Origin: Methylomonas koyamae
Lineage (GTDB): Bacteria; Pseudomonadota; Gammaproteobacteria; Methylococcales; Methylomonadaceae
DNA: 64,000 nt
Direction: 5' to 3'
NCBI RefSeq assembly: GCF_006483455.1
Contig: NZ_PPPU01000016.1
Span: forward strand, 124,001-188,000
A program made the translations under genes and the position numbers. The notes beneath the pieces were generated by a model. That model saw only the letters and a list, made by a program, of their open reading frames with translations. It had not been told where the DNA came from and searched no databases. This document shows positions 1 to 64,000 of the stretch, piece by piece. Every line of letters starts with the position of its first letter. Positions within the stretch are counted from its first letter, which is position 1.

Positions 1-2598
1 AAGCCGGTTGGCGGCGATACTGGCGGCGGTACCGGTGCCGGCGTGGCCGTCCAGGCTGCTGTCGCTGCGCCAGGCCAATTGGCCGTACTCCGAACCGCTG
101 ATGCCGATGAACACGCCGGTAGCGGAGCCGGCCAATTCCTCGCGGGAAATGCCGGCCTGTTCCAGCGCGGTCCAGGCCGCGGTCAGCAGCAAGCGCTGCT
201 GCGGATCGAGTATCTCCGCCTCTTTCGGCGAAATATGGAACGGCGCCGGATCGAACAGGTCGATGCCGTCCAGCCAGCCGGCGGCGCCGAGCGCGTCGAC
301 ATCGTCCACCAAGCCGGCCAGCAAGGCCTTGCGCTCGGCGGGTAGCGGCCGCACCGCGCTGGTGCCGGAGCGCAGTAAATCCCAGAACGCCGCGGTGTCG
401 TCCGCCCCCGGAAAGCGGCAGGCCATGCCGACGATCGCGATGTCGGCATTCGCTTCGGCGCCGGATTCGCTGGCGACCGTCTCGGCTTCGCCGCGGCACA
501 AATACTCAACGACCCGGTCGATGCTGGGATAGTCGAACAATAAATTGGCCGGCAAGCCGCCGCAGCCGAAGGCTTTTTCCAGTTCGTCGGTCAGGCGCAC
601 GGATAAATTGGAATCCAGACCGAATTCGCCGAACGCGGCATCGCAACCGATTTCGGCCGGCTCCAGACCGGACACTTCAGCTACCCGCTGCCGCAACCAG
701 GCGCGCACCGCCTCGGCGTCGGGCCGGGTTGCGGCGGCGCCGGATTCGGTTGGCGCCAATTGCCGTTCCAGATTGCGATTGATCCATTGCGCCAACGGCT
801 GCAAGCTGCGTTGCAGGAAACCGCGCTTGGTTGCCGCGCGCTGGATTTTGCCGCTGGTGGTTTTCGGGATCGCACTTTCCCGCAACAGCGCGATGGCGGC
901 GGTTTGCAGCTCGTGGCCGTCGGCCACCGCCTTGCGGATGGCCGCGAACAATTCCTGCGCATGCTGCTCGGGCTTGAAGCGGCGCGAGGTCTCGGCGACC
1001 ACCACCAGGCGTTCCTCGCCGTCGGCGGTGACGGTAAAGGCCGCGGCGCCGCCCATCTTCAATAACGGGTGGGCCTTATCCACCGTCCATTCGATATCCT
1101 GCGGATAATGGTTTTGGCCGCGGACGATGATGACATCCTTCAAGCGGCCGGTGATGTAGAGTTGATCGGCGTATAAAAAGCCCAGGTCGCCGGTGCGCAT
1201 CCAGCGCCGGCCGGAATCGTCGCCGGCCACACAGGCGTGAAAGGTGGCCTGGGTCTGCTCCGGATTTTGCCAATAGCCCGGCGATACCGCACCGTTACGC
1301 ACCCAGACTTCGCCGACCCGGTCGGCCGGGCATGGCGCCAGGGTATCGGGGTCGACAATCAGCAATTCGGTATCGGCAATCGGATAGCCGCTACCGGCCA
1401 GCGACAATGCCGACGGCTCGTCGGCGCTGGCGAATACCAGCCGGTTGCGTTGCAATTCGGCGGCGCGGACCCAGACTTCTTCCGCCGCCGGCCGCTCGTG
1501 CCGGTGCTGGCCGCTACCGGCGTAGTGCAGGCCGGTAACGATACAAGCCGCTTCCGCCAATCCCCAACTGGGGCTGAACACGCGGAAATCGAAGCCCGCC
1601 GCGGCGAAGCGTTCGGCGAAGGCGCGCATGGTCTGCATCCTGACCGGTTCGGCGCCGTTCAGCGCGTGTTGCCAGCGGCTCAGGTCCAGCCCGGCCAATT
1701 GCTCGTCGCCGACGCCGTGCAGGCACAGGTCGAAGGCGAAGTTCGGGCCCATGGTATGGGTGATGCCGAAGCGGCTGATCGCTTCCAGCCAGCGCGCCGG
1801 CCGTTGCACGAAGGCGGCATTGGGCAGGATGTAACAGGCCATGCCGCAATAGACCGGCGTCAGCAGGCCGTAAATCAGGCCCAGATCGTGAAACGGCGGC
1901 AGCCAGGTCAACAATCGGGACTCGGCGCTGTGGACCCCACTGCGGTCGAAGTACTGCATGTTACACATCAGGTTGGCGTGGGTCAGGATCACGCCCTTCG
2001 GCAACGAGGTCGAACCCGAGGTGTATTGTAAAAAAGCGATATCGTCGGCTGCGACGTCCGGTTTACGCCATCCGTCAGCCAGCCCGGCATCCAGGGTATC
2101 CGTCGCCAGCCAGCGCATCGCCGCAAACTCGGGCAGGCTGCCGAAATGTTCTTCGGCCTTTTCCTTGACCGCCTGCGTCGTCAACACTGCCACCGGTTGC
2201 GCCGAACGGGCGATTTCCAGGACTTTTTCCAAGGTTTGCAGCATGCGCGATTGGCGCGGCGGCGGTAACGGGATCGCGATGTGCTTGGCGTACAGGCAAC
2301 CGAAATAAGAGGTAATGAATTCGATACCCGGCAAATACAACAGCATGACCCGCTCGCCCTCGGCAGCGATGCCTTGCAAAGCCGCGGCCACGGTTTTCGC
2401 CTTCAAGGCCACGTCTCGAAACGACAGCGTTTCCGCCAGGTCTTCGCCGTCGCGCAGGTAGTGATAGATCGGAAAATCGGGTTGGGTTTCGGCACGGTGT
2501 TCCAGCAAACCCAATAAATCGGCAACCGGCGCCGCTGCGGCGGAATCGGCATTTTTTTGCTCGGCTCCGAGCACGGATGCAATTGAATCGCTAGTCAC
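1..2598 (-). CDS. Fatty-acyl-AMP ligase / ACP / ketosynthase, N-terminal part of a type I polyketide synthase (partial)
   Basis: The gene runs off the left edge; about 866 codons are visible. The N-terminal ~600 residues are a fatty-acyl-AMP ligase, with the AMP-binding motif YTSGSTSLPKG near residue 191 and a late RTGDLGF motif. It would load an acyl-AMP directly onto the following carrier domain. That acyl carrier domain (~640-710) has the phosphopantetheine serine at about residue 663 in GLDSN. A ketosynthase domain begins near residue 720 with IVGMACRFPG and is cut just before its expected active-site cysteine. The start is GTG at 2598 with AAAGAG upstream; an in-frame GTG at 2607 is possible. 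FAAL-ACP-KS order is typical of lipid-primed polyketide or lipopeptide assembly lines. The product cannot be told from this fragment. Confidence 0.9.
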   Translation of the reverse strand, partial: MTSDSIASVLGAEQKNADSAAAAPVADLLGLLEHRAETQPDFPIYHYLRDGEDLAETLSFRDVALKAKTVAAALQGIAAEGERVMLLYLPGIEFITSYFGCLYAKHIAIPLPPPRQSRMLQTLEKVLEIARSAQPVAVLTTQAVKEKAEEHFGSLPEFAAMRWLATDTLDAGLADGWRKPDVAADDIAFLQYTSGSTSLPKGVILTHANLMCNMQYFDRSGVHSAESRLLTWLPPFHDLGLIYGLLTPVYCGMACYILPNAAFVQRPARWLEAISRFGITHTMGPNFAFDLCLHGVGDEQLAGLDLSRWQHALNGAEPVRMQTMRAFAERFAAAGFDFRVFSPSWGLAEAACIVTGLHYAGSGQHRHERPAAEEVWVRAAELQRNRLVFASADEPSALSLAGSGYPIADTELLIVDPDTLAPCPADRVGEVWVRNGAVSPGYWQNPEQTQATFHACVAGDDSGRRWMRTGDLGFLYADQLYITGRLKDVIIVRGQNHYPQDIEWTVDKAHPLLKMGGAAAFTVTADGEERLVVVAETSRRFKPEQHAQELFAAIRKAVADGHELQTAAIALLRESAIPKTTSGKIQRAATKRGFLQRSLQPLAQWINRNLERQLAPTESGAAATRPDAEAVRAWLRQRVAEVSGLEPAEIGCDAAFGEFGLDSNLSVRLTDELEKAFGCGGLPANLLFDYPSIDRVVEYLCRGEAETVASESGAEANADIAIVGMACRFPGADDTAAFWDLLRSGTSAVRPLPAERKALLAGLVDDVDALGAAGWLDGIDLFDPAPFHISPKEAEILDPQQRLLLTAAWTALEQAGISREELAGSATGVFIGISGSEYGQLAWRSDSSLDGHAGTGTAASIAANRL

Positions 2599-2607
2599 GG
2601 GTTTCAC

Positions 2608-3240
2608 TCTTTAAGGCTCTCTTCGTTTCGAATCGGGGTTGTTTGCTGTGCAAATTCAGCGTTAGCCGATGCAGCGTTACGATATTTTTTTTGGAACTTT
2701 GAATCAGTAACGGACTTATCCCAAATAACGTGAAATTGTTCACAGACATATCCGAAAGCAGCATAAGCAGGGACAGGAATCAGCCGCACCACCGGCTATT
2801 TTTGGCGGTCGCGGCCTGCGGTGTTGTCGTTACGCGCCATCGGTTTCCGCATTGCGCCCGGCGTCGCCTGGCTAGACGCCGCAATCATGCGACAAAAGCC
2901 AATCCAGCCCCGCGACATCACGGCGCGTTCCGTAAAATTGGTCACTATTTCCCGCACGTTTCCGGTATTTTCTGGATTTTGTCAGCACCTTATGCAATTA
3001 ACGCGATAAAGAATAAGGGAGGTATGTTACGGCTCAGTTAAACTTGAAAATAAATCGGCGCCGTAGTATGGCCGCAGGACGATTGCGGGTTCGCGGGGGC
3101 TGAGCCGGCGTTGAAGCTGGGGAACGTTAAGCTAAGGGTTACCGGTGCCGACGGTCCTCCGCTTTATGCCTTACCGGGCAAGCGGGAGTGTGGAAACGGT
3201 GGAGATGAAAGCCGAACAGATGACGCCGGTTACGGCAGCT
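2608..3240. other. Intergenic region, 630 bp, no gene recognised
   Basis: The gap lies between the GTG start of the polyketide synthase and the 3' end of the permease. It should contain the synthase promoter (leftward), but I cannot assign -35/-10 boxes. The short open frames look random. About 3050-3245 has an ordered, purine-rich look with several short complementary segments, and it abuts the permease stop codon. See the findings for a tentative structured-RNA idea. Confidence 0.5.
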
Positions 3241-4632
3241 TCAAGAGCGGCGGCGTTGGCCGGCAATCCAGTAAACCAGGCCGCCCAAGGCATTCCAGAT
3301 CAGGAAATAGGCTTGCGTTTGCCACGGCAGGCTGACGAACAGATAGCCGCAGCCCAGAATGGCGAGGGGGCCGGTCAGCCAGGGCAGCGGCGCGCGGAAG
3401 CGGCCCGGCGGCGGCGGACCTTGCCGGCGGGCGATCAGCATGCTGGCGGCGACCGCGCTAAACGCCAGCAAGGTTCCGGCATTGGCCAATGCCGCGATCT
3501 CCGCCAGCGGAAACGTGCCGGCGATGGCGCCGACCAACAACGCAGTAAAGGCCGTGGCGCCGGCCGGCGTGCCGCGCCGGGAAATTTTGGCCAGCGCGGC
3601 CGGTAACAGGCCGTCCCGCGCCAGCGCATAGAAAATCCGGCTTTGGCCGTAAAAGAACGCCAGAATCACGGTCGGCAATGCGACAACGGCAGACAAGCCC
3701 AGAAACCGCGCCGCCAATGGTTGACCCAGTTCGCGCAACACCAAGGCCAACGGCTCCGGGCTGGCAGCGAACCGTTCGTAACTCAGCGCCCCCAACGCCG
3801 CCAGCGCGACAGCAATGTAAATCGCCACGCAGACCAACATCGAACCGACGATACCAAGCGCCAGATCCCGCTCCGGATCGTGGGCTTCTTCGGCCGCGGT
3901 AGCGATCGCATCGAAACCGTAAAACGCAAAAAAGATGATGGCCGCGGCGACCATCACACCGCGCTCGACGCCGTCGGCGCCGGTTTGTTTGGCAAAACCG
4001 AACGGCATGAAGGGCTGCAGATTGACCGGGTCGAATTCGCGCGCCGCCAACACGACGAACAGCAGCAAGGCGACCAGTTTCAAGCCCACCAGCAGTGCGT
4101 TGAAAGTTGCGCTTTCCCGGGTGCCGTAGATCAAAGCTGCCGCCACGGCGGCGATGATGGCCACGGCCGGCAGATTGGCGCTGCCGCCGGCCTCGGGGCC
4201 TTGCATCCAGTGCCACGGAATCGCCAGCGCGTCGTGCAGCAACGGTGCGGCATACCCCGACCAACCGACCGCGACGGCGCTGACCACCAACGAATATTCC
4301 AGAATCAGGCTCCAGCCCACCAGCCAGGCGATCCGCTCGCCGATTACGAGCCGGGCATAGGTGTACGCGCCGCCGGCCTGCGGCATCGCAGTCGCCATTT
4401 CGGCATAAGCCAGCGCCGCGCAAGCGCAGACCAGGCCGGCAAACACGAAAGACACCACCACGGCCGGACCGGCCTTGCCGGCACCGACGCCGATCAAGGT
4501 CAGAATGCCGGTGCCGACGATGGCGCCGACGCCGAGCGCGAGCAGATGGAACCAGTGCAGGCTGGGCCTCAGCCGGTCCGGCGGTGGGGCGATGCCGGTC
4601 GATTCCGATATTTTCTCAGCGCGCCGCGTCAT
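3241..4632 (-). CDS. APC-superfamily amino acid permease
   Basis: 463 residues, a normal length for a bacterial cationic-amino-acid-transporter-like permease. The first helix carries the substrate-binding signature GVGAIVGTGILTLIG (from about residue 33), followed by about a dozen hydrophobic helices and the conserved FFAFYGFDAIATAAEEAHDPERD segment near 235-258. It should import an amino acid with a cation in the inner membrane; substrate specificity cannot be assigned. It shares its strand with the DUF4239 gene, whose 3' end at 4637 is only 4 bases upstream, so the two may be cotranscribed. Confidence 0.88.
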   Translation of the reverse strand: MTRRAEKISESTGIAPPPDRLRPSLHWFHLLALGVGAIVGTGILTLIGVGAGKAGPAVVVSFVFAGLVCACAALAYAEMATAMPQAGGAYTYARLVIGERIAWLVGWSLILEYSLVVSAVAVGWSGYAAPLLHDALAIPWHWMQGPEAGGSANLPAVAIIAAVAAALIYGTRESATFNALLVGLKLVALLLFVVLAAREFDPVNLQPFMPFGFAKQTGADGVERGVMVAAAIIFFAFYGFDAIATAAEEAHDPERDLALGIVGSMLVCVAIYIAVALAALGALSYERFAASPEPLALVLRELGQPLAARFLGLSAVVALPTVILAFFYGQSRIFYALARDGLLPAALAKISRRGTPAGATAFTALLVGAIAGTFPLAEIAALANAGTLLAFSAVAASMLIARRQGPPPPGRFRAPLPWLTGPLAILGCGYLFVSLPWQTQAYFLIWNALGGLVYWIAGQRRRS

Positions 4633-4636
4633 ACCT

Positions 4637-5446
4637 CTACTCCGCTGGATTAGCGCCGGCCTGACCGCGAATCGCGGCCTGCAAACCGGTCAGGCTGTCC
4701 TGACTGACCTGAATCAAACCGCGGTGCGGCCGGTCCAGATCGAGAATGATGAACACTAACACCACAATCAAGCCGACCATGATATGGGTGACGAAAGAAG
4801 CACGGTGGCCGGACAGGCCGGTGGCGTAACCGACGATAGCGCCGGTCATCAGGAAAGTAGCGTACAGTAGCAACAGCACGAATTCCGGGACGTGCCGGTT
4901 CATCTCGGCGTCGCGCTTGCCGAAATTGTCGATCATCTCGTTCAACGCCGGAATGAACAGGCCGGTCGTCACCGGGCTCGGTGCGACGGCGTTAGCCTGG
5001 CGGGCATATTCCCATAGTCTGGCCTGCATTCTGCCGGCTTCGGCGATCAAGGCGTGGCGCCGAGCCCGTTCGGTCAAATCGACGTTACCGGTCTGCACCC
5101 GCAAATCCAGGTACTCGCGCAGTAAGGCCAAGCTATGCCCGCGGTGCGGTTCCGCCAGTAATTGCGCGCGCAAATAGGCGGTGCCGATTGCGTTGGCCTC
5201 GTCGACCACCGCCTCGCTGCGGCTATCGTAACGCTGCAAAGACAACGAAAAAGTAAAACCCAACAACAGCGCCAGGATGCCGACCAGCGATGCCGAGGTC
5301 GCGTTGACATGGGCCTTGAAGTCGTCGCGCACCGTCGGCATGATGCGCAGACCCACACGATAGCCGATCTCTATCGCCAACAACATCGACAATAACAACA
5401 ACAATGCGATCAGCAGACTGCTGACGTCGTACATAATTTCTTGCAT
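4637..5446 (-). CDS. DUF4239 (bestrophin-like) membrane protein
   Basis: 269 residues. It has two N-terminal hydrophobic segments (about 8-30 and 50-70), a soluble charged middle (about 75-185), and two more helices at about 187-210 and 220-240. The motif LVGILALLLGFTFSLSLQRYD followed by EANAIGTAYLRAQLL is characteristic of the DUF4239 family. The family is described as bestrophin-like, but its biochemical role is not established. The start at MQEIMYD is the first of two close ATGs (5446 or 5434). It lies directly upstream of the permease gene. Confidence 0.8.
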   Translation of the reverse strand: MQEIMYDVSSLLIALLLLLSMLLAIEIGYRVGLRIMPTVRDDFKAHVNATSASLVGILALLLGFTFSLSLQRYDSRSEAVVDEANAIGTAYLRAQLLAEPHRGHSLALLREYLDLRVQTGNVDLTERARRHALIAEAGRMQARLWEYARQANAVAPSPVTTGLFIPALNEMIDNFGKRDAEMNRHVPEFVLLLLYATFLMTGAIVGYATGLSGHRASFVTHIMVGLIVVLVFIILDLDRPHRGLIQVSQDSLTGLQAAIRGQAGANPAE

Positions 5447-5603
5447 AAGCCCAAACCCGAAATGGCCGAAAGCCTTATTTATACAGCTTCGGCGCTATCC
5501 GTTCACGCTTTTGTCGGCCAGCGAGCTTGCCGCTGCCGCCGCCGCGATCAAGCCAGGTTAGCCGCAGCGGGATTCGACTGCGGCTACCACCTTCTCGGCC
5601 GGC

Positions 5604-6011
5604 TCAATCGCCTACCGTGTAGTCGCGCGCTTCCATCATGTTTTCCAGCATACCGAACAAGCGTTGCGGCGCAATCAAACAGCCCGGCGCCGGACCGCGC
5701 GGCAGGATTTCCAGCGTCACGTCCTGGCCGGCCGCGCGATTCAGGGTCTGATAGGTAAAATAGTCCACCGATTCCGGCACCGGCTGCAACCCCTCCCAGT
5801 CGCCGTTGGCGGCAGCCTCGGCAAAGATTTTATACGGCCAAACCGGCAGCGTGTCCCGGCCGGCCACGTCGCGTAGCACCGGTTGCCCGGCGTCTTTCAG
5901 ACACCAAACTTCGTCGGTCTCGAACACGCGGTACAAAAAATACTCCAGCAATTCTTCATCGGACATCTCGGGAACGGCAGCAATTTCGTCTGAGTGAGGT
6001 TGGTAGCGCAT
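5604..6011 (-). CDS. DUF2750-like small cytoplasmic protein
   Basis: About 135 residues. The pattern EVWCLKD ... PVWPYKIFAEAAANGDW ... ESVDYF resembles the DUF2750 family, small proteins of unknown function. I chose the ATG at 6011 (MRYQPHSDE); the reading frame extends upstream to an ATG at 6071, but the extra residues look like noncoding sequence. No strong Shine-Dalgarno is visible at either start; a later in-frame ATG (MSDEELLEYF) is also possible. No signal peptide or membrane segment. Confidence 0.65.
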   Translation of the reverse strand: MRYQPHSDEIAAVPEMSDEELLEYFLYRVFETDEVWCLKDAGQPVLRDVAGRDTLPVWPYKIFAEAAANGDWEGLQPVPESVDYFTYQTLNRAAGQDVTLEILPRGPAPGCLIAPQRLFGMLENMMEARDYTVGD

Positions 6012-6467
6012 CGCAATATTCCAGGCAGTGAAAGATACTCCGGAACCAGCAAAAACCACACCAGATAGCAAGATCGTGCAGACCGGGTTTCACCGTGAGA
6101 CCTAAACGGCTGGACCAGCCCAGCCGGCCTTGACGGTCGACAAAACCCAGCTCTCTTGTAGGAAATGCGACAAGACGATCCCGGCATGACCGGACCGCGT
6201 TTTGCGAAAAATAAATCGGCTTTCTTTCGCTGGCTCCGCCTGAAACGCCGCGGCCAACGGGCGTCGGCAAACTTTGCGCCGGCCGTTTCCGGTCCCGCCG
6301 TGCTCCGCGACCAAGACGTGGCATGGCGCTTGCTCCGAGCCAATCGCACCCGAACAGTGTCGGAGCGGAGTCCAGCCAGGTCATTCCAGGCCGTTGGCGC
6401 GGGATGCACCGGTCGACAACATTCGGGCCCAACCTGCAATCCAACTTACTTTTATGAGGTACAGACC
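6012..6467. other. Intergenic region, no gene recognised
   Basis: 456 bp between divergent genes. It should hold promoters for both neighbours. Open frames cross it on both strands but have no family resemblance and an unlikely residue composition. I see no repeats or clear promoter boxes. Confidence 0.5.
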
Positions 6468-6674
6468 ATGGCTGAGTTTTACGTCGAAATCAATGCTCAA
6501 GCAAACGGAGATCATCTGGTTCACAACGCGGCCTGCACCCTGTTGCCGGCCAAGGACAGCATTCGCTACTTGGGCTCTATCGCCAGTTGCGCCAGCGCGG
6601 TCAAAAAAGCCGCCGAATCGTTCCGCCAAGTTAACGGTTGCCCGCAGTGTGCCACGTCCTGCCACGTCGCTTGA
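6468..6674 (+). CDS. Small conserved cysteine-containing protein (68 aa)
   Basis: 68 residues starting MAEFYVEINAQ, with GAGGT about 11 bases upstream of the ATG. It has a recognisable layout: a short beta-rich start (FYVEINAQANGDHLVHNAAC), a middle LGSIASCASAVKKA, and a C-terminal CPQC....C cluster. Similar small proteins with the pattern HxxxC ... YLG ... C ... VNGCxxCxxxCH occur in many bacteria as hypotheticals. The spaced cysteines and histidines suggest metal binding or disulfides, but nothing here proves it. No signal peptide. Confidence 0.75.
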   Translation: MAEFYVEINAQANGDHLVHNAACTLLPAKDSIRYLGSIASCASAVKKAAESFRQVNGCPQCATSCHVA

Positions 6675-6823
6675 CGTTTCGCATTAACTGAAGCCGACGC
6701 CGGATTTCCCGGCAGCTGCGGCGGCCGGGAATCCTGGCGCACTCCGCGAGCCGGCGGCGGCGCGTGTATTTCGCAGTCAACAGGGCTATACTCAGCTCTC
6801 CTAACAACGTAAGGAGATTGAGC

Positions 6824-7081
6824 ATGAAAAAATTGGTTTCAATTCGGGCACTGACCGCCAGGATCAATCGGAAGTTGGCTAAGGAATCGAAGAAATTACA
6901 AAAATACCAGCCAAGGTTAATCAGCGACAATCCGCTGGTCGAATACGCGGTTGTCGACCTGAAAACAAACGCGATCTTGAACTTTCACATGGCCGGCGAA
7001 ATTCAGGAATTCGCCCGAGAATTGGGTTGTTTGAGTTTTCTGGAAGACGTATCGCTTGAGGCCGAAGGCTTGGCGACCTAA
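6824..7081 (+). CDS. Hypothetical protein, 85 aa, basic N-terminus
   Basis: 85 residues, start ATG at 6824 with AAGGAG 7 bases upstream. The N-terminal third is very basic (lysine and arginine-rich, amphipathic), followed by a more acidic part with DNPLVEYAVVDLKTNAILNFHM. No signal peptide, membrane segment or family that I recognise. The strong ribosome-binding site supports a real gene. Confidence 0.6.
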   Translation: MKKLVSIRALTARINRKLAKESKKLQKYQPRLISDNPLVEYAVVDLKTNAILNFHMAGEIQEFARELGCLSFLEDVSLEAEGLAT

Positions 7082-7125
7082 CGCCGGCCAGGCTTAACCG
7101 GACGGAAGCCAGACTTCCAACCCGA

Positions 7126-7150
7126 AGTGCCCAGGCAAAGCTTGGGCACT
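7126..7150. terminator. Hairpin between convergent genes, possible terminator
   Basis: Perfect 8-bp stem AGTGCCCA/TGGGCACT with a 9-base loop, midway between the convergent ends of the 85-aa gene and the SRPBCC gene. No T-run follows on either strand, so it would be a weak intrinsic terminator or only a structural barrier. A smaller hairpin, GGAAG/CTTCC, lies at about 7104-7118. Confidence 0.45.
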
Positions 7151-7174
7151 ACCGCAAAATCCAATCCGCCAGCA

Positions 7175-7708
7175 TCAAGCTCCTGCCTCAACGATCCGCT
7201 TGATCGCCGCCAGACCCTGTTCGAATTGGCCGCCCACCATCTTGTCGCAGTTCATCACCAGATTCATCGCCTTACCGACGAAATTGTTGCGCCCGGACAT
7301 GGTCCAGGTCACGACGGTTTCGGTACCGGCGCTGTCAAAGCTGAATTCGGCAATATTGCTGGCTTTGAAGGGCTTTACAAAGTCCAGACTAAAGCGGATG
7401 AAGCTGTCCGGCCGGCTGTCGACGATGGTCATGCTGCCCTGCCCGACCTTATTGTTGCCCGACCAACGCATCGCCGCGCCGACGCCGGCGTCGGGGCCTT
7501 CGAAACTGTTTTGCGCATTCGGATCCAGCTTGGCCCAAGGCGACCAGGCATCCCATTTACGCAATTCGTTGACCTGGGCAAACACAAGCGATGCCGGTGC
7601 CGCCATCGCCAACGAACGGCTGACGCTGAAGCTATCCGGTTGGCGCGTGGCGATAAAGGCAAAAGCCGCCAACGCCACGGCGACCAGGATTAAGACGATT
7701 TCCAGCAT
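7175..7708 (-). CDS. SRPBCC family (polyketide cyclase/START-like) protein
   Basis: About 177 residues. An N-terminal hydrophobic helix (MLEIVLILVAVALAAFAFIAT) anchors it to the membrane. It is followed by a START-like domain with the hallmark LRKWDAWSPWAKLDP and TVVTWTMSGRNNFVGKAMNLVMN. This fold binds hydrophobic ligands in many roles; the ligand is unknown. The start at 7708 has GAGGAG about 6 bases upstream. It overlaps the 3' end of the preceding gene by 19 bases, suggesting cotranscription with that gene and creD. Confidence 0.85.
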   Translation of the reverse strand: MLEIVLILVAVALAAFAFIATRQPDSFSVSRSLAMAAPASLVFAQVNELRKWDAWSPWAKLDPNAQNSFEGPDAGVGAAMRWSGNNKVGQGSMTIVDSRPDSFIRFSLDFVKPFKASNIAEFSFDSAGTETVVTWTMSGRNNFVGKAMNLVMNCDKMVGGQFEQGLAAIKRIVEAGA

Positions 7709-8493
7709 AAAATTCTCCTCAGATTCTGTTTCGGGAATTCCTGACCAAGCCGCCGGCAACGCATCATCCATTCGCTTTCCGCCCGCTCGAGCCAGCGCCG
7801 AGCCGGTTGGGCGACAGGCGGTTTGCGGTTTTTTCTGCCGCGTACGCCAATCGCCTTATACCACGTCGTCCGCTCATCGTTGCCGGCGAGAAGCAAAGTC
7901 CGCCATTCTCTGGACTCCAACCGCCGATAATTGGGCCGATAGTCAACCGGCTTGCGTAAAGCGTTACTAAGAACCTTCGCTGGCGGCTCCGGATTGGTCG
8001 CCAATCCACGCCGCCGCCGGATCATCCAGGCGGTTGCCGTAATCGCGATTTCCACCGCAAACGACCGATGAAATAGAAAGTTCAGCCACCACGGCTGATA
8101 AACCCGATCCACCAAGCTCAGAGAATACGGCTTCAATACGAACGGCGCCAGCCAGTAAATATTGCTGGCGATGTAATCCAGCACCATGTGCAGGAAGCCG
8201 TTGCCGGCAAATACCAGGGCCAGTATCGGCAGGCGCCGGTCCGCGCTGCGCCGGTAGTAAACCGCGGCCGCCGCCACCAGCAACAACCAAGTCAGCGGAA
8301 AATGGCTGAAATAACTGTGGTGCGGGTGCATGCCGCCGTCCACCAGATAAAAGTAAATCATGTCGAAATCCGGCGCCACCGCACCCAACATGCCGCAGCG
8401 CAGATAGGTTTTACAATCGACTTGCTGCCCGCGAACCAATGGAAAAGTCAGTACCGAAACAATGTAGCCGGCCGGTAAATGGGCGATCAGCAT
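7690..8493 (-). CDS. DUF457/YbcI-type membrane-bound metal-dependent hydrolase family protein
   Basis: About 267 residues from MLIAHLPAGY. Conserved polar motifs in the membrane region include an N-terminal histidine, APDFDMIYFYL and HPHHSYFSHFPLTW, then further helices with HMVLDYIASNIYW. This is the arrangement seen in the DUF457/YdjM-like putative hydrolases. The last ~90 residues are basic and low in hydrophobicity, do not look like the family, and may reflect read-through into a poorly conserved tail. It overlaps the creD 3' end by 7 bases, consistent with translational coupling. Confidence 0.75.
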   Translation of the reverse strand: MLIAHLPAGYIVSVLTFPLVRGQQVDCKTYLRCGMLGAVAPDFDMIYFYLVDGGMHPHHSYFSHFPLTWLLLVAAAAVYYRRSADRRLPILALVFAGNGFLHMVLDYIASNIYWLAPFVLKPYSLSLVDRVYQPWWLNFLFHRSFAVEIAITATAWMIRRRRGLATNPEPPAKVLSNALRKPVDYRPNYRRLESREWRTLLLAGNDERTTWYKAIGVRGRKNRKPPVAQPARRWLERAESEWMMRCRRLGQEFPKQNLRRILCWKSS

Positions 8494-9857
8494 GATTCCC
8501 TCCCGCTTGCACCGGCGCCGGTTTCGGCCAACCCGTACCAATCCAGCTTGCGGGTCGCCAGCATCGCGATGCTCAACACCGCAAACAACAGCAACGAACC
8601 CAGCATCAGCGCGTTATCTTCCGATTCCAGCAAGCCGTACAGGCTGGCGAACAAGGCCGCCAACAACACGCCGGCCGCGGTGCCGCGCGCCGCGCTGAGC
8701 AACACCGCGCTCAGATAGACCGCAATCAGCAGCACGCAAGCTCCGCTGGCCAGGCAATACGCCGCAGCGAACGGCAAATGCTCCGACAGGCTGAGCAGCA
8801 ACAAAAAGAACATCGCCAAGGCCAGCCCGACCAAGGCGTATTGGGCCGGATGGATCGCCAGTTTTTTCAGGAGCTCGAACAGAAAAATCGCGGCGAAGGT
8901 CAGACACACGAATAAAAAGCCGTACTTGGCGGCGCGATCGGACAAGGAATAAACGTTGATCGGTTCGATCAGGCGCACACCGAAACTGTCGTAGCTGGCG
9001 ATATGGCGTACCCCGCCCAGATTGCGGCCGACATTCGAAGCCAAAGCATCCACGCTCCAGGCCGCGCGGAACCCGTCGGTGCCGGTCTGCTGGCTGCTCG
9101 GATCCGGCAAAAACCGGCCGAAAAAGCTCGGGTGCTGCCAGGTCGAGGCCAGCTCGACTTGGGTATGCTTGCCGGCCGGGACGAATTCCAGGGCTTCGAT
9201 GCCGCGCAGCTTCAAATCGAAGCCGAACGGAATCGAGATCGGACCGAATTCGACCGGCATCGGCTCCAGATTGGCGTGCATGCCGCTGGCATCCTCCAGC
9301 GGCAAATTCGAACCTTGTTCGAAGGCATAGGTTTTGCCGGCCCACTCCACACCCGGCGCAGCCAACACCCCGCGCATATCCGACAAGGCGATGCCGATAT
9401 AAGGCGTGCCGAATTGGATGCGGCCGCCGTGCAACGGCGCCGGATTGCCGTAGCCGCCGGGCAGTTTGATCTCGCCTTTGCCGGACAGATTCACCACGTA
9501 AGAACGGACCTCGAACAGGCCGCGACGCTTGGTCTCGGTGGCCAGCTCGCCGGTCAGACTCAATTGCTCGGGTAAAAAGTGTAAATAGCGCAGCTCGCTA
9601 CGTTGCTGCACCTCGCGCACCGCGGTACGGTCGCGGATGGTTTCGGAGACTTCGCTCCAAATTTCGTGATAAGGCACCACCAATACCGGACCGAACAGCT
9701 TTTGCGGGCCGGCCGAGCTGGCGGCGATATCGTTTACCGCCTGCAACTGCCGGTTCTCGCGTTCGTTCGCCAGGTCCTTGACCATGCCGATCGGGATCAA
9801 TAACAGCAGCGTCAGTACCGCCATTGCCGCCGCTTTTTGCCAAAGTTTGTTTCGCAT
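8487..9857 (-). CDS. creD: Inner membrane protein CreD
   Basis: 456 residues, the usual length for CreD. It has one N-terminal helix (AAAMAVLTLLLLIPIGMV), a large periplasmic domain opening with the family motif SSAGPQKLFGPVLVVPY, and a C-terminal bundle of several helices from about residue 330 (FVCLTFAAIFLFELLKK, PAQYALVGLALAMFFLLLLSLSEH). CreD belongs to the CreBC regulon in enterobacteria and affects envelope integrity and colicin E2 tolerance. No CreBC two-component genes are in this window. It leads the creD-DUF457-SRPBCC unit. Confidence 0.93.
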   Translation of the reverse strand: MRNKLWQKAAAMAVLTLLLLIPIGMVKDLANERENRQLQAVNDIAASSAGPQKLFGPVLVVPYHEIWSEVSETIRDRTAVREVQQRSELRYLHFLPEQLSLTGELATETKRRGLFEVRSYVVNLSGKGEIKLPGGYGNPAPLHGGRIQFGTPYIGIALSDMRGVLAAPGVEWAGKTYAFEQGSNLPLEDASGMHANLEPMPVEFGPISIPFGFDLKLRGIEALEFVPAGKHTQVELASTWQHPSFFGRFLPDPSSQQTGTDGFRAAWSVDALASNVGRNLGGVRHIASYDSFGVRLIEPINVYSLSDRAAKYGFLFVCLTFAAIFLFELLKKLAIHPAQYALVGLALAMFFLLLLSLSEHLPFAAAYCLASGACVLLIAVYLSAVLLSAARGTAAGVLLAALFASLYGLLESEDNALMLGSLLLFAVLSIAMLATRKLDWYGLAETGAGASGRESC

Positions 9858-10086
9858 CGTCGTTCTCCACAGGTTTGAATACGCGACCTAGCATGGGCCC
9901 AAGCGGTGAAACCTTGATGTGGGGATCGTGAAGCGGAGGTGAAGTCTGCTGACTTTCGGGATTTAGCCGGTTAAATTCGTCCCTGGCCGGACCAGCCAAA
10001 TCCTTATGGCCGGCCCGGCATCGGCTTTTGGCTGCGTCCGCTCGATGGCGCAGCCGAAAACCGCTCCCTTACTCAAACTCGCGCCG

Positions 10087-10455
10087 CTAATCGGCGGAAC
10101 AGACCCAGCCTTGAATGCAGGCTTCCATGCAGGCCGGGGTAGAGGTGAACAAACAGAATTTTTCGATCGGGTTCAGATCCGGCACCGCATTCAAATCGGC
10201 GACGATGGTGTTTAATGCATCCAGCCGCCCCAGGCTGCGGGTCCGTTCCCGGCTGTAATATTCGGTATTGGGCAGATTGTTGATACAAGCCTTTAATTCC
10301 GCAGGCGTCGACGCGCTAAGCACGCAACTGCGTTCGTACCGGGTGATCGTCGGCAGCCGGCCGAATAGTTTGGCGATGTCGGCCGGCGCCGAAACCGCTA
10401 AGGCACTGGCGCATACGCCGCATACAAGCAATAGATAAGTTATCCAAGTCTTCAT
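10087..10455 (-). CDS. Secreted cysteine-containing hypothetical protein
   Basis: 122 residues with a Sec-type signal peptide (MKTWITYLLLVCGVCASALAVSA) and six cysteines in the mature part (RSC, LKAC, KFC, PACMEAC, WVC), consistent with periplasmic disulfides. No family recognised. It is the last gene of the leftward peptide-export cluster, 100 bases after the ABC exporter, and may belong to the same transcript; its role is unknown. Confidence 0.65.
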   Translation of the reverse strand: MKTWITYLLLVCGVCASALAVSAPADIAKLFGRLPTITRYERSCVLSASTPAELKACINNLPNTEYYSRERTRSLGRLDALNTIVADLNAVPDLNPIEKFCLFTSTPACMEACIQGWVCSAD

Positions 10456-10555
10456 TTCGTGTGTCCTCGGTTGCGGTTCGGGGCGGAAGCGACACCCGGA
10501 CCGGTTCTGATCAGGAACGTGCCCCCTTCGGGCAAGGCTTCCGCTCCGGAACCTG

Positions 10556-12676
10556 CTAAGCTGCCTGCGATACCGCCTCGCAGCGGCCGCGCTGGGCCAG
10601 GGCCTGCAAATCGATCACCCGGTCCACCGAGGCGATGGTCTCCGGGCGGTGGGCGATGATGATGCGGGTCAGCTTCAATTGCTGAATCGCGCCGTTGACC
10701 AAGCGCTCCCGCGCCACGTCCAGATGGCTGGTGGCCTCGTCCAAAACCAGAATCTTCGGCCGTTTGTACAAGGCCCGCGCCAGCAGCACCCGTTGTTTCT
10801 GGCCGCCGGACAACACGGTGCCCATATCGCCGATCAGCGTGTTGTATGCCATCGGCATCGCCACGATGTCCTGGTGTACCGCCGCCAGTTGGGCGCAAGT
10901 TTCAATCCAGGCCTGGTCCGGTTCCGGATCGAAGAAACAGATGTTGTCGGCGATCGAACCGGCGAAGAGTTGATCTTCCTGCATCACCGCCGCGACCATG
11001 TCCCGGTAGTCACGGTTGTCGATTTGCGGCAAGCGCACGCCGCCGACCAATATTTCGCCGGAGCTCGGCTGCAACAGGCCGAGAATCAACTTGGCCAGCG
11101 TGGTCTTGCCGTATCCGGACGGACCGACGATGGCCACCGATTCGCCGGCCTGGATGTCCAGACTCAGATTGCTGATCACCGCCGGTTCCGACGGCGCATA
11201 GCTGAACTCCAGATCGCGGATTTGCAGCGAGGCCGGCAAGTCGCGCTGGCCGCAGCCCAAGCCGGCGCGCTCGGTGTCGGCCAGGGCGATATCGGCCACC
11301 CGCTCGGTGTGCAGGCCCAGCATTTTGAATTCGATACTTTTCTCGATGAAACTGCCGACCCGGTGGGTGAACTGGTCCTTGAACGACATGAAGGCAAACA
11401 GCATCCCCACCGAAAAACCACCGTCCAGAATGAACAGCGCGCCAAGCCAGACCACGGCGATGTTTTCCAGGCCGAACAACAGGCTGTTCAGCGCCTTGTA
11501 GACGATGCCCAGCTTTTGCACGCGAATGCCGGCGTTGAAATGGTCCACCATCAGATTCTGGTAACCGACCTTGCGTTGCAACTCGCGGTTGAACAACTTC
11601 ACGCTCTGCATGCCGCGCACGGTTTCCAGCAGATTGGTCTGCTGTTTGGCGCCGCGCAGGATTTGTTCCTCGGTCGCCAGCCGCAACGGCGTAAACAGGC
11701 TCAGCCTCAATAAGCCGTATAACGCGGCCGCCAGGCAGACGATGGCGGCCAGTTTCCAGCTATAGATCAGCATCATCGCCAGCGTGGCCAGCGCCATCGC
11801 GCCGTCGACGATGGCTTCCAGGAAGCTGGTGGTCAGCGTGCGTTGGATCACGTTCAACGATTCGAAGCGGGAGACGATGTCGCCGAGATGGCGCTTTTCG
11901 AAAAAACTCATCGGCAACTGCAATAAATGGCCGAACAGATTGCTCAGCAATTGCAGATTGGCCGAGGTGCTCAAGACCAGGACCACCCAGGAGCGCAATG
12001 CGGTAATCGCAGTCTGGATCAGAAACAGCAACAAAAAGCCCAAGCCCAGTACGGTCAGCAGGTTGTCGTCGCGGGCCACGACCGCGTTATCGACCACCAA
12101 TTGCATAAAAAAAGGCGCGACGATGGCAAACACTTCAATGGCCGCAGCCAATAAAACGATTTGCCAGATCGCGCCGGCGGCCCCATCCAACTGGCCAATC
12201 AGGCGGGAGAGCTTGATTTGTTGACGTTCGGTTTTCGGCGTAAAGCTTTGGGTCGGCATCAGTTCCAAAGCGATGCCGGTGAAATGTTTGGAGATTTCGC
12301 TAAACGGCAGATTCAGCACGCCTTTGGCCGGATCGTGTATTGTCGCCAGGCCGCGCTTGACCTGGGCCAGCACCACGAAGTGGTTGAAATCCCAATGCAG
12401 GATCGCCGGCAGGCTCAGCTTGCTCAGCTCCGGCAAATCGACTTTGACCGGGCGCGAGGCCAGATGCAACTGGTCGGCGATGCGGATCAAATGGTTCAAG
12501 GTCGAGCCTTTCAAGGACACCGAAAACTTGCGGCGTAAACTGGCGACGTCGAGCCGGTGGCCGTGGTAGGACGCCACCATCGCCAGACAGGCCAGCCCGC
12601 ATTCGGCGGCTTCGGTTTGCAGAATCGACGGCGTTTTCTTGCGGCCGGAAAAATCCAGCATGGCTTGTATGCTCAT
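10556..12676 (-). CDS. C39-peptidase-containing ABC transporter (double-glycine peptide processing and export)
   Basis: 706 residues with the full three-part layout of bacteriocin/colicin V-type exporters. An N-terminal C39 cysteine peptidase (1-135) has C26 in AECGLACLAM, H99 in LHWDFNHFVVL and D115 in HDP as the catalytic triad. A six-helix exporter domain spans about 165-440. The ATPase has Walker A GPSGYGKTT, signature LSGGQKQR and Walker B ILVLDEAT. It should cleave leaders after Gly-Gly and pump the cores across the inner membrane together with the HlyD adaptor encoded 3 bases upstream. The natural substrates are probably the two GG-leader peptides at 14414-14915. Confidence 0.95.
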   Translation of the reverse strand: MSIQAMLDFSGRKKTPSILQTEAAECGLACLAMVASYHGHRLDVASLRRKFSVSLKGSTLNHLIRIADQLHLASRPVKVDLPELSKLSLPAILHWDFNHFVVLAQVKRGLATIHDPAKGVLNLPFSEISKHFTGIALELMPTQSFTPKTERQQIKLSRLIGQLDGAAGAIWQIVLLAAAIEVFAIVAPFFMQLVVDNAVVARDDNLLTVLGLGFLLLFLIQTAITALRSWVVLVLSTSANLQLLSNLFGHLLQLPMSFFEKRHLGDIVSRFESLNVIQRTLTTSFLEAIVDGAMALATLAMMLIYSWKLAAIVCLAAALYGLLRLSLFTPLRLATEEQILRGAKQQTNLLETVRGMQSVKLFNRELQRKVGYQNLMVDHFNAGIRVQKLGIVYKALNSLLFGLENIAVVWLGALFILDGGFSVGMLFAFMSFKDQFTHRVGSFIEKSIEFKMLGLHTERVADIALADTERAGLGCGQRDLPASLQIRDLEFSYAPSEPAVISNLSLDIQAGESVAIVGPSGYGKTTLAKLILGLLQPSSGEILVGGVRLPQIDNRDYRDMVAAVMQEDQLFAGSIADNICFFDPEPDQAWIETCAQLAAVHQDIVAMPMAYNTLIGDMGTVLSGGQKQRVLLARALYKRPKILVLDEATSHLDVARERLVNGAIQQLKLTRIIIAHRPETIASVDRVIDLQALAQRGRCEAVSQAA

Positions 12677-12678
12677 GG

Positions 12679-13926
12679 TTACACCCTTCCGGCAATGCTA
12701 TAGAGCGGTTCGAAAATCCAGTCGATCAAGCGGCGGTGGTCCAGCCAGATGTCGGCATCCAGCAACATGCCGGACTGCAACGGGATCTCCTGGCGGTAGG
12801 CCTGCACCGACTGTTTGTCCAGCACGACCGTGACCCGGTAAACCGCTTCCTGCAAGGTCACCGGCAAATCGGCGTCCTTCGGCGTGATCAGCGTTTTGGC
12901 GATCTCGACGATGCGGCCGCGATGGCTGCCGAAACGCTGGTACGGAAAGGCCTGGTAACGGATCGCCACGGTTTGGCCGGTCTCGACGAAACCGACCGCG
13001 CTGGACGGCACTAGGAGTTGCGCCTGTAACTGAGCCCCAGCCGGCAAGATCGACAGCAACGGATTGGCGGTGCCGGCATTCTGGCCCTGTTCGGCCAGAA
13101 TCGCGGTCGCGGTGCCGTCGTGCGGCGCGGTGATGACGATGTTGCGCCGGGATTCTGATTCGGTGATGTTCTGGGTCAGGGTCGAGATGTTGCGTTCGAT
13201 TGCCGCCCGTTGGTTTCTGAACTTCATCTGGCTGCCGTCCACTTCCAACTGGGTGGCGCGGATGTCGCGCTGCAACGTCATTTGGATGCGTTGCAAGGCC
13301 TGCAATTTGGCTTGGTGATCCAGCCATTCGTCCTGTTTTTGCTGGGCCTGTACCGCCGAGACGAATTTGGTTTGGAGCAACTGCTGGTAGCGCTGCAACG
13401 TCGCTTCGGCGCCGGCCAGGCGTTGTTGTTGGGTAGCGATCTCGCTGTTGACTTGCTGCAGTTCGCGTTGCATGCCTTGCCAGCGGTCCAGCAAGGCGCG
13501 GTATTGAATTTGGTCGATTTGTTCCTGCTTGCTCAACTCGGTTTCCAGGCTTTCCCGCCGCTGTTTCAGTTGTTCGATTGCGGCGGCCTGGGCCTGTGGC
13601 GTGTCGCGGGAACTGCTGTCGGTGGACAATACGAACAAGGTATCGCCGGCTTTTACGGTTTGGCCTTCCTTGACGTGCTTCTCGATCAAGGTGCCGGCTT
13701 GCGGCGGGTAAACCTTGATCAAACCCATACTCGGCGCCAAATAACCGCTGACATGGGATTTGCGGGTGTATTCGCCCCAGAAGGCGAAGGCGATCAGCAG
13801 CACCGCGCTGCTAACCGCCAATGCGGTAAGTAAGGAAAACGGCAAAGCTTCCACCCGTATCACCTCGCCCAAAGGCTTGTCTCTTTTGTAATCCAAGGCT
13901 TGTTGTCGAAATAATGCCGGTTTCAT
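12679..13926 (-). CDS. HlyD-family periplasmic adaptor (membrane fusion protein)
   Basis: 415 residues. A cytoplasmic tail and one membrane helix (about 28-50) precede a lipoyl-like half (GTLIEKHVKEGQTVKAGDTLFVLS), a long glutamine-rich coiled coil at about 110-250, the second lipoyl half (ITAPHDGTATAILAEQGQNAG), and a beta-barrel region. This is the colicin V CvaA/HlyD type that links an inner-membrane exporter to an outer-membrane TolC-like channel. No TolC gene lies nearby, so a shared one elsewhere is expected. It directly precedes the C39 ABC gene. Confidence 0.93.
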   Translation of the reverse strand: MKPALFRQQALDYKRDKPLGEVIRVEALPFSLLTALAVSSAVLLIAFAFWGEYTRKSHVSGYLAPSMGLIKVYPPQAGTLIEKHVKEGQTVKAGDTLFVLSTDSSSRDTPQAQAAAIEQLKQRRESLETELSKQEQIDQIQYRALLDRWQGMQRELQQVNSEIATQQQRLAGAEATLQRYQQLLQTKFVSAVQAQQKQDEWLDHQAKLQALQRIQMTLQRDIRATQLEVDGSQMKFRNQRAAIERNISTLTQNITESESRRNIVITAPHDGTATAILAEQGQNAGTANPLLSILPAGAQLQAQLLVPSSAVGFVETGQTVAIRYQAFPYQRFGSHRGRIVEIAKTLITPKDADLPVTLQEAVYRVTVVLDKQSVQAYRQEIPLQSGMLLDADIWLDHRRLIDWIFEPLYSIAGRV

Positions 13927-13971
13927 GCTGCCGTTCTCCTCTCACCTGTGCTGTGTTAAAGACCAAAGCGC

Positions 13972-14406
13972 TCAGATAACGCCGTAATCGGCCGCCAGCC
14001 GCATCTCGTCGCTGGGTTTGAGGTTATTGGTCACCACTTGCGGACATCTGAAACAAGCCGCCTTCCCCTCCTGGTTCCACCAGCGGCAATCGGCGCGAAT
14101 CGCGCACACCGGCAATTGCTCGGTAACCGACGGCGTAAAGCGCACGACTTTTTCGGCCAAGCGACATTTCGATTCTTCGGCGGCAAAATGGCCGCATCCG
14201 CTGCAGGCGCAAGGCGCGGAGAACCGAAACACTTCGGCCGGCGTCAGCGGGCCGGCCATGGCCAGCACCTGCTCGGTGACCGGTTGCGGCGTATTCAGAT
14301 AGGCCATTTCCGGCTGTTCCGGGGTACCGGCCATAACGCCGATGACTTGGGCTCCGTCCCATTCCGGCTGCGCGCTGGGGCATAACACTGCGTTATCCGA
14401 GGCCAT
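13972..14406 (-). CDS. Eight-cysteine protein of the peptide-export cluster
   Basis: 144 residues. Apart from C9, the cysteines form two blocks of four: C66-x-C68-x2-C71-x9-C81 and C101-x5-C107-x10-C118-x2-C121. The pattern suggests two metal sites, zinc or iron-sulfur. No signal peptide or membrane helix. The gene begins 7 bases after the stop of the 92-aa precursor peptide, and the only good Shine-Dalgarno-like AAGGAG lies inside the end of that gene, so translation is probably coupled. I do not recognise a named family. Position suggests a role in regulating, folding or modifying the peptides; that is inference. Confidence 0.7.
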   Translation of the reverse strand: MASDNAVLCPSAQPEWDGAQVIGVMAGTPEQPEMAYLNTPQPVTEQVLAMAGPLTPAEVFRFSAPCACSGCGHFAAEESKCRLAEKVVRFTPSVTEQLPVCAIRADCRWWNQEGKAACFRCPQVVTNNLKPSDEMRLAADYGVI

Positions 14407-14413
14407 GGCGCGC

Positions 14414-14692
14414 TCAACCCAGCCGGGTTGCTCCTTGGATACCGGCCGCCAAGCCGCCGGCGGGGTTGGTGGCTAGGCCGTTGACGGCTTTGAATTGGTC
14501 GAACCTTGGGCCGCCGGCGATGATGCCTTTGCTCAGCACCAGGCTGACCGAGACGCCGCCGCTGACTTGCTCCAGCTCGGCGGCGCTCAATTCGGTGCCG
14601 GCCTCGGCGCGGGCCTGCAATGCGCGTTGCTTGCCTTGTTCGGCGAAAGCGGATAAGTCGTCGGCGGAAATCCGGGTAGTTTTATTTGACAT
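14414..14692 (-). CDS. Double-glycine leader precursor peptide (92 aa)
   Basis: 92 residues. The leader of 46 residues ends in ELSAAELEQVSGG, matching the class II bacteriocin leader pattern (hydrophobics spaced before GG). The predicted core is 46 residues, starting VSVSLVLSKG, rich in glycine and alanine (GGLAAGIQGA), with no cysteine. The leader is longer than typical bacteriocin leaders. It sits upstream of a C39 exporter in the same direction. The core could be a bacteriocin, a signalling peptide or a modified product; the sequence does not decide. Confidence 0.85.
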   Translation of the reverse strand: MSNKTTRISADDLSAFAEQGKQRALQARAEAGTELSAAELEQVSGGVSVSLVLSKGIIAGGPRFDQFKAVNGLATNPAGGLAAGIQGATRLG

Positions 14693-14723
14693 GATTGTTC
14701 TCCAGACTACGGTTGGAAAATCC

Positions 14724-14915
14724 CTAGCGCGCCAGAACGTTCTGGACCAAGGTTTTAACGTTGATCACGCTGGCGCCCGGATTGATCACCGGCCAGAATT
14801 TGCGCGGAAACTGGCTCAAGTCGCCTTCCGGGCCGATCAGGCCACCGGATACTTGGGCCTGCTCCTGTAGGGTCAAGACTTGCAAGTCTTGGGTAAACGC
14901 GGGTTGTTTTGACAT
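14724..14915 (-). CDS. Double-glycine leader precursor peptide (63 aa)
   Basis: 63 residues from the ATG at 14915, with AAGGAGC about 6 bases upstream. The 25-residue leader ends LTLQEQAQVSGG; the predicted 38-residue core begins LIGPEGDLSQ and includes FPRKFWPVINPG. No cysteine in the core. It is the first gene of the leftward cluster and its core shares no obvious sequence with the second peptide, so the exporter may handle a two-peptide set. Confidence 0.85.
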   Translation of the reverse strand: MSKQPAFTQDLQVLTLQEQAQVSGGLIGPEGDLSQFPRKFWPVINPGASVINVKTLVQNVLAR

Positions 14916-15480
14916 TTTCTTGCTCCTTAAGACTGAATACACCGGACCGGATCGGTCGCGGACGAAACGCGGAGCGGAAACGACCGACGAGCGACCGTCA
15001 CTCCGCCATTCCCCGCCGCAGGCCAGGCCATGGACGGGTGCCGATACTGTAGGCAAGGCGGCTGGTGCCGGGCAGTGACAAATTGCACGGCCGATGTGTG
15101 GAGTTATTAACCTGGGGAGTCTCAGCGTTAGGTAAGCGAGTTGATTCGGTTACAGCTTGCCTGGTTTTGGCGAAAATCTGCTAAGCGGCCCAGTTCAGCG
15201 TCAGCACCTCCAGCGCCATTTTCGACAGCTCGCTAAGGCGGCGGCGTTAGCTTAGCGGGACAAAAAAAACAGCGCCGCGACTTGATTCACCGGAGATATG
15301 TGAAATACTTCACAGGACAAAGCGCTACGGTGCCGGCGCATTTGCGCGGTAAGCCCCGGCCGACTCGGTTTTTCACCCGGCACCGCTGCCCAAACTAAAC
15401 CCATGGCCGTTTGCCGGAATTCACCTTTAAGGCCTGCTACCGCCCGTCAACCAAACATCAGAAAATGTAAAAACGCCGTT
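14916..15480. other. Divergent intergenic region of the peptide cluster and the Crp/Fnr gene
   Basis: 565 bp with no supported gene. It must carry the promoters of both the leftward peptide-export cluster and the rightward regulator, and it contains a perfect CRP-type palindrome at 15299-15314. An A8 tract lies at about 15262-15269. No gene-like open frame stands out. Confidence 0.6.
15299..15314. promoter_or_regulatory. CRP-type operator palindrome
   Basis: TGTGAAATACTTCACA: both half-sites match the CRP consensus TGTGA-N6-TCACA exactly. It lies 167 bases upstream of the regulator's ATG and about 385 bases upstream of the first peptide gene on the other strand. Binding by the adjacent regulator or by a separate CRP is inference. 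Confidence 0.7.
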
Positions 15481-16146
15481 ATGCAATCCGAAGTTCTCGC
15501 TTGTCTCAACCAAATCCCGTTTTTGGCCGGCATGCCGGAAGAAGCGCTCAGCGCGCTGGCCTCGCGGGCCAAAGTCGTCAAATTTCCCAAGAAAGCCCTG
15601 ATCATCTCCGAAGGCGACGATACCTGCTCGATGTATATCGTGTTGTCCGGCAAAGTCCGGGTGTTCAGCAGTAACGAAAAGGACAAGGAAGTCACTTTGC
15701 TGATTCAGGAAGCCGGTTCCTACTTCGGCGAACTGGCCTTACTCAGCAACGAGCCGCGTTCGGCCGGCGTGGAAGCCATGGATAAGACGGTTTGCGGGGT
15801 CATTTGCAAGGCCGACTTCATCCACTGGCTGAAACAATACCCGGACGCCGCGATCGAGCTGCTTGGGGTGTTGGCGGAAAAAGTGCGGGCATTGACCGAG
15901 AAAGTCAAACAGATGGCGCTGTCCAACGTCTACGAACGCACCATCAAGATATTGCAGGACATGGCCGAAAAGGACGGAGACATTTACGTGATCCACAACC
16001 GGCCCACCCAGCAGGAACTGGCGACCATGGTCGGCTCGTCACGGGAAATGATCAATAAAGTAATGAAGGAATTGACCAAGGGCGGCTACGTCAGCGTAGA
16101 CGATAAAACGCTGCGCATCCTGCACACCCCGCCGGCATCCTGGTAG
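15481..16146 (+). CDS. Crp/Fnr-family transcriptional regulator
   Basis: About 221 residues from MQSEVLACL. The N-terminal cyclic-nucleotide-binding fold (about 10-125) contains GDDTCSMYIVLSGKVRVFS and GSYFGELALLS; a long dimerisation helix follows. A C-terminal winged helix has recognition segment TQQELATMVGSSREMINKVMKEL. No N-terminal Fnr-type cysteine cluster is present. The FGELALL segment resembles the cAMP-binding loop, so cAMP is a plausible ligand, which fits the nucleotide cyclase gene at 20.4 kb. No clear Shine-Dalgarno; the frame is open back to an ATG at 15403, whose extra residues look noncoding. The perfect CRP-type site upstream suggests autoregulation. Confidence 0.9.
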   Translation: MQSEVLACLNQIPFLAGMPEEALSALASRAKVVKFPKKALIISEGDDTCSMYIVLSGKVRVFSSNEKDKEVTLLIQEAGSYFGELALLSNEPRSAGVEAMDKTVCGVICKADFIHWLKQYPDAAIELLGVLAEKVRALTEKVKQMALSNVYERTIKILQDMAEKDGDIYVIHNRPTQQELATMVGSSREMINKVMKELTKGGYVSVDDKTLRILHTPPASW

Positions 16147-16303
16147 CCGGCAAACTCGCCGTTCAGTCCCCGTTAATCTGGCCGCAAGCCGGAACTTGAT
16201 CCGCTTCCAAACAGCGTAACCACACCGGCGGCGAGTTAATTATTACCTTGATAATGTGACCACTTCGACTATATTGCAAAGAAAACGCCACCTTGGAGAA
16301 ATA

Positions 16304-19300
16304 ATGCGTTGTCTTGTGATTTGGCTCATGTTTTTATTTTCGCAGTTATGTTCTGCGGAAACAGCCGCCTTCGCGGCGTGCAGCCAATCGGCATCGGCCA
16401 CGTTAGTCTCGCTGCAGGGCAGCCTTTATTTCGATCCCGATGGCCACGGCCGCTGGCAAGCGGCGCAATTGAACCAAGCGCTTTGCGAAGGCAGCCGGGT
16501 CCGGGTCGAAACCGATAGCCGCGCCAGCTTGCTATTGCCGAGCGGCATTACCTTACGTTTGAGCGGCGGCTCGGTCTTGACGCTAAATCGTATCGGTCAG
16601 CAAAGCCCGACGCTGTTGGACATGGCAAAAGGCTTCATCCATTTCATCAGCCGCACCCCAAAACAACTGCAAATCACCACGCCGGTGGCAAACGCCGGCC
16701 CGGAAGGTACCGAATTCGCATTACAAGCAGACTCGGCGACGGCTTCGCTGTGGGTCTACGAGGGCGGCGTACGCTTTTTCAACGGTCAAGGCGAAATTCG
16801 CCTGCACCCCGGCGAAGCGGGGCAAACCCAGCTCGGGCAAGCGCCGCGAGCGCAGCTGGACATCAAACCGCGCGACGCCGTGAATTGGGCGCTCTACTAT
16901 CCGCCGTTGCTGGATTATCCCAGTCACACTCAGCCGGTCGAGCCGGGTTTAAGCGCGGCAATTGCCGACTTTCGCCGCGGCCGAACCGACCTGGCATTAA
17001 CAGCCTTATCGGCGTTGACCCCGGCGCAGCAAACCCCGCAGTTATTGAAAGCTCGCGGTGCGATGCGTCTCAGCGTCGGCCAGACCGATGCCGCGCTACA
17101 GGACATCAACACCTTATTGGCAGCCAACCCGCGCGACGCCGACGCCCTGTCCTTGCAAGCCATTCTGGCGCTGAGCCAAAACCGCAAAGCCGAAGCCGAC
17201 CGTCTGGCCTCCCAGGCGGTGGCCGCCGATGGCGGTTCGGCCGCAGCGCATTCGGCCCTGTCTTACGTGCAACAAGGCCGCTTCGAGCTGGAACCGGCCC
17301 TGGCATCCGCCGCGCGCGCCGCGGAACTGGCGCCGCACGATGCCCTGGTCTGGGCCCGGCTGGCCGAATTGCAACTGGCGCTGGGCCGGCGCGGTGAGAG
17401 CCGAGACTCCGCCGCCAAGGCCTTCCAGCTCGATCCGAATCTGGAACGTACCCAGACGGTGGCCGGTTTCTCGCACCTGTTCGATACCGAAATCGATCAA
17501 GCCCGCCGCAGCTTCGAAACCGCAATCCGCTTGGATTCCAGCTCGCCACTGGCGCGGCTGGGTTTGGGACTGGCGAAAATCCGCGACGGCGACCTGGAAC
17601 AAGGCCGCCAGGAACTGGAAATCGCAGCGGTACTCGACCCGGAAAACGCACTGATCCGCAGCTACCTGGGCAAAGCCTATTACGAAGAACGCCGCGACAG
17701 CCTGGCCGCCGACCAGCTTGAACTGGCCAAGGAACGCGACCCAAACGATCCGACCCCCTATTTTTACGACGCCATCCGCAAACAAACCACGAATCGGCCG
17801 ATCGAGGCCTTGGCGGATATGCAGCAGGCCACACGACTGAACGATAACCGAGCTGTATACCGCTCTAAACTGTTACTGGACGAAGATCTAGCCGCTAAAA
17901 GCGCTAGCTTGGGCCGCATCTATAACGACCTGGGTTTTCAATGGATGGGCTTGGTGCAAGGATGGCGCTCCGTAACCGAAGACCCGAGCAACTTCTCGGC
18001 GCATCGGCTACTGGCAGATAACTACGCTTCAGTACCGCGCCACGAAATCACCCGCGTCAGCGAGTTACTGCAATCGCAATTATTGCAACCAGCCAACATG
18101 ACACCCATCCAGCCCGGCTTGCTAACCAGTAATCCGTTAGTACTCGAAGGCTTGGGACCAACGACACAATCGTTTAACGAATTTAACCCGCTATACACCC
18201 GTAACCGCTTGGCCTTGCAGTTATCGGCAATTGCAGGCGGAAACAATACCTGGGGCAACGAAGCGATACATTCCGGCATTTGGGACCGCTTTTCTTACAG
18301 CCTTGGTCAGTTTCACTATTCGACAGACGGATTCCGGGAAAACAACGATGTCGAAACCAACCTTTATACCGCGTTCGCTCAATTCGCTCTCACGCCCTCG
18401 ACCAACATTCAATTCGAATTCCGCGATAACAACACCGAATCGGGCGATATATCCTCTCAATTTTTTGCCGCCGATGTCGATGAGGCTTTGCGCCAAAACA
18501 ACCGCACAACCAGTGCAAGAACCGGATTGCATTACCAAATCGATGCAAACAGCGACTTCCTTGCATCGTTAAGTCATTTAAAAAGGGAAACCAATCAGAA
18601 TTCGCGTCACATTTTTACCGATGAATTCGGTTTTTTGCAGGATAAGAGCCGAACAAATCGAGTCACTGCAGAGGCTTTCCATATCGAATCGCAATATCTA
18701 AAACGTACAAAATATTCAAATTATGTTTTTGGACTGAGCTATCTTGGCCAAGATCAGAATATTTATATTGACGAAGCTAATAAGGCTTCGATTTTCGGTT
18801 TCGAATTGCCTTGTATCTGTAATACTTTAATCACAGACCGAGGTGGAAACTTTATCAACTCTTATGTTTATTCCAACGTCAATTGGTTGAACTATTTACC
18901 TATCACATTAGGCGTCAGCTTCGATTCAATGGATAGCCGTTCCTTCGGCACCGTCAACAAAGTAAATCCGAAAGTTGGCTTAAAATGGAATTATGCGGAG
19001 CAAAGTACATTACGCGCTGCCTACTTCACCAGTGTAAAACGGCCCCTAATATCCGATCAAACCATCGAGCCGACGCAGATAGCGGGCTTTAACCAATTTT
19101 TCGACGACATTACGGGTTCAATGTCTGAGAGATACGGAGTTGGCATTGACCATCAACTGACTAGAAACTTGTTTGTTGGCGCTGAGACATCATGGCGTAA
19201 CCTGCAAGTACCAATAGGAGAACCAACCAAAAAAAGGCAACGCGAACATCGCGATCACGGCTATATTTATTGGGCTATAAACGATCAGTTTTCTGTCAAT

Positions 19301-19720
19301 TTCGACATTAATTACGAAACAGTAAACCGCGAGCTCTTCGACAGCACAGATCTGACACCTGGATCGATCAAAACTCTAAGAATGCCATTGAGTGTTAATT
19401 ATTTTGCGCCAAACGGCATTTTCACGAAATTCACCGCGACCAACGTTCACCAAACCATCGATAAGCAAACCGGCTTAGCGATAAAGGGCTTACAACCTAC
19501 AATGCAAGAAGGTACTGACGATTTCTGGACGATTGATGCACAGTTCGGCTATCGTTTACCAAAACGTTTGGGCATCGTATCGATCGGGGTAAAAAACCTA
19601 TTCGACGAAAAATTTAATTACCAAGAATTTTACTTCCAAAACGGAGTTAATAACCCGATAATGCCGACTTTTCAACCGGGGAGATATTTGTATACTCAAA
19701 TTACAATCGCATTCAACTAA
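16304..19720 (+). CDS. FecR-domain / TPR / outer-membrane beta-barrel fusion protein
   Basis: 1138 residues from the ATG at 16304 (GGAG 7 bases upstream), with a signal peptide (CLVIWLMFLFSQLCSAETA). Residues ~25-200 are a FecR-type domain (VSLQGSLYF, GSRVRVETDSRASLLLPSG). Residues ~210-520 are TPR repeats (A.AL.DI..LLAANPRDADAL, LDPENALIRSYLGKAYYEE). Residues ~600-1138 alternate as in a beta-barrel and end in YLYTQITIAFN, the terminal aromatic typical of outer-membrane proteins, preceded by a TonB-receptor-like IGVKNLFDEKFNY. The barrel half is clearly AT-richer than the FecR/TPR half. It could be a secretion or assembly channel; transport substrate unknown. Confidence 0.8.
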   Translation: MRCLVIWLMFLFSQLCSAETAAFAACSQSASATLVSLQGSLYFDPDGHGRWQAAQLNQALCEGSRVRVETDSRASLLLPSGITLRLSGGSVLTLNRIGQQSPTLLDMAKGFIHFISRTPKQLQITTPVANAGPEGTEFALQADSATASLWVYEGGVRFFNGQGEIRLHPGEAGQTQLGQAPRAQLDIKPRDAVNWALYYPPLLDYPSHTQPVEPGLSAAIADFRRGRTDLALTALSALTPAQQTPQLLKARGAMRLSVGQTDAALQDINTLLAANPRDADALSLQAILALSQNRKAEADRLASQAVAADGGSAAAHSALSYVQQGRFELEPALASAARAAELAPHDALVWARLAELQLALGRRGESRDSAAKAFQLDPNLERTQTVAGFSHLFDTEIDQARRSFETAIRLDSSSPLARLGLGLAKIRDGDLEQGRQELEIAAVLDPENALIRSYLGKAYYEERRDSLAADQLELAKERDPNDPTPYFYDAIRKQTTNRPIEALADMQQATRLNDNRAVYRSKLLLDEDLAAKSASLGRIYNDLGFQWMGLVQGWRSVTEDPSNFSAHRLLADNYASVPRHEITRVSELLQSQLLQPANMTPIQPGLLTSNPLVLEGLGPTTQSFNEFNPLYTRNRLALQLSAIAGGNNTWGNEAIHSGIWDRFSYSLGQFHYSTDGFRENNDVETNLYTAFAQFALTPSTNIQFEFRDNNTESGDISSQFFAADVDEALRQNNRTTSARTGLHYQIDANSDFLASLSHLKRETNQNSRHIFTDEFGFLQDKSRTNRVTAEAFHIESQYLKRTKYSNYVFGLSYLGQDQNIYIDEANKASIFGFELPCICNTLITDRGGNFINSYVYSNVNWLNYLPITLGVSFDSMDSRSFGTVNKVNPKVGLKWNYAEQSTLRAAYFTSVKRPLISDQTIEPTQIAGFNQFFDDITGSMSERYGVGIDHQLTRNLFVGAETSWRNLQVPIGEPTKKRQREHRDHGYIYWAINDQFSVNFDINYETVNRELFDSTDLTPGSIKTLRMPLSVNYFAPNGIFTKFTATNVHQTIDKQTGLAIKGLQPTMQEGTDDFWTIDAQFGYRLPKRLGIVSIGVKNLFDEKFNYQEFYFQNGVNNPIMPTFQPGRYLYTQITIAFN

Positions 19721-19753
19721 AAATTAGTCAATAGAATAACAGGTGACATATTT

Positions 19754-20155
19754 ATGGAAATTTTAAGAAAGATTTGTGGTATTTGGGCTCGACAAAGTGA
19801 ATCATTCAAATTGCTCACTGTAGCTCTAGTTGTTGGTATAGCAACATTTACGTTTACACCTAAGACTTTAAACTTAGTCACGTTAAATGAATACAAAAAT
19901 CCAACCACCGGCGAATCGGCCGAACCAGTACCTTGCACAGTAGAACCGGGCGAAAAACAATGCCGAATTTTTAAAGACGAATTCGTAACCCAAGAAGTTT
20001 ATACTTCGACGCTCAGCCTAAAAGCGGGAAGCACCACTTGTTGCTTGACTACAACCTCCACTACTATCGGCGGTGAAGTCAAAGTTGGAACAGAGTCGTG
20101 TTGGACTATTCCGCAAACTCTACCGAATTGCCCTAGCGGTTATAAAAAAAAATAA
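19754..20155 (+). CDS. Hypothetical single-helix protein with cysteine-rich exterior
   Basis: 133 residues with AGGTGA upstream of the ATG. One N-terminal hydrophobic segment (FKLLTVALVVGIATFTF, about 18-34) may be a membrane anchor or uncleaved signal. The remainder holds seven cysteines (VPC, QC, TTCC, SC, NC) and many threonines (CCLTTTSTTIGG). No known family. It lies 33 bases after the FecR-TPR-barrel gene, shares its AT-rich composition and may be its partner or cargo. Confidence 0.65.
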   Translation: MEILRKICGIWARQSESFKLLTVALVVGIATFTFTPKTLNLVTLNEYKNPTTGESAEPVPCTVEPGEKQCRIFKDEFVTQEVYTSTLSLKAGSTTCCLTTTSTTIGGEVKVGTESCWTIPQTLPNCPSGYKKK

Positions 20156-20369
20156 GAATTTAATATTTTGATCTGGACATGCCAGAAATTATTTGCTGAC
20201 TTAGATTCCTCAGCTGGCTTCAAACAGTTTGATAAAAATTTTTTGAGCTGGCGCCTGAGGAACGCCATATGAGCACTTCAAAAACTTGCTCAATGGCATT
20301 GCAATAACCGTAAAACAACATGTGCTCCGCTCGTAATATTTCTCTGCGCGAAACACGACAACCACCGCG
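20156..20369. other. Intergenic, 214 bp
   Basis: Region between the small cysteine protein and the cyclase gene. It probably carries the cyclase promoter. I see no clear terminator hairpin, repeat or small gene in it. Confidence 0.5.
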
Positions 20370-22544
20370 ATGCCCCAGCGCCTACTCAGGCTGTTAATAG
20401 TCGCTGCAATCGCCGGTTTGATCGCAGGAGCCGTTTCTAGCGCGACCGATCTCGAACTCTCCAGCCAAGACACCCTCTTCCGCTGGCGGGGGCCGTTGCC
20501 GTCACCTGGGCAAGTCGTCGTCGTGGCGATGGACGAGGTTTCCGAAACGCAGTTGGGTGTCGGCCAGGATCTGACGCGTTGGCGGCCCTACCATGCCCGC
20601 TTGATTCGGCAATTGCAGCAGCAAGGCGCCAGACTGGTGATTTTCGATTTGCAGTTCATCACCGCCAACCCGGCGGTGGATCCGGACTTGGCAGCCGCAA
20701 TGCGCGAAGCCGGCAACGTGCTGATCGGGGAATGTATCCAGAAATTCCGCCACGGTACTGCCGACTTTTTCGGCCGCGAAGAATGCGCGGAGGCCAACCG
20801 GCAAACCGTCATTGCCCTGGAAGGCGAGGCGGCCGGGGAGTTGCCGGAACAATTGGTGGCAATGCGTAAAATCAGCGCGACGCCGGCGATCGGGCAAGCG
20901 GCGCTGGATAGCGCACCGTTTTTCCTGGTCAACGATGCCGAGGAGGCCAAAGTCCGGGAGGTGTGGACCTTTTTCGACGCCCTGGCCGATGCGCCGAGCC
21001 TGCCGGTACTGGCCTGGGCTTACACGTTACAACCTTTCGCCGACTGGACCGGAACCGGCCAAACCCTCTCCGCCTGGCTGACCGACCGCCGCCGGGATTG
21101 TCTGGCCGATGCCGGTCATGCCGCGCGTAGCGGCCTGGGGGCGAATTTCGATAAGGTGCTTTGCGACGGCGACAGCCGCTACCTGAACTATTACGGCCCG
21201 CCCAAGACGCTCCGGATGGAGTCTTACGTCGATGTCTATTCCGGCCAAGTCAACGACCTTCGCGACAAGGTGGTGTTCGTCGGCCGCGCCAACCGCCAAT
21301 TCTCGCCCGGCAAAACCGATTTTTTCCCGACACCGTTTTCCGATTCGCACACCGGCAAAATGGCCGGCGTCGAGATCATGGCGACCCAATTCGCCAACTT
21401 GAGCCAGGGTGCCTTCATCGAAATGCCGTTACCGTTTTGGTCGGTATCCGCCATCTTCGGCTTGGCTATCGCCGGCTTGCTGAACAGCCGCAGCAAACGC
21501 CGCGGCTTGTTTGCAAGCCTGCTGTTGGCCGCGGCTTATGCCGGCTTTGCCGTTTATGCCTTTGCCGCGCGGCATTGGTGGCTACCGCTGGCGGGACCGG
21601 TATTGGTGCAACTGCCGGTGTCGTGGTTGCTTGCCTTGGTCTGGTCCCGAATCGATTTGCTCTGCGAGCGCAAACGCCTGCTGGCATTCGTCCGCCAGGT
21701 GTTTCCGCAATGGGCCACCTTCGTCCCGGCTGCGCCCGGCGACTGGAACCCGGATCGGCATTTGCCGCCGACCCGCCCGGAACGGGATGTCAGCGGCTTG
21801 TGCCTGGCGACCGATATCGCCGGTTACACTGGCATTGCCGCCCAGCATTCGCCGCATGAAATGTGGCAATTGTTAAATGCCTACTATCAGGTACTCGGCC
21901 ACCCGGTCATTTCCCATGATGGCGCGATTGCCGACGTCACCGGCGATGCCATGATGGCGGTCTGGTTCGAATTGGCGCCGGCCAAACAGCGGCTGTTGGC
22001 CTGTCTGGCGGCGCTGGAAATGGCAGAGGCGGTCGCAGCCTTCAACAAAACCTCGCCACTGGCGGCATTGACCACCCGCATCGGTCTGCACGAAGGCCCG
22101 CTGACTCTGGGCCGGCTGGAAACCGGGCAGACCAGCCATTACCGAGCCATCGGCGACACGGTCAATACTGCGTCCCGGATCCAAGGCGTCAACACCCCGC
22201 TGGGTACGCGTATCCTGGCAACGTCGACCATCACCGCCGGGATCGACGGCGTTCTCAGCCGCCCGGTGGGCGCGTTTCGACTGGTCGGCCGCGCCGAACC
22301 GGTGGAATTGACCGAAATCGTCGGCCATGGCGAGTCGATTCCGAACATCGTGCACAGCATCTTCGCCGATGGCCTGGCCGCGTTTCGAGCCGGCCATTGG
22401 CCGGAAGCGGTGCGGGTGTTACAAGCCGTTTTGGAGCTCGACGCTAACGACGGCCCCAGCCGTTTTTATCTGAAAAAGGCATTGGCCTACCGGCAACACC
22501 CGCCCGAGGTTTGGGACGGGGTCATCGACTTGGACAGCAAATAA
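20370..22544 (+). CDS. CHASE2-domain class III adenylate/guanylate cyclase
   Basis: 724 residues. An N-terminal helix (LLRLLIVAAIAGLIAGAVSS) is followed by a periplasmic CHASE2 sensor domain (~30-345; DTLFRWRG, VVVAMDEVSETQLG, LVIFDLQF). Three membrane helices follow at about 350-430, then a cytoplasmic cyclase domain (~475-660) with LATDIAGYTGIA and DVTGDAMMAVW carrying the metal-binding aspartates, and GDTVNTASRI. A TPR-like tail ends the protein. It makes cAMP or cGMP in response to an envelope signal; the nucleotide cannot be told from the motifs alone. CHASE2 cyclases often neighbour FecR-type genes, as here. Confidence 0.9.
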   Translation: MPQRLLRLLIVAAIAGLIAGAVSSATDLELSSQDTLFRWRGPLPSPGQVVVVAMDEVSETQLGVGQDLTRWRPYHARLIRQLQQQGARLVIFDLQFITANPAVDPDLAAAMREAGNVLIGECIQKFRHGTADFFGREECAEANRQTVIALEGEAAGELPEQLVAMRKISATPAIGQAALDSAPFFLVNDAEEAKVREVWTFFDALADAPSLPVLAWAYTLQPFADWTGTGQTLSAWLTDRRRDCLADAGHAARSGLGANFDKVLCDGDSRYLNYYGPPKTLRMESYVDVYSGQVNDLRDKVVFVGRANRQFSPGKTDFFPTPFSDSHTGKMAGVEIMATQFANLSQGAFIEMPLPFWSVSAIFGLAIAGLLNSRSKRRGLFASLLLAAAYAGFAVYAFAARHWWLPLAGPVLVQLPVSWLLALVWSRIDLLCERKRLLAFVRQVFPQWATFVPAAPGDWNPDRHLPPTRPERDVSGLCLATDIAGYTGIAAQHSPHEMWQLLNAYYQVLGHPVISHDGAIADVTGDAMMAVWFELAPAKQRLLACLAALEMAEAVAAFNKTSPLAALTTRIGLHEGPLTLGRLETGQTSHYRAIGDTVNTASRIQGVNTPLGTRILATSTITAGIDGVLSRPVGAFRLVGRAEPVELTEIVGHGESIPNIVHSIFADGLAAFRAGHWPEAVRVLQAVLELDANDGPSRFYLKKALAYRQHPPEVWDGVIDLDSK

Positions 22545-22581
22545 ACCAGCCCGCCGCCGACACACCGGCCGGCCAAACAGT

Positions 22582-24312
22582 CTATTTCCCGCTCAGCAGC
22601 AGCAAAGCCAGCACAAAGCTACAGACAAAAAAGAACAACGCCGCACTCTTCCAGAACAATAACGGATTGCGCTCGACCAACGGGATTTTGTCTTCGGCCT
22701 TCAAGAATTGGGGATTCGGCGTCGCCAGATCGTGCAGAAACTCCGAAAGCTCGTCGTAACGCGATCGCGACTGGATGCTAGTGGCCTTACATAACGCACC
22801 GTCGATCCAGACCGGCACCAGCGGATTGCGCCGTATGCTCGGAACGTACTGCAAGCGCTCCAGATTGGTCCGGTTGGGTTTTTCCGGCAAGGTACCGTAC
22901 GGCAACTCGCCGTTCAGCATTTCGTAGCAAATCACGCCCAGCGAAAACAGATCGGACTTGACCGTGCCGCGCTGGCCGAGGTGGTATTCCGGCGCCGTGT
23001 AATTTAACGTGCCGAGGATATTTTCGTCGCCGGCATGATCCAGCGGCGTGATTTCGGCAATCCCGGCGATTTTAACCGAACCGAAATCGATGATTTTGAC
23101 GCTGCCGTCGGCGGCAATCATGATGTTTTCCGGCTTCAAATCCTGATGCAGCATTTCCATGCGGTGAAACGCGCGCAAGCCTTTGGCGATTTGCTCGACT
23201 AAAGCCCTGACCTGGCGCACCTCCGGTTTCGGATTGTCCGCCATCCAGTCGCGTAAGGTGCAGCCGTCGATATATTCGGTCACATAATACAGGCAGGATT
23301 TGCTGCGGTCGGTTTCCAGCACCTGCAGCACATTGGCGTGCTGAATCCGTTTTCCGGCCCATTCCTCGTGCAGAAAATGCTCGATGTAATGGGTATCGTC
23401 GTCGTACAGCACCGAAGGCGTTTTCAGAATCACCCGCCGGTTGTGCAAAGTGTCGTAAGCCCGGTAGATCTGGGTGCGCTTGCTGGCGTGCAATTCGGCT
23501 TCGATCCGGTAGCCGTCCAGCAGCATGCCCGGCTCCAGCGGCGGCGGGAACGGCAAATGGCCGTTATGGCGCAGCACTTCGTCCTCCCTCAGCAACGGCA
23601 GGCTGTCGACTTCGACGATCTGGCAGGTGACGTTATCGTCGCTGCCGTTCGCCAAAGCCGCAGCCACCAGATTGCGCGACATTTGTGCCAAATCGACCGC
23701 TTCCGCCAGTTGTGCGCGGATCGCCGCCTCGCCGACAAAATCGTGCAAGCCGTCGGTGCTGAGCAGGAAACGGTCGCCCTTCTCCAGCGTCAGCGATTTG
23801 TAATCGATCTCCAGATGCGGCTCGATGCCCATCGCCCGGTTCAGATAGCTCTTATCGTCGCTAACCCACAGCCGGTGGTCGCGAGTGAGTTGCTCAAGCT
23901 GGCCCTGGCGAAACAGATAGATGCGCGAATCGCCGACGTGGAAAAGATGCGCGGTATTGGATTTCAGCACCAATACGCTCAAGGTGCTGACCATGCCTTT
24001 GACCGAGGCATAACGCATCCGGCCCTGACTGTGCAGCCAGGAATTGGTGGCCGACAGGATTTTTTGGCCGGCCTTGGTCACCGACCAGGAATCCGGCGTG
24101 CTGTAATAATCCTCCAGAAACGCGGTGATGCAGCAATGGCTGGCTTCCTTGCCGGCCTCGCTACCGCTCATGCCGTCGGCAATCGCGACGGCAATGCCTT
24201 TTAAGGTCAACTGCGGTTCAGCCGGCACCAAGGCGCCCCAGAAATCCTCGTTGTCGGCTTTAACACCTTTGTCGCTGGCGGCACCGATGCGCACCGTTAA
24301 AGTTTTGACCAT
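22582..24312 (-). CDS. Bifunctional PP2C phosphatase / Ser-Thr protein kinase, membrane-anchored (copy 1)
   Basis: 576 residues. The N-terminal PP2C phosphatase (~1-245) has DNEDFWG, VAIADGMSG, HVGDSRIYLF, LLSTDGLHDF and GSDDNVT, the metal-binding set. A protein kinase (~265-540) has the lysine in VILKTPS, HQDLKPENIMI (catalytic loop), IDFGSVK (metal-binding DFG) and APEYHLG. The usual glycine-rich loop is replaced by AELHASKRTQIYRA. One C-terminal helix (FFFVCSFVLALLLLSG) anchors it to the membrane. Similar kinase-phosphatase genes adjoin nitrate transporter genes in other proteobacteria. It is the last gene of the leftward nitrogen operon and is convergent with the cyclase gene. Confidence 0.92.
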   Translation of the reverse strand: MVKTLTVRIGAASDKGVKADNEDFWGALVPAEPQLTLKGIAVAIADGMSGSEAGKEASHCCITAFLEDYYSTPDSWSVTKAGQKILSATNSWLHSQGRMRYASVKGMVSTLSVLVLKSNTAHLFHVGDSRIYLFRQGQLEQLTRDHRLWVSDDKSYLNRAMGIEPHLEIDYKSLTLEKGDRFLLSTDGLHDFVGEAAIRAQLAEAVDLAQMSRNLVAAALANGSDDNVTCQIVEVDSLPLLREDEVLRHNGHLPFPPPLEPGMLLDGYRIEAELHASKRTQIYRAYDTLHNRRVILKTPSVLYDDDTHYIEHFLHEEWAGKRIQHANVLQVLETDRSKSCLYYVTEYIDGCTLRDWMADNPKPEVRQVRALVEQIAKGLRAFHRMEMLHQDLKPENIMIAADGSVKIIDFGSVKIAGIAEITPLDHAGDENILGTLNYTAPEYHLGQRGTVKSDLFSLGVICYEMLNGELPYGTLPEKPNRTNLERLQYVPSIRRNPLVPVWIDGALCKATSIQSRSRYDELSEFLHDLATPNPQFLKAEDKIPLVERNPLLFWKSAALFFFVCSFVLALLLLSGK

Positions 24313-24346
24313 TCTGCGGGTTTAACCTGGTTCGGAGACAAGCCCG

Positions 24347-24652
24347 TCAGCAAGCCGGACTGCGGCCGAGTTCGGCCAGAGCCTGTTGCAGTTTGGCGCT
24401 GACCAGGGCTTGGTGGTGGCGGCGCAATACCGAATCGGACGGGCACGGCGCCAGGCCGGCCTGGATTTCGCTATTGATTTGCGCCAGAAAGTGGCGCCTC
24501 AACACGGCATCTTCCGGCAGACTGCGGCTGCGCGCCGCACAAACCGCTGCCCGCTCCGGCCCCGCTTCCAGCATTGCGGCCGACTGGCGGCAAGCGGTGC
24601 GCCAACAAAATACCATCCCCAATGTCACGGTCGCCAATACAGTTTCAATCAC
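24347..24652 (-). CDS. Small membrane-anchored hypothetical protein
   Basis: About 101 residues. I prefer the GTG at 24652 because a strong TAGGAG lies 8 bases upstream; an ATG at 24679 would place that site inside the gene. A short N-terminal hydrophobic segment (ETVLATVTLGMVFCW) is followed by a soluble, arginine-rich helical part containing two similar stretches (SLPEDAVLRRHFLAQINSEIQ and CPSDSVLRRHHQALVSAKLQ), a degenerate internal duplication. No known family. It sits between narK and kinase copy 1, 34 bases ahead of the latter. Confidence 0.6.
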   Translation of the reverse strand: MIETVLATVTLGMVFCWRTACRQSAAMLEAGPERAAVCAARSRSLPEDAVLRRHFLAQINSEIQAGLAPCPSDSVLRRHHQALVSAKLQQALAELGRSPAC

Positions 24653-24704
24653 GTCGAATACTCCTAAATCACAAGTCACAAAATGGCCGGGAGCCTCCGG
24701 CCGC

Positions 24705-26180
24705 TCAGTTCAGTTCGATCATCGCCACGCTACCGTCTTCCATGACTTCCGCCATATGCCCGGCCGGCTCCTCGATGAATTGAACGCTTACCGCCACCAA
24801 TACCGCCGTGGCGGCGATGGTCAGGAAGAAGATTTCCGGCGTCACGAATGACAGCACGGTCAAAAAAGTCACGCCGCCAACGTTGCCGTAAGCACCGACC
24901 ATGCCGGCGATCTGGCCGGTCATACGCCGTTTGATCAGCGGCACCATCGCGTAAACCGCGCCGCAACCGGCCTGAACGAAAAACGAGCATAAAAAAGTGG
25001 CGGCAAAAGCCAATACGATCGGCCAATTCGAGTCGATTTGCGACATTGCGGCGTAGCCGACCGCACAGCCGATCACGCAGATACTCAAGGACAATTTGCG
25101 GCCGTATTTATCGCTGAGCCAACCGCCGCCGGGCCGCGCCACCAGATTCATGAAGGCGAAGCTGGAGGCCAGCAGGCCGGCCTGCACCGTGGTAATCCCG
25201 GTATGTTTAAAGGTGTCGTGGAAGAACATCGGCAGCATCGAGACCACCGCCAATTCGGAGCCGAAGGTTACCAGGTAGGCTAAATCCAAAATCGCGACCT
25301 GCTTGAATTTATAGTGGTGTATCGGTTCTATAGGCTGCGCCAAGTGCTCGGCGTTGATATGCACGATTTTGTAGACGTTGAAGGCAAACAGCGTCCAAAT
25401 CACGACGTAGGCGGCGATGGTTGCCGGCTCCGACAGCAACTTCATGCCGGTCGGCGACAGCTTCCAGGCCAGCAGGGTCAGAGCCGCATACAGCGGTACG
25501 CTCATTAGGATGTACAGTGCCAAGTCGGCGTAGCTGGTGACTTCCATCGCCCCGGCCTTCTTCGGTTTGAAATAGGTCGAGCCTTTGGGCGTATCGCTGA
25601 CGCTGAAAAAATACACGACCGAATACAACAAGGCCAGCACGCCGGTCGCCGCAATCGCGTAACGCCAGCCGTCATCGCCGCCGAAGGCCAGCGCCAGGGA
25701 CGGCAATACGATCGCCGCCGCCGCCGAACCGAAATTGCCCCAGCCGCCGTAGATGCCTTCGGCGATGCCGAGCTGCTTGGCCGGGAACCATTCCCCCACC
25801 ATCCTGATGCCGATCACAAAACCGGCGCCGACGAAGCCCATCAGAAACCGGGCCAGCGCCAATTGCTCGAAATTGTCGGCGGCGGCGAACATGAAACAGG
25901 GCACGCTGCCGACGGCAAGCAAGGTCGAATAAGTCCGCTTCGGCCCGAATTTGTCCACCAAAATGCCGATCGCAATCCGCGCCGGGATCGTCAGCGCCAC
26001 GTTCAGTATCAAAATGGTTTTAGCCTCGGCCGGGCTGAGCTGCAAAGTTTCGGAAATCGCCAGCATCAGCGGCGCGTGGTTGAACCAGACCACGAAGCTG
26101 ATAAAAAACGCCAGCCAGCTCATGTGCAAAATTTTCATTTTGCCGGCAAAACTGAACAAATCGAGGTTGCTTGATGACAT
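24705..26180 (-). CDS. narK: NarK-type nitrate/nitrite MFS transporter
   Basis: 491 residues and twelve predicted helices. The nitrate-porter features are visible: NHAPLMLAISETL in the first helices, the MFS loop GILVDKFGPKRTY, GIRMVGEWFPAKQLGIAEGIYGGWGNFGSA (nitrate signature near 130-155), a second MFS loop GGWLSDKYGRK, and GMVGAYGNVGGVTFLTV (second nitrate signature). It moves nitrate inward or exchanges nitrate and nitrite across the inner membrane. It lies 28 bases after kinase copy 2. No nitrate or nitrite reductase genes are in the window. Confidence 0.93.
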   Translation of the reverse strand: MSSSNLDLFSFAGKMKILHMSWLAFFISFVVWFNHAPLMLAISETLQLSPAEAKTILILNVALTIPARIAIGILVDKFGPKRTYSTLLAVGSVPCFMFAAADNFEQLALARFLMGFVGAGFVIGIRMVGEWFPAKQLGIAEGIYGGWGNFGSAAAAIVLPSLALAFGGDDGWRYAIAATGVLALLYSVVYFFSVSDTPKGSTYFKPKKAGAMEVTSYADLALYILMSVPLYAALTLLAWKLSPTGMKLLSEPATIAAYVVIWTLFAFNVYKIVHINAEHLAQPIEPIHHYKFKQVAILDLAYLVTFGSELAVVSMLPMFFHDTFKHTGITTVQAGLLASSFAFMNLVARPGGGWLSDKYGRKLSLSICVIGCAVGYAAMSQIDSNWPIVLAFAATFLCSFFVQAGCGAVYAMVPLIKRRMTGQIAGMVGAYGNVGGVTFLTVLSFVTPEIFFLTIAATAVLVAVSVQFIEEPAGHMAEVMEDGSVAMIELN

Positions 26181-26208
26181 ATAAAACCAAAGAACAGAGT
26201 GAATGAAA

Positions 26209-27996
26209 CTATCGTGCGGCCGCTGCCGGCGATACCGGGCCGGCCAATGCCGCGTGTGAGTGGGTGGCTTTGTGCAGCGCCAAGCTTAAGCCGAAAACCA
26301 GCAGCGCCAACAGCAACGCCAACCCTTTCCAGAATGCAAGCGGGTTGCGTTCGATCAGCGGCGGCCGCACCCGTCGTAAAAACGCCTGGTTGGGTTGGCG
26401 CAGATCGTGAACGAATTCGGCGATGTCGGCGTAACGCTGGGCAGGATCGGGATGCAAAGCCTTGCGCAGCGCATCGTCGACCCACACCGGAATCTGCGGT
26501 TGAGCGTAATGCAGGTCGTCGTAACGCAATTTGGATTGCGCCTGCCGGCTGCGGCATTTGGCGACTTCGGCACCGTAGGGCAAGCGGCCGCTCAACATCT
26601 GGTAGGTAATCGCGGCCAAGGAAAACAAGTCCGAACGCGGCGTGCCCTGCTCGCCCAGAAAATATTCCGGCGCCGTATATTGGGCCGTACCGAGAATGTT
26701 AAGCCCGGCCTGTTCCGGCAAAAGTTCGGCGACGCCGGCCACCCGCACCGAACCGAAATCGATGATTTTGACGCCGCCGGCATGGTCGATCATGACGTTC
26801 TGCGGCCGCAGGTCCTGGTGCAGCATTTCCAGGCGGTGAAACGCGCGCAAGCCCTTGCCGATCTGTTCGACGATGGCGCGCACCGCTTCCAGCGCCGGTT
26901 GCGGGTGGTCCAGCATCCACTGCGCCAAAGTACGGCCGTCGACGAATTCGGTCGCGACGTAAAGAAAATTGCGTTTGCGGGTCGGCGGGCACGGTTTTAG
27001 CACGTAAGGGCTGTCAATCCGGCGCGCAATCCAATCTTCCATCAGAAACCGCTCCAGATAGGCAGGATCTTGGCGCAAGTCGATCGACGGCGTCTTCAGC
27101 ACCACCTGGGTGCAGCTATCGTTATCGAACGCCAGATGGACGTGGCTGCGGCTGCTGACGTGCAGCTCGCGTAGTACCGTGTAGCCATCGAATTCCATCC
27201 GCTCGCGCAACTGCGGCGGCAGCGGCAACTCGGCCAAGGCCGGCAATACTTCGTCGGCTGAAGGCTGCGGCAATTGCTCGACGCGGACGATTTGCACGGT
27301 CAGGTTGTCGCCGCTGCCGGCGGCAAGCGCAGCCTCGGCCAGCGCTTTGGCGGCGACGTCGAGATCGCTGCCGGCGGCGGCGATGTGCTGATCGAACAAC
27401 TTGACACCGGTGAATTCGTAGACGCCGTCGGTAGCCAACAGGAATAGATCGCCGTTTTCCAGCGTTTCCGCCCGGTAATCGAGTTCCAGATGGCTGTCGA
27501 TTCCGAGCGCCCGGCTCAAATAGCTGGTTTCCGGCGAGACCCACAAGCGGTGGTCGTTGGTCAGTTGCTCCCATTCGCCGCCGCGGCAGCGATAGATCCG
27601 GGCGTCGCCGACATGAAAAATATGGGCCGTGGCCGATTTGATGACCACAGCGCTGAAAGTGCAGACGTAACCGCGATCCTTGTCATAGCAATAGCGGCTG
27701 TGGCGGGTTTGCGCGTAAAGCCAGGAATTGGTCGCAAACAAGACTTTTTGCGCCGATTTCTTTACCGACCAAGCCTCGGAAGTGCAGTAATAGTCCAACA
27801 AAAACCCGGTTACCGCGGCCTGACTGGCAATATGGCTGACGTCGCTGCTGCTGATACCGTCAGCCACGGCGAATGCGATGCCTTTTGCGCTCAATTGCGG
27901 CTCTTTGGCAACGTAAACGCCGTGGCAATCCTGGTTCAGCGGCTTGCGGCCGCGGTCGGAATATTGGCCGACGCTGACGGCCAGTCGTCCGGACAT
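26209..27996 (-). CDS. Bifunctional PP2C phosphatase / Ser-Thr protein kinase, membrane-anchored (copy 2)
   Basis: 595 residues, the same layout as copy 1 and clearly its paralogue. The PP2C domain has LNQDCHG, FAVADGISS, HVGDARIYRC, LLATDGVYEF and GSGDNLT. The kinase has VVLKTPS, HQDLRPQNVMI, IDFGSVR and APEYFLG, again without a glycine-rich loop (RELHVSSRSHVHLAFD). A C-terminal membrane helix (FWKGLALLLALLVFGLSLAL) is followed by an alanine-rich tail. A GGAG lies upstream of the ATG. It sits between cynS and narK with short spacers, supporting control of nitrogen uptake by reversible phosphorylation (inference). Confidence 0.92.
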   Translation of the reverse strand: MSGRLAVSVGQYSDRGRKPLNQDCHGVYVAKEPQLSAKGIAFAVADGISSSDVSHIASQAAVTGFLLDYYCTSEAWSVKKSAQKVLFATNSWLYAQTRHSRYCYDKDRGYVCTFSAVVIKSATAHIFHVGDARIYRCRGGEWEQLTNDHRLWVSPETSYLSRALGIDSHLELDYRAETLENGDLFLLATDGVYEFTGVKLFDQHIAAAGSDLDVAAKALAEAALAAGSGDNLTVQIVRVEQLPQPSADEVLPALAELPLPPQLRERMEFDGYTVLRELHVSSRSHVHLAFDNDSCTQVVLKTPSIDLRQDPAYLERFLMEDWIARRIDSPYVLKPCPPTRKRNFLYVATEFVDGRTLAQWMLDHPQPALEAVRAIVEQIGKGLRAFHRLEMLHQDLRPQNVMIDHAGGVKIIDFGSVRVAGVAELLPEQAGLNILGTAQYTAPEYFLGEQGTPRSDLFSLAAITYQMLSGRLPYGAEVAKCRSRQAQSKLRYDDLHYAQPQIPVWVDDALRKALHPDPAQRYADIAEFVHDLRQPNQAFLRRVRPPLIERNPLAFWKGLALLLALLVFGLSLALHKATHSHAALAGPVSPAAAAR

Positions 27997-28014
27997 GTAG
28001 GCTCCGGCTGCGAA

Positions 28015-28458
28015 TCAGTAGCTCTTGTACGGCAAAAACTTACCGCTCATGACAATCCTGACCCGGTCGCCTTTCGGGTCCGGCTCGCGCTGCAAATCCA
28101 TGCTGAAGTCGATCGCGCTCATAATGCCGTCGCCGAATTCCTCGTGGATCAGCGCCTTGAACGTGGTGCCGTAAACGTTGACCAGCTCGTAGAAGCGGTA
28201 AATCAGCGGATCGGTCGGTACCGCACTCGGCAGAGAGCCTTTGTAAGGCACCACTTGCAGCTGCTCTATCGCTTCCGCCGGTAATTCCAATAATGCCCCT
28301 ATCGTCGCGGCTTGTTCGGCGTTCAGAGTCATTTGTCCCAACAGCGCCGCGGTGGTCCATTCTTTGCTCATGCCGATGGCCTCGGCCAGTTGCGGCCAGC
28401 TCAGTTGTTTGCGCAGTTTTTGGGCGATAACCAATTCGGTGACTTCGTTACGGTTCAT
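28015..28458 (-). CDS. cynS: Cyanate hydratase (cyanase)
   Basis: 147 residues, the normal length. The catalytic residues are present as R88 and E91 in YRFYELVNVYGTTFKALIHEEFGD and S114 in IMSAIDF. The N-terminal helical domain has MSKEWTTAALLGQMTL, and the protein ends LPYKSY. The decameric enzyme converts cyanate and bicarbonate to ammonia and carbon dioxide, giving cyanate detoxification and a nitrogen source. A GGAG lies ahead of the ATG. It is placed between the FNT channel and the kinase-phosphatase. Confidence 0.97.
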   Translation of the reverse strand: MNRNEVTELVIAQKLRKQLSWPQLAEAIGMSKEWTTAALLGQMTLNAEQAATIGALLELPAEAIEQLQVVPYKGSLPSAVPTDPLIYRFYELVNVYGTTFKALIHEEFGDGIMSAIDFSMDLQREPDPKGDRVRIVMSGKFLPYKSY

Positions 28459-28522
28459 ATTGCGTTCTCCTTGTCTAATAAATGCGGGATGAATGGCCCG
28501 CCGCAGGCGGGCCGGAGCCGGC

Positions 28523-29335
28523 TTAGTTAGCAGCGCGTTTCGGCGCGGTTCTGACGTGAGTGGAATACAAGGTCAGGCCGGTGAATGCCAGACCGCCGAC
28601 CAGGTTACCCAGCACGGTCGGAATTTCGTTCCAGACGAAATAGTCCATAATCGAGAAATTGCCGCCCATGATCAACCCGGACGGAAACAGAAACATGTTG
28701 ACTACCGAATGCTCGAAAGTCATGCCGAAGAACAGCATGATCGGCATCCACATCGCAATGACTTTGCCGCTAACCGAGGTGGAAATCATCGCCCCGACCA
28801 CGCCGGTCGACACCATCCAGTTGCAAAGCATGCCGCGGATGAAAATGGTAAACCAGCCGGCCATGCCGTATTTGGCATAGCCCAAGGTTCTGGCCTCGCC
28901 GATGCCGGCCAGCTTTTGGCCGACCGCATCCGGCGGTACCGAGAAGCCGTAGGTGAAAACAATCGACATCATTACCGCAACAGTCAGCGCACCCAAAAAG
29001 TTGCCGACAAAGACCAAACCCCAGTTGCGTAAAATGCCGCTCGGCGTGACTCCAGGCCGCTTGTCCAGCCAGGCCAGTGGTGCCAATACAAACACGCCGG
29101 TCAACAGATCGAAACCCAACAAATACAGCATGCTAAAACCGACCGGGAACAAAATCGCACCGAAGATCGGCGAACCGGTCTGCACGGTAATCGATACCGC
29201 GAATACCGCGGCCAAGGCCAGGATCGCGCCGGCCATGTAAGCCCGGATCAAAGTATCCCGGGTCGACATGAAGACTTTGGATTCGCCGGCATCGACCATT
29301 TTCGTGACAAATTCCGCTGGAATCAGATAAGACAT
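28523..29335 (-). CDS. FNT-family formate/nitrite channel
   Basis: 270 residues with six helices. Family motifs include AYMAGAILALAAVFAVSI, LPVGFSMLYLLGFDLLTGVF-type segments, RNWGLVFVGNFLGAL, a central ML(C)NWMV, and EHSVVNMFLFPSGLIMGGN near the third amphipathic break. FNT proteins form pentameric channels for formate, nitrite or hydrosulfide. With narK and cynS next door, nitrite is the likeliest substrate, so NirC-like is a reasonable inference. AAGGTGA lies before the ATG; it is the first gene of the operon. Confidence 0.9.
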   Translation of the reverse strand: MSYLIPAEFVTKMVDAGESKVFMSTRDTLIRAYMAGAILALAAVFAVSITVQTGSPIFGAILFPVGFSMLYLLGFDLLTGVFVLAPLAWLDKRPGVTPSGILRNWGLVFVGNFLGALTVAVMMSIVFTYGFSVPPDAVGQKLAGIGEARTLGYAKYGMAGWFTIFIRGMLCNWMVSTGVVGAMISTSVSGKVIAMWMPIMLFFGMTFEHSVVNMFLFPSGLIMGGNFSIMDYFVWNEIPTVLGNLVGGLAFTGLTLYSTHVRTAPKRAAN

Positions 29336-29992
29336 AATTCACCTTTGAATTGGATTAGGTACGCAAAACCCGGACGTAACAAGGCAAATGCCCGGATGGA
29401 TGTTATGGAGCCTGATCGCACAAGCCTCCGTCCCCGACAACTGACGCCGTTATGCGCCGATTGCAGGACCTGAGACTTCAAGGTGGGAACAATGGCGAAT
29501 AGCGGGGGCCGCCCGCAAATCGCGAGCCGCTTTTCAACGCCGTTGTTGAAGGGGAATTGGTGCCACATTGCACCGGCCAGATGTGAAGCAGAATTAATGC
29601 CAACCCTCGTAATACTGCCAATTGCTTGGCGGCCTACCAAGCCAACCCAGCATTGGCCTCGCAAGCTCGCACCAACTCGGACCAAGAGCGCACCAAAACC
29701 GACACAAAGCGGGGTCGACCAGGATTTGGCCAGCCGGCCCGATTTACAAGGCTGCCGGCAGCGATGTCGCGGCGGCTAAAGCTCATCATTCCACACAAGT
29801 GCCGTCATGCCCGCAGGACGCCGGCATCCAGTGCCATCGACGGCAACTTCGAGCCCTTGCAGCCTGGAGTCGCTTCGCGGTTGGCTCCGGCACAAATCGG
29901 TCTGGAACAGATTTACATTACCCTGTCAGGCAGGACAGCCTGACATGAATTCCTGCCGGAATGACGGTTACAAACAACGATGTCTATAACGG
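29336..29992. other. Intergenic region upstream of the nitrogen operon
   Basis: 657 bp. The part next to the FNT gene should contain its promoter and regulatory sites, none of which I can assign with confidence. The far half carries a palindromic repeat element (29802-29967). Short open frames within it are not gene-like. Confidence 0.5.
29802..29967. repeat. Palindromic repeat element with inverted ends
   Basis: The ends CCGTCATGCCCGCAGGA and TCCTGCCGGAATGACGG form an inverted repeat matching at 15 of 17 positions. The inner part contains a perfect hairpin TGTCAGGC/GCCTGACA (29924-29945). The CGTCAT...ATGACG ends resemble short dispersed REP/MITE-like elements of gammaproteobacteria. No open frame. 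It lies just past the stop of the PqiC-like gene. Confidence 0.55.
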
Positions 29993-30592
29993 CTAACGCG
30001 TCGCCGCCACGGCGCGCACGGCAGCGGCCAATTCGCCGGCAAAGCGGCTCAAACAGGTGCTCTGTGCGGCGACAATGGCTTCGGCGCCGCCTGCCGCCGT
30101 CTCGCTGCATTCGAAGCGCTTGCCGGCCAGATTCCGCTCGCCCTGCTTCAATTGCCACTGTGCGGACAGTACGCTGCGTCCGGCGGCGGTCTGGTGCAAT
30201 TCCAGAATGTCGAAGCCAAGTTGATAGTCCAGCCGCTGCCGCGCCGGCCATGGGTAGCGCACCACTTGCTCGACGCCGAGCCGGATGGCCAAAGTCTGAC
30301 TCAAGGTCCGGGCGATATTTTCGTCCAGCCGTTCCGCCCAGCGGTTGTGTTCGTCCAGCCGGTACTGGTGATCGCTCAACGCCGTGACCAATTGCGGCCG
30401 GTCCAGATAGGCCGGCAAGCGGATCGGCCCCAGGCCGATCACCGTTCCCGGCGCCAGCGCCGGGCCGGATTCGCTCGATGCGCCGCTATCGGCCGTCAGC
30501 ATGTAAAACTGTAACGGCGCACTGCCGCAAGCGGCCAGTCCCGCAATCGCCGCGGCCGCCAGCGCCGGGTAAATCCATCGCCTGCCGATCAT
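29993..30592 (-). CDS. PqiC/MlaB-like ABC transport auxiliary lipoprotein
   Basis: 199 residues with a lipoprotein signal peptide and lipobox LAAC (cysteine at residue 22). The motif APLQFYMLTADSG, then GLGPIRLPAYLDRPQLVTALSDHQYRLDEHNRWAERLDENIARTLSQ, is typical of the PqiC (YmbA) family. It should be an outer-membrane-attached partner of the MCE transporter encoded upstream. Separated by 15 bases from the MCE gene, it ends a four-gene operon. Confidence 0.9.
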   Translation of the reverse strand: MIGRRWIYPALAAAAIAGLAACGSAPLQFYMLTADSGASSESGPALAPGTVIGLGPIRLPAYLDRPQLVTALSDHQYRLDEHNRWAERLDENIARTLSQTLAIRLGVEQVVRYPWPARQRLDYQLGFDILELHQTAAGRSVLSAQWQLKQGERNLAGKRFECSETAAGGAEAIVAAQSTCLSRFAGELAAAVRAVAATR

Positions 30593-30607
30593 CGCTTCTG
30601 CCTCCGT

Positions 30608-31600
30608 CTATTTGCCGTAAATGATTGCATTCGGCTGCCGCTCCAACGATTCGCCCAGGTCTTTCAAGGCGCGGGCGGCGTTGCGCATTTCCTGCATCGC
30701 CTGACTTAACGGCGCGTCCGGCGCTGCCATCGCCTCGACCGCAGCCAGCGTACCCTGCGAGGATTGCATCAACTGGGTGGCCGTATTCAAACTGGTTTCG
30801 ACGGCCTTCAGCACCGGCAACAACTGCTTGTTCAATTCCTGCAAGGTGGTGCGGGTATCGCTCAACGCGCCGTTGGCGTTGGTCAGCAACGGTCCGGTCT
30901 GGCTATTTAAGGTTGTCATCAATTTCTGGGTTTCCTGCAGCGATTTGGCCAAGGCCGCCATCGATTTGCGGGTATCGTCCGATTGCAGCAACGTCCGCAT
31001 CTCGATCAAGGTTTCGGACAGGTTTTTCAAGGTTTCTTCCAACGGCAACTGTTTGGCGCGGTTGATGATTTCGTCGGCGGTATTGCGGATTTCGTCGACC
31101 GTGGTCGGTACGCTGGGCAATTCCGGCAGATTTTTGTAGTCCAGCTTGACCAGATTCATCGGCTTGTCGGCATGAAAATTCAGGTCTACATACAGCAAGC
31201 CGGTCAGCAGGCTCTGGGTTTCCAAACGGCCTTTCAACCCCAGGTCGATCAGTTTTTGCGCGGCCTGGCGGTGTTGCTTATCGGTGTGCGCGCCGCTCTG
31301 CAGCCCGGAAACGTCGCGCAGCAAGGCCGGGTCGATTTCAATCACCACCGGTTTGAACACCCGGCCGGTGGCTTCATCCATCACCAGCGAAATTTCGCTG
31401 ACGTTGCCGATATTGACCCCCTGCAACTTGACCGGGGCGCCGACATTGAGGCCGTTCAGGGCCGAATCGAAATAAATCACGAAGCGGTTCTTTTCCTTGA
31501 AAAACTGGCCGCCGCCGAACACCATCAACGCGACCACCAGCAGCGTCAAAGCGCCGACCAGAAATATCCCGATTGCCAAAGGATTGGCTTGTTTACTCAC
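30608..31600 (-). CDS. MCE/MlaD-family substrate-binding protein
   Basis: 330 residues. One N-terminal helix (IGIFLVGALTLLVVALMVFGG), then a single MCE domain with RFVIYFDSALNGLNVGAPVKLQGVNIGNVSEI (about 37-70). A long helical, low-complexity C-terminal half (about 160-320) is predicted to form a coiled needle. This is the PqiB/MlaD-type periplasmic component that carries lipids between membranes. Its first bases overlap the stop of the ATPase gene by 4 (ATGA). Confidence 0.92.
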   Translation of the reverse strand: MSKQANPLAIGIFLVGALTLLVVALMVFGGGQFFKEKNRFVIYFDSALNGLNVGAPVKLQGVNIGNVSEISLVMDEATGRVFKPVVIEIDPALLRDVSGLQSGAHTDKQHRQAAQKLIDLGLKGRLETQSLLTGLLYVDLNFHADKPMNLVKLDYKNLPELPSVPTTVDEIRNTADEIINRAKQLPLEETLKNLSETLIEMRTLLQSDDTRKSMAALAKSLQETQKLMTTLNSQTGPLLTNANGALSDTRTTLQELNKQLLPVLKAVETSLNTATQLMQSSQGTLAAVEAMAAPDAPLSQAMQEMRNAARALKDLGESLERQPNAIIYGK

Positions 31601-32388
31601 CTATCGCTCCCTATCAAATGTTTGCTGCCGTGGCGGCCGTCCTGCTCGCCGCGGGTCAGGAAGCGGACGATACTCGGATCGGTGGATTGTTCCAAGAGCT
31701 GGCGCGGCGGGCCGCCGGCAATCATGGTGTGGGTCTCGGCGTCCAGAAATACCGAATTATTGCCGATGGCGAAAATGCTATCCAGATCGTGGGTGACGAC
31801 GACGATGGTCGCCGACAGCGCGTTGCTCAAACTCAAAATCAAATCGTCCAGCAGCTTGGCGGTGATCGGGTCCAGCCCCGCAGACGGCTCGTCGAAAAAC
31901 AGAATTTCCGGATCCATCGCCATGGCCCGCGCCAGGCCGGCGCGCTTTTGCATGCCGCCGCTCAACTCGGACGGATAATAATCCTCGAAGCCGGCCAAGC
32001 CGACCAAGGCCAGTTTGTAGGATACGATTTCCCGAACCTTCTTCGGTGGTAGCGTGGTGGCTTCGGTGATCGGCAAGGCGACATTCTCGGCCAAGGTCAT
32101 CGAACTCAACAGCGCCCCGCTTTGAAACAGCACGCCGGTGCGGGATAGTATCCGCTCGCGGGTATTCGGATCGGCTTGCCACAAGCCCTGCTCGCCGTAA
32201 TACACATCGCCCTGGGCCGGCGCCTTCAAGCCGATCATGTGCCGCAACAACGTGGTCTTGCCGCAGCCGTTGCCGCCCATCACCACGAACACGTCGCCGC
32301 GGTTGATCGTGAAATTCAGGTCGCGCTGAATCACGAAATCGCCGTAGGTCATGGTCAGGTCTTTGACCGTGATGCAAGCTTCGGCCAT
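31597..32388 (-). CDS. MlaF-like ABC transporter ATP-binding protein
   Basis: About 263 residues from MAEACITVKDL. Walker A is GGNGCGKTT, the signature ELSGGMQKRAGLARAMA, Walker B ILFFDEPSAGLDP, and the switch histidine lies in VVVTHDLDS. The signature LSGGMQKRA is the form found in MlaF-type lipid transporters. It powers the four-gene system with the MlaE-like permease encoded immediately upstream (2-base gap). The frame extends to an earlier ATG at 32412, but the chosen start fits the family. Confidence 0.93.
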   Translation of the reverse strand: MAEACITVKDLTMTYGDFVIQRDLNFTINRGDVFVVMGGNGCGKTTLLRHMIGLKAPAQGDVYYGEQGLWQADPNTRERILSRTGVLFQSGALLSSMTLAENVALPITEATTLPPKKVREIVSYKLALVGLAGFEDYYPSELSGGMQKRAGLARAMAMDPEILFFDEPSAGLDPITAKLLDDLILSLSNALSATIVVVTHDLDSIFAIGNNSVFLDAETHTMIAGGPPRQLLEQSTDPSIVRFLTRGEQDGRHGSKHLIGSDR

Positions 32389-32390
32389 GG

Positions 32391-33557
32391 CTAGATCCCG
32401 AGCCGGTTGCAAATGATCGTCATCACCGAATCGGCCACGACGATGAAAACGATGGCGGTGACTACAGCCGAAGTCCCGGCCTCGCCGACCGCCGAGGCGC
32501 TACGGCCGCACTGCATGCCGCGCATACAGCCGGACAGCGCGATCAGGATGCCGAACACCCCGCATTTGACAAAGCCGATGGTGAAGTCCTTCATTTTTAC
32601 GGCGCTGGCGGTGCGATCCACATACTCGGTCAATGAGACGTCGAAGAAATTGACGGTCACCAGGCCGCCGCCGATGATGCCCATCAAATCGGCGTACAAG
32701 CACAGCAGCGGCATGATCAGAATCAAGGCCAACATCCGCGGCAACACCAGAAACGCCATCGGGTCCAGATTCATCGTGCGCAAAGCGTCGATCTCGCTAT
32801 TGACGTGCATCGTTCCAAGCTGCGCGGCATAGGCGGCGCCGGTGCGGCCGGACATGATGATCGCCGTCATCAGGCCGCCCATTTCCCGGGTCATGCCCAG
32901 GCTGACCAGATTGGCGATGTAGATTTGGGCGCCGAACAACGAAAGCTGCACGGCGCCGACGAAGGCCAGAATCAGCCCGACCAGCAAGCTGATCAAGGTG
33001 ACGATAGGCAAAGCCGACGGCCCGCATTCCTGCACGTACAACCACAAGTCCTCGCGGCGGAAGTGGGCCTGGCCGCGCACGGTCGCCAGCGTGCTTAACG
33101 CCATTTCGCCGACAAACAACAACATAGCCCGGCTTTCGCGTAGCGCGCCGAGCCAGGCCGCATGCATGGCCTCATGCCACGAGACCGATTGTTGCTGGCG
33201 GTGGGCGTCGATCCGTTCCGGCACCGCGGCGGCCAGCGCCAGCAGGTTTTGGATCGGCAACGGCAATGTGGTTTTATCGACCGCGACACCGCAGCGATTG
33301 GCGCAATCGAGCAGTTTGACCACTTCGGTGACCAGCATGCTGTCCCAGCGACCGAGGCCGGCCGTGGCAAAAACCAGGCTCTTCAGTGCGGTATCGGATT
33401 CAATTTGCATCAACACCGGCTCCAGCGGCGGCACCGGCGCGTCCAGCACCCAGTCGCCGCCAATCGCCACTTCCAGCGTCTGCTGGCGGCGGACGGTACT
33501 GATTGAGGCGCCGGCAACGGCGTTAACGATTAGGGGAGAATTATCGCTTTGTATCAT
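32391..33557 (-). CDS. MlaE-family ABC permease with N-terminal STAS-like extension
   Basis: About 388 residues from MIQSDNSP. The first ~120 residues form a STAS-like domain (LKSLVFATAGLGRWDSMLVTEVVKLLDCANRCGV). The remainder is the MlaE permease with VALVSLLVGLILAFVGAVQL-type helices and the family motif VSLGMTREMGGLMTAIIMSGRTGAAYAAQLGTM. An AAGGA abuts the ATG, so the true start is uncertain; the frame is open to 33641. It begins the MlaE-MlaF-MlaD-PqiC-like operon for lipid or hydrophobic-compound traffic across the envelope. Confidence 0.9.
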   Translation of the reverse strand: MIQSDNSPLIVNAVAGASISTVRRQQTLEVAIGGDWVLDAPVPPLEPVLMQIESDTALKSLVFATAGLGRWDSMLVTEVVKLLDCANRCGVAVDKTTLPLPIQNLLALAAAVPERIDAHRQQQSVSWHEAMHAAWLGALRESRAMLLFVGEMALSTLATVRGQAHFRREDLWLYVQECGPSALPIVTLISLLVGLILAFVGAVQLSLFGAQIYIANLVSLGMTREMGGLMTAIIMSGRTGAAYAAQLGTMHVNSEIDALRTMNLDPMAFLVLPRMLALILIMPLLCLYADLMGIIGGGLVTVNFFDVSLTEYVDRTASAVKMKDFTIGFVKCGVFGILIALSGCMRGMQCGRSASAVGEAGTSAVVTAIVFIVVADSVMTIICNRLGI

Positions 33558-34163
33558 TCCTTGGCTTACCGAATGGAACGGGAGACCAGTATGCGCACAA
33601 GCCCGGAACAAGGCAAGGGCCGCGCAGCAACTCGTCGGCATGCAGCCGCTTCAGCAATGCATTGGAAGAACCGGTAGCCGGCTAGCCGATGTGCTTAGGT
33701 TAAAGCACAGAGCAGATGGTTCAAGCCCTGTAGCAGCTGGCCATGCCTGCGACCCAAAGCGTTTGCTCGCGGGCATGGCCCGCTCCTACAAACCACAAGC
33801 GGCCGTTGTTAACGCGAACCCACATTCTCCGCGAAGCCGACGCAGTTCAAGGTTGGGCGCATCTGCGCGGAGAGCTCGTTAACCGGCCTGCCGATCCCGC
33901 GAAGACTGACTGCACAAGCAAACTTTGGGAAAGGAGAGTCCGAGTGTTGATCAGGGGTTTTCGATCTGTTGCGGTCTATCGCCTAACGTGATTCAATCAC
34001 AGCGATTGAATTGTTTTCAGCCATAGTCTGCCATCATTGACGATATACAGAACAGAAAATTATATGAGTATCAATATCTTATATTTTATAAGGCCGTTTT
34101 TTCGTAGTTATATGGAAGCTATCTAGTTGCTAGTTAGGCCTCTCAATCCTGTGAGGAACACGA
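33558..34163. other. Intergenic junction into the accessory island
   Basis: 606 bp. The left part should hold the leftward promoter of the MlaE-like gene. From about 33960 the composition becomes AT-rich. A GCCTAAC at 33981 is followed by the perfect hairpin ATTCAATC/GATTGAAT, and GTTAGGC lies at 34133, just ahead of the first island gene. No supported coding region. Confidence 0.55.
33981..34139 (+). repeat. attC-like site (tentative)
   Basis: GCCTAAC (33981) and its exact complement GTTAGGC (34133) match the R'' (RYYYAAC) and R' (GTTRRRY) core heptamers of integron attC sites and enclose 145 bases containing a hairpin. The next gene starts 25 bases after the R'-like heptamer, as in a gene cassette. 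The length (159) is just beyond the usual attC range and the inner L boxes are not clear, so this is a hypothesis. Confidence 0.35.
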
Positions 34164-35285
34164 ATGGCTATTGAATCTCCCATATTTCAAAGCTCTATGG
34201 AGCTTCTTGGGCACTCAATCACTCATTTCAATGGCACGAGTGAACTAGACCGCAAGCTGGTAATTCTTCACCTGTCGAATGCCGTTGAGCTTCTGCTAAA
34301 GGATATGGTCCTTGATAGTGGCGACTCAATTTACAAGAACCCGAAGGAAACAATCACTATTCATGGGTGCATCGAGGCGCTTAGCGCAAAGAAGCTGACC
34401 ATTCCATACCTCAATAAGCTAGAGCTGCTTATTGATGAGAGAAATGCGCTGCAACATCGGTTTGGCTCCCCAAATGAATTGACAGCAATTTTTTACATGA
34501 CCGTTGCCCAAGAATTTTTTAGGACTGTGCTCAAAGAGCACTATGGTCAGGACTTTGACGAACTCCTACCCCAATTTGCCGAGAGCAAGGATCTAGTTGC
34601 GCTCAAGATGCGTGAGCCGTCGAACGACTCCGAGCTAGAAAACCTAAAGAAACTTGGAAAGGTCCATCCTCTGGGCGCGCTACTGTCTGCTATCGCCTAT
34701 TTAGAGCGGGCGATTCTTAGGTTTGGAGCCAAAGTTGGTATCGGCGAACGATTTAGCCCATCTATGCCAGTTTCTGGCCGGTACCTTGAAATACATGGCA
34801 TAGAACTACCTCAAGAGCTAAGAGAACGACTCGACAATTCGCGCCGATTAAGAAATTTGGCAGCACATGGAAAAGCGGAACCAACTCGGGAAGATGTTGT
34901 AGCCACTGTTTCCACTATTGAGGAAATGGAAAAATTTCTTTCCTCGTTAGATTTAGATCGCACAAGAGAGCAGGTTTCTCTCGCTCGAAAGAAGAGGGAG
35001 GAAGAACGGCCCACCTACGATAATAGCAGAGTCTTGTTACCACCAGATCAATGGATGCATGAAGTTTTGAAAAGCTTTCTTATGACAGAGCCTGCGCTTG
35101 GAAAGCGAAAATTCATGATTGAGGTTAGAGACCAAAAGGTTTCGGTATCTCAGCTTCCAGAATCCCTTCCTGGCCCAGCTCAAGCGTTTGAGTACAAATT
35201 CACATTGAATGAGCGTGGCGACAATATTTCTAGCGAAGCAGATCGCATCAAAGGAGAAATTCTCAAGGAATGTCTAACTCGGTAA
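34164..35285 (+). CDS. Protein with two HEPN-type RxxxxH motifs
   Basis: 373 residues, GAGGAA ahead of the ATG. Two helical regions each end in an Rx4H motif: R93-NALQ-H98 after a HEPN-like helix pair (RKLVILHLSNAVELLLKDMVL), and R230-NLAA-H235 in SRRLRNLAAHGKAEP. In HEPN proteins this motif forms an RNase site, and two copies could pair within the molecule. The C-terminal ~85 residues look like a separate small domain. Codon use and GC are unlike the surrounding core genes, suggesting acquisition. No toxin-antitoxin partner is adjacent. Function is unproven. Confidence 0.7.
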   Translation: MAIESPIFQSSMELLGHSITHFNGTSELDRKLVILHLSNAVELLLKDMVLDSGDSIYKNPKETITIHGCIEALSAKKLTIPYLNKLELLIDERNALQHRFGSPNELTAIFYMTVAQEFFRTVLKEHYGQDFDELLPQFAESKDLVALKMREPSNDSELENLKKLGKVHPLGALLSAIAYLERAILRFGAKVGIGERFSPSMPVSGRYLEIHGIELPQELRERLDNSRRLRNLAAHGKAEPTREDVVATVSTIEEMEKFLSSLDLDRTREQVSLARKKREEERPTYDNSRVLLPPDQWMHEVLKSFLMTEPALGKRKFMIEVRDQKVSVSQLPESLPGPAQAFEYKFTLNERGDNISSEADRIKGEILKECLTR

Positions 35286-35453
35286 GTTGGGCTCGCGTAG
35301 GTTGGGGTGAGGTACGAACCCCAACATTTTTAACCGGTTTCGCCTTTATTGGTTATTGATGGTTTTATTGGTCGCGATGTCTCGCTGTCATGGTCGGTTG
35401 GTGGCGGAACGGCTGTCGTGTTGGGGTTCCTGTCGTCACCCCAACCTACGCTC
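35276..35453 (+). repeat. Direct repeat / MITE-like palindromic element, copy 1
   Basis: A 178-bp sequence nearly identical to 37399-37575. Within it, 35295-35451 is bounded by perfect 16-bp inverted repeats GCGTAGGTTGGGGTGA / TCACCCCAACCTACGC, and each end also has a local GTTGGGG/CCCCAAC fold. No open frame. It begins inside the last codons of the HEPN-type gene, so the stop codon of that gene is part of the repeat. Confidence 0.85.
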
Positions 35454-35550
35454 CCCAAATCGTTTGTCGTTTTCGAGGGAGGCGATGCCCCAATCGGCTG
35501 GCAAGGCCGTAAGGCGGATTCGGAGCACTAGCGACAATCCGCCAAAACCG

Positions 35551-35585
35551 AAACCACCCGGCGTTTTGCTATCACGAAAACGCCC
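35551..35585 (+). repeat. 35-bp hairpin repeat, copy 1
   Basis: The 35 bases match 37330-37364 with one mismatch. The core is an 8-bp stem GGCGTTTT/AAAACGCC with a 9-base loop. In this copy it lies downstream of the MITE-like element; in the other it lies upstream. Confidence 0.75.
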
Positions 35586-35860
35586 TACAGTCCTGGCGCA
35601 GGATTATGTGTTTTGCTAGCGTTAAAGCCGCTGCCTTATTGTTGGGTAGTTGATCGGCGACGGAGGCAGCAAAAAATGTTTGGCATAGAGAATCGAACCG
35701 TTTTCAAGCGAGCAAGCACAGCCGGCCAAGACCGCACAGGCTCGCCCGCGCATGGTGAATCCGCCGTGATCGCTAACCCGCCGCTCAACATCGCTCCTTT
35801 CGGTCGCTGGACGCTGCACCATCAAGTCGCGCCGGGCCGGTTAGCTCTGGGTTGGACATC

Positions 35861-36151
35861 ATGAAACGTATTTATTCAGCTTGGGCGAAACACGGCTCGT
35901 CGCTGCCAAACTGTCTGGCAGAAGGCCTTGACCCGCCGCGATTCAAAAACGGGGAGATTGATCCTGATTGCCAGGTGCACCTCTGGACTATAGAAGTTGG
36001 GTCTCTTGAAGAAGCATTAGCCATTAGAAATCTTAGATGCGGCTGGGAGCCGTATACACCCGAAGGCGAGGCGGAACCATGCCCAAGGTGTGGCGCCATG
36101 CACTATTCAATGGGTAGCGGTCAGTGTTGGCAATGCGATCATCAGTGCTAG
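35861..36151 (+). CDS. Small hypothetical protein with C-terminal zinc-ribbon-like cysteines
   Basis: 96 residues from MKRIYSAWAK (an in-frame GTG/ATG 9 bases earlier is possible). The C-terminus has CPRCGAMH...CWQCDHQC, a four-plus-cysteine knuckle that looks metal-binding; the N-terminal two thirds are unrecognised. The ATG follows a GTTGGAC heptamer by 3 bases, and there is no good Shine-Dalgarno, as is common in integron cassettes. It is part of the accessory island. Confidence 0.6.
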   Translation: MKRIYSAWAKHGSSLPNCLAEGLDPPRFKNGEIDPDCQVHLWTIEVGSLEEALAIRNLRCGWEPYTPEGEAEPCPRCGAMHYSMGSGQCWQCDHQC

Positions 36152-36198
36152 GTGTGTGTCGCGCTTGACCGGAGCGCGGTTTTATTTTTCAGCTTTAC

Positions 36199-36205
36199 GT
36201 TAGGC
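36199..36205 (+). repeat. attC-like R' heptamer (tentative)
   Basis: GTTAGGC, the commonest attC core heptamer, lies 53 bases before the next gene and follows a GC-rich fold (GCGCTTGACCGGAGCGC region, about 36160). A matching RYYYAAC partner is not evident after the previous stop codon, so the assignment is weak. Confidence 0.25.
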
Positions 36206-36258
36206 GATATGGCAGCGCCTTCTTTTAACCTGCCATAACAATACTTTGAGGAGGGAGC

Positions 36259-36603
36259 ATGCCCACTTTAGTCGAGACTGAAAAAGATAAATCCAATAAA
36301 ACAGTCACTACTGTTATCTACGCTCTGTACGCCGCATCGCTGTTGCTTGGCATTACGAGCATCGTCGCCATCGTCATGAATTACGTCAAAAAAGATGATG
36401 TTGCGGGCACATATCTGGAAAGCCATTTTCGTTGGCAAATACGTACCTTCTGGTTCAGCTTGTTGTGGGGCATCATTGGCTTCGTTACATTCTTTATTGT
36501 CGTTGGCTGGTTTGTGCTGATTGCCGATCTTGTCTGGTTTATCTACCGTATTGTTAAAGGATGGCTACGCCTCAATGAAGGAAAACCAATGTATAGCGTC
36601 TGA
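36259..36603 (+). CDS. DUF4870-like small membrane protein
   Basis: 114 residues with a very good GAGGAGGGAGC ahead of the ATG. Three hydrophobic segments (about 19-40, 64-82 and 84-102) surround SHFRWQIRTFWFSLLW and IYRIVKGWLRLNEGKPMY, the pattern of the DUF4870/Tic20-like small membrane family. No known biochemical role. Its composition is AT-richer than the core genome. Confidence 0.75.
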   Translation: MPTLVETEKDKSNKTVTTVIYALYAASLLLGITSIVAIVMNYVKKDDVAGTYLESHFRWQIRTFWFSLLWGIIGFVTFFIVVGWFVLIADLVWFIYRIVKGWLRLNEGKPMYSV

Positions 36604-36621
36604 CCCGATCGTCTACTCGGA

Positions 36622-36663
36622 CAGTAAAAAGCGGCGCGACTTCGTTGCCCCGCTGTTTTACTG
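36622..36663. terminator. Strong hairpin after the DUF4870-like gene
   Basis: A long stem, CAGTAAAA-AGCGG paired with CCGCTGTTTTACTG, closes a 13-14-base loop 19 bases after the stop codon. A-rich on one arm and T-rich on the other, it could act as a terminator in either direction or be a cassette-type folded site. Confidence 0.55.
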
Positions 36664-36669
36664 CCGGTT

Positions 36670-37311
36670 GTGGCAGACATTAAACTAGCCGTCATGTCTT
36701 TCGATTTTTGGTGGCTGGCGCGTTTCGTAGACGAAGAAGAGGTCGGCTCGGTCTCAATCTCGTTTGCAACGGCAATGGCGGCCGGAGGGCCATCGGCGGC
36801 GGGTCTGCTGGCAATTCGGCGGTGGATTCAGAACGAACCATGCACCGCAGCGCAAAGCTACATGAGTTTGCCGCCAAGTGTTAAGCAGGCTTTTGGTGGT
36901 TGGTATAAGGATTTCATTTGGGCTTTCAATCTGCCGGGATTTCAAGTTTTTGGTGAACAGGTAGCAAGTCAGCTAACCGAAGACAACTGCTGTCGCTTCA
37001 TTTCAATTCGCCGCTGTAGCCCCGCCGCAGTCTTGTGGCAGGCCTTGGGATACGAGAGAGCTAGTCGTCTTCCCGGCATTTACGGGAACCTGTTCATACC
37101 GGCAAGTGAAGTGGCAACCGCCCTCAGGGTTGTTAAAGAAACCTATGCCGGACTTGACTTGGATCAGGCGACGGCACGTGCCCATGCTTGGATAGCGGAT
37201 AGCAACAGCCTAGAGCAGACCAGAGAGGTAATAGAGTTATTGCCGGTCGCGCTGACCGAGGCAGCGCAGCGGGGCAAGGGTTTGGTCGTCGTCGGGAGGC
37301 CGCAGATTTAG
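36670..37311 (+). CDS. Hypothetical protein, 213 aa
   Basis: 213 residues from a GTG at 36670; an ATG at 36694 (MSFDFWWLARFV) is an equally likely start. No signal peptide; one moderately hydrophobic stretch (ATAMAAGGPSAAGLLAIRRWI). Mixed alpha-beta composition with the cysteine pairs ENCCRF and RRCSP. No family recognised. It lies between the two hairpin repeats of the island. Confidence 0.55.
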   Translation: MADIKLAVMSFDFWWLARFVDEEEVGSVSISFATAMAAGGPSAAGLLAIRRWIQNEPCTAAQSYMSLPPSVKQAFGGWYKDFIWAFNLPGFQVFGEQVASQLTEDNCCRFISIRRCSPAAVLWQALGYERASRLPGIYGNLFIPASEVATALRVVKETYAGLDLDQATARAHAWIADSNSLEQTREVIELLPVALTEAAQRGKGLVVVGRPQI

Positions 37312-37329
37312 GCATCTGCGGGTAGCTCA

Positions 37330-37364
37330 AAACCACCCGGCGTTTTGCTATCGCGAAAACGCCC
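37330..37364 (+). repeat. 35-bp hairpin repeat, copy 2
   Basis: Same sequence as 35551-35585 with one base different (ATCGCG for ATCACG in the loop). Stem GGCGTTTT/AAAACGCC. It begins 18 bases after the stop codon of the 213-aa gene, where it could also serve as a transcription stop. Confidence 0.75.
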
Positions 37365-37398
37365 AAATCAATGGAAGAGATTATTTCATGCAAGCCAA

Positions 37399-37575
37399 AA
37401 CTCGGTAAGTTGGGCTTGCGTAGGTTGGGGTGAGGTACGAACCCCAACATTTTTAACCGGTTTGGCCTTTATTGGTTATTGATGGTTTTATTGGTCGCGA
37501 TGTCTCGCTATCACGCTCGGTTGGTGGCGGAACGGCTGTCGTGTTGGGGTTCCTGTCGTCGCCCCACCTACGCTC
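37399..37575 (+). repeat. Direct repeat / MITE-like palindromic element, copy 2
   Basis: Nearly identical to 35276-35453. The inner element 37418-37573 has the same GCGTAGGTTGGGGTGA left end, but the right inverted repeat has lost bases (GCCCCACCTACGC). The two copies flank the three genes at 35861-37311. Confidence 0.85.
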
Positions 37576-37724
37576 TGAATACCGGTAATAAATAGGGCCG
37601 GGTCAATAATCGTCCGGGGAAAGCGGTGATGACCAACCCGCTCGCGCCTATAAAACCTTGGGCGGCTAAAACTCGTGCAATACTTTTGCCCGACAGTACA
37701 GAGAACGGGATTGAGGAGGTCCTT

Positions 37725-38123
37725 GTGAAATATTACGGCCAATGCTTATGCGGCGCGATACGCTATCAGCTTGCAGGCGATCCCAAGCTAGTCGCCTTGT
37801 GTCATTGCAAGGACTGCCGGAGAAGCGCCGGGGCGCCTATGGTGGCATGGGCGATGTTTCCTGAGTCAGCCCTGACTGTAACAGAAGGGCAACCAAAGAC
37901 GATCAATTCGTCAGGTACCGCGATGCGCAGTTTTTGCGCCGAGTGTGGGAGCGGCCTGTTTTACCGCAACGCCGCGATCCTTCCGGAGTTAGTCGATGTA
38001 CAGACATCGACTCTCGACGACCCTGACGCCCTTGCACCTACAATGCAAATACAGGTGGCGGAGCGGCTCGTATGGATGAAACATATTCATGAGCTGCCAG
38101 AGTTCGAACGCTATCCGGTCTAA
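37725..38123 (+). CDS. GFA family (glutathione-dependent formaldehyde-activating/CENP-V-like) protein
   Basis: 132 residues from a GTG at 37725 with GAGGAGG 7 bases upstream; the open frame extends further but without family resemblance. The fold's zinc ligands are visible: QCLCGAIRY, ALCHCKDCRRSAG and FCAECGS. Family members bind zinc in a Mss4-like fold; the founding member was proposed to help formaldehyde react with glutathione, but most are uncharacterised. It is the last gene of the accessory island. Confidence 0.85.
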   Translation: MKYYGQCLCGAIRYQLAGDPKLVALCHCKDCRRSAGAPMVAWAMFPESALTVTEGQPKTINSSGTAMRSFCAECGSGLFYRNAAILPELVDVQTSTLDDPDALAPTMQIQVAERLVWMKHIHELPEFERYPV

Positions 38124-38206
38124 ATCGAAGTGTCTGTGCTGACCTCCAATTCGGATGCACGAGGCGCCGTTTCCGCCAGGCACCTCAGCACCGAATCGGG
38201 ATCCGC

Positions 38207-39322
38207 TCAGAAAATCGGCAAACTGATCTCCAGACTGCGCTCGGCCAGCCAGACACAGGCCAGCGCCGCTATCGCCGCCGAGCCCCAGCGCAGCGCCGAC
38301 TGCGAATAGACCGCAAACCGGCCGGCATAAACCACCAGCGGCAAAACCGCCGCCACCGCCGCCAACTGCCCGGCTTCGACGCCAAGGTTGAAACCCAACA
38401 GCGCGACCAGTTGCGAGCCGCGTGCGCTACCCATATCCAACAGCACGCTGGCGATACCCATGCCGTGAATCAAACCGAAGCCGAATGCCAGCCAGGCCCG
38501 GCGCCGAGACAGCAGCGGATAGATATTGTTCAGTGCCGCCAACGCCACCGATGCGGCAATGGCGGATTCCACCCAACGCGCCGGCAAGGCGATGACGTGC
38601 AATGCGGTCAGGCTCAAGGTCAAAGAATGCGCCAGCGTAAATGCGGTCACCACGGCGGCGGCGTCCCAGGCCGCCGTGCGCCAACTGCCGACGGCGCGCC
38701 AGCCGGTGCGATCCCAGGCCAGTCCGGCCGGCAGCAACAAGCTCAACAGAAACAACAGATGGTCGTAGCCGATCAGGATGTGCCGCATCCCCTCGCCGGC
38801 AAAACTGGCCAACACCGGCCAAATGCCGGTTTGGCTAGCCCTGTCGAAATCGATGCGGTGCGCGTCCGGCCCGAACACGGCCGGCTGATCGCTGCCGGCC
38901 CAACTGAACAGGCCGCGGTGCTGAGCGTCCAGATCGAAAAACAAGCGGTAATCCACCGACCAGGGCCCGGCCGGGTCCGGGCAGGCCAGCGCAAAATTCA
39001 GCACGGCATAGTTGCCGTCGCTATGGCTATCGACCTGCAATGCCCCCGGCTGCAACGCGCAGGGCTGGCCAGCGCTGGCGACGGTCAGACGCTGCAAGGC
39101 ATAAGCGAACACGGCATCGCCCAGCTCGCGCAATTCGCCCCAGGTGATGGCGCCGTCGCCGTTCGCATCCAGGCCCAAGGCATAGTCCAGGTCGCGCAAG
39201 GCAATATCCCAGCGGCCTTGCCGGTGGGCACTGTCCAAACTCAAATAACTGTCGCTGGCTTTATGCGCCATGGCCGGGGCGCAGCAACACAGCCATAAGC
39301 AGAGTACGGCCCAGTTTTTCAT
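38207..39322 (-). CDS. HupE/UreJ-like membrane protein with N-terminal EF-hand
   Basis: 371 residues from the ATG at 39322 (GAGGAGGGAGT upstream). A signal peptide (WAVLCLWLCCCAPAMA) leads to an exterior domain with a calcium-binding loop DANGDGAITWGEL (about 50-62). A seven-helix-type membrane part follows, with GMRHILIGYDHLLFLLSLLL and AFTLAHSLTLSLTAL, the HupE/UreJ signature, and FGLIHGMGIASVLL. Some family members are proposed metal (nickel or cobalt) permeases, but this subfamily (HupE_UreJ_2) is undefined. It overlaps the TPR gene by 4 bases. Confidence 0.85.
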   Translation of the reverse strand: MKNWAVLCLWLCCCAPAMAHKASDSYLSLDSAHRQGRWDIALRDLDYALGLDANGDGAITWGELRELGDAVFAYALQRLTVASAGQPCALQPGALQVDSHSDGNYAVLNFALACPDPAGPWSVDYRLFFDLDAQHRGLFSWAGSDQPAVFGPDAHRIDFDRASQTGIWPVLASFAGEGMRHILIGYDHLLFLLSLLLPAGLAWDRTGWRAVGSWRTAAWDAAAVVTAFTLAHSLTLSLTALHVIALPARWVESAIAASVALAALNNIYPLLSRRRAWLAFGFGLIHGMGIASVLLDMGSARGSQLVALLGFNLGVEAGQLAAVAAVLPLVVYAGRFAVYSQSALRWGSAAIAALACVWLAERSLEISLPIF

Positions 39323-40503
39323 ACTCCCTCCTCGCCGAAACGGGCGATCAACGGTTGCAAGCGGCTGTCCTGCATACCGCTGGCAGCCAGGAAATCCAGC
39401 ACCGGCCGCAACTCGGTCCGGGGTTTGCCGGCGGCCAGCGCCGCTTCCAGCAAGATCCTGGCGTCGCGCGGCTCGCGTTGAACCATCCAATTGGCTCTGG
39501 CCAATGCGAACGCCGCCTCGGCCTCATTGCGCAGCTGCAATCGAAAGCGGGCTTCGTCGGCTTGGTGGCGGTTGTCGCCGCGCAGCCGCAACGCGGCAAA
39601 CCGGGCCTGCAACGCTTCGGTATGGGCATTGCTATCCCGCTGCGGCAAATGGCGTTCGGCCAGCGCCAGCCGTAATAACAAAGGGTCGGCGCGGCTGCGG
39701 TCGGCCAATAAATCGACCACCTCGGCGTAACGCTGCCGGTCCAACAGAAAATCGGCATAAGCGGCCAGCAGATAGCCGTCAGCCTCGGCTGCAGACAGCG
39801 CTTGCCGGTAATGGCGCTCGGCGGCGGCGACATCGCCGCGGCGTTCGGCGATTTCGGCCAACGTTACCAAAGCCCATTGCCGGTCGGTTGCGGCAGCCCC
39901 GGAAGCATGCTCAAACGCCTGTTGCAACTGCCGGTAGGCCGTCTCGCTCTGCCCGGCCAGACTCAACACCGAATTAATGCAGACGGCGCCGACCAGCGCT
40001 GCGGCGGTTTTTGCTAACGGCAGACAACTGCCGGCGGCCGCGGCATAGTCGCCCTGCACTTCCAGAATCGCCGCCCGGGTCAACCAGGCCTGCGCCAGAC
40101 GCGGCCGGACCGCCAAGGCCCGCTCCAACAACGCCAGCGCCGGCGCGAAGTCGTGCCGGTTTTGCAACAAGGTGGCTTGCAGCGTCAACACTTCGGGATC
40201 GGCAGCTGGACCCAGCAGCCAAGGCTGCAGCGCCGCTTCGGCGTAGCCGAAATAGCGCGGATCCGCCTCGGCCCGGCCCAACTCGATATAACGCCTGACC
40301 AAGTGCAACACCGGCGGCAAGGCCTGCGGCGCGGCGGCAACTTGCTGGCGCAAGGTGCGCAGTTCCAGCCAGTGACTGCCGCGCGCCGGCAAGGTCTCGA
40401 TCACCTGGCCGGCGTCGGCCGGCAGGTAGGCTTCAGCCCAAGCGGCCGGCAGCGCCGACGCCAAACCGATAAACAAAATGAGCCATCTCCAACGATTCGC
40501 CAT
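39319..40503 (-). CDS. TPR-repeat periplasmic protein
   Basis: 394 residues with a signal peptide (WRWLILFIGLASALPAAWA). Several TPR-like helix pairs follow (ALALLERALAVRPRLAQAWLTRAAILEVQGDYAAAAG, AAERHYRQALSAAEADGYLLAAYADFLL). It probably scaffolds an exterior complex. It is placed between DUF4331 and HupE genes and overlaps the latter (ATGA), so the three are likely cotranslated. Confidence 0.8.
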   Translation of the reverse strand: MANRWRWLILFIGLASALPAAWAEAYLPADAGQVIETLPARGSHWLELRTLRQQVAAAPQALPPVLHLVRRYIELGRAEADPRYFGYAEAALQPWLLGPAADPEVLTLQATLLQNRHDFAPALALLERALAVRPRLAQAWLTRAAILEVQGDYAAAAGSCLPLAKTAAALVGAVCINSVLSLAGQSETAYRQLQQAFEHASGAAATDRQWALVTLAEIAERRGDVAAAERHYRQALSAAEADGYLLAAYADFLLDRQRYAEVVDLLADRSRADPLLLRLALAERHLPQRDSNAHTEALQARFAALRLRGDNRHQADEARFRLQLRNEAEAAFALARANWMVQREPRDARILLEAALAAGKPRTELRPVLDFLAASGMQDSRLQPLIARFGEEGV

Positions 40504-40562
40504 GATTGATCTCCGGATCGATGCGGCGGCGGCCAAGCCGCCACCGCTGTTGCAGCTAAGGC

Positions 40563-42194
40563 TCAGTTGCCCGGGCAATTGCCGGGTAAGTCAGTCAAGG
40601 CATTGAAGCAGCCGGCCTCGCCCGGATCGACGTGCCGGCTTTGGCGGCCGCTGTTGGCGAAGGCGACGTAAGGAAAGGTTTCCTGGTAGATACGGTCGTT
40701 GCCGTTGACGCCGTCGGCGATGCGGTTGTTGGGAAAGCTGTTGAAGGACGGATTCAATACTCCGGCGACGGCCTGGGCGGCGATGTCGGTGACGTCGTCG
40801 GAGACCCGGCGGCCGTTGGGGAAACCGGCATTGTCGCCGGCCAGAAAGCCCATGCGTTGCCGTGCCGCGGCGACGGTCGGGCCGATGCCGGTGTTCAGCC
40901 GCAACAGGTCGGCCAAGGGTCCGCTCTGCCCGGCCGCACAGCCGGGGCAAATCGGCGCGGCATAGAACACCAGCGGCGCCAGATCCAGCCGCGGCGGCGC
41001 CGGGATCGGTACCGCGCCGGCATAGGCGGCGTTCAGCACCCGCGCCAACAGCGGATCGAGCAGGTAATTGGCGAATGCCGCGTCGTTTTTCGGATCGCTC
41101 ATGCTGAATTTGTCTTTGTCGCCGGTGCCGATCAACAATTCGTTGATCAGCGGGTTACCCATGCGCTGGATCTGGGTAAAGGCGTTCGCCAACTTGGGTT
41201 TGCCGCCCGGCCTGTCGGCATAAGCCTTGGTGCGCGGCCGCGATGTGGTGGCATAGGTACCGATCACGGCCAGCGCATCGCCGGCGGTATGCAGTTTGCC
41301 GTCCTGAGTCAGAAGCGCGATCGGCAGTTCGATCGCAATCGAGTTGACATTGAAGCCGGCCACGTCGTCCGGGGCGTAGTTCTTGCCGTTGTCGGCCGCC
41401 TGCGCGTCGGAAAACACGCCGGGAATGCCGGAGCCGAAGGCGTCGCCGCGAAAATTGAAGGTATCGAAGGCCGCGCCCAGATCGATGTAAAACGGATCGT
41501 CCACCGTACCGGCAAACACCCGGACGCCGCCACCCAAATCGTAGATGCCCTGCCGGGCCAGGTCGGTGTAATTCGGCATGGTGCGCGGCCCAACGTTGGA
41601 CGGCACCGCGAACAGTTTCTGCTGCCGGCTCAGATCGATGACCTGGCGGTTGGCGCCCTTGCCTTTGATCAAGGTGACGCTGTAGCTTTGGCGCAAGCCC
41701 AGGCCCTCGGAACCGGGACCGTCCAACGCGGTGATCGCCGGCGGCACCAGCGGACTGCCCGGCGCCACCGGAGCCGGCGAATTGGCCGGCGCGAAAATGC
41801 CGTTGCCGGCACCGACGAAGCCGGTGAACACGCCGGGCAAACGGTTTTCGGTTTTAAAACGAAATTGCAGCGTGACGTCTTCTTCGGCATCGAAGTCGTT
41901 GTCGACTTTCATCTCGTAGAGTATTTCCGGATCGAACGGAAAATAATTTGGGCCGTTGCTCGGCTCCAACAAAGGATCGACGTTGAGTATCATCGTCACT
42001 TTGCTCGGATCGTCATAGCTGACGAAAGCGTACCAGTCGGTAATGTCGGCCTTGCTGTCCAGCGCCGTTAACGGCGCCTCGCGGTGGTTGGCACTTTCGG
42101 CAGCCGGCAATCCGGCCAGCGTGAGAATGGCACCGGCGAGCAAGGCCAGCGGCCAACGCTTACTGGGGGTTGTCGGTTGGATAGGCTGTTTCAT
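40563..42194 (-). CDS. DUF4331 family secreted protein
   Basis: 543 residues with a signal peptide (RWPLALLAGAILTLAGLPAAESA) and the family start SANHREAPLTALDSKADITDWYAFVSYDDPSKVTMILNVDPL. Later motifs include FPFDPEILYEMKVDND and NVNSIAIELPIALLT. DUF4331 proteins are exported or surface proteins of unknown activity, often encoded with TPR and HupE-like proteins. It is followed by the TPR gene. Confidence 0.88.
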   Translation of the reverse strand: MKQPIQPTTPSKRWPLALLAGAILTLAGLPAAESANHREAPLTALDSKADITDWYAFVSYDDPSKVTMILNVDPLLEPSNGPNYFPFDPEILYEMKVDNDFDAEEDVTLQFRFKTENRLPGVFTGFVGAGNGIFAPANSPAPVAPGSPLVPPAITALDGPGSEGLGLRQSYSVTLIKGKGANRQVIDLSRQQKLFAVPSNVGPRTMPNYTDLARQGIYDLGGGVRVFAGTVDDPFYIDLGAAFDTFNFRGDAFGSGIPGVFSDAQAADNGKNYAPDDVAGFNVNSIAIELPIALLTQDGKLHTAGDALAVIGTYATTSRPRTKAYADRPGGKPKLANAFTQIQRMGNPLINELLIGTGDKDKFSMSDPKNDAAFANYLLDPLLARVLNAAYAGAVPIPAPPRLDLAPLVFYAAPICPGCAAGQSGPLADLLRLNTGIGPTVAAARQRMGFLAGDNAGFPNGRRVSDDVTDIAAQAVAGVLNPSFNSFPNNRIADGVNGNDRIYQETFPYVAFANSGRQSRHVDPGEAGCFNALTDLPGNCPGN

Positions 42195-42237
42195 AATCGG
42201 TCTCCTGTCGGATAAGTAAGCGGATACAAACTTCGCA

Positions 42238-42969
42238 TCAGGCAATACGCGCCGGCATGCCGTTCGGATGCAACGCGGCGGAAATTTTTTCGGCGCCGGT
42301 GTCCGGCTGGCCGCACAGGTAGCCCGGCCCGCGTTTCGGTTTGGCGTAGCGGCCGCCCAGCAAAAACAGGCCGGACAACCCCAGCAGCATCAGGGTCGGC
42401 GGTTCCGGGACCGTGGCCGCCTGCGCGGTATCGACGTTCAGAATGTGGAATTCCCAGGCAGCAGTGCGGTTGGCTTCGACCGGATCGTTGTTGCTGTCGA
42501 GCAGGATGCCTGCGCAGAACCGGCCGTTGGAGCAGCCGAAAGCGGCGGTAAAGTTCGGGTCGGCGTCGCGCAAGAAGCCGTCGGCCAACGCCGTGCTGGC
42601 CGAGAAATTGTCGTATTGGGTCAAGGTCGCCAGGTAGTCGCCGGCCGCCAGATTCAAGGCCAGGTAACTGTCGAACTCGCTGTAGTTGAAAACCGTGCCG
42701 TTGGAAACCTGGCTGCCGCCGGGGAAGCCGTCGTCCTGTTCCGCTAATTGGTTGCCGGCACTGTCCCACAGACTCAGAATCGGATCGAAGCCGCCGCCGA
42801 GCCAGGACGAGGTAAATAAAGTGACGACGCCCGGTGCGCCGACCGTGAAATTGAAGCGCAACACGTCGTTGTCGTTGACGAAACTGCCGCTGAAGTCGAA
42901 GTCGGCGGCAGCGGCAGGCCCGGCGCTCAGACTCGCGGCAATCGCCGCCGCGCGAAGAATGGTTTTCAT
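42238..42969 (-). CDS. PEP-CTERM-type secreted protein (DVUA0089-like)
   Basis: 243 residues, signal peptide (LRAAAIAASLSAGPAAAA), an exterior domain with DFSGSFVNDNDVLRFNFTV and FDPILSLWDSAGN, then a PEP-CTERM sorting signal: VPEPPTLMLLGLSGLFLLGG followed by a basic cluster. Unusually, about 30 more residues follow the basic cluster, so the signal is not at the very end. It should be anchored by an exosortase pathway (not in the window). It precedes the DUF4331 gene on the same strand. Confidence 0.82.
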   Translation of the reverse strand: MKTILRAAAIAASLSAGPAAAADFDFSGSFVNDNDVLRFNFTVGAPGVVTLFTSSWLGGGFDPILSLWDSAGNQLAEQDDGFPGGSQVSNGTVFNYSEFDSYLALNLAAGDYLATLTQYDNFSASTALADGFLRDADPNFTAAFGCSNGRFCAGILLDSNNDPVEANRTAAWEFHILNVDTAQAATVPEPPTLMLLGLSGLFLLGGRYAKPKRGPGYLCGQPDTGAEKISAALHPNGMPARIA

Positions 42970-43397
42970 GATTTGGCACTCCAAAATTAGTGGTTGGCAA
43001 ACGCAAGCCACAACAGCGGCACGGCGTGCGCCGGCCGTTCGCATGGCTTGCAATCACCAATACGCGCCAAATCCGGCCGCGGATGCAGCTAGGCGAAAAA
43101 AACTTCGGCCCAAATCCGGCAGCGACCGGTTCCGCGCGGCGACTATTTTTGGAAGCTGTTGCCTTTCAATGACTTGAGCCGGCGGCACTCTGCTGCGGGT
43201 TTGCCAGGCGAACGGAACCTGCTTTATAGTGACCGGCAAAACCCGACCGCTCCCCATAGCCTTGTGCCGTATCACGCCCGGTTGCCGACCGCATCGGTTG
43301 AATATGCTCACCAGCTCGCACATTTCAGCGCCAATCCACTCCCGCCCTGCATCCAAGCCGGCGTTGGCCGCGTATTTACCGTAACGGAGCAACGGCA
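42970..43397. other. Divergent intergenic region between the exported-protein operon and the ECF sigma gene
   Basis: 428 bp containing no supported gene. It separates the leftward PEP-CTERM/DUF4331/TPR/HupE set from the sigma-factor gene, and ECF-type promoters for both directions would be expected here. I cannot define a shared -35/-10 motif by eye. Confidence 0.5.
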
Positions 43398-44036
43398 ATG
43401 ACGGACAGCGATTGGAACAATGATGACGAAGTGCAGGCGCCGGGCCGAACGACTGCGGCCGACGAAGCGCAATTGCAAAGCTGGATTGCCGCCATCGTCG
43501 ATCAAGACCAAGCGGCGTTGGAACGACTCTACGATTGCCTGGTCGACCAGGTCTACGGATTGGCGTTGCGGATAACCGGCCGGGTGCAATGCGCGGAGGA
43601 AGTGGCGCAGGATACGTTCTGGCAGGTCTGGCGGCAGGCGCCGCGTTTCGACCCGGCGCGCGGTTCGGTCAGGGCCTGGGTCATGACCATGGCCCGCAGC
43701 CGGGCGCTGGATGCGTTACGGCAACGCGACACCCAGCAGACCGAATTGGCAGACGATGCCTTGGCCGCCGTCGCCGCGCCGGCAGGACAGATGCCGACCG
43801 ATCTGCTCGGTGCGGTGCAACAAGGACACCAGTTGCACGCGGCCTTGGCGCAGTTGGAACCGGTGCCGCGACAGTTGCTGGCGCTGGCGTTTTTTAGAGG
43901 GCTGAGCCACGACGAAATCGCCGAGAGCTGCGGTTTGCCGTTGGGCACGGTCAAATCGCATATCCGGCGCGGATTGCAGAGCATGCAGCATTTACTGACA
44001 GCCGATTTCGGCGAGGTTGATCGAACCGATGATTGA
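43398..44036 (+). CDS. ECF-type RNA polymerase sigma factor
   Basis: 212 residues. Region 2 is at about 40-105 (LYDCLVDQVYGLALRITGRVQCAEEVAQDTFWQVWRQ, then GSVRAWVMTMARSRALDALR), region 4 at about 145-200 (LAQLEPVPRQLLALAFFRGLSHDEIAESCGLPLGTVKSHIRRGLQSM). It overlaps the cupin gene downstream by 8 bases, the sigma/ChrR-type arrangement. It probably controls its own operon and possibly the divergent exported-protein genes. Confidence 0.93.
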   Translation: MTDSDWNNDDEVQAPGRTTAADEAQLQSWIAAIVDQDQAALERLYDCLVDQVYGLALRITGRVQCAEEVAQDTFWQVWRQAPRFDPARGSVRAWVMTMARSRALDALRQRDTQQTELADDALAAVAAPAGQMPTDLLGAVQQGHQLHAALAQLEPVPRQLLALAFFRGLSHDEIAESCGLPLGTVKSHIRRGLQSMQHLLTADFGEVDRTDD

Positions 44037-44868
44037 ACAGCAACCGCCTCTACCCGGCTCGGAAGACGACGAGCTGACACCGCTACGAAACCTGTTGGCG
44101 GAACACATCACGCCGATTGCGCCGGCCGGCGAACGCCGCAACGCGATGCGGCGCGGGCTGCTGGCGCAAGTGGCGACGGCCGTCGCCAAACAGGCCGGTC
44201 TGACCACGGTGCGGGCCAAGGACGGCGTCTGGCAAACTTTGAAAACCGGCATCCGGGTCAAACCGTTGTGGGACGGCGGCAGCCTGGGCCGCTCGGTGTT
44301 GATCGATTTCGCCGCCGGCGCCAGTCTGATCCCGCACCGGCATAACAGTCTGGAGGAAGGCATCGTGCTGCGCGGCGATTTGGCGATGGGCGATTTGCGG
44401 CTGGGACCGCTGGATTACCATGCCGCCGCGGCCGGCAGCCGCCACGGCGCGATCCGCTCCGAGCGCGGCGCGCTGGCCTATCTGCGCGGCACTTCGCTGG
44501 GCGATAGCCGCGAGGTGTTGAAAGAAGTGTTGAACGGTTTGCTGCCGTTCGGCGCCGGTCCGTCGCTGACGGCCCATGCCTCTGATATGAACGATTGGCC
44601 GGAAATCCTGCCCGGCGTCCGCAAGAAAACCTTGTGGATCGAAGGCGGGCGCGAGTCGTGTTTTTACCGGCTGGAGGCCGGCGCCCGCTGTCCGGAGCAC
44701 GGCCATGAAACCGAAGAGGAATGCATGATGCTGGCCGGCGATTTGTTCATCGACGACCTGCTGCTACGCGCCGGCGACTACCAACTGGCACCGGCCGGCA
44801 GCGTCCACCGCGAGGTCTACACCGATGTCGGCGCCACCTTGTTCGTGCGCGGCGGCCGCAGCGATTGA
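44029..44868 (+). CDS. ChrR-like cupin-domain anti-sigma factor
   Basis: 279 residues in two tandem cupin-like halves: ASLIPHRHNSLEEGIVLRGDL (about 100-120) and GARCPEHGHETEEECMMLAGDL (about 220-242) carry the histidine/glutamate metal ligands. The N-terminus is short and lacks the H-x3-C-x2-C zinc anti-sigma motif seen in classical ChrR, so sigma inhibition by the usual zinc fold is not evident. Genetic coupling to the sigma factor strongly suggests regulation of it. Convergent with the ABC-F gene 7 bases away. Confidence 0.8.
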   Translation: MIEQQPPLPGSEDDELTPLRNLLAEHITPIAPAGERRNAMRRGLLAQVATAVAKQAGLTTVRAKDGVWQTLKTGIRVKPLWDGGSLGRSVLIDFAAGASLIPHRHNSLEEGIVLRGDLAMGDLRLGPLDYHAAAAGSRHGAIRSERGALAYLRGTSLGDSREVLKEVLNGLLPFGAGPSLTAHASDMNDWPEILPGVRKKTLWIEGGRESCFYRLEAGARCPEHGHETEEECMMLAGDLFIDDLLLRAGDYQLAPAGSVHREVYTDVGATLFVRGGRSD

Positions 44869-44875
44869 TCCGGGC

Positions 44876-46468
44876 TTAGCCGATATTCTGGCTGTTCAGA
44901 TAATCTTCGTAACTGCCGCTGAAATCGACGATGCCGTTCGGGGTTAACTCAATGATCCGGGTGGCCAGCGACGAGACGAATTCTCGGTCGTGACTGACGA
45001 AAATCAAGGTGCCGGGATAGTTTTCCAAGGCTGCGTTCAAGGATTCGATCGATTCCATATCCAAATGGTTGGTCGGCTCGTCCAACACCATCACATTGTT
45101 TTTTTGCAGGATCAATTTGCCGAACAGCATCCGGCCCTGCTCGCCGCCGGAAATCACTTTCACGGATTTGTTGATCTCATCATTGGAAAACAACAAGCGT
45201 CCCAGCGTGCCGCGAATCGTTTGGTCGTCGTCGGATTCCTTCCGCCACTGGCCCATCCATTCGATCAGCGACATATCCTCGGCAAAATCCTCGGCGTGAT
45301 CCTGGGCGAAATAACCGACGTCAGCGTTCTCCGCCCACTTCACTTCGCCGCTATCCGGCGTCAAATCGCCGACCAAGGTCTTCAATAAAGTAGATTTACC
45401 GATACCGTTGGGCCCGATCACCGCCACCCGTTCGCCGACCGCGATCATCATGTTCAGATTTTTGAACAATGGCTCTTCGCCATAACCCTTGGCCAAATCC
45501 TTGGCTTCCAATGCCAATCGGTACAATTTTTTGGCCTGATCGAAGCGAATAAACGGATTCACCCGGCTGGACGGCTTGACTTCGTCGAGTTTGATTTTCT
45601 CCAATTGCCGAGCCCTTGAGGTGGCCTGCTTGGCCTTGGAAGCATTGGCCGAAAAGCGGGCGACGAAGGTTTGCAACTCGGCAATCTGCGCCTTTTTCTT
45701 GGCATTGCTGGCCAGCAATTGCTCGCGCACCTGGGTCACGGCAGTCATGTAATCGTCGTAATTGCCAGGATAAACCCGCAGCTCGCCGTAATCCATATCG
45801 GCCATGTGGGTGCAGACGCTGTTGAGGAAATGCCGGTCATGCGAGATGATCACCATGGTCGAGTTGCGCTCGTTCAACACGTTTTCCAGCCAGCGGATGG
45901 TATTGATGTCCAGGTTGTTGGTAGGTTCGTCGAGCAACATGATGTCGGGATTGGAGAACAGGGCTTGCGCCAACAACACCCGCAATTTCCAACCCGGCGC
46001 CACTGCGCTCATCGGGCCGTTATGCTGTTCCAGCGGAATATCCAGGCCCAGCAGTAACTCGCCGGCCCTGGCTTCGGCGGTATAGCCGCCGAATTCTGCA
46101 AATACCGTTTCCAGATCGGCGGCGCGCATGTAATCGTCTTCGCTGGCTTCCATATTGGCGTAGATCGCGTCGCGCTCGGACATCGCCGCCCACATTTCGG
46201 CGTGGCCCATCATCACCACGTCCAGCACCCGCTGGTCTTCGTAGGCAAACTGGTTCTGGCGCAGGATGCCGAGGCGCTCGTTGGCATCGAGGCTGACATT
46301 GCCGGACGACGGCTCCAGATCGCCGCTCAGGATTTTCATGAATGTCGACTTGCCGCAGCCGTTGGCGCCGATCAGGCCGTAGCGGTTGCCGTTGCCGAAC
46401 TTGACGGAAACGTTTTCGAACAGGGGTTTGGCCCCAAATTGCATGGTGATATTGGCTGTAGAGATCAA
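44876..46468 (-). CDS. ybiT: ABC-F family ATPase, YbiT-like
   Basis: 530 residues with two ATPase domains. Domain 1 has GANGCGKST and [12 protein letters not shown], with a degenerate signature ([16 protein letters not shown]). Domain 2 has [24 protein letters not shown] and [12 protein letters not shown]. The linker (about 240-310; [27 protein letters not shown]) is the ABC-F arm that contacts the ribosomal P/E-site tRNA. No membrane segment. Length and sequence match YbiT, a translation factor of the EttA group. Divergent from the GST gene. Confidence 0.93.
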
Positions 46469-46673
46469 GGGAATGTCCGTAAATGGTCAACAGAATGGCG
46501 ATTGAGTACCTGAGGCGCGATTGCGCATCGGCAGCGGCAAAACAAAGCGGCGATTTTACCAGAGTTTGACCGGAGCCGATTTGCAATGGCCGTAAAACGA
46601 CAGCCCGGCGCCTGTTACAATCGGCGCCCAACATTCGCTTCAACAACCTGCAACTGCCCAAGCCGGCGAGGCC

Positions 46674-47348
46674 ATGACCGCATCGAGCAACCCCATTCTG
46701 TACAGTTTTCGCCGTTGCCCGTATGCGATGCGCGCCCGCTTGACGATTGCCGCAGCCGGCATTTGCGTTGTGATCCGCGAAATCGAACTGCGGGCCAAGC
46801 CGGCGGAAATGCTGGCAATCTCGGCCAAGGGCACGGTACCGGTGTTGCTGCTGCCGGACGGCCGGGTCATCGACGAAAGCCTGGACATCATGCATTGGGC
46901 CTTGGCGCAGCACGATCCGCTAGGCTGGTTGTCTGATTCGGATAAGGCCGACGCCGAGCGGTTGATCGCAACCAACGACGGCGATTTCAAATGCTGGCTG
47001 GACCGCTACAAATACGCCGACCGCTATCCCGAACACTCGGCCGACTACTATCGGCAACAGGGCGAACGTTTCCTGGCCGAACTGGAGCAGCGCCTGCAAC
47101 GCAACGCCGGTTTCTGCGGCGAGGGTTTCGGCTTGGCCGACGCCGCGATTCTGCCGTTTATCAGACAGTTCGCCGCGGTGGACGCCGCCTGGTTCGCCGC
47201 GTCGCCCTACCCGGCTTTGCGCGCAGCCTTACAACAATTGGTCGAATCCGAGCTATTCGGCAAGGCCATGGAAAAATACCCGGTCTGGCAAGCAACGGAT
47301 GCGGCCAACTTTTTCGGAGCCCATCCCGACAGGAGCAGCTTATGCTGA
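46674..47348 (+). CDS. Glutathione S-transferase family protein
   Basis: 224 residues. The thioredoxin-like N-terminal domain starts PILYSFRRCPYAMRARLTI with cysteine in the CPYA position (GrxB/omega-like), TVPVLLLPDGRVIDESLDIM provides the cis-proline and the ES glutathione contact. An all-helical C-terminal domain follows. Substrate unknown. The next gene starts inside its stop codon region (ATGCTGA), so the two are coupled. Confidence 0.88.
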   Translation: MTASSNPILYSFRRCPYAMRARLTIAAAGICVVIREIELRAKPAEMLAISAKGTVPVLLLPDGRVIDESLDIMHWALAQHDPLGWLSDSDKADAERLIATNDGDFKCWLDRYKYADRYPEHSADYYRQQGERFLAELEQRLQRNAGFCGEGFGLADAAILPFIRQFAAVDAAWFAASPYPALRAALQQLVESELFGKAMEKYPVWQATDAANFFGAHPDRSSLC

Positions 47349-47653
47349 AAATCTATAGAAAAGTCGTCGTCATCGATTCGAATCCGGCCGATCCGCGACT
47401 ACCGCCGCCGCCCAGGTCCTTATCGCAGCGCCTGTCCGGCTTATTGGCGATTCCGGCCATGGTAGCCGGCGCCATCGTCGGCACCTTGGTCTTTTCGGCG
47501 CTGTTTGCCATTCTGCTGATTCCGTTGTCGATCGTCGGTTTCAAACTCTGGCGCGCCTGGCGCAATGCCCAACGCCAGCAGGCCGAGCAAACCCTGGACG
47601 CCGAGTACACCGTAATCTCCAGCGAGCGCGACGACAGCCGTCCCGGCCGCTAA
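47342..47653 (+). CDS. Small membrane protein, hypothetical
   Basis: 103 residues, overlapping the GST gene by 7 bases. One long or two short hydrophobic segments (LLAIPAMVAGAIVGTLVFSALFAILLIPLSIVGF, about 38-71) sit between a proline-rich N-terminus and a polar C-terminus. No recognised family, though small proteins of this layout are common in gammaproteobacteria. Confidence 0.7.
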   Translation: MLKIYRKVVVIDSNPADPRLPPPPRSLSQRLSGLLAIPAMVAGAIVGTLVFSALFAILLIPLSIVGFKLWRAWRNAQRQQAEQTLDAEYTVISSERDDSRPGR

Positions 47654-47662
47654 CCGCCCCGC

Positions 47663-47696
47663 AAAAAAAAGGCCTCTAACCTTGCGGGAAGAGGCC
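47663..47696 (-). terminator. Rho-independent terminator
   Basis: On the minus strand, GGCCTCT and AGAGGCC form a 7-bp stem followed directly by eight T residues, downstream of the 51-aa gene. This is a textbook intrinsic terminator for that small leftward transcript. Confidence 0.85.
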
Positions 47697-47750
47697 ACGT
47701 AAGATGCAGAGCATTTACAACGAGGAGGTACTACGAAAATCGGGAAACGC

Positions 47751-47906
47751 TTAAATCCGGACCGGTTTGGCAACGCTCAGGTTGCTGGCCAACGAGGCCG
47801 CGCCGAACAGCAATGTCGACAGCACGAACTCGCCCGACATGAAGCTGAAAATACCGGTGGTGAAAAACAGGCCGGTAACGATGTCTTTGAATTTTGACTG
47901 GTTCAT
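47751..47906 (-). CDS. 51-residue small membrane protein
   Basis: 51 residues from MNQSKFKDIV, with an AAGGCGG about 4 bases before the ATG. It is mostly hydrophobic: FFTTGIFSFMSGEFVLSTLLFGAASLASNL, one or two membrane segments, with a basic end (AKPVRI). A strong intrinsic terminator lies 55 bases downstream, so the transcript would be a short single-gene unit. No family recognised. Confidence 0.7.
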   Translation of the reverse strand: MNQSKFKDIVTGLFFTTGIFSFMSGEFVLSTLLFGAASLASNLSVAKPVRI

Positions 47907-48116
47907 TTTTCCGCCTTGACTGAATTAAGTCGAATCGTTGAAGTTGGGTTAACTATAAACCTTTAATTTTTATTTACAATAAGCCTGTTTATAGATGATT
48001 TGTTTCTTTATGAGAAACAAAAATCGACACCGACCCGCCCGCCACGACATCGGACGGAAAATGACTGAGCATTTTTCAGGCAATCCTTTAGCCACACTAT
48101 TCAGGAGTACGCCGCC

Positions 48117-48401
48117 ATGAGCCACCATCTAAACCTGCTCCGCGCGATATTTCAGGACCCGGTCAGCGGCAACTTGCACTGGCGCGACATCGAATCTTTG
48201 TTGCGCCACTTGGGCGCCAACGTCCAACCCAGCCACGGCGCGCGCTTTCATGTGGTGTTGAACAACGTCGAAGGTTTTCTGCACCACCCGCACCACAGCG
48301 GGGTTTGCAGTAAACAAGAGATTAAACACATCCGCGAATACCTCAGCCACGCCGGCATCAGCGTGGCGCAATACGAAGCGGACCGGCACAAATCCGGTTA
48401 A
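48117..48401 (+). CDS. HicA-like protein without an adjacent HicB
   Basis: 94 residues with the HicA/YcfA double-stranded-RNA-binding-like pattern: LLRHLGANVQPSHGARFHVVLN (beta strands with the S-H-G turn), FLHHPHHSG (equivalent to the FHRPHP motif) and IKHIREYLSHAGI. HicA toxins cleave mRNA using a histidine. No HicB antitoxin gene flanks it, so it may be a retired toxin or a non-toxin relative. AGGAG lies upstream. Confidence 0.75.
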   Translation: MSHHLNLLRAIFQDPVSGNLHWRDIESLLRHLGANVQPSHGARFHVVLNNVEGFLHHPHHSGVCSKQEIKHIREYLSHAGISVAQYEADRHKSG

Positions 48402-48454
48402 GCGTCGGTTGCCGCGTTCATTTCAAGGATGACTCCACTACCAGCGCGTAAGCG

Positions 48455-49708
48455 ATGAGACTATTCGGAACGTTGTGCCGGCTGGCGTTCATGCTGACGC
48501 CGGTGTTAATCGCGCTGGCGATTTACGCTGGGCTGGACGCCAAACCTTTGTTGCAAACCCAGGCTGAATTGACCCCGGAGCAAATCGGCCGCGCCCGGCA
48601 ATTGTTCCACCAAAACGACCCGCGCCGGCTGCGCTCCGGCACGACCGCCCGCCTCAGCCTGGAGCAAGCCGATCTGGACTTGGCTTTGAACTATTGGGCC
48701 AACCAGTTTGCCGGCGCCAGTGCCGCCTTGCAGCTGGAACAAAATCGGGCCCGGATCGACGCCACCTGGCCATTGCCGGCCAATCCGCTCGGCGGCTACT
48801 TGAATCTGCGGCTGCAACTGCGGCAGAAAATCGGCTTGCCGCAGATCGAATCGGCTCGCCTCGGCTCGCTACGGATACCCGGACCGCTCGCCGAACTGGC
48901 CGTCAAAGCCGCAGTCGCCGGCCTGCCGTTGCCGATCGACCTGAAACTCGTCGCCGGCGTCGTTCAACATGTGCAGTTCCTGCCGCAACGCGCCAGCGTG
49001 TATTACCGCTGGCAAGCCGATTTGCCGGGCAAATTGCGCCGCGCCTTGCTGGCCGACGCCGAAGCCCAAATCCTGGAGCCGTACCAACGCCGACTGGCCG
49101 AACTCAGCCGCAACACGCCGGACCGCGCCAGCCTGACAGCATTGACCCAGCCGCTGTTTCAACTGGCGCAACGTCAAAGCCGGACCGGCGACCCTATCGC
49201 CGAAAACCGCGCGGCGATTTTGGTGCTGACCCTGTATGTCAACGGCATTCCGTTAGCCAAAGCGGTACCTCAGGCAGCACTTTGGCCGCGCCCGGTCCGA
49301 CACACGCTACTGCTGAACGGCCGCGACGATTTGACCAAGCATTATTTGGTGTCGGCGATGCTGGCGGCCTACTCCGGCACACCGTTGGCCGATGCGGTGG
49401 GGTTGTACAAAGAAATTCAGGACTCGCGCGGCGGCAGCGGTTTTTCGTTTCCCGACCTGGCCGCCGACCGCGCCGGCACCCGAATGGGCGAAACCGCCGT
49501 GGCCGATCGCAGCCAAGCCCTGCGCCTGCAGCAACGTCTAACCCAATCCGACGAAACCGAGCTGATGCCGGCCACCGCCGACTTGGTCGAATCGATGACC
49601 GAAGCCGAGTTCATCCAGCGCTTCGGCGGCTTCGACGGCGCCGCCTACCGGCAAACCCTGGCAACCATCGAACGCCGCATCGCCGAACTGGCGCTGTTCC
49701 GGGATTGA
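48455..49708 (+). CDS. Conserved hypothetical protein with N-terminal membrane anchor
   Basis: 417 residues. One N-terminal helix (LCRLAFMLTPVLIALAIYAGL) places the rest outside the inner membrane. The exterior part is leucine, alanine and glutamine-rich with repeated amphipathic stretches, and the C-terminus has SRGGSGFSFPDLAADRAGTRMGETA. I recognise no named family. It ends just before a bidirectional terminator shared with leuB. Confidence 0.65.
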   Translation: MRLFGTLCRLAFMLTPVLIALAIYAGLDAKPLLQTQAELTPEQIGRARQLFHQNDPRRLRSGTTARLSLEQADLDLALNYWANQFAGASAALQLEQNRARIDATWPLPANPLGGYLNLRLQLRQKIGLPQIESARLGSLRIPGPLAELAVKAAVAGLPLPIDLKLVAGVVQHVQFLPQRASVYYRWQADLPGKLRRALLADAEAQILEPYQRRLAELSRNTPDRASLTALTQPLFQLAQRQSRTGDPIAENRAAILVLTLYVNGIPLAKAVPQAALWPRPVRHTLLLNGRDDLTKHYLVSAMLAAYSGTPLADAVGLYKEIQDSRGGSGFSFPDLAADRAGTRMGETAVADRSQALRLQQRLTQSDETELMPATADLVESMTEAEFIQRFGGFDGAAYRQTLATIERRIAELALFRD

Positions 49709-49730
49709 ATCGGCGGAATTCAGGCAACAA

Positions 49731-49761
49731 AAAAGGCGGGCCCTTACGGCGCCCGCCTTTT
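49731..49761. terminator. Bidirectional intrinsic terminator
   Basis: A-rich run and stem AAAAGGCGGGC paired with GCCCGCCTTTT around a short loop, lying between the convergent 417-aa gene and leuB. T-rich tails on both strands allow it to end both transcripts. Confidence 0.9.
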
Positions 49762-49800
49762 GACTGAAAGCTTAAGCCGATTCGGCTTTGCCGCCCGGAC

Positions 49801-50907
49801 TTAACCCCTAGGCATCGCCCGCAGTTTTTCGACGACTTTGTCGCCGAATTCCTGAGTGCTGATCATCGTTACGCCACTGCCCGGCTTGGACAGGTCGGCT
49901 GTCGAGTAACCGTCGCCGAACACGCCCTGCATCGCCGCCCAGACGTTTTTGGCTTCGTCTTCCATATCGAAGCTGTTTTCCAGCATCATCGCCACCGAAC
50001 CGATCATCGAGTAAGGGTTGGCGATGTTCTTGCCGGCGATATCCGGCGCCGAACCGTGCGACGGCTCATAGTAAGCTTTGTCCGGACCGATACAGGCCGA
50101 CGGCATCAAGCCCAATGAGCCTAAAATACCGCCGCCTTGGTCGCTCAAAATGTCGCCGAACATGTTTTCCATCACCATCACGTCGAACTGGGTCGGTTTC
50201 AGGCACAGCGCGGTGGCGGCGGCATCGACCAGGTAGTTGACGACCTGCACGTCCGGATAGTCCTTCGCCACTTCTTCCATCACCTCGTTCCACAACACGC
50301 TGGACATCAGCACGTTGCTTTTATGGATGTTGTGCAGCAATTTGCGGCGTTTTTGCGCCAGCTTGAACGCCTCGTGCATGATGCGGCGGATTTGCTCTTC
50401 GTCGTATTCCAGGGTTTCGCGGACATAGCGCTGGCCTTGCTCGTTGACTCCGCGTTCCTTGTTACCGAAATACAAGCCGCCGACCAGTTCGCGGACCATG
50501 ATCAAATCGATGCCCTCGCCGATCACTTCCGGTTTCAACGGCGAGAAATGCGCCAGCGATTTGGGCAAGGACACCGGGCGGAAGTTGGCGTAAGTGTTGT
50601 AACGGCGGCGCATCGGCAGCAGCGCGCCACGTTCCGGTTGTTTTTCGACCGGGATTTTCTTGGATTCCTCGTGGCTCAAGCCGATCGGGCCTTTCAGGAT
50701 GGCGTCGGCCTGATCGCAGATGTCGATGGTGGCTTGCGGGAAGGCGTCGCCGGTTGCGAAGTAAGCGCAGGCGCCGAACAAGGCCGGCAGCAATTCGAAC
50801 TGGACGTCGTTGCGCTCTTCGATGACTTTCAAGACTTTGATGGCTTCCGCGGTGATTTCAGGGCCGATACCGTCGCCGGCCAGGACTGCGATTTTGTAGT
50901 TTTTCAT
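49801..50907 (-). CDS. leuB: 3-isopropylmalate dehydrogenase
   Basis: 368 residues of the isocitrate/isopropylmalate dehydrogenase fold: start [15 protein letters not shown], substrate loop [38 protein letters not shown], and the NAD-binding/metal region [17 protein letters not shown] with [18 protein letters not shown]. It oxidatively decarboxylates 3-isopropylmalate in leucine synthesis. The [16 protein letters not shown] segment differs a little from the commonest LeuB form, but [12 protein letters not shown] fits. No leuCD beside it. The Shine-Dalgarno is weak. Confidence 0.9.
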
Positions 50908-51274
50908 GGGATGGTGCTGGTTGAATGGATAAATCGATAAATACGGACTGCGATCCGAGCAATAAAGCCCTCGATTTTACCAGATAGCGCAGGTCGTAAC
51001 GCCCGGAAATAACGTTTGCACACACTGCCGCTGTATTGCCCTGCTTCCGCATTTGATAGGTCAAGCCAATCACCGCCACCGGGCTGCGGCGACAGGTCAA
51101 TCCAGCTGCCAACCAAACGAATTGCATCCTGTCCGAACGCGACAGGGTCAAAAGCGGCAGGCCTGACTAATGCCAATGTCTAGGCGATGAGGCGGAAATA
51201 AGCGTAGGTCAAATCAGCGAATGAAGCCTCTCCACCGCGCGGCGAATGCGGGTGGAGAGAGCCGATGTAGCGGT
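50908..51274. other. Intergenic, 367 bp
   Basis: Region upstream of leuB and downstream of the peroxidase, both leftward. It should hold the leuB promoter. I see no gene, repeat or clear leader peptide; a leucine-rich attenuator ORF was looked for and not found. Confidence 0.5.
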
Positions 51275-54200
51275 TTATTTCAAACCGTTTTCAAAGGTGG
51301 GCAGGGGCGTTGATTTGCCATTGCGGCCAACGGCCGGCAACTGGCGAATCTCATCCACACCCAAAGCAGGGTCGAGGGCATTACCATTGGTGACCACAAA
51401 AGCGTCGCCGGCATGGCCGTTGGGAACGGCGAGCGACGGATGGTCGAAAGGTGCTCTTTCGTAACTGACACGGGCGTCGGTGAAGGTCTTCATGAACGCC
51501 ACCAAATCCGCTTGCTCTTGCGGCGTCAAGCCCAACGGCTTGATGTCGGGATGCAATTCCGGATTGGCAAAGTTGCCGCCCTGGTTATAAAAGCTGACCA
51601 CTTGCTCGAGGGTCGATAAACTGCCGTTGTGCATGTAAGGCCCGGTAAACTCGACGTTACGCAAGGTGGGCACCTTGAAACTGCCGTCAACCAGAGCGAT
51701 GTTTTGCGCCCGCCGTGCCGGCGAGTTGTCCAGGCACAAGCCGTTATCCTGCTCGAATTTGCAAGGTTCGACGCCGAATTCGTCGACAAACCGACTTTGC
51801 ACAAACTGACGAGTCAGTGAGAGCGTGTTGCCGAACGGGTCGAGTCCGCCTCCACCAATGTCGTAACGGGTTGGTACTACACCGATGTTGTAGAAGCCGG
51901 TATCGTAGATGGCGATCTGATTATTTTGCATCAGCATGCCTTCGATAACATTGTTGCTGGTTTGCAATCGCGTGGCATTCGACATGGTGGGGCCTTTATG
52001 GCAGGCGTTGCATGCGCCCTTACCGTTGAATACGGCTTCGCCGTTGCGCTCGGCAGTGGTAGGCGCAATCAGGCCACGTTTCCAGCGGTCGAAACGGCTG
52101 TCGTCGGACACCAAAGTCTCTTGATACAGTTGTAAGGCAATCCCGAAGTACATCGAGAAATTGGCTTCCATCTGGTTGTAAGGGCCGCTAGGCGTGACGC
52201 CAGGGTTAGGCGTACCGCACTGGTTGCCGCAGTCGCCGTTCCAATAGGCCGGTGCAAAAGCCTTTTGGATCAGGGTGCTGTAAGTACCGTTGGTGCCAAG
52301 CAAGGTAGGCAACGCCGACAATACGCTGTCGTCAGCAGCCACGGCTTGGAACTGTAACGGTTTTCTGTTCAACAACTTGCGTCCTACATCGGCAAACTTT
52401 CTGGCGCGGCAGGCCATTTCAAAGTCGCTACCTACCGGGCCAACCGCTTGTGACGCCATTGAGGCGTTTGTCAGTTTCAGCGGTCTCTTGACCAATTTCG
52501 CTGGCGGTGTGTAAGTCACTACCAGTTTCGGCCTTTGTGTTGTGTTCGCCGCCTGAGCGCTGGCGATGGTCCAGTTGTCGGCGTCGGAAGCCCCGGTGAC
52601 AATCACCCAGCCATAGTTCGGCGAGCCGTTCGACCACGCTTGCAACGAAGAGGTCAAATTATCGAAACTCTGTGTACCGGAACCGCCGGCGGATAGCCTG
52701 AATAACGACGTGCTGCTGGCCTCCACATTGTTGGTCGACACGCCACTTACCAGCGAATTCCAGGTCGAGTTGTCATTCCAGGGAACCAACATCTGGTTAA
52801 TGCTTACGTAGTCGAGAGCGTCGGTTTGCGTCACAAAGACCTTGAGCGAAGCACTTTCGATTTTCGAACCAGGCGGTATTTGACCTTCGCCGTTGCCAAA
52901 CAAATTGTCGAAACGAATCAAGATGTTTTTTTGGTTGGGCGAACCGTCGTCAACCTGCAGTGAGGTGGCCGCCGCGTAGGAGGTTGATCGACTGAAGGCG
53001 TTGAGATAGGTGTCTACGGTGCCGTTGAAATTATTTTGACCTTGTTGAAAATCAGCGTTGCGGCGTTGGTTGTCGTTGATATACACCCCGGCTGCAACAT
53101 CCCGTGGACCGAATGGCGATACACCGTTGAATTGGTTGTTGGCTCGGCCGTCCCAAAAATTGCGGTAGTTATAGGCCGCATTGATGACGGTTGGCGAGTT
53201 TCGCGGCTCGACATTGCGGGTACCGACGCCATTGACATGAAAGATCGGCGACACATCGCGGTCGCAATCCTCGTTATTGCTGTCGGCAATTGGTGCTCGA
53301 AACTGGCCGGAGAAAGTGCCCGACGAAGTGACAGTGTCGTCATTAGCCGGATCGAACGGGAAATCGGCTTTGGTCAGGGTGTAGTTAGGCCCGCCCAGTG
53401 CGCCGGAACGGGTCGGTTCGAATGTCGTGCCGCTCGCCGCAGCATGGTTCAGGCCGGGCGAAAGTTGGTTTTTCACCCGGTTGTCGCCGCCGGCATGGAA
53501 ATGGCAACTGGCGCAGGCCATTTGATCGCTGCCGATCCCCTGTTCCCAAAACAAGGCTTTGCCCAGGGCAATTGCCGCTTGTTTGTCGACTACGACTGGC
53601 GTAACGATATCGGTTCGGATGCTGTCGCTGCTTACCAAGCCCGGTATGGCTGGCGGCAAAATGCCAGTCAAGGCTTCAGGGGCATTAGGATCGCCGACTA
53701 TTGTCGTCTCCAGCGAAACATCATCTAACAGCGTACCAATGGCATTCGAAACACCGGTAGCCTCGAAACTTAAGGTGACATCACCCGTGGGGCCGCTGTA
53801 ATTGAACGGGAATTCCCATGCCGTCCAGTCCAAGGTGTCGCCCACCGAAAAATAACCGCTGGTGTAGTTCGTGGATGTAATCGAGGCCCTTAAACCGCCA
53901 CCAAATTGAAAGAGGTTTCTGGCTCGCGTATGAAAACGCAGTTTGTAGTTCTGGCCGTTGACCAACTTAACCTTGGTCGACATACTGGAATTGGTCCAGG
54001 TATCCAGCTCGACGAAATGCTTGCCACTGCGCGCGCTTACGCCATCAAAACCATTGGTCAAGACTTCCAGCTTATTCTCACCCGCAGTCCAAACCCGAGT
54101 TTTAGCGAAATATTGATAGGCATTGTTGGGCATTTGGTCCTGAATCAGGCCGCTGGGTGCACCGGCGCTGGGCTCCAGCGTCGTCCGCTCGAAATCATCG

Positions 54201-54346
54201 GAAAAGAACACCACGGCATGCGCTGCAGACATGCAGATCGTGCTCAAAGCCAAGGCGAATAGCAGCGAGGGCGCGTCTAGGGTGGCAGTTGATTTTGCCG
54301 GCCGCGGCTTGTCGGGCGGCAACTGCTTTAACGGGTTTTTGATCAT
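51275..54346 (-). CDS. Large di-haem cytochrome c peroxidase-like protein with a carbohydrate-binding-like N-terminus and an inserted DNRLRE-type module
   Basis: 1023 residues. A signal peptide ([17 protein letters not shown]) is followed by a beta-rich galactose-binding-like domain (~45-215; FFSDDFERT ... LDDVSLETT). The peroxidase part has haem motifs CASCH (near 280) and CNACH (near 785), [28 protein letters not shown], and the family segment [33 protein letters not shown]. Between FGPRDVAAG and [13 protein letters not shown], about 190 residues are inserted that read as a DNRLRE/disaggregatase-like beta module (RFDNLFG ... [10 protein letters not shown] ... [10 protein letters not shown]). 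Periplasmic or surface oxidoreductase; substrate unknown. Confidence 0.88.
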   Translation of the reverse strand: [1023 protein letters not shown]

Positions 54347-54882
54347 CTCGTTCTCAAGTCAATTTAAACAATACAAGATGAGCAGCTCGTCGATTGTCTG
54401 CTCGACGAAAGTATCAGCAATCTATATGCCGGCTATAGATATTCGGTTATCAGTTAAAGACTTGGCAAGCCATTGGTAGACTTTATTTTTTTAGGGTTGT
54501 AAACGAAACCGACATGTCCTGTCGGCAGGATAACTTTCTAAGAATTGCCTATGGAGCCAGTTAGCACTCAATGAATACCCTGCGCCGCTTTGGACGGTTT
54601 CCGGACGGGCAAACACCGCCAACCAGTCCAAGACGGTGAAGGTTATGAAATGGGCTTTGTCGGCTTAGCTGGTAAGGTAGCGGCTTCTTCCCATGATTTA
54701 CTTGTTGCATTGAATAAAGCACGCCTAGTCATCAAACCAATTTATCTGGTATGGTTGTCGGCGAAAGCCTACAAGCGCCCCAGTCAAATCGGTTAGCCGC
54801 AGCGCTTTCACATAACCATAACGTGGCGGCGACCATTGCACGCCACGAATCCAGAATCATCCGTCAAAAACCGAGGCTTATC
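54347..54882. other. Divergent intergenic region between the peroxidase and mscL
   Basis: 536 bp with lower GC. It should contain both promoters. A TCCTG/CAGGA inverted repeat lies near 54515. An open frame at 54590-54796 has no family features, and I do not call it. Confidence 0.5.
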
Positions 54883-55338
54883 GTGAAAACATTAGAAGAA
54901 TTCAAAAAATTTATCTTGAAAGGCAACGTGGTTGATTTATCGACCGGTGTGATTATCGGTGCCGCATTTACCGGCATCGTGACGGCGTTTACCAAAGGTA
55001 TCGTCGAGCCTATCCTGGCATTGGCCGGCGGCGGCCCGCAACCGAAATTGACGATTCCGATTATGGAAAAAATGGTGGAAGTGACCGAAAAAAATGCCGC
55101 CGGAGAAAGTGTCACCCATATGGTCAACAAATTGATCGAGTTGGATCTGGGCGGGATTATCGGCGCTGTTGTCAGTTTCCTGATCACCGCGGCGGTGGTA
55201 TTTTTCGTGATCGTTAAACCGATGAACAAATTGGTGGAAATGTCCAATCGCAACGCACCCGCAGAACCGACTCCGGAACCGGTCATTCCCGAAGACGTTA
55301 AATTGCTGACCGAAATCCGCGATTTGCTGAAAAAATAA
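54883..55338 (+). CDS. mscL: Large-conductance mechanosensitive channel
   Basis: 151 residues from a GTG at 54883 with GAGG 8 bases ahead; the open frame extends upstream but the family starts here (MKTLEEFKKFILKGNVVDLSTGVIIGAAF). First helix about 15-40, a periplasmic loop with PKLTIPIM, second helix LGGIIGAVVSFLITAAVVFFVIV (about 85-110), then a C-terminal helix EDVKLLTEIRDLLKK. Forms a pentameric emergency valve in the inner membrane for osmotic down-shock. Confidence 0.96.
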   Translation: MKTLEEFKKFILKGNVVDLSTGVIIGAAFTGIVTAFTKGIVEPILALAGGGPQPKLTIPIMEKMVEVTEKNAAGESVTHMVNKLIELDLGGIIGAVVSFLITAAVVFFVIVKPMNKLVEMSNRNAPAEPTPEPVIPEDVKLLTEIRDLLKK

Positions 55339-55394
55339 ACCCGGCCCTACGGAAGGGGTTAACCACGCAACCCCTTCCCCTCTAAACCTTGTAG

Positions 55395-55420
55395 GTCGGG
55401 TTAGCCTAGCGTAATCCGAC
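55395..55420. repeat. Short palindromic REP-like sequence
   Basis: GTCGGGTTAGC...GTAATCCGAC, an imperfect 26-bp palindrome 57 bases after mscL. The form TCGGGTTAgc...TAACCCGA is a typical dispersed extragenic repeat. It could also fold as a stop for the mscL transcript. Confidence 0.5.
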
Positions 55421-55621
55421 GACTCTCCGCACCCAGTCTGGTCGCGCCCGCCGACCATCAACTCAAGGCATACGGTTGCCTCGCCCCTCTGAACCGTTTC
55501 CGGGTTCAAACCGATCTTACCGACGATTTAACCGAACGAACCTTGGCGGAAAAGGATTGCGCAGTTCACATCGCGGCCGGGAGGAGTAGAATTAGGCCGC
55601 CCAGGAACGGAGGATAGAACT

Positions 55622-56218
55622 ATGGCACTTGCCGAAAAGTTAAAGTTGAGCTGCGCCGAGTATCTGCAAGGCGAAGAGGCCGCGGCGGTAAAACACGAAT
55701 ATTTGGATGGCGAGGTCTGGGCCATGGTCGGCGCCAGCGATGCGCATGTTTCCATTGCTATGAACCTGGCCTTCCTATTGAAACAAGCGCTGAAACAGTC
55801 GCCTTGCCGGACTTATATTTCCGACATGAAAGTCAACGTCGCCGCGGCCAACGCCTTCTTTTACCCGGACGTACTGGTGAGTTGCAATCCCAAAGACCGG
55901 GACAACCGTTTGTTCAAACAACACCCGGTATTCATCGCCGAGGTATTGTCGCCCTCCACCGAAGCTTTCGACCGCGGCGCCAAGTTTGCCGCTTACCGCC
56001 AACTCGACAGCCTGCAGAGCTATTGGTTGATCGACAGCCGGACTCAGGCCATCGATTGCTTCAGGCGCACCGCAGACAACGCCTGGCTGTTGCACAGCCA
56101 TACCGGACCTGGCGATAAACTGGCAATTCCAGAGCTGAATTTGGAACTGGATTTTGCCGAAATATACGCCGACGTCGCGCTGGATTCCGAGCCGCCGCTG
56201 ACGGCAACCCTCGGTTAA
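55622..56218 (+). CDS. Uma2 family putative endonuclease
   Basis: 198 residues. The Uma2 pattern is present: KHEYLDGEVWAMVGASDAH, then the PD-(D/E)xK-type core FYPDVLVSC ... PVFIAEVLSPSTEAFDRGAKFAAYRQLDSLQSYWLIDS. These nuclease-fold proteins are common in cyanobacteria and other bacteria, often mobile, with unclear roles. No partner gene beside it. Confidence 0.9.
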   Translation: MALAEKLKLSCAEYLQGEEAAAVKHEYLDGEVWAMVGASDAHVSIAMNLAFLLKQALKQSPCRTYISDMKVNVAAANAFFYPDVLVSCNPKDRDNRLFKQHPVFIAEVLSPSTEAFDRGAKFAAYRQLDSLQSYWLIDSRTQAIDCFRRTADNAWLLHSHTGPGDKLAIPELNLELDFAEIYADVALDSEPPLTATLG

Positions 56219-56238
56219 GCCGCTAAGCCAAGCCCGCC

Positions 56239-56961
56239 CTACCCCGCAAACACCGACAACACCTGCAAAAAACTGTCCTCCAATTCCGCCTGCAAATGCA
56301 ATCTCTCGCCGGTCGCCGGATGCGTAAAAACCATCTCGGTCGCGGCCAGCATCAAACGGCCCTGGCCGAAACGTTCCGCAAAATAACGGTTATGGCGGCC
56401 GCGGCCGTGATTGGCGTCGCCGATGATGGGGTGGCTGATGTGCTTCATGTGCCGGCGCAATTGATGTTTGCGGCCGGTTTCCGGGTAGAGCTCGACCAGG
56501 CTATAGCGGCTGGTGGCGTGGCCTTCGATGGCGACCGGAATTTCCGTTGTCGCCAGCCGCCGGTAACGGGTGCGGGCCTCGCGTTCCGCTTGCGGCTCGC
56601 CTTTCAGCCGGCGGTCTTCCGGTTCGTCGCGTAACGGATGGTCGATCAGGCCTTGTTCCGGCGTCCAGCCGCGGACCATGGCTTGGTAGGTTTTGCACAC
56701 GTCGCCGGCCATCAGCGCTTTGCCCAGGCTACTGGCGGTTTGCGGGTCGCGGGCGAACACCAGCAGACCGGAAGTGGGTCGGTCCAGCCGGTGCACCGGG
56801 TAGACGTGTTCGCCGCCGTTCAAGGCCCGGGCGTATTGCAGGGCAAATTCGGTTTCGTGCTTGTCGATCGGGCTGCGGTGCACCAGCAAGCCGGCCGGCT
56901 TGTGCACCGCCAGCAACCACGCGTCGCGGTAAATTTCGATGAGAGGATTGTTTAACCGCAC
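56239..56961 (-). CDS. truC: tRNA pseudouridine synthase, TruC-like (RluA family)
   Basis: About 240 residues from a GTG at 56961; the open frame extends into the next gene, so a start after 56994 is required. Catalytic motif HRLDRPTSGLLVFAR (aspartate in HRLD), with GRKHQLRRHMKHISHPIIGDANHGRGRHN following. The short form without an S4 domain and the sequence match TruC, which makes pseudouridine 65 in tRNA. It lies 32 bases after the LeuA/CimA-like gene. Confidence 0.9.
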   Translation of the reverse strand: MRLNNPLIEIYRDAWLLAVHKPAGLLVHRSPIDKHETEFALQYARALNGGEHVYPVHRLDRPTSGLLVFARDPQTASSLGKALMAGDVCKTYQAMVRGWTPEQGLIDHPLRDEPEDRRLKGEPQAEREARTRYRRLATTEIPVAIEGHATSRYSLVELYPETGRKHQLRRHMKHISHPIIGDANHGRGRHNRYFAERFGQGRLMLAATEMVFTHPATGERLHLQAELEDSFLQVLSVFAG

Positions 56962-56993
56962 GGAACGAGCCGGCCGGATACGCGAAGCGAAGC

Positions 56994-58541
56994 CTACGCC
57001 TTTGGGCTGGCAGCCATCTCGTGCAATTGAATGTTGATCAATTTGATCGTCGCCAAAATGCCGGCAAACACTTGGTTGACGTGGACGCCGCGGGTCTTGC
57101 GCAACTCGCTGCCGCAATCCCAGGTGATTACGCACTCGGTCAGCGCGCTGGTATGGCCGCCTTTCGGGATGCGGATTTCGTAATCGGCCAGTGTCGGCAG
57201 CCGGTAATCGTACTTTTCCAGCACTTTGCCGATGGCATCGATAAAGGCGTCGAAGCCGCCGCTACCGGCGCCGGTAGCCTGATGTTTTTCGCCTTTGACG
57301 TCCACCCGCAAGCTGACGGTAGACGGCAAGTCCAAGCCGCTATTGATCGCGCAAGCCAGTAATTTGATGTGTTGGTAACTCTTGCTTTCCAGCACGTCGG
57401 CGATGATGAACGGTAGATCGTCAGTGGTGATGGTCTGCTTGGAATCGCCGATGCTGACGATGCGCGCCAGCACTTTTTTCTGGTCTTCTTCGGATAAATC
57501 CAGTTCGAGCTGTTCCAGATTTTTCTTCAACGAAGCCTTGCCGCTCATCTTGCCCAGCGCGTAACTGCGGATGCGGGAAAAGCGTTCCGGACCGAGTTTG
57601 GTTTTGTACAAACCGCCCTTCTGGTCGCCGTCGGCGTGGATGCCGGCGGTCTGGGTAAAAACGTCGGCGCCGACGATGGGTGCGTTCGCCGCGACCCGCT
57701 TGCCGGAAAAGTTTTCCACCATGTCGCTGATCCGCACCAGATGGCTTTCGTCGATAGCCAACTCCAGTCCCATCTTGTCGCGCAACACCACGGCCACTTC
57801 CGCCAGCGAAGCGTTACCGGCCCGTTCTCCCAGACAATTGACAGTGCAGTGCACCGCGCTGATCCCGGCCCGAACCGCCGCCATCACGTTGGCGGTCGCC
57901 AAGCCGTAATCGTTGTGCGGATGGAAATCGAATTGCACTTCCGGATAACGTTGGCACATGTCGCTGAAGCTGGCGTACACCTCGTCCGGCGCCATCACGC
58001 CCAAGGTGTCCGGCAACATGAAATGGCTGACCGGGCTTTGCCGCAGCCGATCCATCAAACCGTAGACGTAATCCGGGCTGTTCTTGTAACCGTTGGACCA
58101 ATCCTCCAGATAGACGTTGACCTTCAAACCTTGCTCATGGGCATAGCCGATGGTTTGCAACACATCGGCGCTGTGCTGGTCCAGAGTCTTGCCGAGCTGC
58201 TCGCGGCAATGTTTCTCGCTGCCCTTCGCCAATAGATTGATGACTTGGCCGCCGGTGGATTTGATCCAATCCACGCTGCGGGTATGGTCGACAAAACCCA
58301 GCACTTCGACGCGCTCGGCAAAACCTTCCTGCCGCGCCCATTGGTTGATCAGCGTCACCGCTTCCTTCTCGCCTTCCGACACTCTGGCCGACGCCACCTC
58401 GATCCGGTCGACGCGCAGGTTTTGCAACAAGGCTTTGGCAATGCTGACTTTCTCCATCGGCGTGAAGGCCACGCCCTGGGTTTGCTCGCCGTCGCGCAGC
58501 GTCGTATCCATCAATTGAATGTGTCTGGCCGATGTAGACAT
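56994..58541 (-). CDS. 2-isopropylmalate synthase / citramalate synthase family enzyme
   Basis: 515 residues. A TIM barrel starts QLMDTTLRDGEQTQGVAF with the metal-binding aspartate, and has HPHNDYGLATANVMAAVRAG and VNCLGERAGNASLAEV. A C-terminal LeuA-like allosteric domain (~385-510) has SGLDLPSTVSLRVDV and GGFDAFIDAI, ending with the regulatory-domain segment. It condenses acetyl-CoA with a 2-keto acid. Whether the substrate is 2-ketoisovalerate (leucine) or pyruvate (citramalate, isoleucine) is not decided. leuB is 6 kb away on the same strand. Confidence 0.87.
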   Translation of the reverse strand: MSTSARHIQLMDTTLRDGEQTQGVAFTPMEKVSIAKALLQNLRVDRIEVASARVSEGEKEAVTLINQWARQEGFAERVEVLGFVDHTRSVDWIKSTGGQVINLLAKGSEKHCREQLGKTLDQHSADVLQTIGYAHEQGLKVNVYLEDWSNGYKNSPDYVYGLMDRLRQSPVSHFMLPDTLGVMAPDEVYASFSDMCQRYPEVQFDFHPHNDYGLATANVMAAVRAGISAVHCTVNCLGERAGNASLAEVAVVLRDKMGLELAIDESHLVRISDMVENFSGKRVAANAPIVGADVFTQTAGIHADGDQKGGLYKTKLGPERFSRIRSYALGKMSGKASLKKNLEQLELDLSEEDQKKVLARIVSIGDSKQTITTDDLPFIIADVLESKSYQHIKLLACAINSGLDLPSTVSLRVDVKGEKHQATGAGSGGFDAFIDAIGKVLEKYDYRLPTLADYEIRIPKGGHTSALTECVITWDCGSELRKTRGVHVNQVFAGILATIKLINIQLHEMAASPKA

Positions 58542-58674
58542 GGTTTTCGTCGGTGTTGGTCGAGGTATTGCGCCGGGCGGCGAAACGCAATTGCGCGCCT
58601 ATCGCCGCCGGGCTTGACCGGTTATTGTCCCTCAACCGGCACCCGCTTTGCAATTTGCGGCCTGCACCCGGCCG

Positions 58675-60180
58675 TCAACGCCGGGTATAACGATGCTTGA
58701 CGCCGACCGGAAAATACTCGGCATCGCCGAAGCCGTGCAGCGTGATCTGTGGCAACTGGCGCTCGGCCGGCGTGTAATGGGCGAACTCGCTGTTCAAGCG
58801 CAGCAATTGAGCTTTGACCGATTCGGCGATGGCCGGCACCATCTCCGCCGCCGGCTCGACGCCGGGCAACAGTTCCACCGCAATCTGCAGTTCCCTGTCG
58901 CCGTCGGCGGTTTCACGGGTCTGCAACACGAACTTGCCGCTGGCCCAGGCCGCGATCTGCGGTTGCTCCAAACCAACCGTCACGTTCTCCGGATAAATAT
59001 TGGCGCCGTAATACGACACCGTGAAATCGGCCCGGCCGAACACGAACACGAACGGCAACTCCCGCGGCCGAAAGTCGACCGGTAAGCCCAGATCGATATG
59101 CGATGTTACGCCGTATCGGCTTAAAAAATCCCGCATCTCCGCAAACGCGACCAAACCGCCCTTGTCGGCGATGTGGTAGCGCAGCAGCGGTACGCTGGAT
59201 GCGCCGGATACCACCAGGGTACCGTCGTGCAATTCGAAAAAGCGGCTGGCCGGATCGTATTGCACCAGGGTCGGTAGGCGCGACTCGCCGAACAAGGCCC
59301 GCGCCGCATCCGGCCGGTCGGCCAGCCAACGCCGGATCGCAATGCTGTAAGGGGTTTCGTTACCCAGCACGCCGCCGTCGGCGGTGCCGTACAACGACGC
59401 ACTGTCGGAGCAAATATCTGCAGAGCTGGTGCGCCGGGCCAGCAAGCTGCGCCATTCCTCGCTGAACACTTCGCCGGCGAATACCAGCTTGGGCCGGTAC
59501 TTTGCCCAATCCATGCCTTCGGCAAGGCCGGCGTCGATCACGTCCTTGACGAACGGCGGATAGCCCAGCAACACGGTTTGTTCGAAGTGCGGCGCCAATT
59601 CGCGCACCACCCGCAGAATCTCAGCCTTGTTGTTGCCTGGCGTCGCCACCATCAGCGGATAGCCCTTGCGCGCCAGCTGCCAGCAGCAGGAGGTGGTAAA
59701 GATGCCGCCGACCCAATTGCCCAAGGCAAAACACACCACCGCCAAAGTGCTACGCCGATCAGCTTGAAAGCTGTCGGCAAACACTTGCTCGAAACGCAGC
59801 GCTACCTCCAATTCGTCGGCGGCGGCGCGCGGCCAGAAGGTCGGCTTGCCGGTGGAACCGGACGACACCGCCACCCGGTCCGCGCCGCGCAAGCTGCCGC
59901 CGAAGCAGCGTTGCGGCAACGGATAGGCCTGCATGTAATCGGCCTTGCCCATCAACGGCAGATTGTTGAACGCCGCATAATCGTTGATCTGTGCCGGATC
60001 GACTTGGCGTGCGGCCAGAAAATCACGGTAGGCCGGCACCTCGGCGGCGCAGCGTTTGAACAGCTGTAAATATTTGTGCCGGGCATCCAGCGCGGCGTTC
60101 TCGGCCAGCAAACGATCGAGCGGCGTATTGACGAATCGATCGAACGCTTCGGCGGCCGGCGGCAACGGAAAATCGGACAT
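58675..60180 (-). CDS. PaaK-like adenylate-forming CoA ligase
   Basis: 501 residues from the ATG at 60180. The AMP-binding motif is VAVSSGSTGKPTFWPR (about 110-125), with YGTADGGVLGNETPYSI later and a C-terminal domain with VFGRADFTVSYYGANIYPENV, all as in phenylacetate-CoA-ligase-type enzymes. It would activate a carboxylic acid; the acid is unknown. Divergent from the MDR dehydrogenase. No phenylacetate pathway genes nearby. Confidence 0.8.
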   Translation of the reverse strand: MSDFPLPPAAEAFDRFVNTPLDRLLAENAALDARHKYLQLFKRCAAEVPAYRDFLAARQVDPAQINDYAAFNNLPLMGKADYMQAYPLPQRCFGGSLRGADRVAVSSGSTGKPTFWPRAAADELEVALRFEQVFADSFQADRRSTLAVVCFALGNWVGGIFTTSCCWQLARKGYPLMVATPGNNKAEILRVVRELAPHFEQTVLLGYPPFVKDVIDAGLAEGMDWAKYRPKLVFAGEVFSEEWRSLLARRTSSADICSDSASLYGTADGGVLGNETPYSIAIRRWLADRPDAARALFGESRLPTLVQYDPASRFFELHDGTLVVSGASSVPLLRYHIADKGGLVAFAEMRDFLSRYGVTSHIDLGLPVDFRPRELPFVFVFGRADFTVSYYGANIYPENVTVGLEQPQIAAWASGKFVLQTRETADGDRELQIAVELLPGVEPAAEMVPAIAESVKAQLLRLNSEFAHYTPAERQLPQITLHGFGDAEYFPVGVKHRYTRR

Positions 60181-60285
60181 GGCAATCCCCACGGAAAAAG
60201 TCGAAGCCAGATTGTAGCGCCATCGCGACTCTCCCCGACCGGCATTTGCGCGATAATCGGCTTTTCCCCGTCCGGCGTAGCGATC

Positions 60286-61245
60286 ATGCAAGCACTGGTT
60301 TTATCCGACACCTTAGCCTACCGTACCGACTTTGCCGAGCCGGTGCCGGCAACGGACGCCGCCTTGATCGAACTGCGTCTGGCCGGCATCTGCGCCACCG
60401 ATCTGGAATTGGCGCAAGGTTATGCCGACTTCCGCGGCATTCCCGGCCACGAATTCGTCGGCCGCGTGGTGGCAGTCGGCAACCCGCAACACGACGCTTG
60501 GCTGCAACAGCGGGTGGTCGGCAGCATCAACATCGGTTGCCAGACCTGCCCGGAATGCCTGCAACACGGCCCGGAACATTGCCCGAACCGGCGCGTGCTG
60601 GGCATCCGCGGTCAACATGGCGCCTTCGCCGATTATCTGACCCTACCGATTCGCAACCTGCAACGCATTCCCGACGCGGTGCCGGATCGGGCGGCGGTAT
60701 TTGTCGAACCGCTGGCGGCGGCCTTGCGCGTAGCCGAGCAGCTGGCGCAGCGGCCGGCCGGCGTAATCGCCGTGGTCGGTCCGGGCCGGCTCGGCCTGTT
60801 GATCGGCAAAGTGCTGGCCCTGGCCGGCCACGACGTCGTGATGCTGGGGCGAACGTCGACATCGCTGGCGTTAGCGGCGGATTGGGGCTTGCAGACCGGT
60901 CTGGCCGCCGAGTGCCCGGACAACCGTTTCGATTGCGTGGTCGATACCAGCGGCAACGCCGCCGGCTTTACGGCAGCGCTGCGCCTGACCCGACCGCGCG
61001 GCGCGCTGGTATTGAAAAGCACCTTCGCTGCCGGCGCGGCGCTGGATTTAAGCAAAATCGTCGTCGCCGAAATTGCGCTACTCGGCTCGCGCTGCGGACC
61101 GTTCGCTGAGGCGGTGGAATTATTAGCGAAAGGCGCCGTGCCGGTGGAGACCATGATAGACGGCGAATACCCGTTGCGCGACGGCGTCGTCGCGTTCGCC
61201 CATGCCGCCCAGCCCGGAGTCCGCAAAATCCTGCTGCGGCGCTAA
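60286..61245 (+). CDS. Zinc-dependent MDR alcohol dehydrogenase family protein
   Basis: 319 residues. The catalytic zinc region has CATDLELAQGYADFRGIPGHEFVGRV, the structural zinc loop CQTCPECLQHGPEHCPNR supplies four cysteines, and the nucleotide-binding motif is VVGPGRLGLLIGKVLAL. It is slightly shorter than the usual 340-350. Oxidises or reduces an alcohol/aldehyde with NAD(P); substrate unknown. Convergent with the YgjV gene, whose end overlaps by 4 bases. Confidence 0.88.
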   Translation: MQALVLSDTLAYRTDFAEPVPATDAALIELRLAGICATDLELAQGYADFRGIPGHEFVGRVVAVGNPQHDAWLQQRVVGSINIGCQTCPECLQHGPEHCPNRRVLGIRGQHGAFADYLTLPIRNLQRIPDAVPDRAAVFVEPLAAALRVAEQLAQRPAGVIAVVGPGRLGLLIGKVLALAGHDVVMLGRTSTSLALAADWGLQTGLAAECPDNRFDCVVDTSGNAAGFTAALRLTRPRGALVLKSTFAAGAALDLSKIVVAEIALLGSRCGPFAEAVELLAKGAVPVETMIDGEYPLRDGVVAFAHAAQPGVRKILLRR

Positions 61246-61774
61246 ACCGAGTCTTGCCGATATAAACCGATGATGGTCCTGATATTGACCAGCATCGCCA
61301 CGCTCTCGGCCAGCAAGGCCGGCCAAGCCTGCCAATACAGGTCGTTACCGATCCAGGCCAGGCTGCAGGCTAGCAAGGCGATGCGCATGCGCCGGTTGTC
61401 CAGGTAAAACAACGCGACGGTGGTATTGATGGTGGCAAAGCCCGGCGCCAGCGATATCGGCCCCTGCCAGGAGAATGCAGTGAACGCGGCGAAAGCCAAG
61501 GTAAATCCGGCCGCCGTCCAATGTTTGCCGGCCCCGTGGGTGACGTAAGCGGACAACAAGGTGCGCAACGCGGTGCCGGCCATGTTCAAGCCGGCAGTCC
61601 AGGCGTTCAATAAAAAATACTGACCGGCCCAAAACAAGGCCCCAGTCGCCGACCAACGCCGAAACGCCCGGCCGCCCGGCAACCAGTAGGCGCGCCACTC
61701 CAGCACGATGCCGATACTGCCCACCGCATAGGCCAGGCTGTGCAAATCCAGGGTGTCGATCAATGCGGCCAAAG
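61242..61774 (-). CDS. YgjV-family inner membrane protein
   Basis: About 177 residues. Five to six hydrophobic segments (SLAYAVGSIGIVLEWRAYW, WSATGALFWAGQYFLLNAWTAGLNMAG, WTAAGFTLAFAAFTAFSW, RIALLACSLAWIGNDLYWQAWPALLAESVAMLVNI) and the final RTIIGLYR match the YgjV family, membrane proteins of unknown role. The start is uncertain: a TTG at 61774 follows a TTAGGAA; the frame is open to 61952. Confidence 0.75.
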
Positions 61775-61990
61775 GTGGCGGATTCCTAAGTTGTAGATTA
61801 AATGCGACCGCCAGCGTGTCAACGGCCGGCACGCCCGTTGTTCGGACGGGTCCGTTACTGTCATACACGGCTACAGTCCGACAGCGATGATATACGCTAA
61901 TCCGGATCGGGCATACCGTCGGCCCATGAAATGGTCTAATAACCCCGGACACTTCTAAAGGCAGAATTTATACTGTTAGTAGAGGTGATC

Positions 61991-62304
61991 ATGAGTAACG
62001 AAAAAAACATAATCGGCCAAAATATAGCCTGGAATTCAAACAAGATGCCGCCAGACTGGTTCTTGAAAAAGGCTACAGCCAGCAGCAAGCGGCCGATCAT
62101 TTGGGTATATCGCAAAGCGCCCTGGGACGCTGGGTACGAGCGGAACGCAAGCCTTCGGCCAACGAATCTACGCTAAAAAAATCTTGCCTGAATCTGGGGG
62201 ATCATGACGAATTGATCCGATTGCGCCAGGAAAACGAACAACTGCGGATGGAGCGCGAGATATTAAAAAAGGCCGCCGTCTTCTTTGCGAAAGAAGCCGA
62301 ATAA
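61991..62304 (+). pseudogene. IS3-family orfA, frameshifted
   Basis: The start MSNEK and the body EFKQDAARLVLEKGYSQQQAADHLGISQSALGRWV ... ENEQLRMEREILKKAAVFFAKEAE are in different frames. The break is at an A7 run (62001-62007); one more A would restore the frame. Slippage on the A-run could in principle produce some full protein, but with orfB broken the element is dead on its own. Confidence 0.8.
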
Positions 62305-63186
62305 AATACGGATTTATTCAGGCGCAACAGAAGACGTATCCAGTGACCGTGCTCTGTCGAGTCATGCAGGTGAGTACCAGTGCCTATTATGCATGGCTCA
62401 AGGCTCCGCAAGATAACGACAACCAGCGACAAGACCAGAAACTTGCCGAAAAAGTGCGGCAGCTTTTTATCGACAACAAGCAGAGTTTTGGTTCGCGTCG
62501 TTTAGCGGATCGATTGCAGAAACAAGGTTTCGCCGTCGGCCGCTTCAAAACGCGGCGGATCATGCGAGATTTAAAATTGACGGTGCGTTACCCAAACGCT
62601 TTAAAGTCACCACGGACAGCAACCACAGCGAGGCCATATCCCCCAATCGACTGGATCGCCAATTCAAGGTCGCTCAGCCAAATCAAGTGTGGACCACAGA
62701 TATTACCTATGTCTGGACGTTGCAGGGCTGGATGTATGTCGCGGTGGTGATCGATCTGTTCTCCCGCCAAGTGGTGGGATGGGCCATTGATGACCATATA
62801 CCCACAGGGCACAAGTGCGGACCTCGCTCTGTGTCAACGCATTACAAATGGCCTTCTGGCGCCGCAAACCGCCGCCGGGTCTGCTGCATCATTCGGATCG
62901 TGGCAGCCAGTATGCCAGTCGGGAATATCGCCAGCATTTAGCAGTGATGAAGATGGAACAGAGCATGAGCCGAAAAGGCAATTGCTGGGATAATTCGCCG
63001 ACAGAACGCTTTTTCCGTAGCTTGAAACATGAACAGCTAAACTACGAAAAATTCAAAACCCAGGAAGCGGCGAAACTGAGCGTGATCGACTATTTGGCTT
63101 TTTACAACGGTCGTCGATCGCACTCAACATTGGGCTATCAATCCCCGATCGAATTCGAGCGGGACTTTTCGAAAAACGCTGCCTAA
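62305..63186 (+). pseudogene. IS3-family orfB (DDE transposase), frameshifted and interrupted
   Basis: The transposase reads in three pieces: VTVLCRVMQVSTSAYYAWLKAP ... TVRYP; then RFKVTTDSNHSE ... VWTTDITYVWTLQGWMYVAVVIDLFSRQVVGWAIDDH; then RTSLCVNALQMAFW ... HSDRGSQYAS ... NSPTERFFRSLKHEQL ... FYNGRRSHSTLGYQSP. The first break is a missing base in a C-run near 62591. The second is a 17-base insertion near 62799-62815 between CATAT and GCGGACC. The DDE residues (D in TTDITY, D in SDRGSQY, E in PTERFF) are all still encoded. Confidence 0.85.
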
Positions 63187-63211
63187 GCAGGTGTCCGGTT
63201 TTTGTTGACCA

Positions 63212-63704
63212 TTACACAGATTAGCCGATAGAGCCGATCCGGCTACGGCGCGGGAAGCGACCGTCTCTACCAAGTCGGTGCCGGCGAGCCAGGCGGCGGT
63301 CGGCGGTTGCTTATCCTTGCTGATGGCCTTATCAGACAAGCTCGGCTGGACCCGCGGGACGCCGATTTGATCCTGGCAAAGCGTTTACCGCTCCCCAAAC
63401 AACTCTCGACGCCGAACGGTTTTAAACCCGCTGTTACCGAAAATCCCGGCTGCATTTGCAATGACGAGCAAAGCCAAATAAGCTGCAGTCGGACGAAGCC
63501 GAAACCCGCTTGGCACCGGCGTGCGGGCTCGTCACGATTCGGCCAGTTTAGCGGGCTCCGGCGATAACGCCGCAGAAAGCCCCGGTCGCACCTTTGTCGT
63601 GGCAGACCACGGCGAAGGTTTCGTAACGTTTTTCGCCCTAACCTTAACGAAAGCAGGCTACGGCATTGCGGTTTGGGTTTAACGGCATAGTGCAGGGGGT
63701 AGGT
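63212..63704. other. Intergenic region right of the insertion sequence
   Basis: 493 bp. A leftward open frame (63267-63830) crosses into the next gene but has an arginine/proline-rich composition without a family and is likely noncoding. No repeat or promoter could be fixed. Confidence 0.5.
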
Positions 63705-64000
63705 ATGAACGGTCACCAACACGATCGGCGCGGGCCGATATTCTCGCTGCGGTTTAACGCAGTCATTTTTTTCCTGGTGGCTTGGCTTGGCTCGGGCTGG
63801 GCGGCGGCGGACGAGCCGACCCTGAGGCAACGGGCCTTAACCTACCCGGTATTGATTCCGCGGGTACAGCCCGCATCAAGCGAGGCTGAACAACCGGCCA
63901 GCACCCAGCCGGCCCAGCGGGTTGACGACAAGGTGACCGCGCCCGCGATTCAGCGCTTGCCGGACCGAATGACGGTCAAACCGCCACTGCTGTCGCAAGA
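63705..64000 (+). CDS. Secreted or periplasmic hypothetical protein (partial)
   Basis: The first 98 codons of a gene cut by the right edge; GGGGGTAGG precedes the ATG. A signal peptide (SLRFNAVIFFLVAWLGSGWAAA) is followed by a proline, glutamine and alanine-rich low-complexity stretch (VQPASSEAEQPASTQPAQ), as in linker regions of envelope proteins. Nothing more can be said. Confidence 0.65.
   Translation, partial: MNGHQHDRRGPIFSLRFNAVIFFLVAWLGSGWAAADEPTLRQRALTYPVLIPRVQPASSEAEQPASTQPAQRVDDKVTAPAIQRLPDRMTVKPPLLSQ

Follow-up and report, generated by a model that had tools for sequence, protein, structure and literature searches.

The closest described counterparts of the locus analysed here are the colicin V/class II microcin export loci, the nap island, the NHLP/Nif11 systems and the class IIb two-peptide bacteriocins. 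In the portion of the source available, the mcbABCI locus of Moraxella catarrhalis contains one double-glycine (GG) peptide and a 74-aa immunity factor, McbI (PMC2761928). The Methylomonas locus shares with it the HlyD-type and CvaB-type (C39-ABC) genes and the small GG peptide within one operon, but differs in having two or more peptides, one of them with what seems to be a two-part leader, and a protein with eight conserved cysteines, referred to as C8. The nap island of Neisseria gonorrhoeae, likewise a Gram-negative locus, encodes in the available part of its description a C39 peptidase together with several small GG peptides, which cause autolysis; however, it also contains the FapF-like channel NapF and the LagC-like NapI, and that part describes no C8-like protein and never uses the word cysteine (PMC11798529). 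In the NHLP/Nif11 systems, according to the excerpted text of PMC2887384, a long leader ending in GG is found with C39-ABC and HlyD proteins (TIGR03794/03796/03797 exporters), as is the case here. Unlike in those systems, neither pepA nor pepB matches TIGR03793 (NHLP) or TIGR03798 (Nif11) at E values up to 1, and the exporter stays under the cut-off of TIGR03796, its best NCBIfam model (483.8 vs 853.3 bits). The scan of the operon and its flanking genes found no known RiPP modifying enzyme, and inspection by eye of the ORF lists from five loci outside Methylomonas revealed none either. RiPP-like (bacteriocin) clusters are reported in bulk across methanotrophs in the accessible part of PMC11964084. 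Within the available parts of the literature on methanotroph and Methylomonas bacteriocins and RiPPs, double-glycine peptides, C39/HlyD export and NHLP/Nif11 (including PMC10994174), no description of the locus or of C8 was found.

The window, i.e. the whole 64-kb stretch of Methylomonas koyamae DNA that was analysed, carries all genes of the locus on the minus strand. The first is pepA (14915–14724), preceded by an SD-like GGAG and encoding 63 aa: a 25-aa double-glycine leader and a 38-aa core LIGPEGDLSQFPRKFWPVINPGASVINVKTLVQNVLAR. The second, pepB (14692–14414), encodes 92 aa, with a 46-aa leader and a 46-aa Gly-rich core. C8 (14406–13972; 144 aa), which starts 7 bases past the end of pepB, has no membrane segment. 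It is followed by an HlyD-type periplasmic adaptor (13926–12679; 415 aa), a C39 peptidase-ABC exporter (12676–10556; 706 aa) and a secreted Cys protein (sec122; 10455–10087; 122 aa) with a signal-like N-terminus. The intergenic gaps are, in order, 31, 7, 45, 2 and 100 bases. The GC content of the operon (0.58–0.61) is similar to that of the flanks (down to 8000), and there is no sign in base composition of a mobile island. A promoter and terminator scan gave counts lower than the shuffled means. The window also contains a FecR/TPR gene with a CHASE2 cyclase gene after it.

The exporter is of a known kind. As the earlier note had read it, the peptidase is intact (C26, H99 and D115); Q20 and the ATPase motifs GPSGYGKTT, LSGGQ, ILVLDEA and IIAHR are present as well, and no second C39 domain was found in the source genome. 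The adaptor matches PF13437 above the cut-off (E 3e-14) and TIGR01843 under it (152.7 vs 208.65 bits). The operon encodes no outer-membrane channel; the rest of the genome contains 36 matches to the OEP domain. Concerning the secreted Cys protein, it has no family match in the libraries searched and lies near only 5 of the 16 Methylomonas cassettes, within the stretches examined; it was rejected as a member of the system and is probably a neighbour outside it. The gene list of the earlier note holds for the peptides, the exporter and the adaptor, while it had overlooked C8 and counted the secreted Cys protein in.

The gene pepA is found in 16 of the 37 Methylomonas genomes searched, and in all 16 the five genes pepA-pepB-C8-HlyD-C39 occur together. 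Both peptides are retained in every Methylomonas genome with an orthologous exporter cassette (16/16), and the finding that by the earlier note would have spoken against the system, an exporter kept after loss of the peptides, was not made there. The proposal of dedicated peptide secretion with its own exporter is well supported. Outside the genus, pepB-C8-HlyD-C39 recurs at six of ten loci, two more being truncated where the available sequence stops; a short-leader peptide is present at these six loci and differs by lineage.

Looking at the peptides separately, the leaders end in EQAQVSGG (pepA) and AELEQVSGG (pepB), and the cores of 38 and 46 residues, respectively, are both free of cysteine, in agreement with the earlier reading of two small double-glycine peptide genes. 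The two cores are also mutually unlike, as had been claimed: in hhalign their likeness is not significant (E 0.14 over 5 columns). The residues DL.QFP...WP.INPG of the pepA core are invariant in all 16 sequences. In the pepB cores, [IVL]-I-x-G-G is found by eye in 23 of 27, and the core varies more than the leader. The presence of GxxxG in both cores is defining for class IIb bacteriocins, and their immunity gene is usually a membrane protein. The Methylomonas peptides resemble this class in being two unlike, adjacent, cysteine-free GG peptides, with the GxxxG motif GIIAG in the pepB core; however, the pepA core lacks GxxxG, the model scores lie under the cut-offs and no membrane immunity gene was seen. 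Among the curated families, pepA matches no class II or IIb bacteriocin model, and pepB reaches 14.9 bits against both PF10439 (cut-off 27.1) and TIGR03949 (cut-off 21.5).

C8 is not named by any of the libraries searched. The matches of the window protein to PF25339 (E 0.15), of one of 19 members to DUF6083 (E 0.005) and of one of 13 members to its best NCBIfam model (E 0.11) were treated as chance. An AlphaFold2 model built on an 18-sequence alignment has a mean pLDDT of 47.6, too low to give a structure or to make fold matches meaningful. Homologues are distributed across five phyla (Pseudomonadota, Acidobacteriota, Cyanobacteriota, Bacteroidota and Actinomycetota), where they adjoin small peptide genes, a few of them inside RiPP clusters. 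In Nostoc one C8 gene neighbours an NHLP precursor, and in Spirosoma a C8 gene comes after NHLP-type exporters. Relatives were absent from the viral contigs scanned; one of 50,697 records, unverified, unannotated and labelled Bacteriophage sp., has C8, which is too little to regard it as a viral gene.

The pepB leader seems, from its sequence, to be made of two parts: a C8-linked segment, roughly residues 1–30, which resembles the start of small proteins encoded beside C8, and then a double-glycine export signal ending in VSGG. A profile comparison of six such partner proteins (T2), a set grouped by eye after the likeness had already been noticed, with the 27 pepB sequences gave an alignment of 30 columns with E 5.7e-5 and a probability of 66%; its score of 30.6 was reached by none of 100 composition-preserving column shuffles (at most 17.3). 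In single-sequence searches with the T2 model, only 9 of the 27 pepB score above the top one of 2000 shuffles and 20 above the second best; in the reverse search two of the six T2 partners outrank the shuffles. With a pepB-leader model, the N-terminal extension of a C8 protein on a Nostoc plasmid ranks first, above 10,000 shuffles (E 0.0019), and with a leader-only pepB model all partner proteins fall within the shuffle range. A pepB-model match is missing in 8 of the 18 C8 genomes searched. Strong matches in a draw of 398 genomes come from two genomes only, both with C8, and are not independent, as both contributed sequences to the model. For a further group of partners (T3), neither pepB nor pepA gives a significant match: whole pepA is equalled by 11 of 100 shuffles, and the eye-catching resemblance of the pepA core to the T3 motif FPREW.GII by 12 of 100.

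Could the likeness be a convergence of short amphipathic helices, with C8 a metal or redox protein linked to the peptides by nothing more than the shared operon? The segment is short and of common composition, the single-sequence scores are weak, the T3 partners are unmatched and a clear small neighbour is missing from 3 of the 29 non-cassette C8 genes, all of which would suit such a reading. It is nevertheless quite improbable in our judgement: the column shuffles, which keep composition, never reach the observed score, a small gene lies directly upstream of C8 in 24 of the 29 loci (by eye), and in Nostoc C8 itself carries a fused leader-like segment. The pairing of C8 with this leader appears to be new.

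In another reading, the locus would be a two-peptide bacteriocin or class II microcin locus of the usual type, with C8 as the immunity protein against pepB. In its favour are the two unlike adjacent GG peptides with an exporter, the patchy distribution (16/37 genomes of the genus) and the joint duplication of pepB and C8 in a Zoogloeaceae contig; Gram-negative loci of the mcbABCI type, as far as the available text goes, also combine one GG peptide and a small immunity gene that lacks homologues (PMC2761928). We consider this unlikely. C8 lacks a membrane segment, some C8 genes adjoin small proteins without any GG exporter, and the C8-linked segment sits in the leader of pepB, not in its core. 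A toxin-tracking immunity protein should also co-vary with its toxin, whereas C8 shows stronger conservation (dN/dS 0.04–0.22) than the pepB core (0.18–0.72). In these comparisons, made between the window and 9 of the other 15 Methylomonas, all computable peptide dN/dS values are below 1, several being not computable since the genes are too short; together with the 16/16 co-occurrence of the peptides and the exporter, this indicates that the peptide genes are no chance ORFs.

What was computed here comprises genes, motifs, conservation, co-linearity and the similarity of the leader to C8-linked proteins and one C8 extension; from these we infer what follows on binding, metal, maturation, secretion and a role outside the cell. 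We give about an even chance to a system for the secretion of two peptides, with C8 binding pepB and either holding or maturing it ahead of cleavage by C39. The five genes would form a type I secretion operon handling both peptides. PepA, with its plain short double-glycine leader, would be cleaved and carried out of the cell by the C39-ABC/HlyD pair, with the outer-membrane channel presumably encoded outside the operon. The first ~30 residues of pepB, centred on R-I-S-x-x-E-L-x-x-x-A-x-x-G-x-x-R-A-L-x-A-R, may be a docking segment for the adjacent cytoplasmic C8, and the last ~15 residues of the leader the double-glycine signal for C39. The eight cysteines of C8 probably hold a metal or Fe-S centre around which the protein folds; C8 would bind the pepB precursor and either keep it export-ready or help to mature the core; C39 would then take off the whole leader.

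Concerning the role outside the cell, the peptides could be pheromone-like signals rather than killers, which is compatible with C8-assisted secretion and which we hold as a tentative reading. In pepA the core is better conserved than the leader (mean pairwise identity 66.8% vs 58.2%), a CRP-like regulator is found near 14 of the 16 Methylomonas cassettes, and the FecR/TPR gene, followed in the window by the CHASE2 cyclase, is present in all 16 cassette-bearing genomes and in 3 of the 21 that lack the cassette. However, the FecR/TPR gene is distant from the cassette in 4 of the 16 genomes, its co-occurrence, counted within the genus only, may merely follow ancestry, no receptor was identified, and in pepB it is the core that is more variable than the leader. 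We lean slightly towards antagonism over signalling.

A broader proposal, possible although we would not favour it, is that C8 founds a family of maturation proteins, so far undescribed, which bind precursors, possibly contain Fe-S and have their own docking leader, R-I-[ST]-x-x-[EQ]-L plus a short helix, serving small peptides in five phyla; the Methylomonas locus would then be the secreted double-glycine branch of a new RiPP-like class. With this finding, an otherwise generic double-glycine locus gives access to a protein family without a name, and C8 could serve as bait for small secreted or modified peptides which current models miss. The two-part leader makes it possible to test, clearly and cheaply, how a C39 exporter receives its precursor, and the locus is a concrete candidate for a peptide-mediated interaction among methane and ammonia oxidisers.

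The five genes of the cassette lie on the minus strand of the window from 14915 to 10556, in the order pepA, pepB, C8, HlyD adaptor and C39 peptidase-ABC exporter, with intergenic gaps of 31, 7, 45 and 2 bases; pepA and pepB encode double-glycine (GG) precursor peptides. The exporter retains Q20, C26, H99, D115 and the ATPase motifs, and its C39 domain is the sole one found in the window's genome. By sequence, its closest solved structures are 4ry2 and 8vp3, entries titled ABC-type bacteriocin transporter; the layout and the exporter are of a known kind. A secreted 122-aa protein with six cysteines past a signal-like stretch is encoded 100 bases after the exporter (10087-10455, minus strand); it has no family match in the libraries scanned and was observed close to 5 of the 16 Methylomonas cassettes, adjoining the exporter.

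Of 37 genomes of the genus, 16 have a pepA match with E no higher than 2e-13; three more contain weak matches only (E 0.02-0.06) and 18 none. In each of the 16 pepA genomes (the window, L043-L051 and L099-L104), pepA, pepB, C8, HlyD and C39 are grouped at one locus. Across the family sample, C8 is present in 11 of 151 genomes: ten whose exporter has 77% identity or more, plus G150, where C8 occurs but the cassette does not. No C8 was found in the stretches covered around ten further exporters whose identity does not exceed 58% (L052-L059, L061 and L062); two of these loci are contigs under 8 kb. Against nine relatives, dN/dS where computable is 0.09-0.44 for the pepA core, 0.18-0.72 for the pepB core and 0.04-0.22 for C8 (Nei-Gojobori; rough for genes so short). 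Mean pairwise identity over the 16 cassettes is higher in the core than in the leader of pepA (66.8% and 58.2%), and higher in the leader than in the core of pepB (76.3% and 58.6%). Two Methylomonas genomes also have an unrelated second exporter locus (L057 3887-4841, L058 2860-3680), which encodes Gly-rich GG peptides of 81-97 aa with the look of microcins.

Divergently upstream of the cassette are a CRP-like regulator (15481-16146), a FecR/TPR protein of 1154 aa (16256-19720, plus strand), which judged by eye has a barrel-like C-terminal half, and a CHASE2 cyclase (20370-22544). The FecR/TPR gene is found in 16/16 cassette-bearing vs 3/21 cassette-lacking Methylomonas genomes (Fisher p 9e-8), a co-occurrence that shared ancestry could explain, and it is near the cassette in 12 of those 16. 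Homologues are present in 8 of 9 other genomes with pepB and C8 (the miss is G262), and no inference is drawn from either count. GC is 0.41-0.45 at 18000-20000, vs 0.55-0.62 around. Two long minus-strand ORFs (22582-24312 and 26209-27996), which by eye look like PP2C-kinase fusions, flank a transporter-like ORF; the group, 20370-27996, begins with the CHASE2 cyclase gene.

Outside Methylomonas, the distribution is based on a C8-alignment scan of genome_contigs (84,980 species), which gave 17 loci, seven of them Methylomonas; the scan was seeded on two short peptide patterns and is incomplete. Six of the ten other loci contain pepB-C8-HlyD-C39 (UBA7310, a Pseudomonadales MAG, Ch67 and three Nitrosomonas MAGs), two Zoogloeaceae loci contain pepB and C8 before the contig ends, and an Acidobacteriaceae MAG and a Sphingomonadaceae MAG contain C8 without the exporter. 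A pepA-like peptide precedes pepB in UBA7310 (tblastn), and in the Pseudomonadales MAG and Ch67 (by eye). The Nitrosomonas loci and one Zoogloeaceae locus contain a different, shorter GG peptide between C8 and HlyD: 39 aa in L091 (8641-8760) and L092 (8613-8732), 47 aa in L093 (8668-8811) and 34 aa in L095 (from 9507), the Zoogloeaceae locus in which pepB and C8 are also duplicated as a pair. Based on this survey, pepB, C8 and the exporter are constant, while the short-leader peptide varies by lineage. The peptides of the C8-HlyD interval are tiny and hydrophobic, the smallest core being 13 aa. Upstream of the UBA7310 cassette (L088 62-4210), two ORFs resemble type VI secretion genes by eye, one of them ClpV-like.

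Concerning C8 itself (144 aa), an alignment of 19 sequences shows eight invariant cysteines: C9, C66, C71, C81, C101, C107, C118 and C121. In a broader alignment of 13 sequences, seven of them show no variation and C9 almost none, the exception being one sequence that was started too late; of 19 sequences tried, 18 fit the spacing pattern of these cysteines, and the one that does not is that same sequence. We found no match of weight for C8 in Pfam, NCBIfam, PHROGs or PDB sequences, and no hydrophobic segment. C8 is present in 7 of 398 genomes drawn evenly across the phylum, in 5/199 and 11/148 genomes drawn from two further orders within it (those of G372 and G514, probably Alphaproteobacteria), and in 8 of 72,556 plasmid records (Agrobacterium vitis 3, Streptomyces 2, Nostoc 1, Spirosoma 1, Polymorphobacter 1).

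Neighbours of C8 were identified by visual inspection of ORF lists and of the annotation as deposited, with no gene caller. Among 29 C8 genes outside pepB-HlyD-C39 cassettes, 24 have a small same-strand gene directly upstream, two have one directly downstream (L114, L170) and three have no clear small neighbour (L117, L148, L156). Partners of type T2 are about 105 aa long and start like RAKSISVEEL...A..AV..AL; those of type T3 are about 77 aa and carry FPREWYGIILHP. The Spirosoma partner, located after an annotated NHLP-type exporter pair, is a double-glycine peptide whose core contains SPIITGP. The Nostoc C8 is preceded by an annotated NHLP RiPP precursor, in a cluster that also has TOMM, SagB and nif11 radical-SAM genes. 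On the Polymorphobacter plasmid (L170 3001-4794), C8 and a small downstream ORF face a convergent radical-SAM/SPASM gene, the best models for which are the cyclophane maturases YhhB and FxsB at scores below their cut-offs. One partner contains a DUF1843 region above the Pfam cut-off; the remaining partners scanned for domains gave no match of weight. At L145 (1008-2819), a C8 homologue has two small genes upstream, one with a DUF1843 region, and the protein encoded downstream resembles a caspase-family peptidase by eye. Streptomyces plasmid C8 genes each follow a small ORF (L165 5706-6435, L166 5690-6435, L169 5877-6382); two of the encoded proteins begin with a signal-like stretch, contain a segment resembling R-I-T-x-x-x-Q-L and carry a C-terminal Cys.

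When the profiles of six T2 partners and of 27 pepB precursors were compared, 30 columns aligned at the start of the pepB leader. The alignment has E 5.7e-5, probability 66% and score 30.6, the top of 100 column shuffles being 17.3, and is favoured by the T2 set having been grouped by eye after the likeness to pepB was noticed. The same comparison gave nothing for T3 vs pepB, T3 vs pepA, T2 vs pepA or T2 vs T3, with 8, 11, 12 and 7 of 100 shuffles, respectively, equally good. Single-sequence searches gave weak signals: the T2 model ranked 9 of 27 pepB sequences above all 2000 shuffles and 20 above all but one, with none of 18 pepA and none of 8 other GG peptides listed; in reverse, 2 of 6 T2 partners exceeded the best shuffle. 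With a model of the pepB leader only, the Nostoc C8 took the top rank through its N-terminal extension, above 10,000 shuffles (E 0.0019; aligned stretch KPQSIESEELENATFHAKQRAIEARQT), and every partner protein fell within the shuffle range. Our reading is that a leader-like segment is fused to C8 in one organism, Nostoc, and belongs to the peptide elsewhere, an argument for contact between C8 and the peptide. The pepB model matched 13 of the 398 genomes at E 0.01. Strong matches occur in two of them, both with C8: 4e-34 in the window's genome and 2e-16 in G262. The remaining 11 genomes have no C8, and none of their matches is better than 2e-5. As both strong genomes contributed sequences to the model, this is a consistency check only. 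A search for pepB in 18 genomes with C8 found it in 10, namely those of the window and G262 and the eight of exporter type that the C8 scan gave.

The leader of pepA is plain (25 aa) and would be handled by C39 alone. That of pepB has the same C39 signal at its end and the C8-linked segment at its start. In the simplest account, C8 would bind this segment in the cytoplasm and hold or mature pepB until its uptake and cleavage by the exporter; both peptides would then exit through HlyD and one OEP-type channel of the genome, which has 36 OEP domain matches. We also infer a metal content for C8. C8 and the two-part leader of pepB are undescribed within the libraries and literature searched; that C8 is a new family of RiPP-like partner proteins is a tentative proposal, and a rather doubtful one. 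As to the role outside the cell, the Gly-rich pepB core with its conserved I-x-G-G stretch and the patchy distribution fit antagonism, and signalling could match the steady pepA core and the regulator close by.
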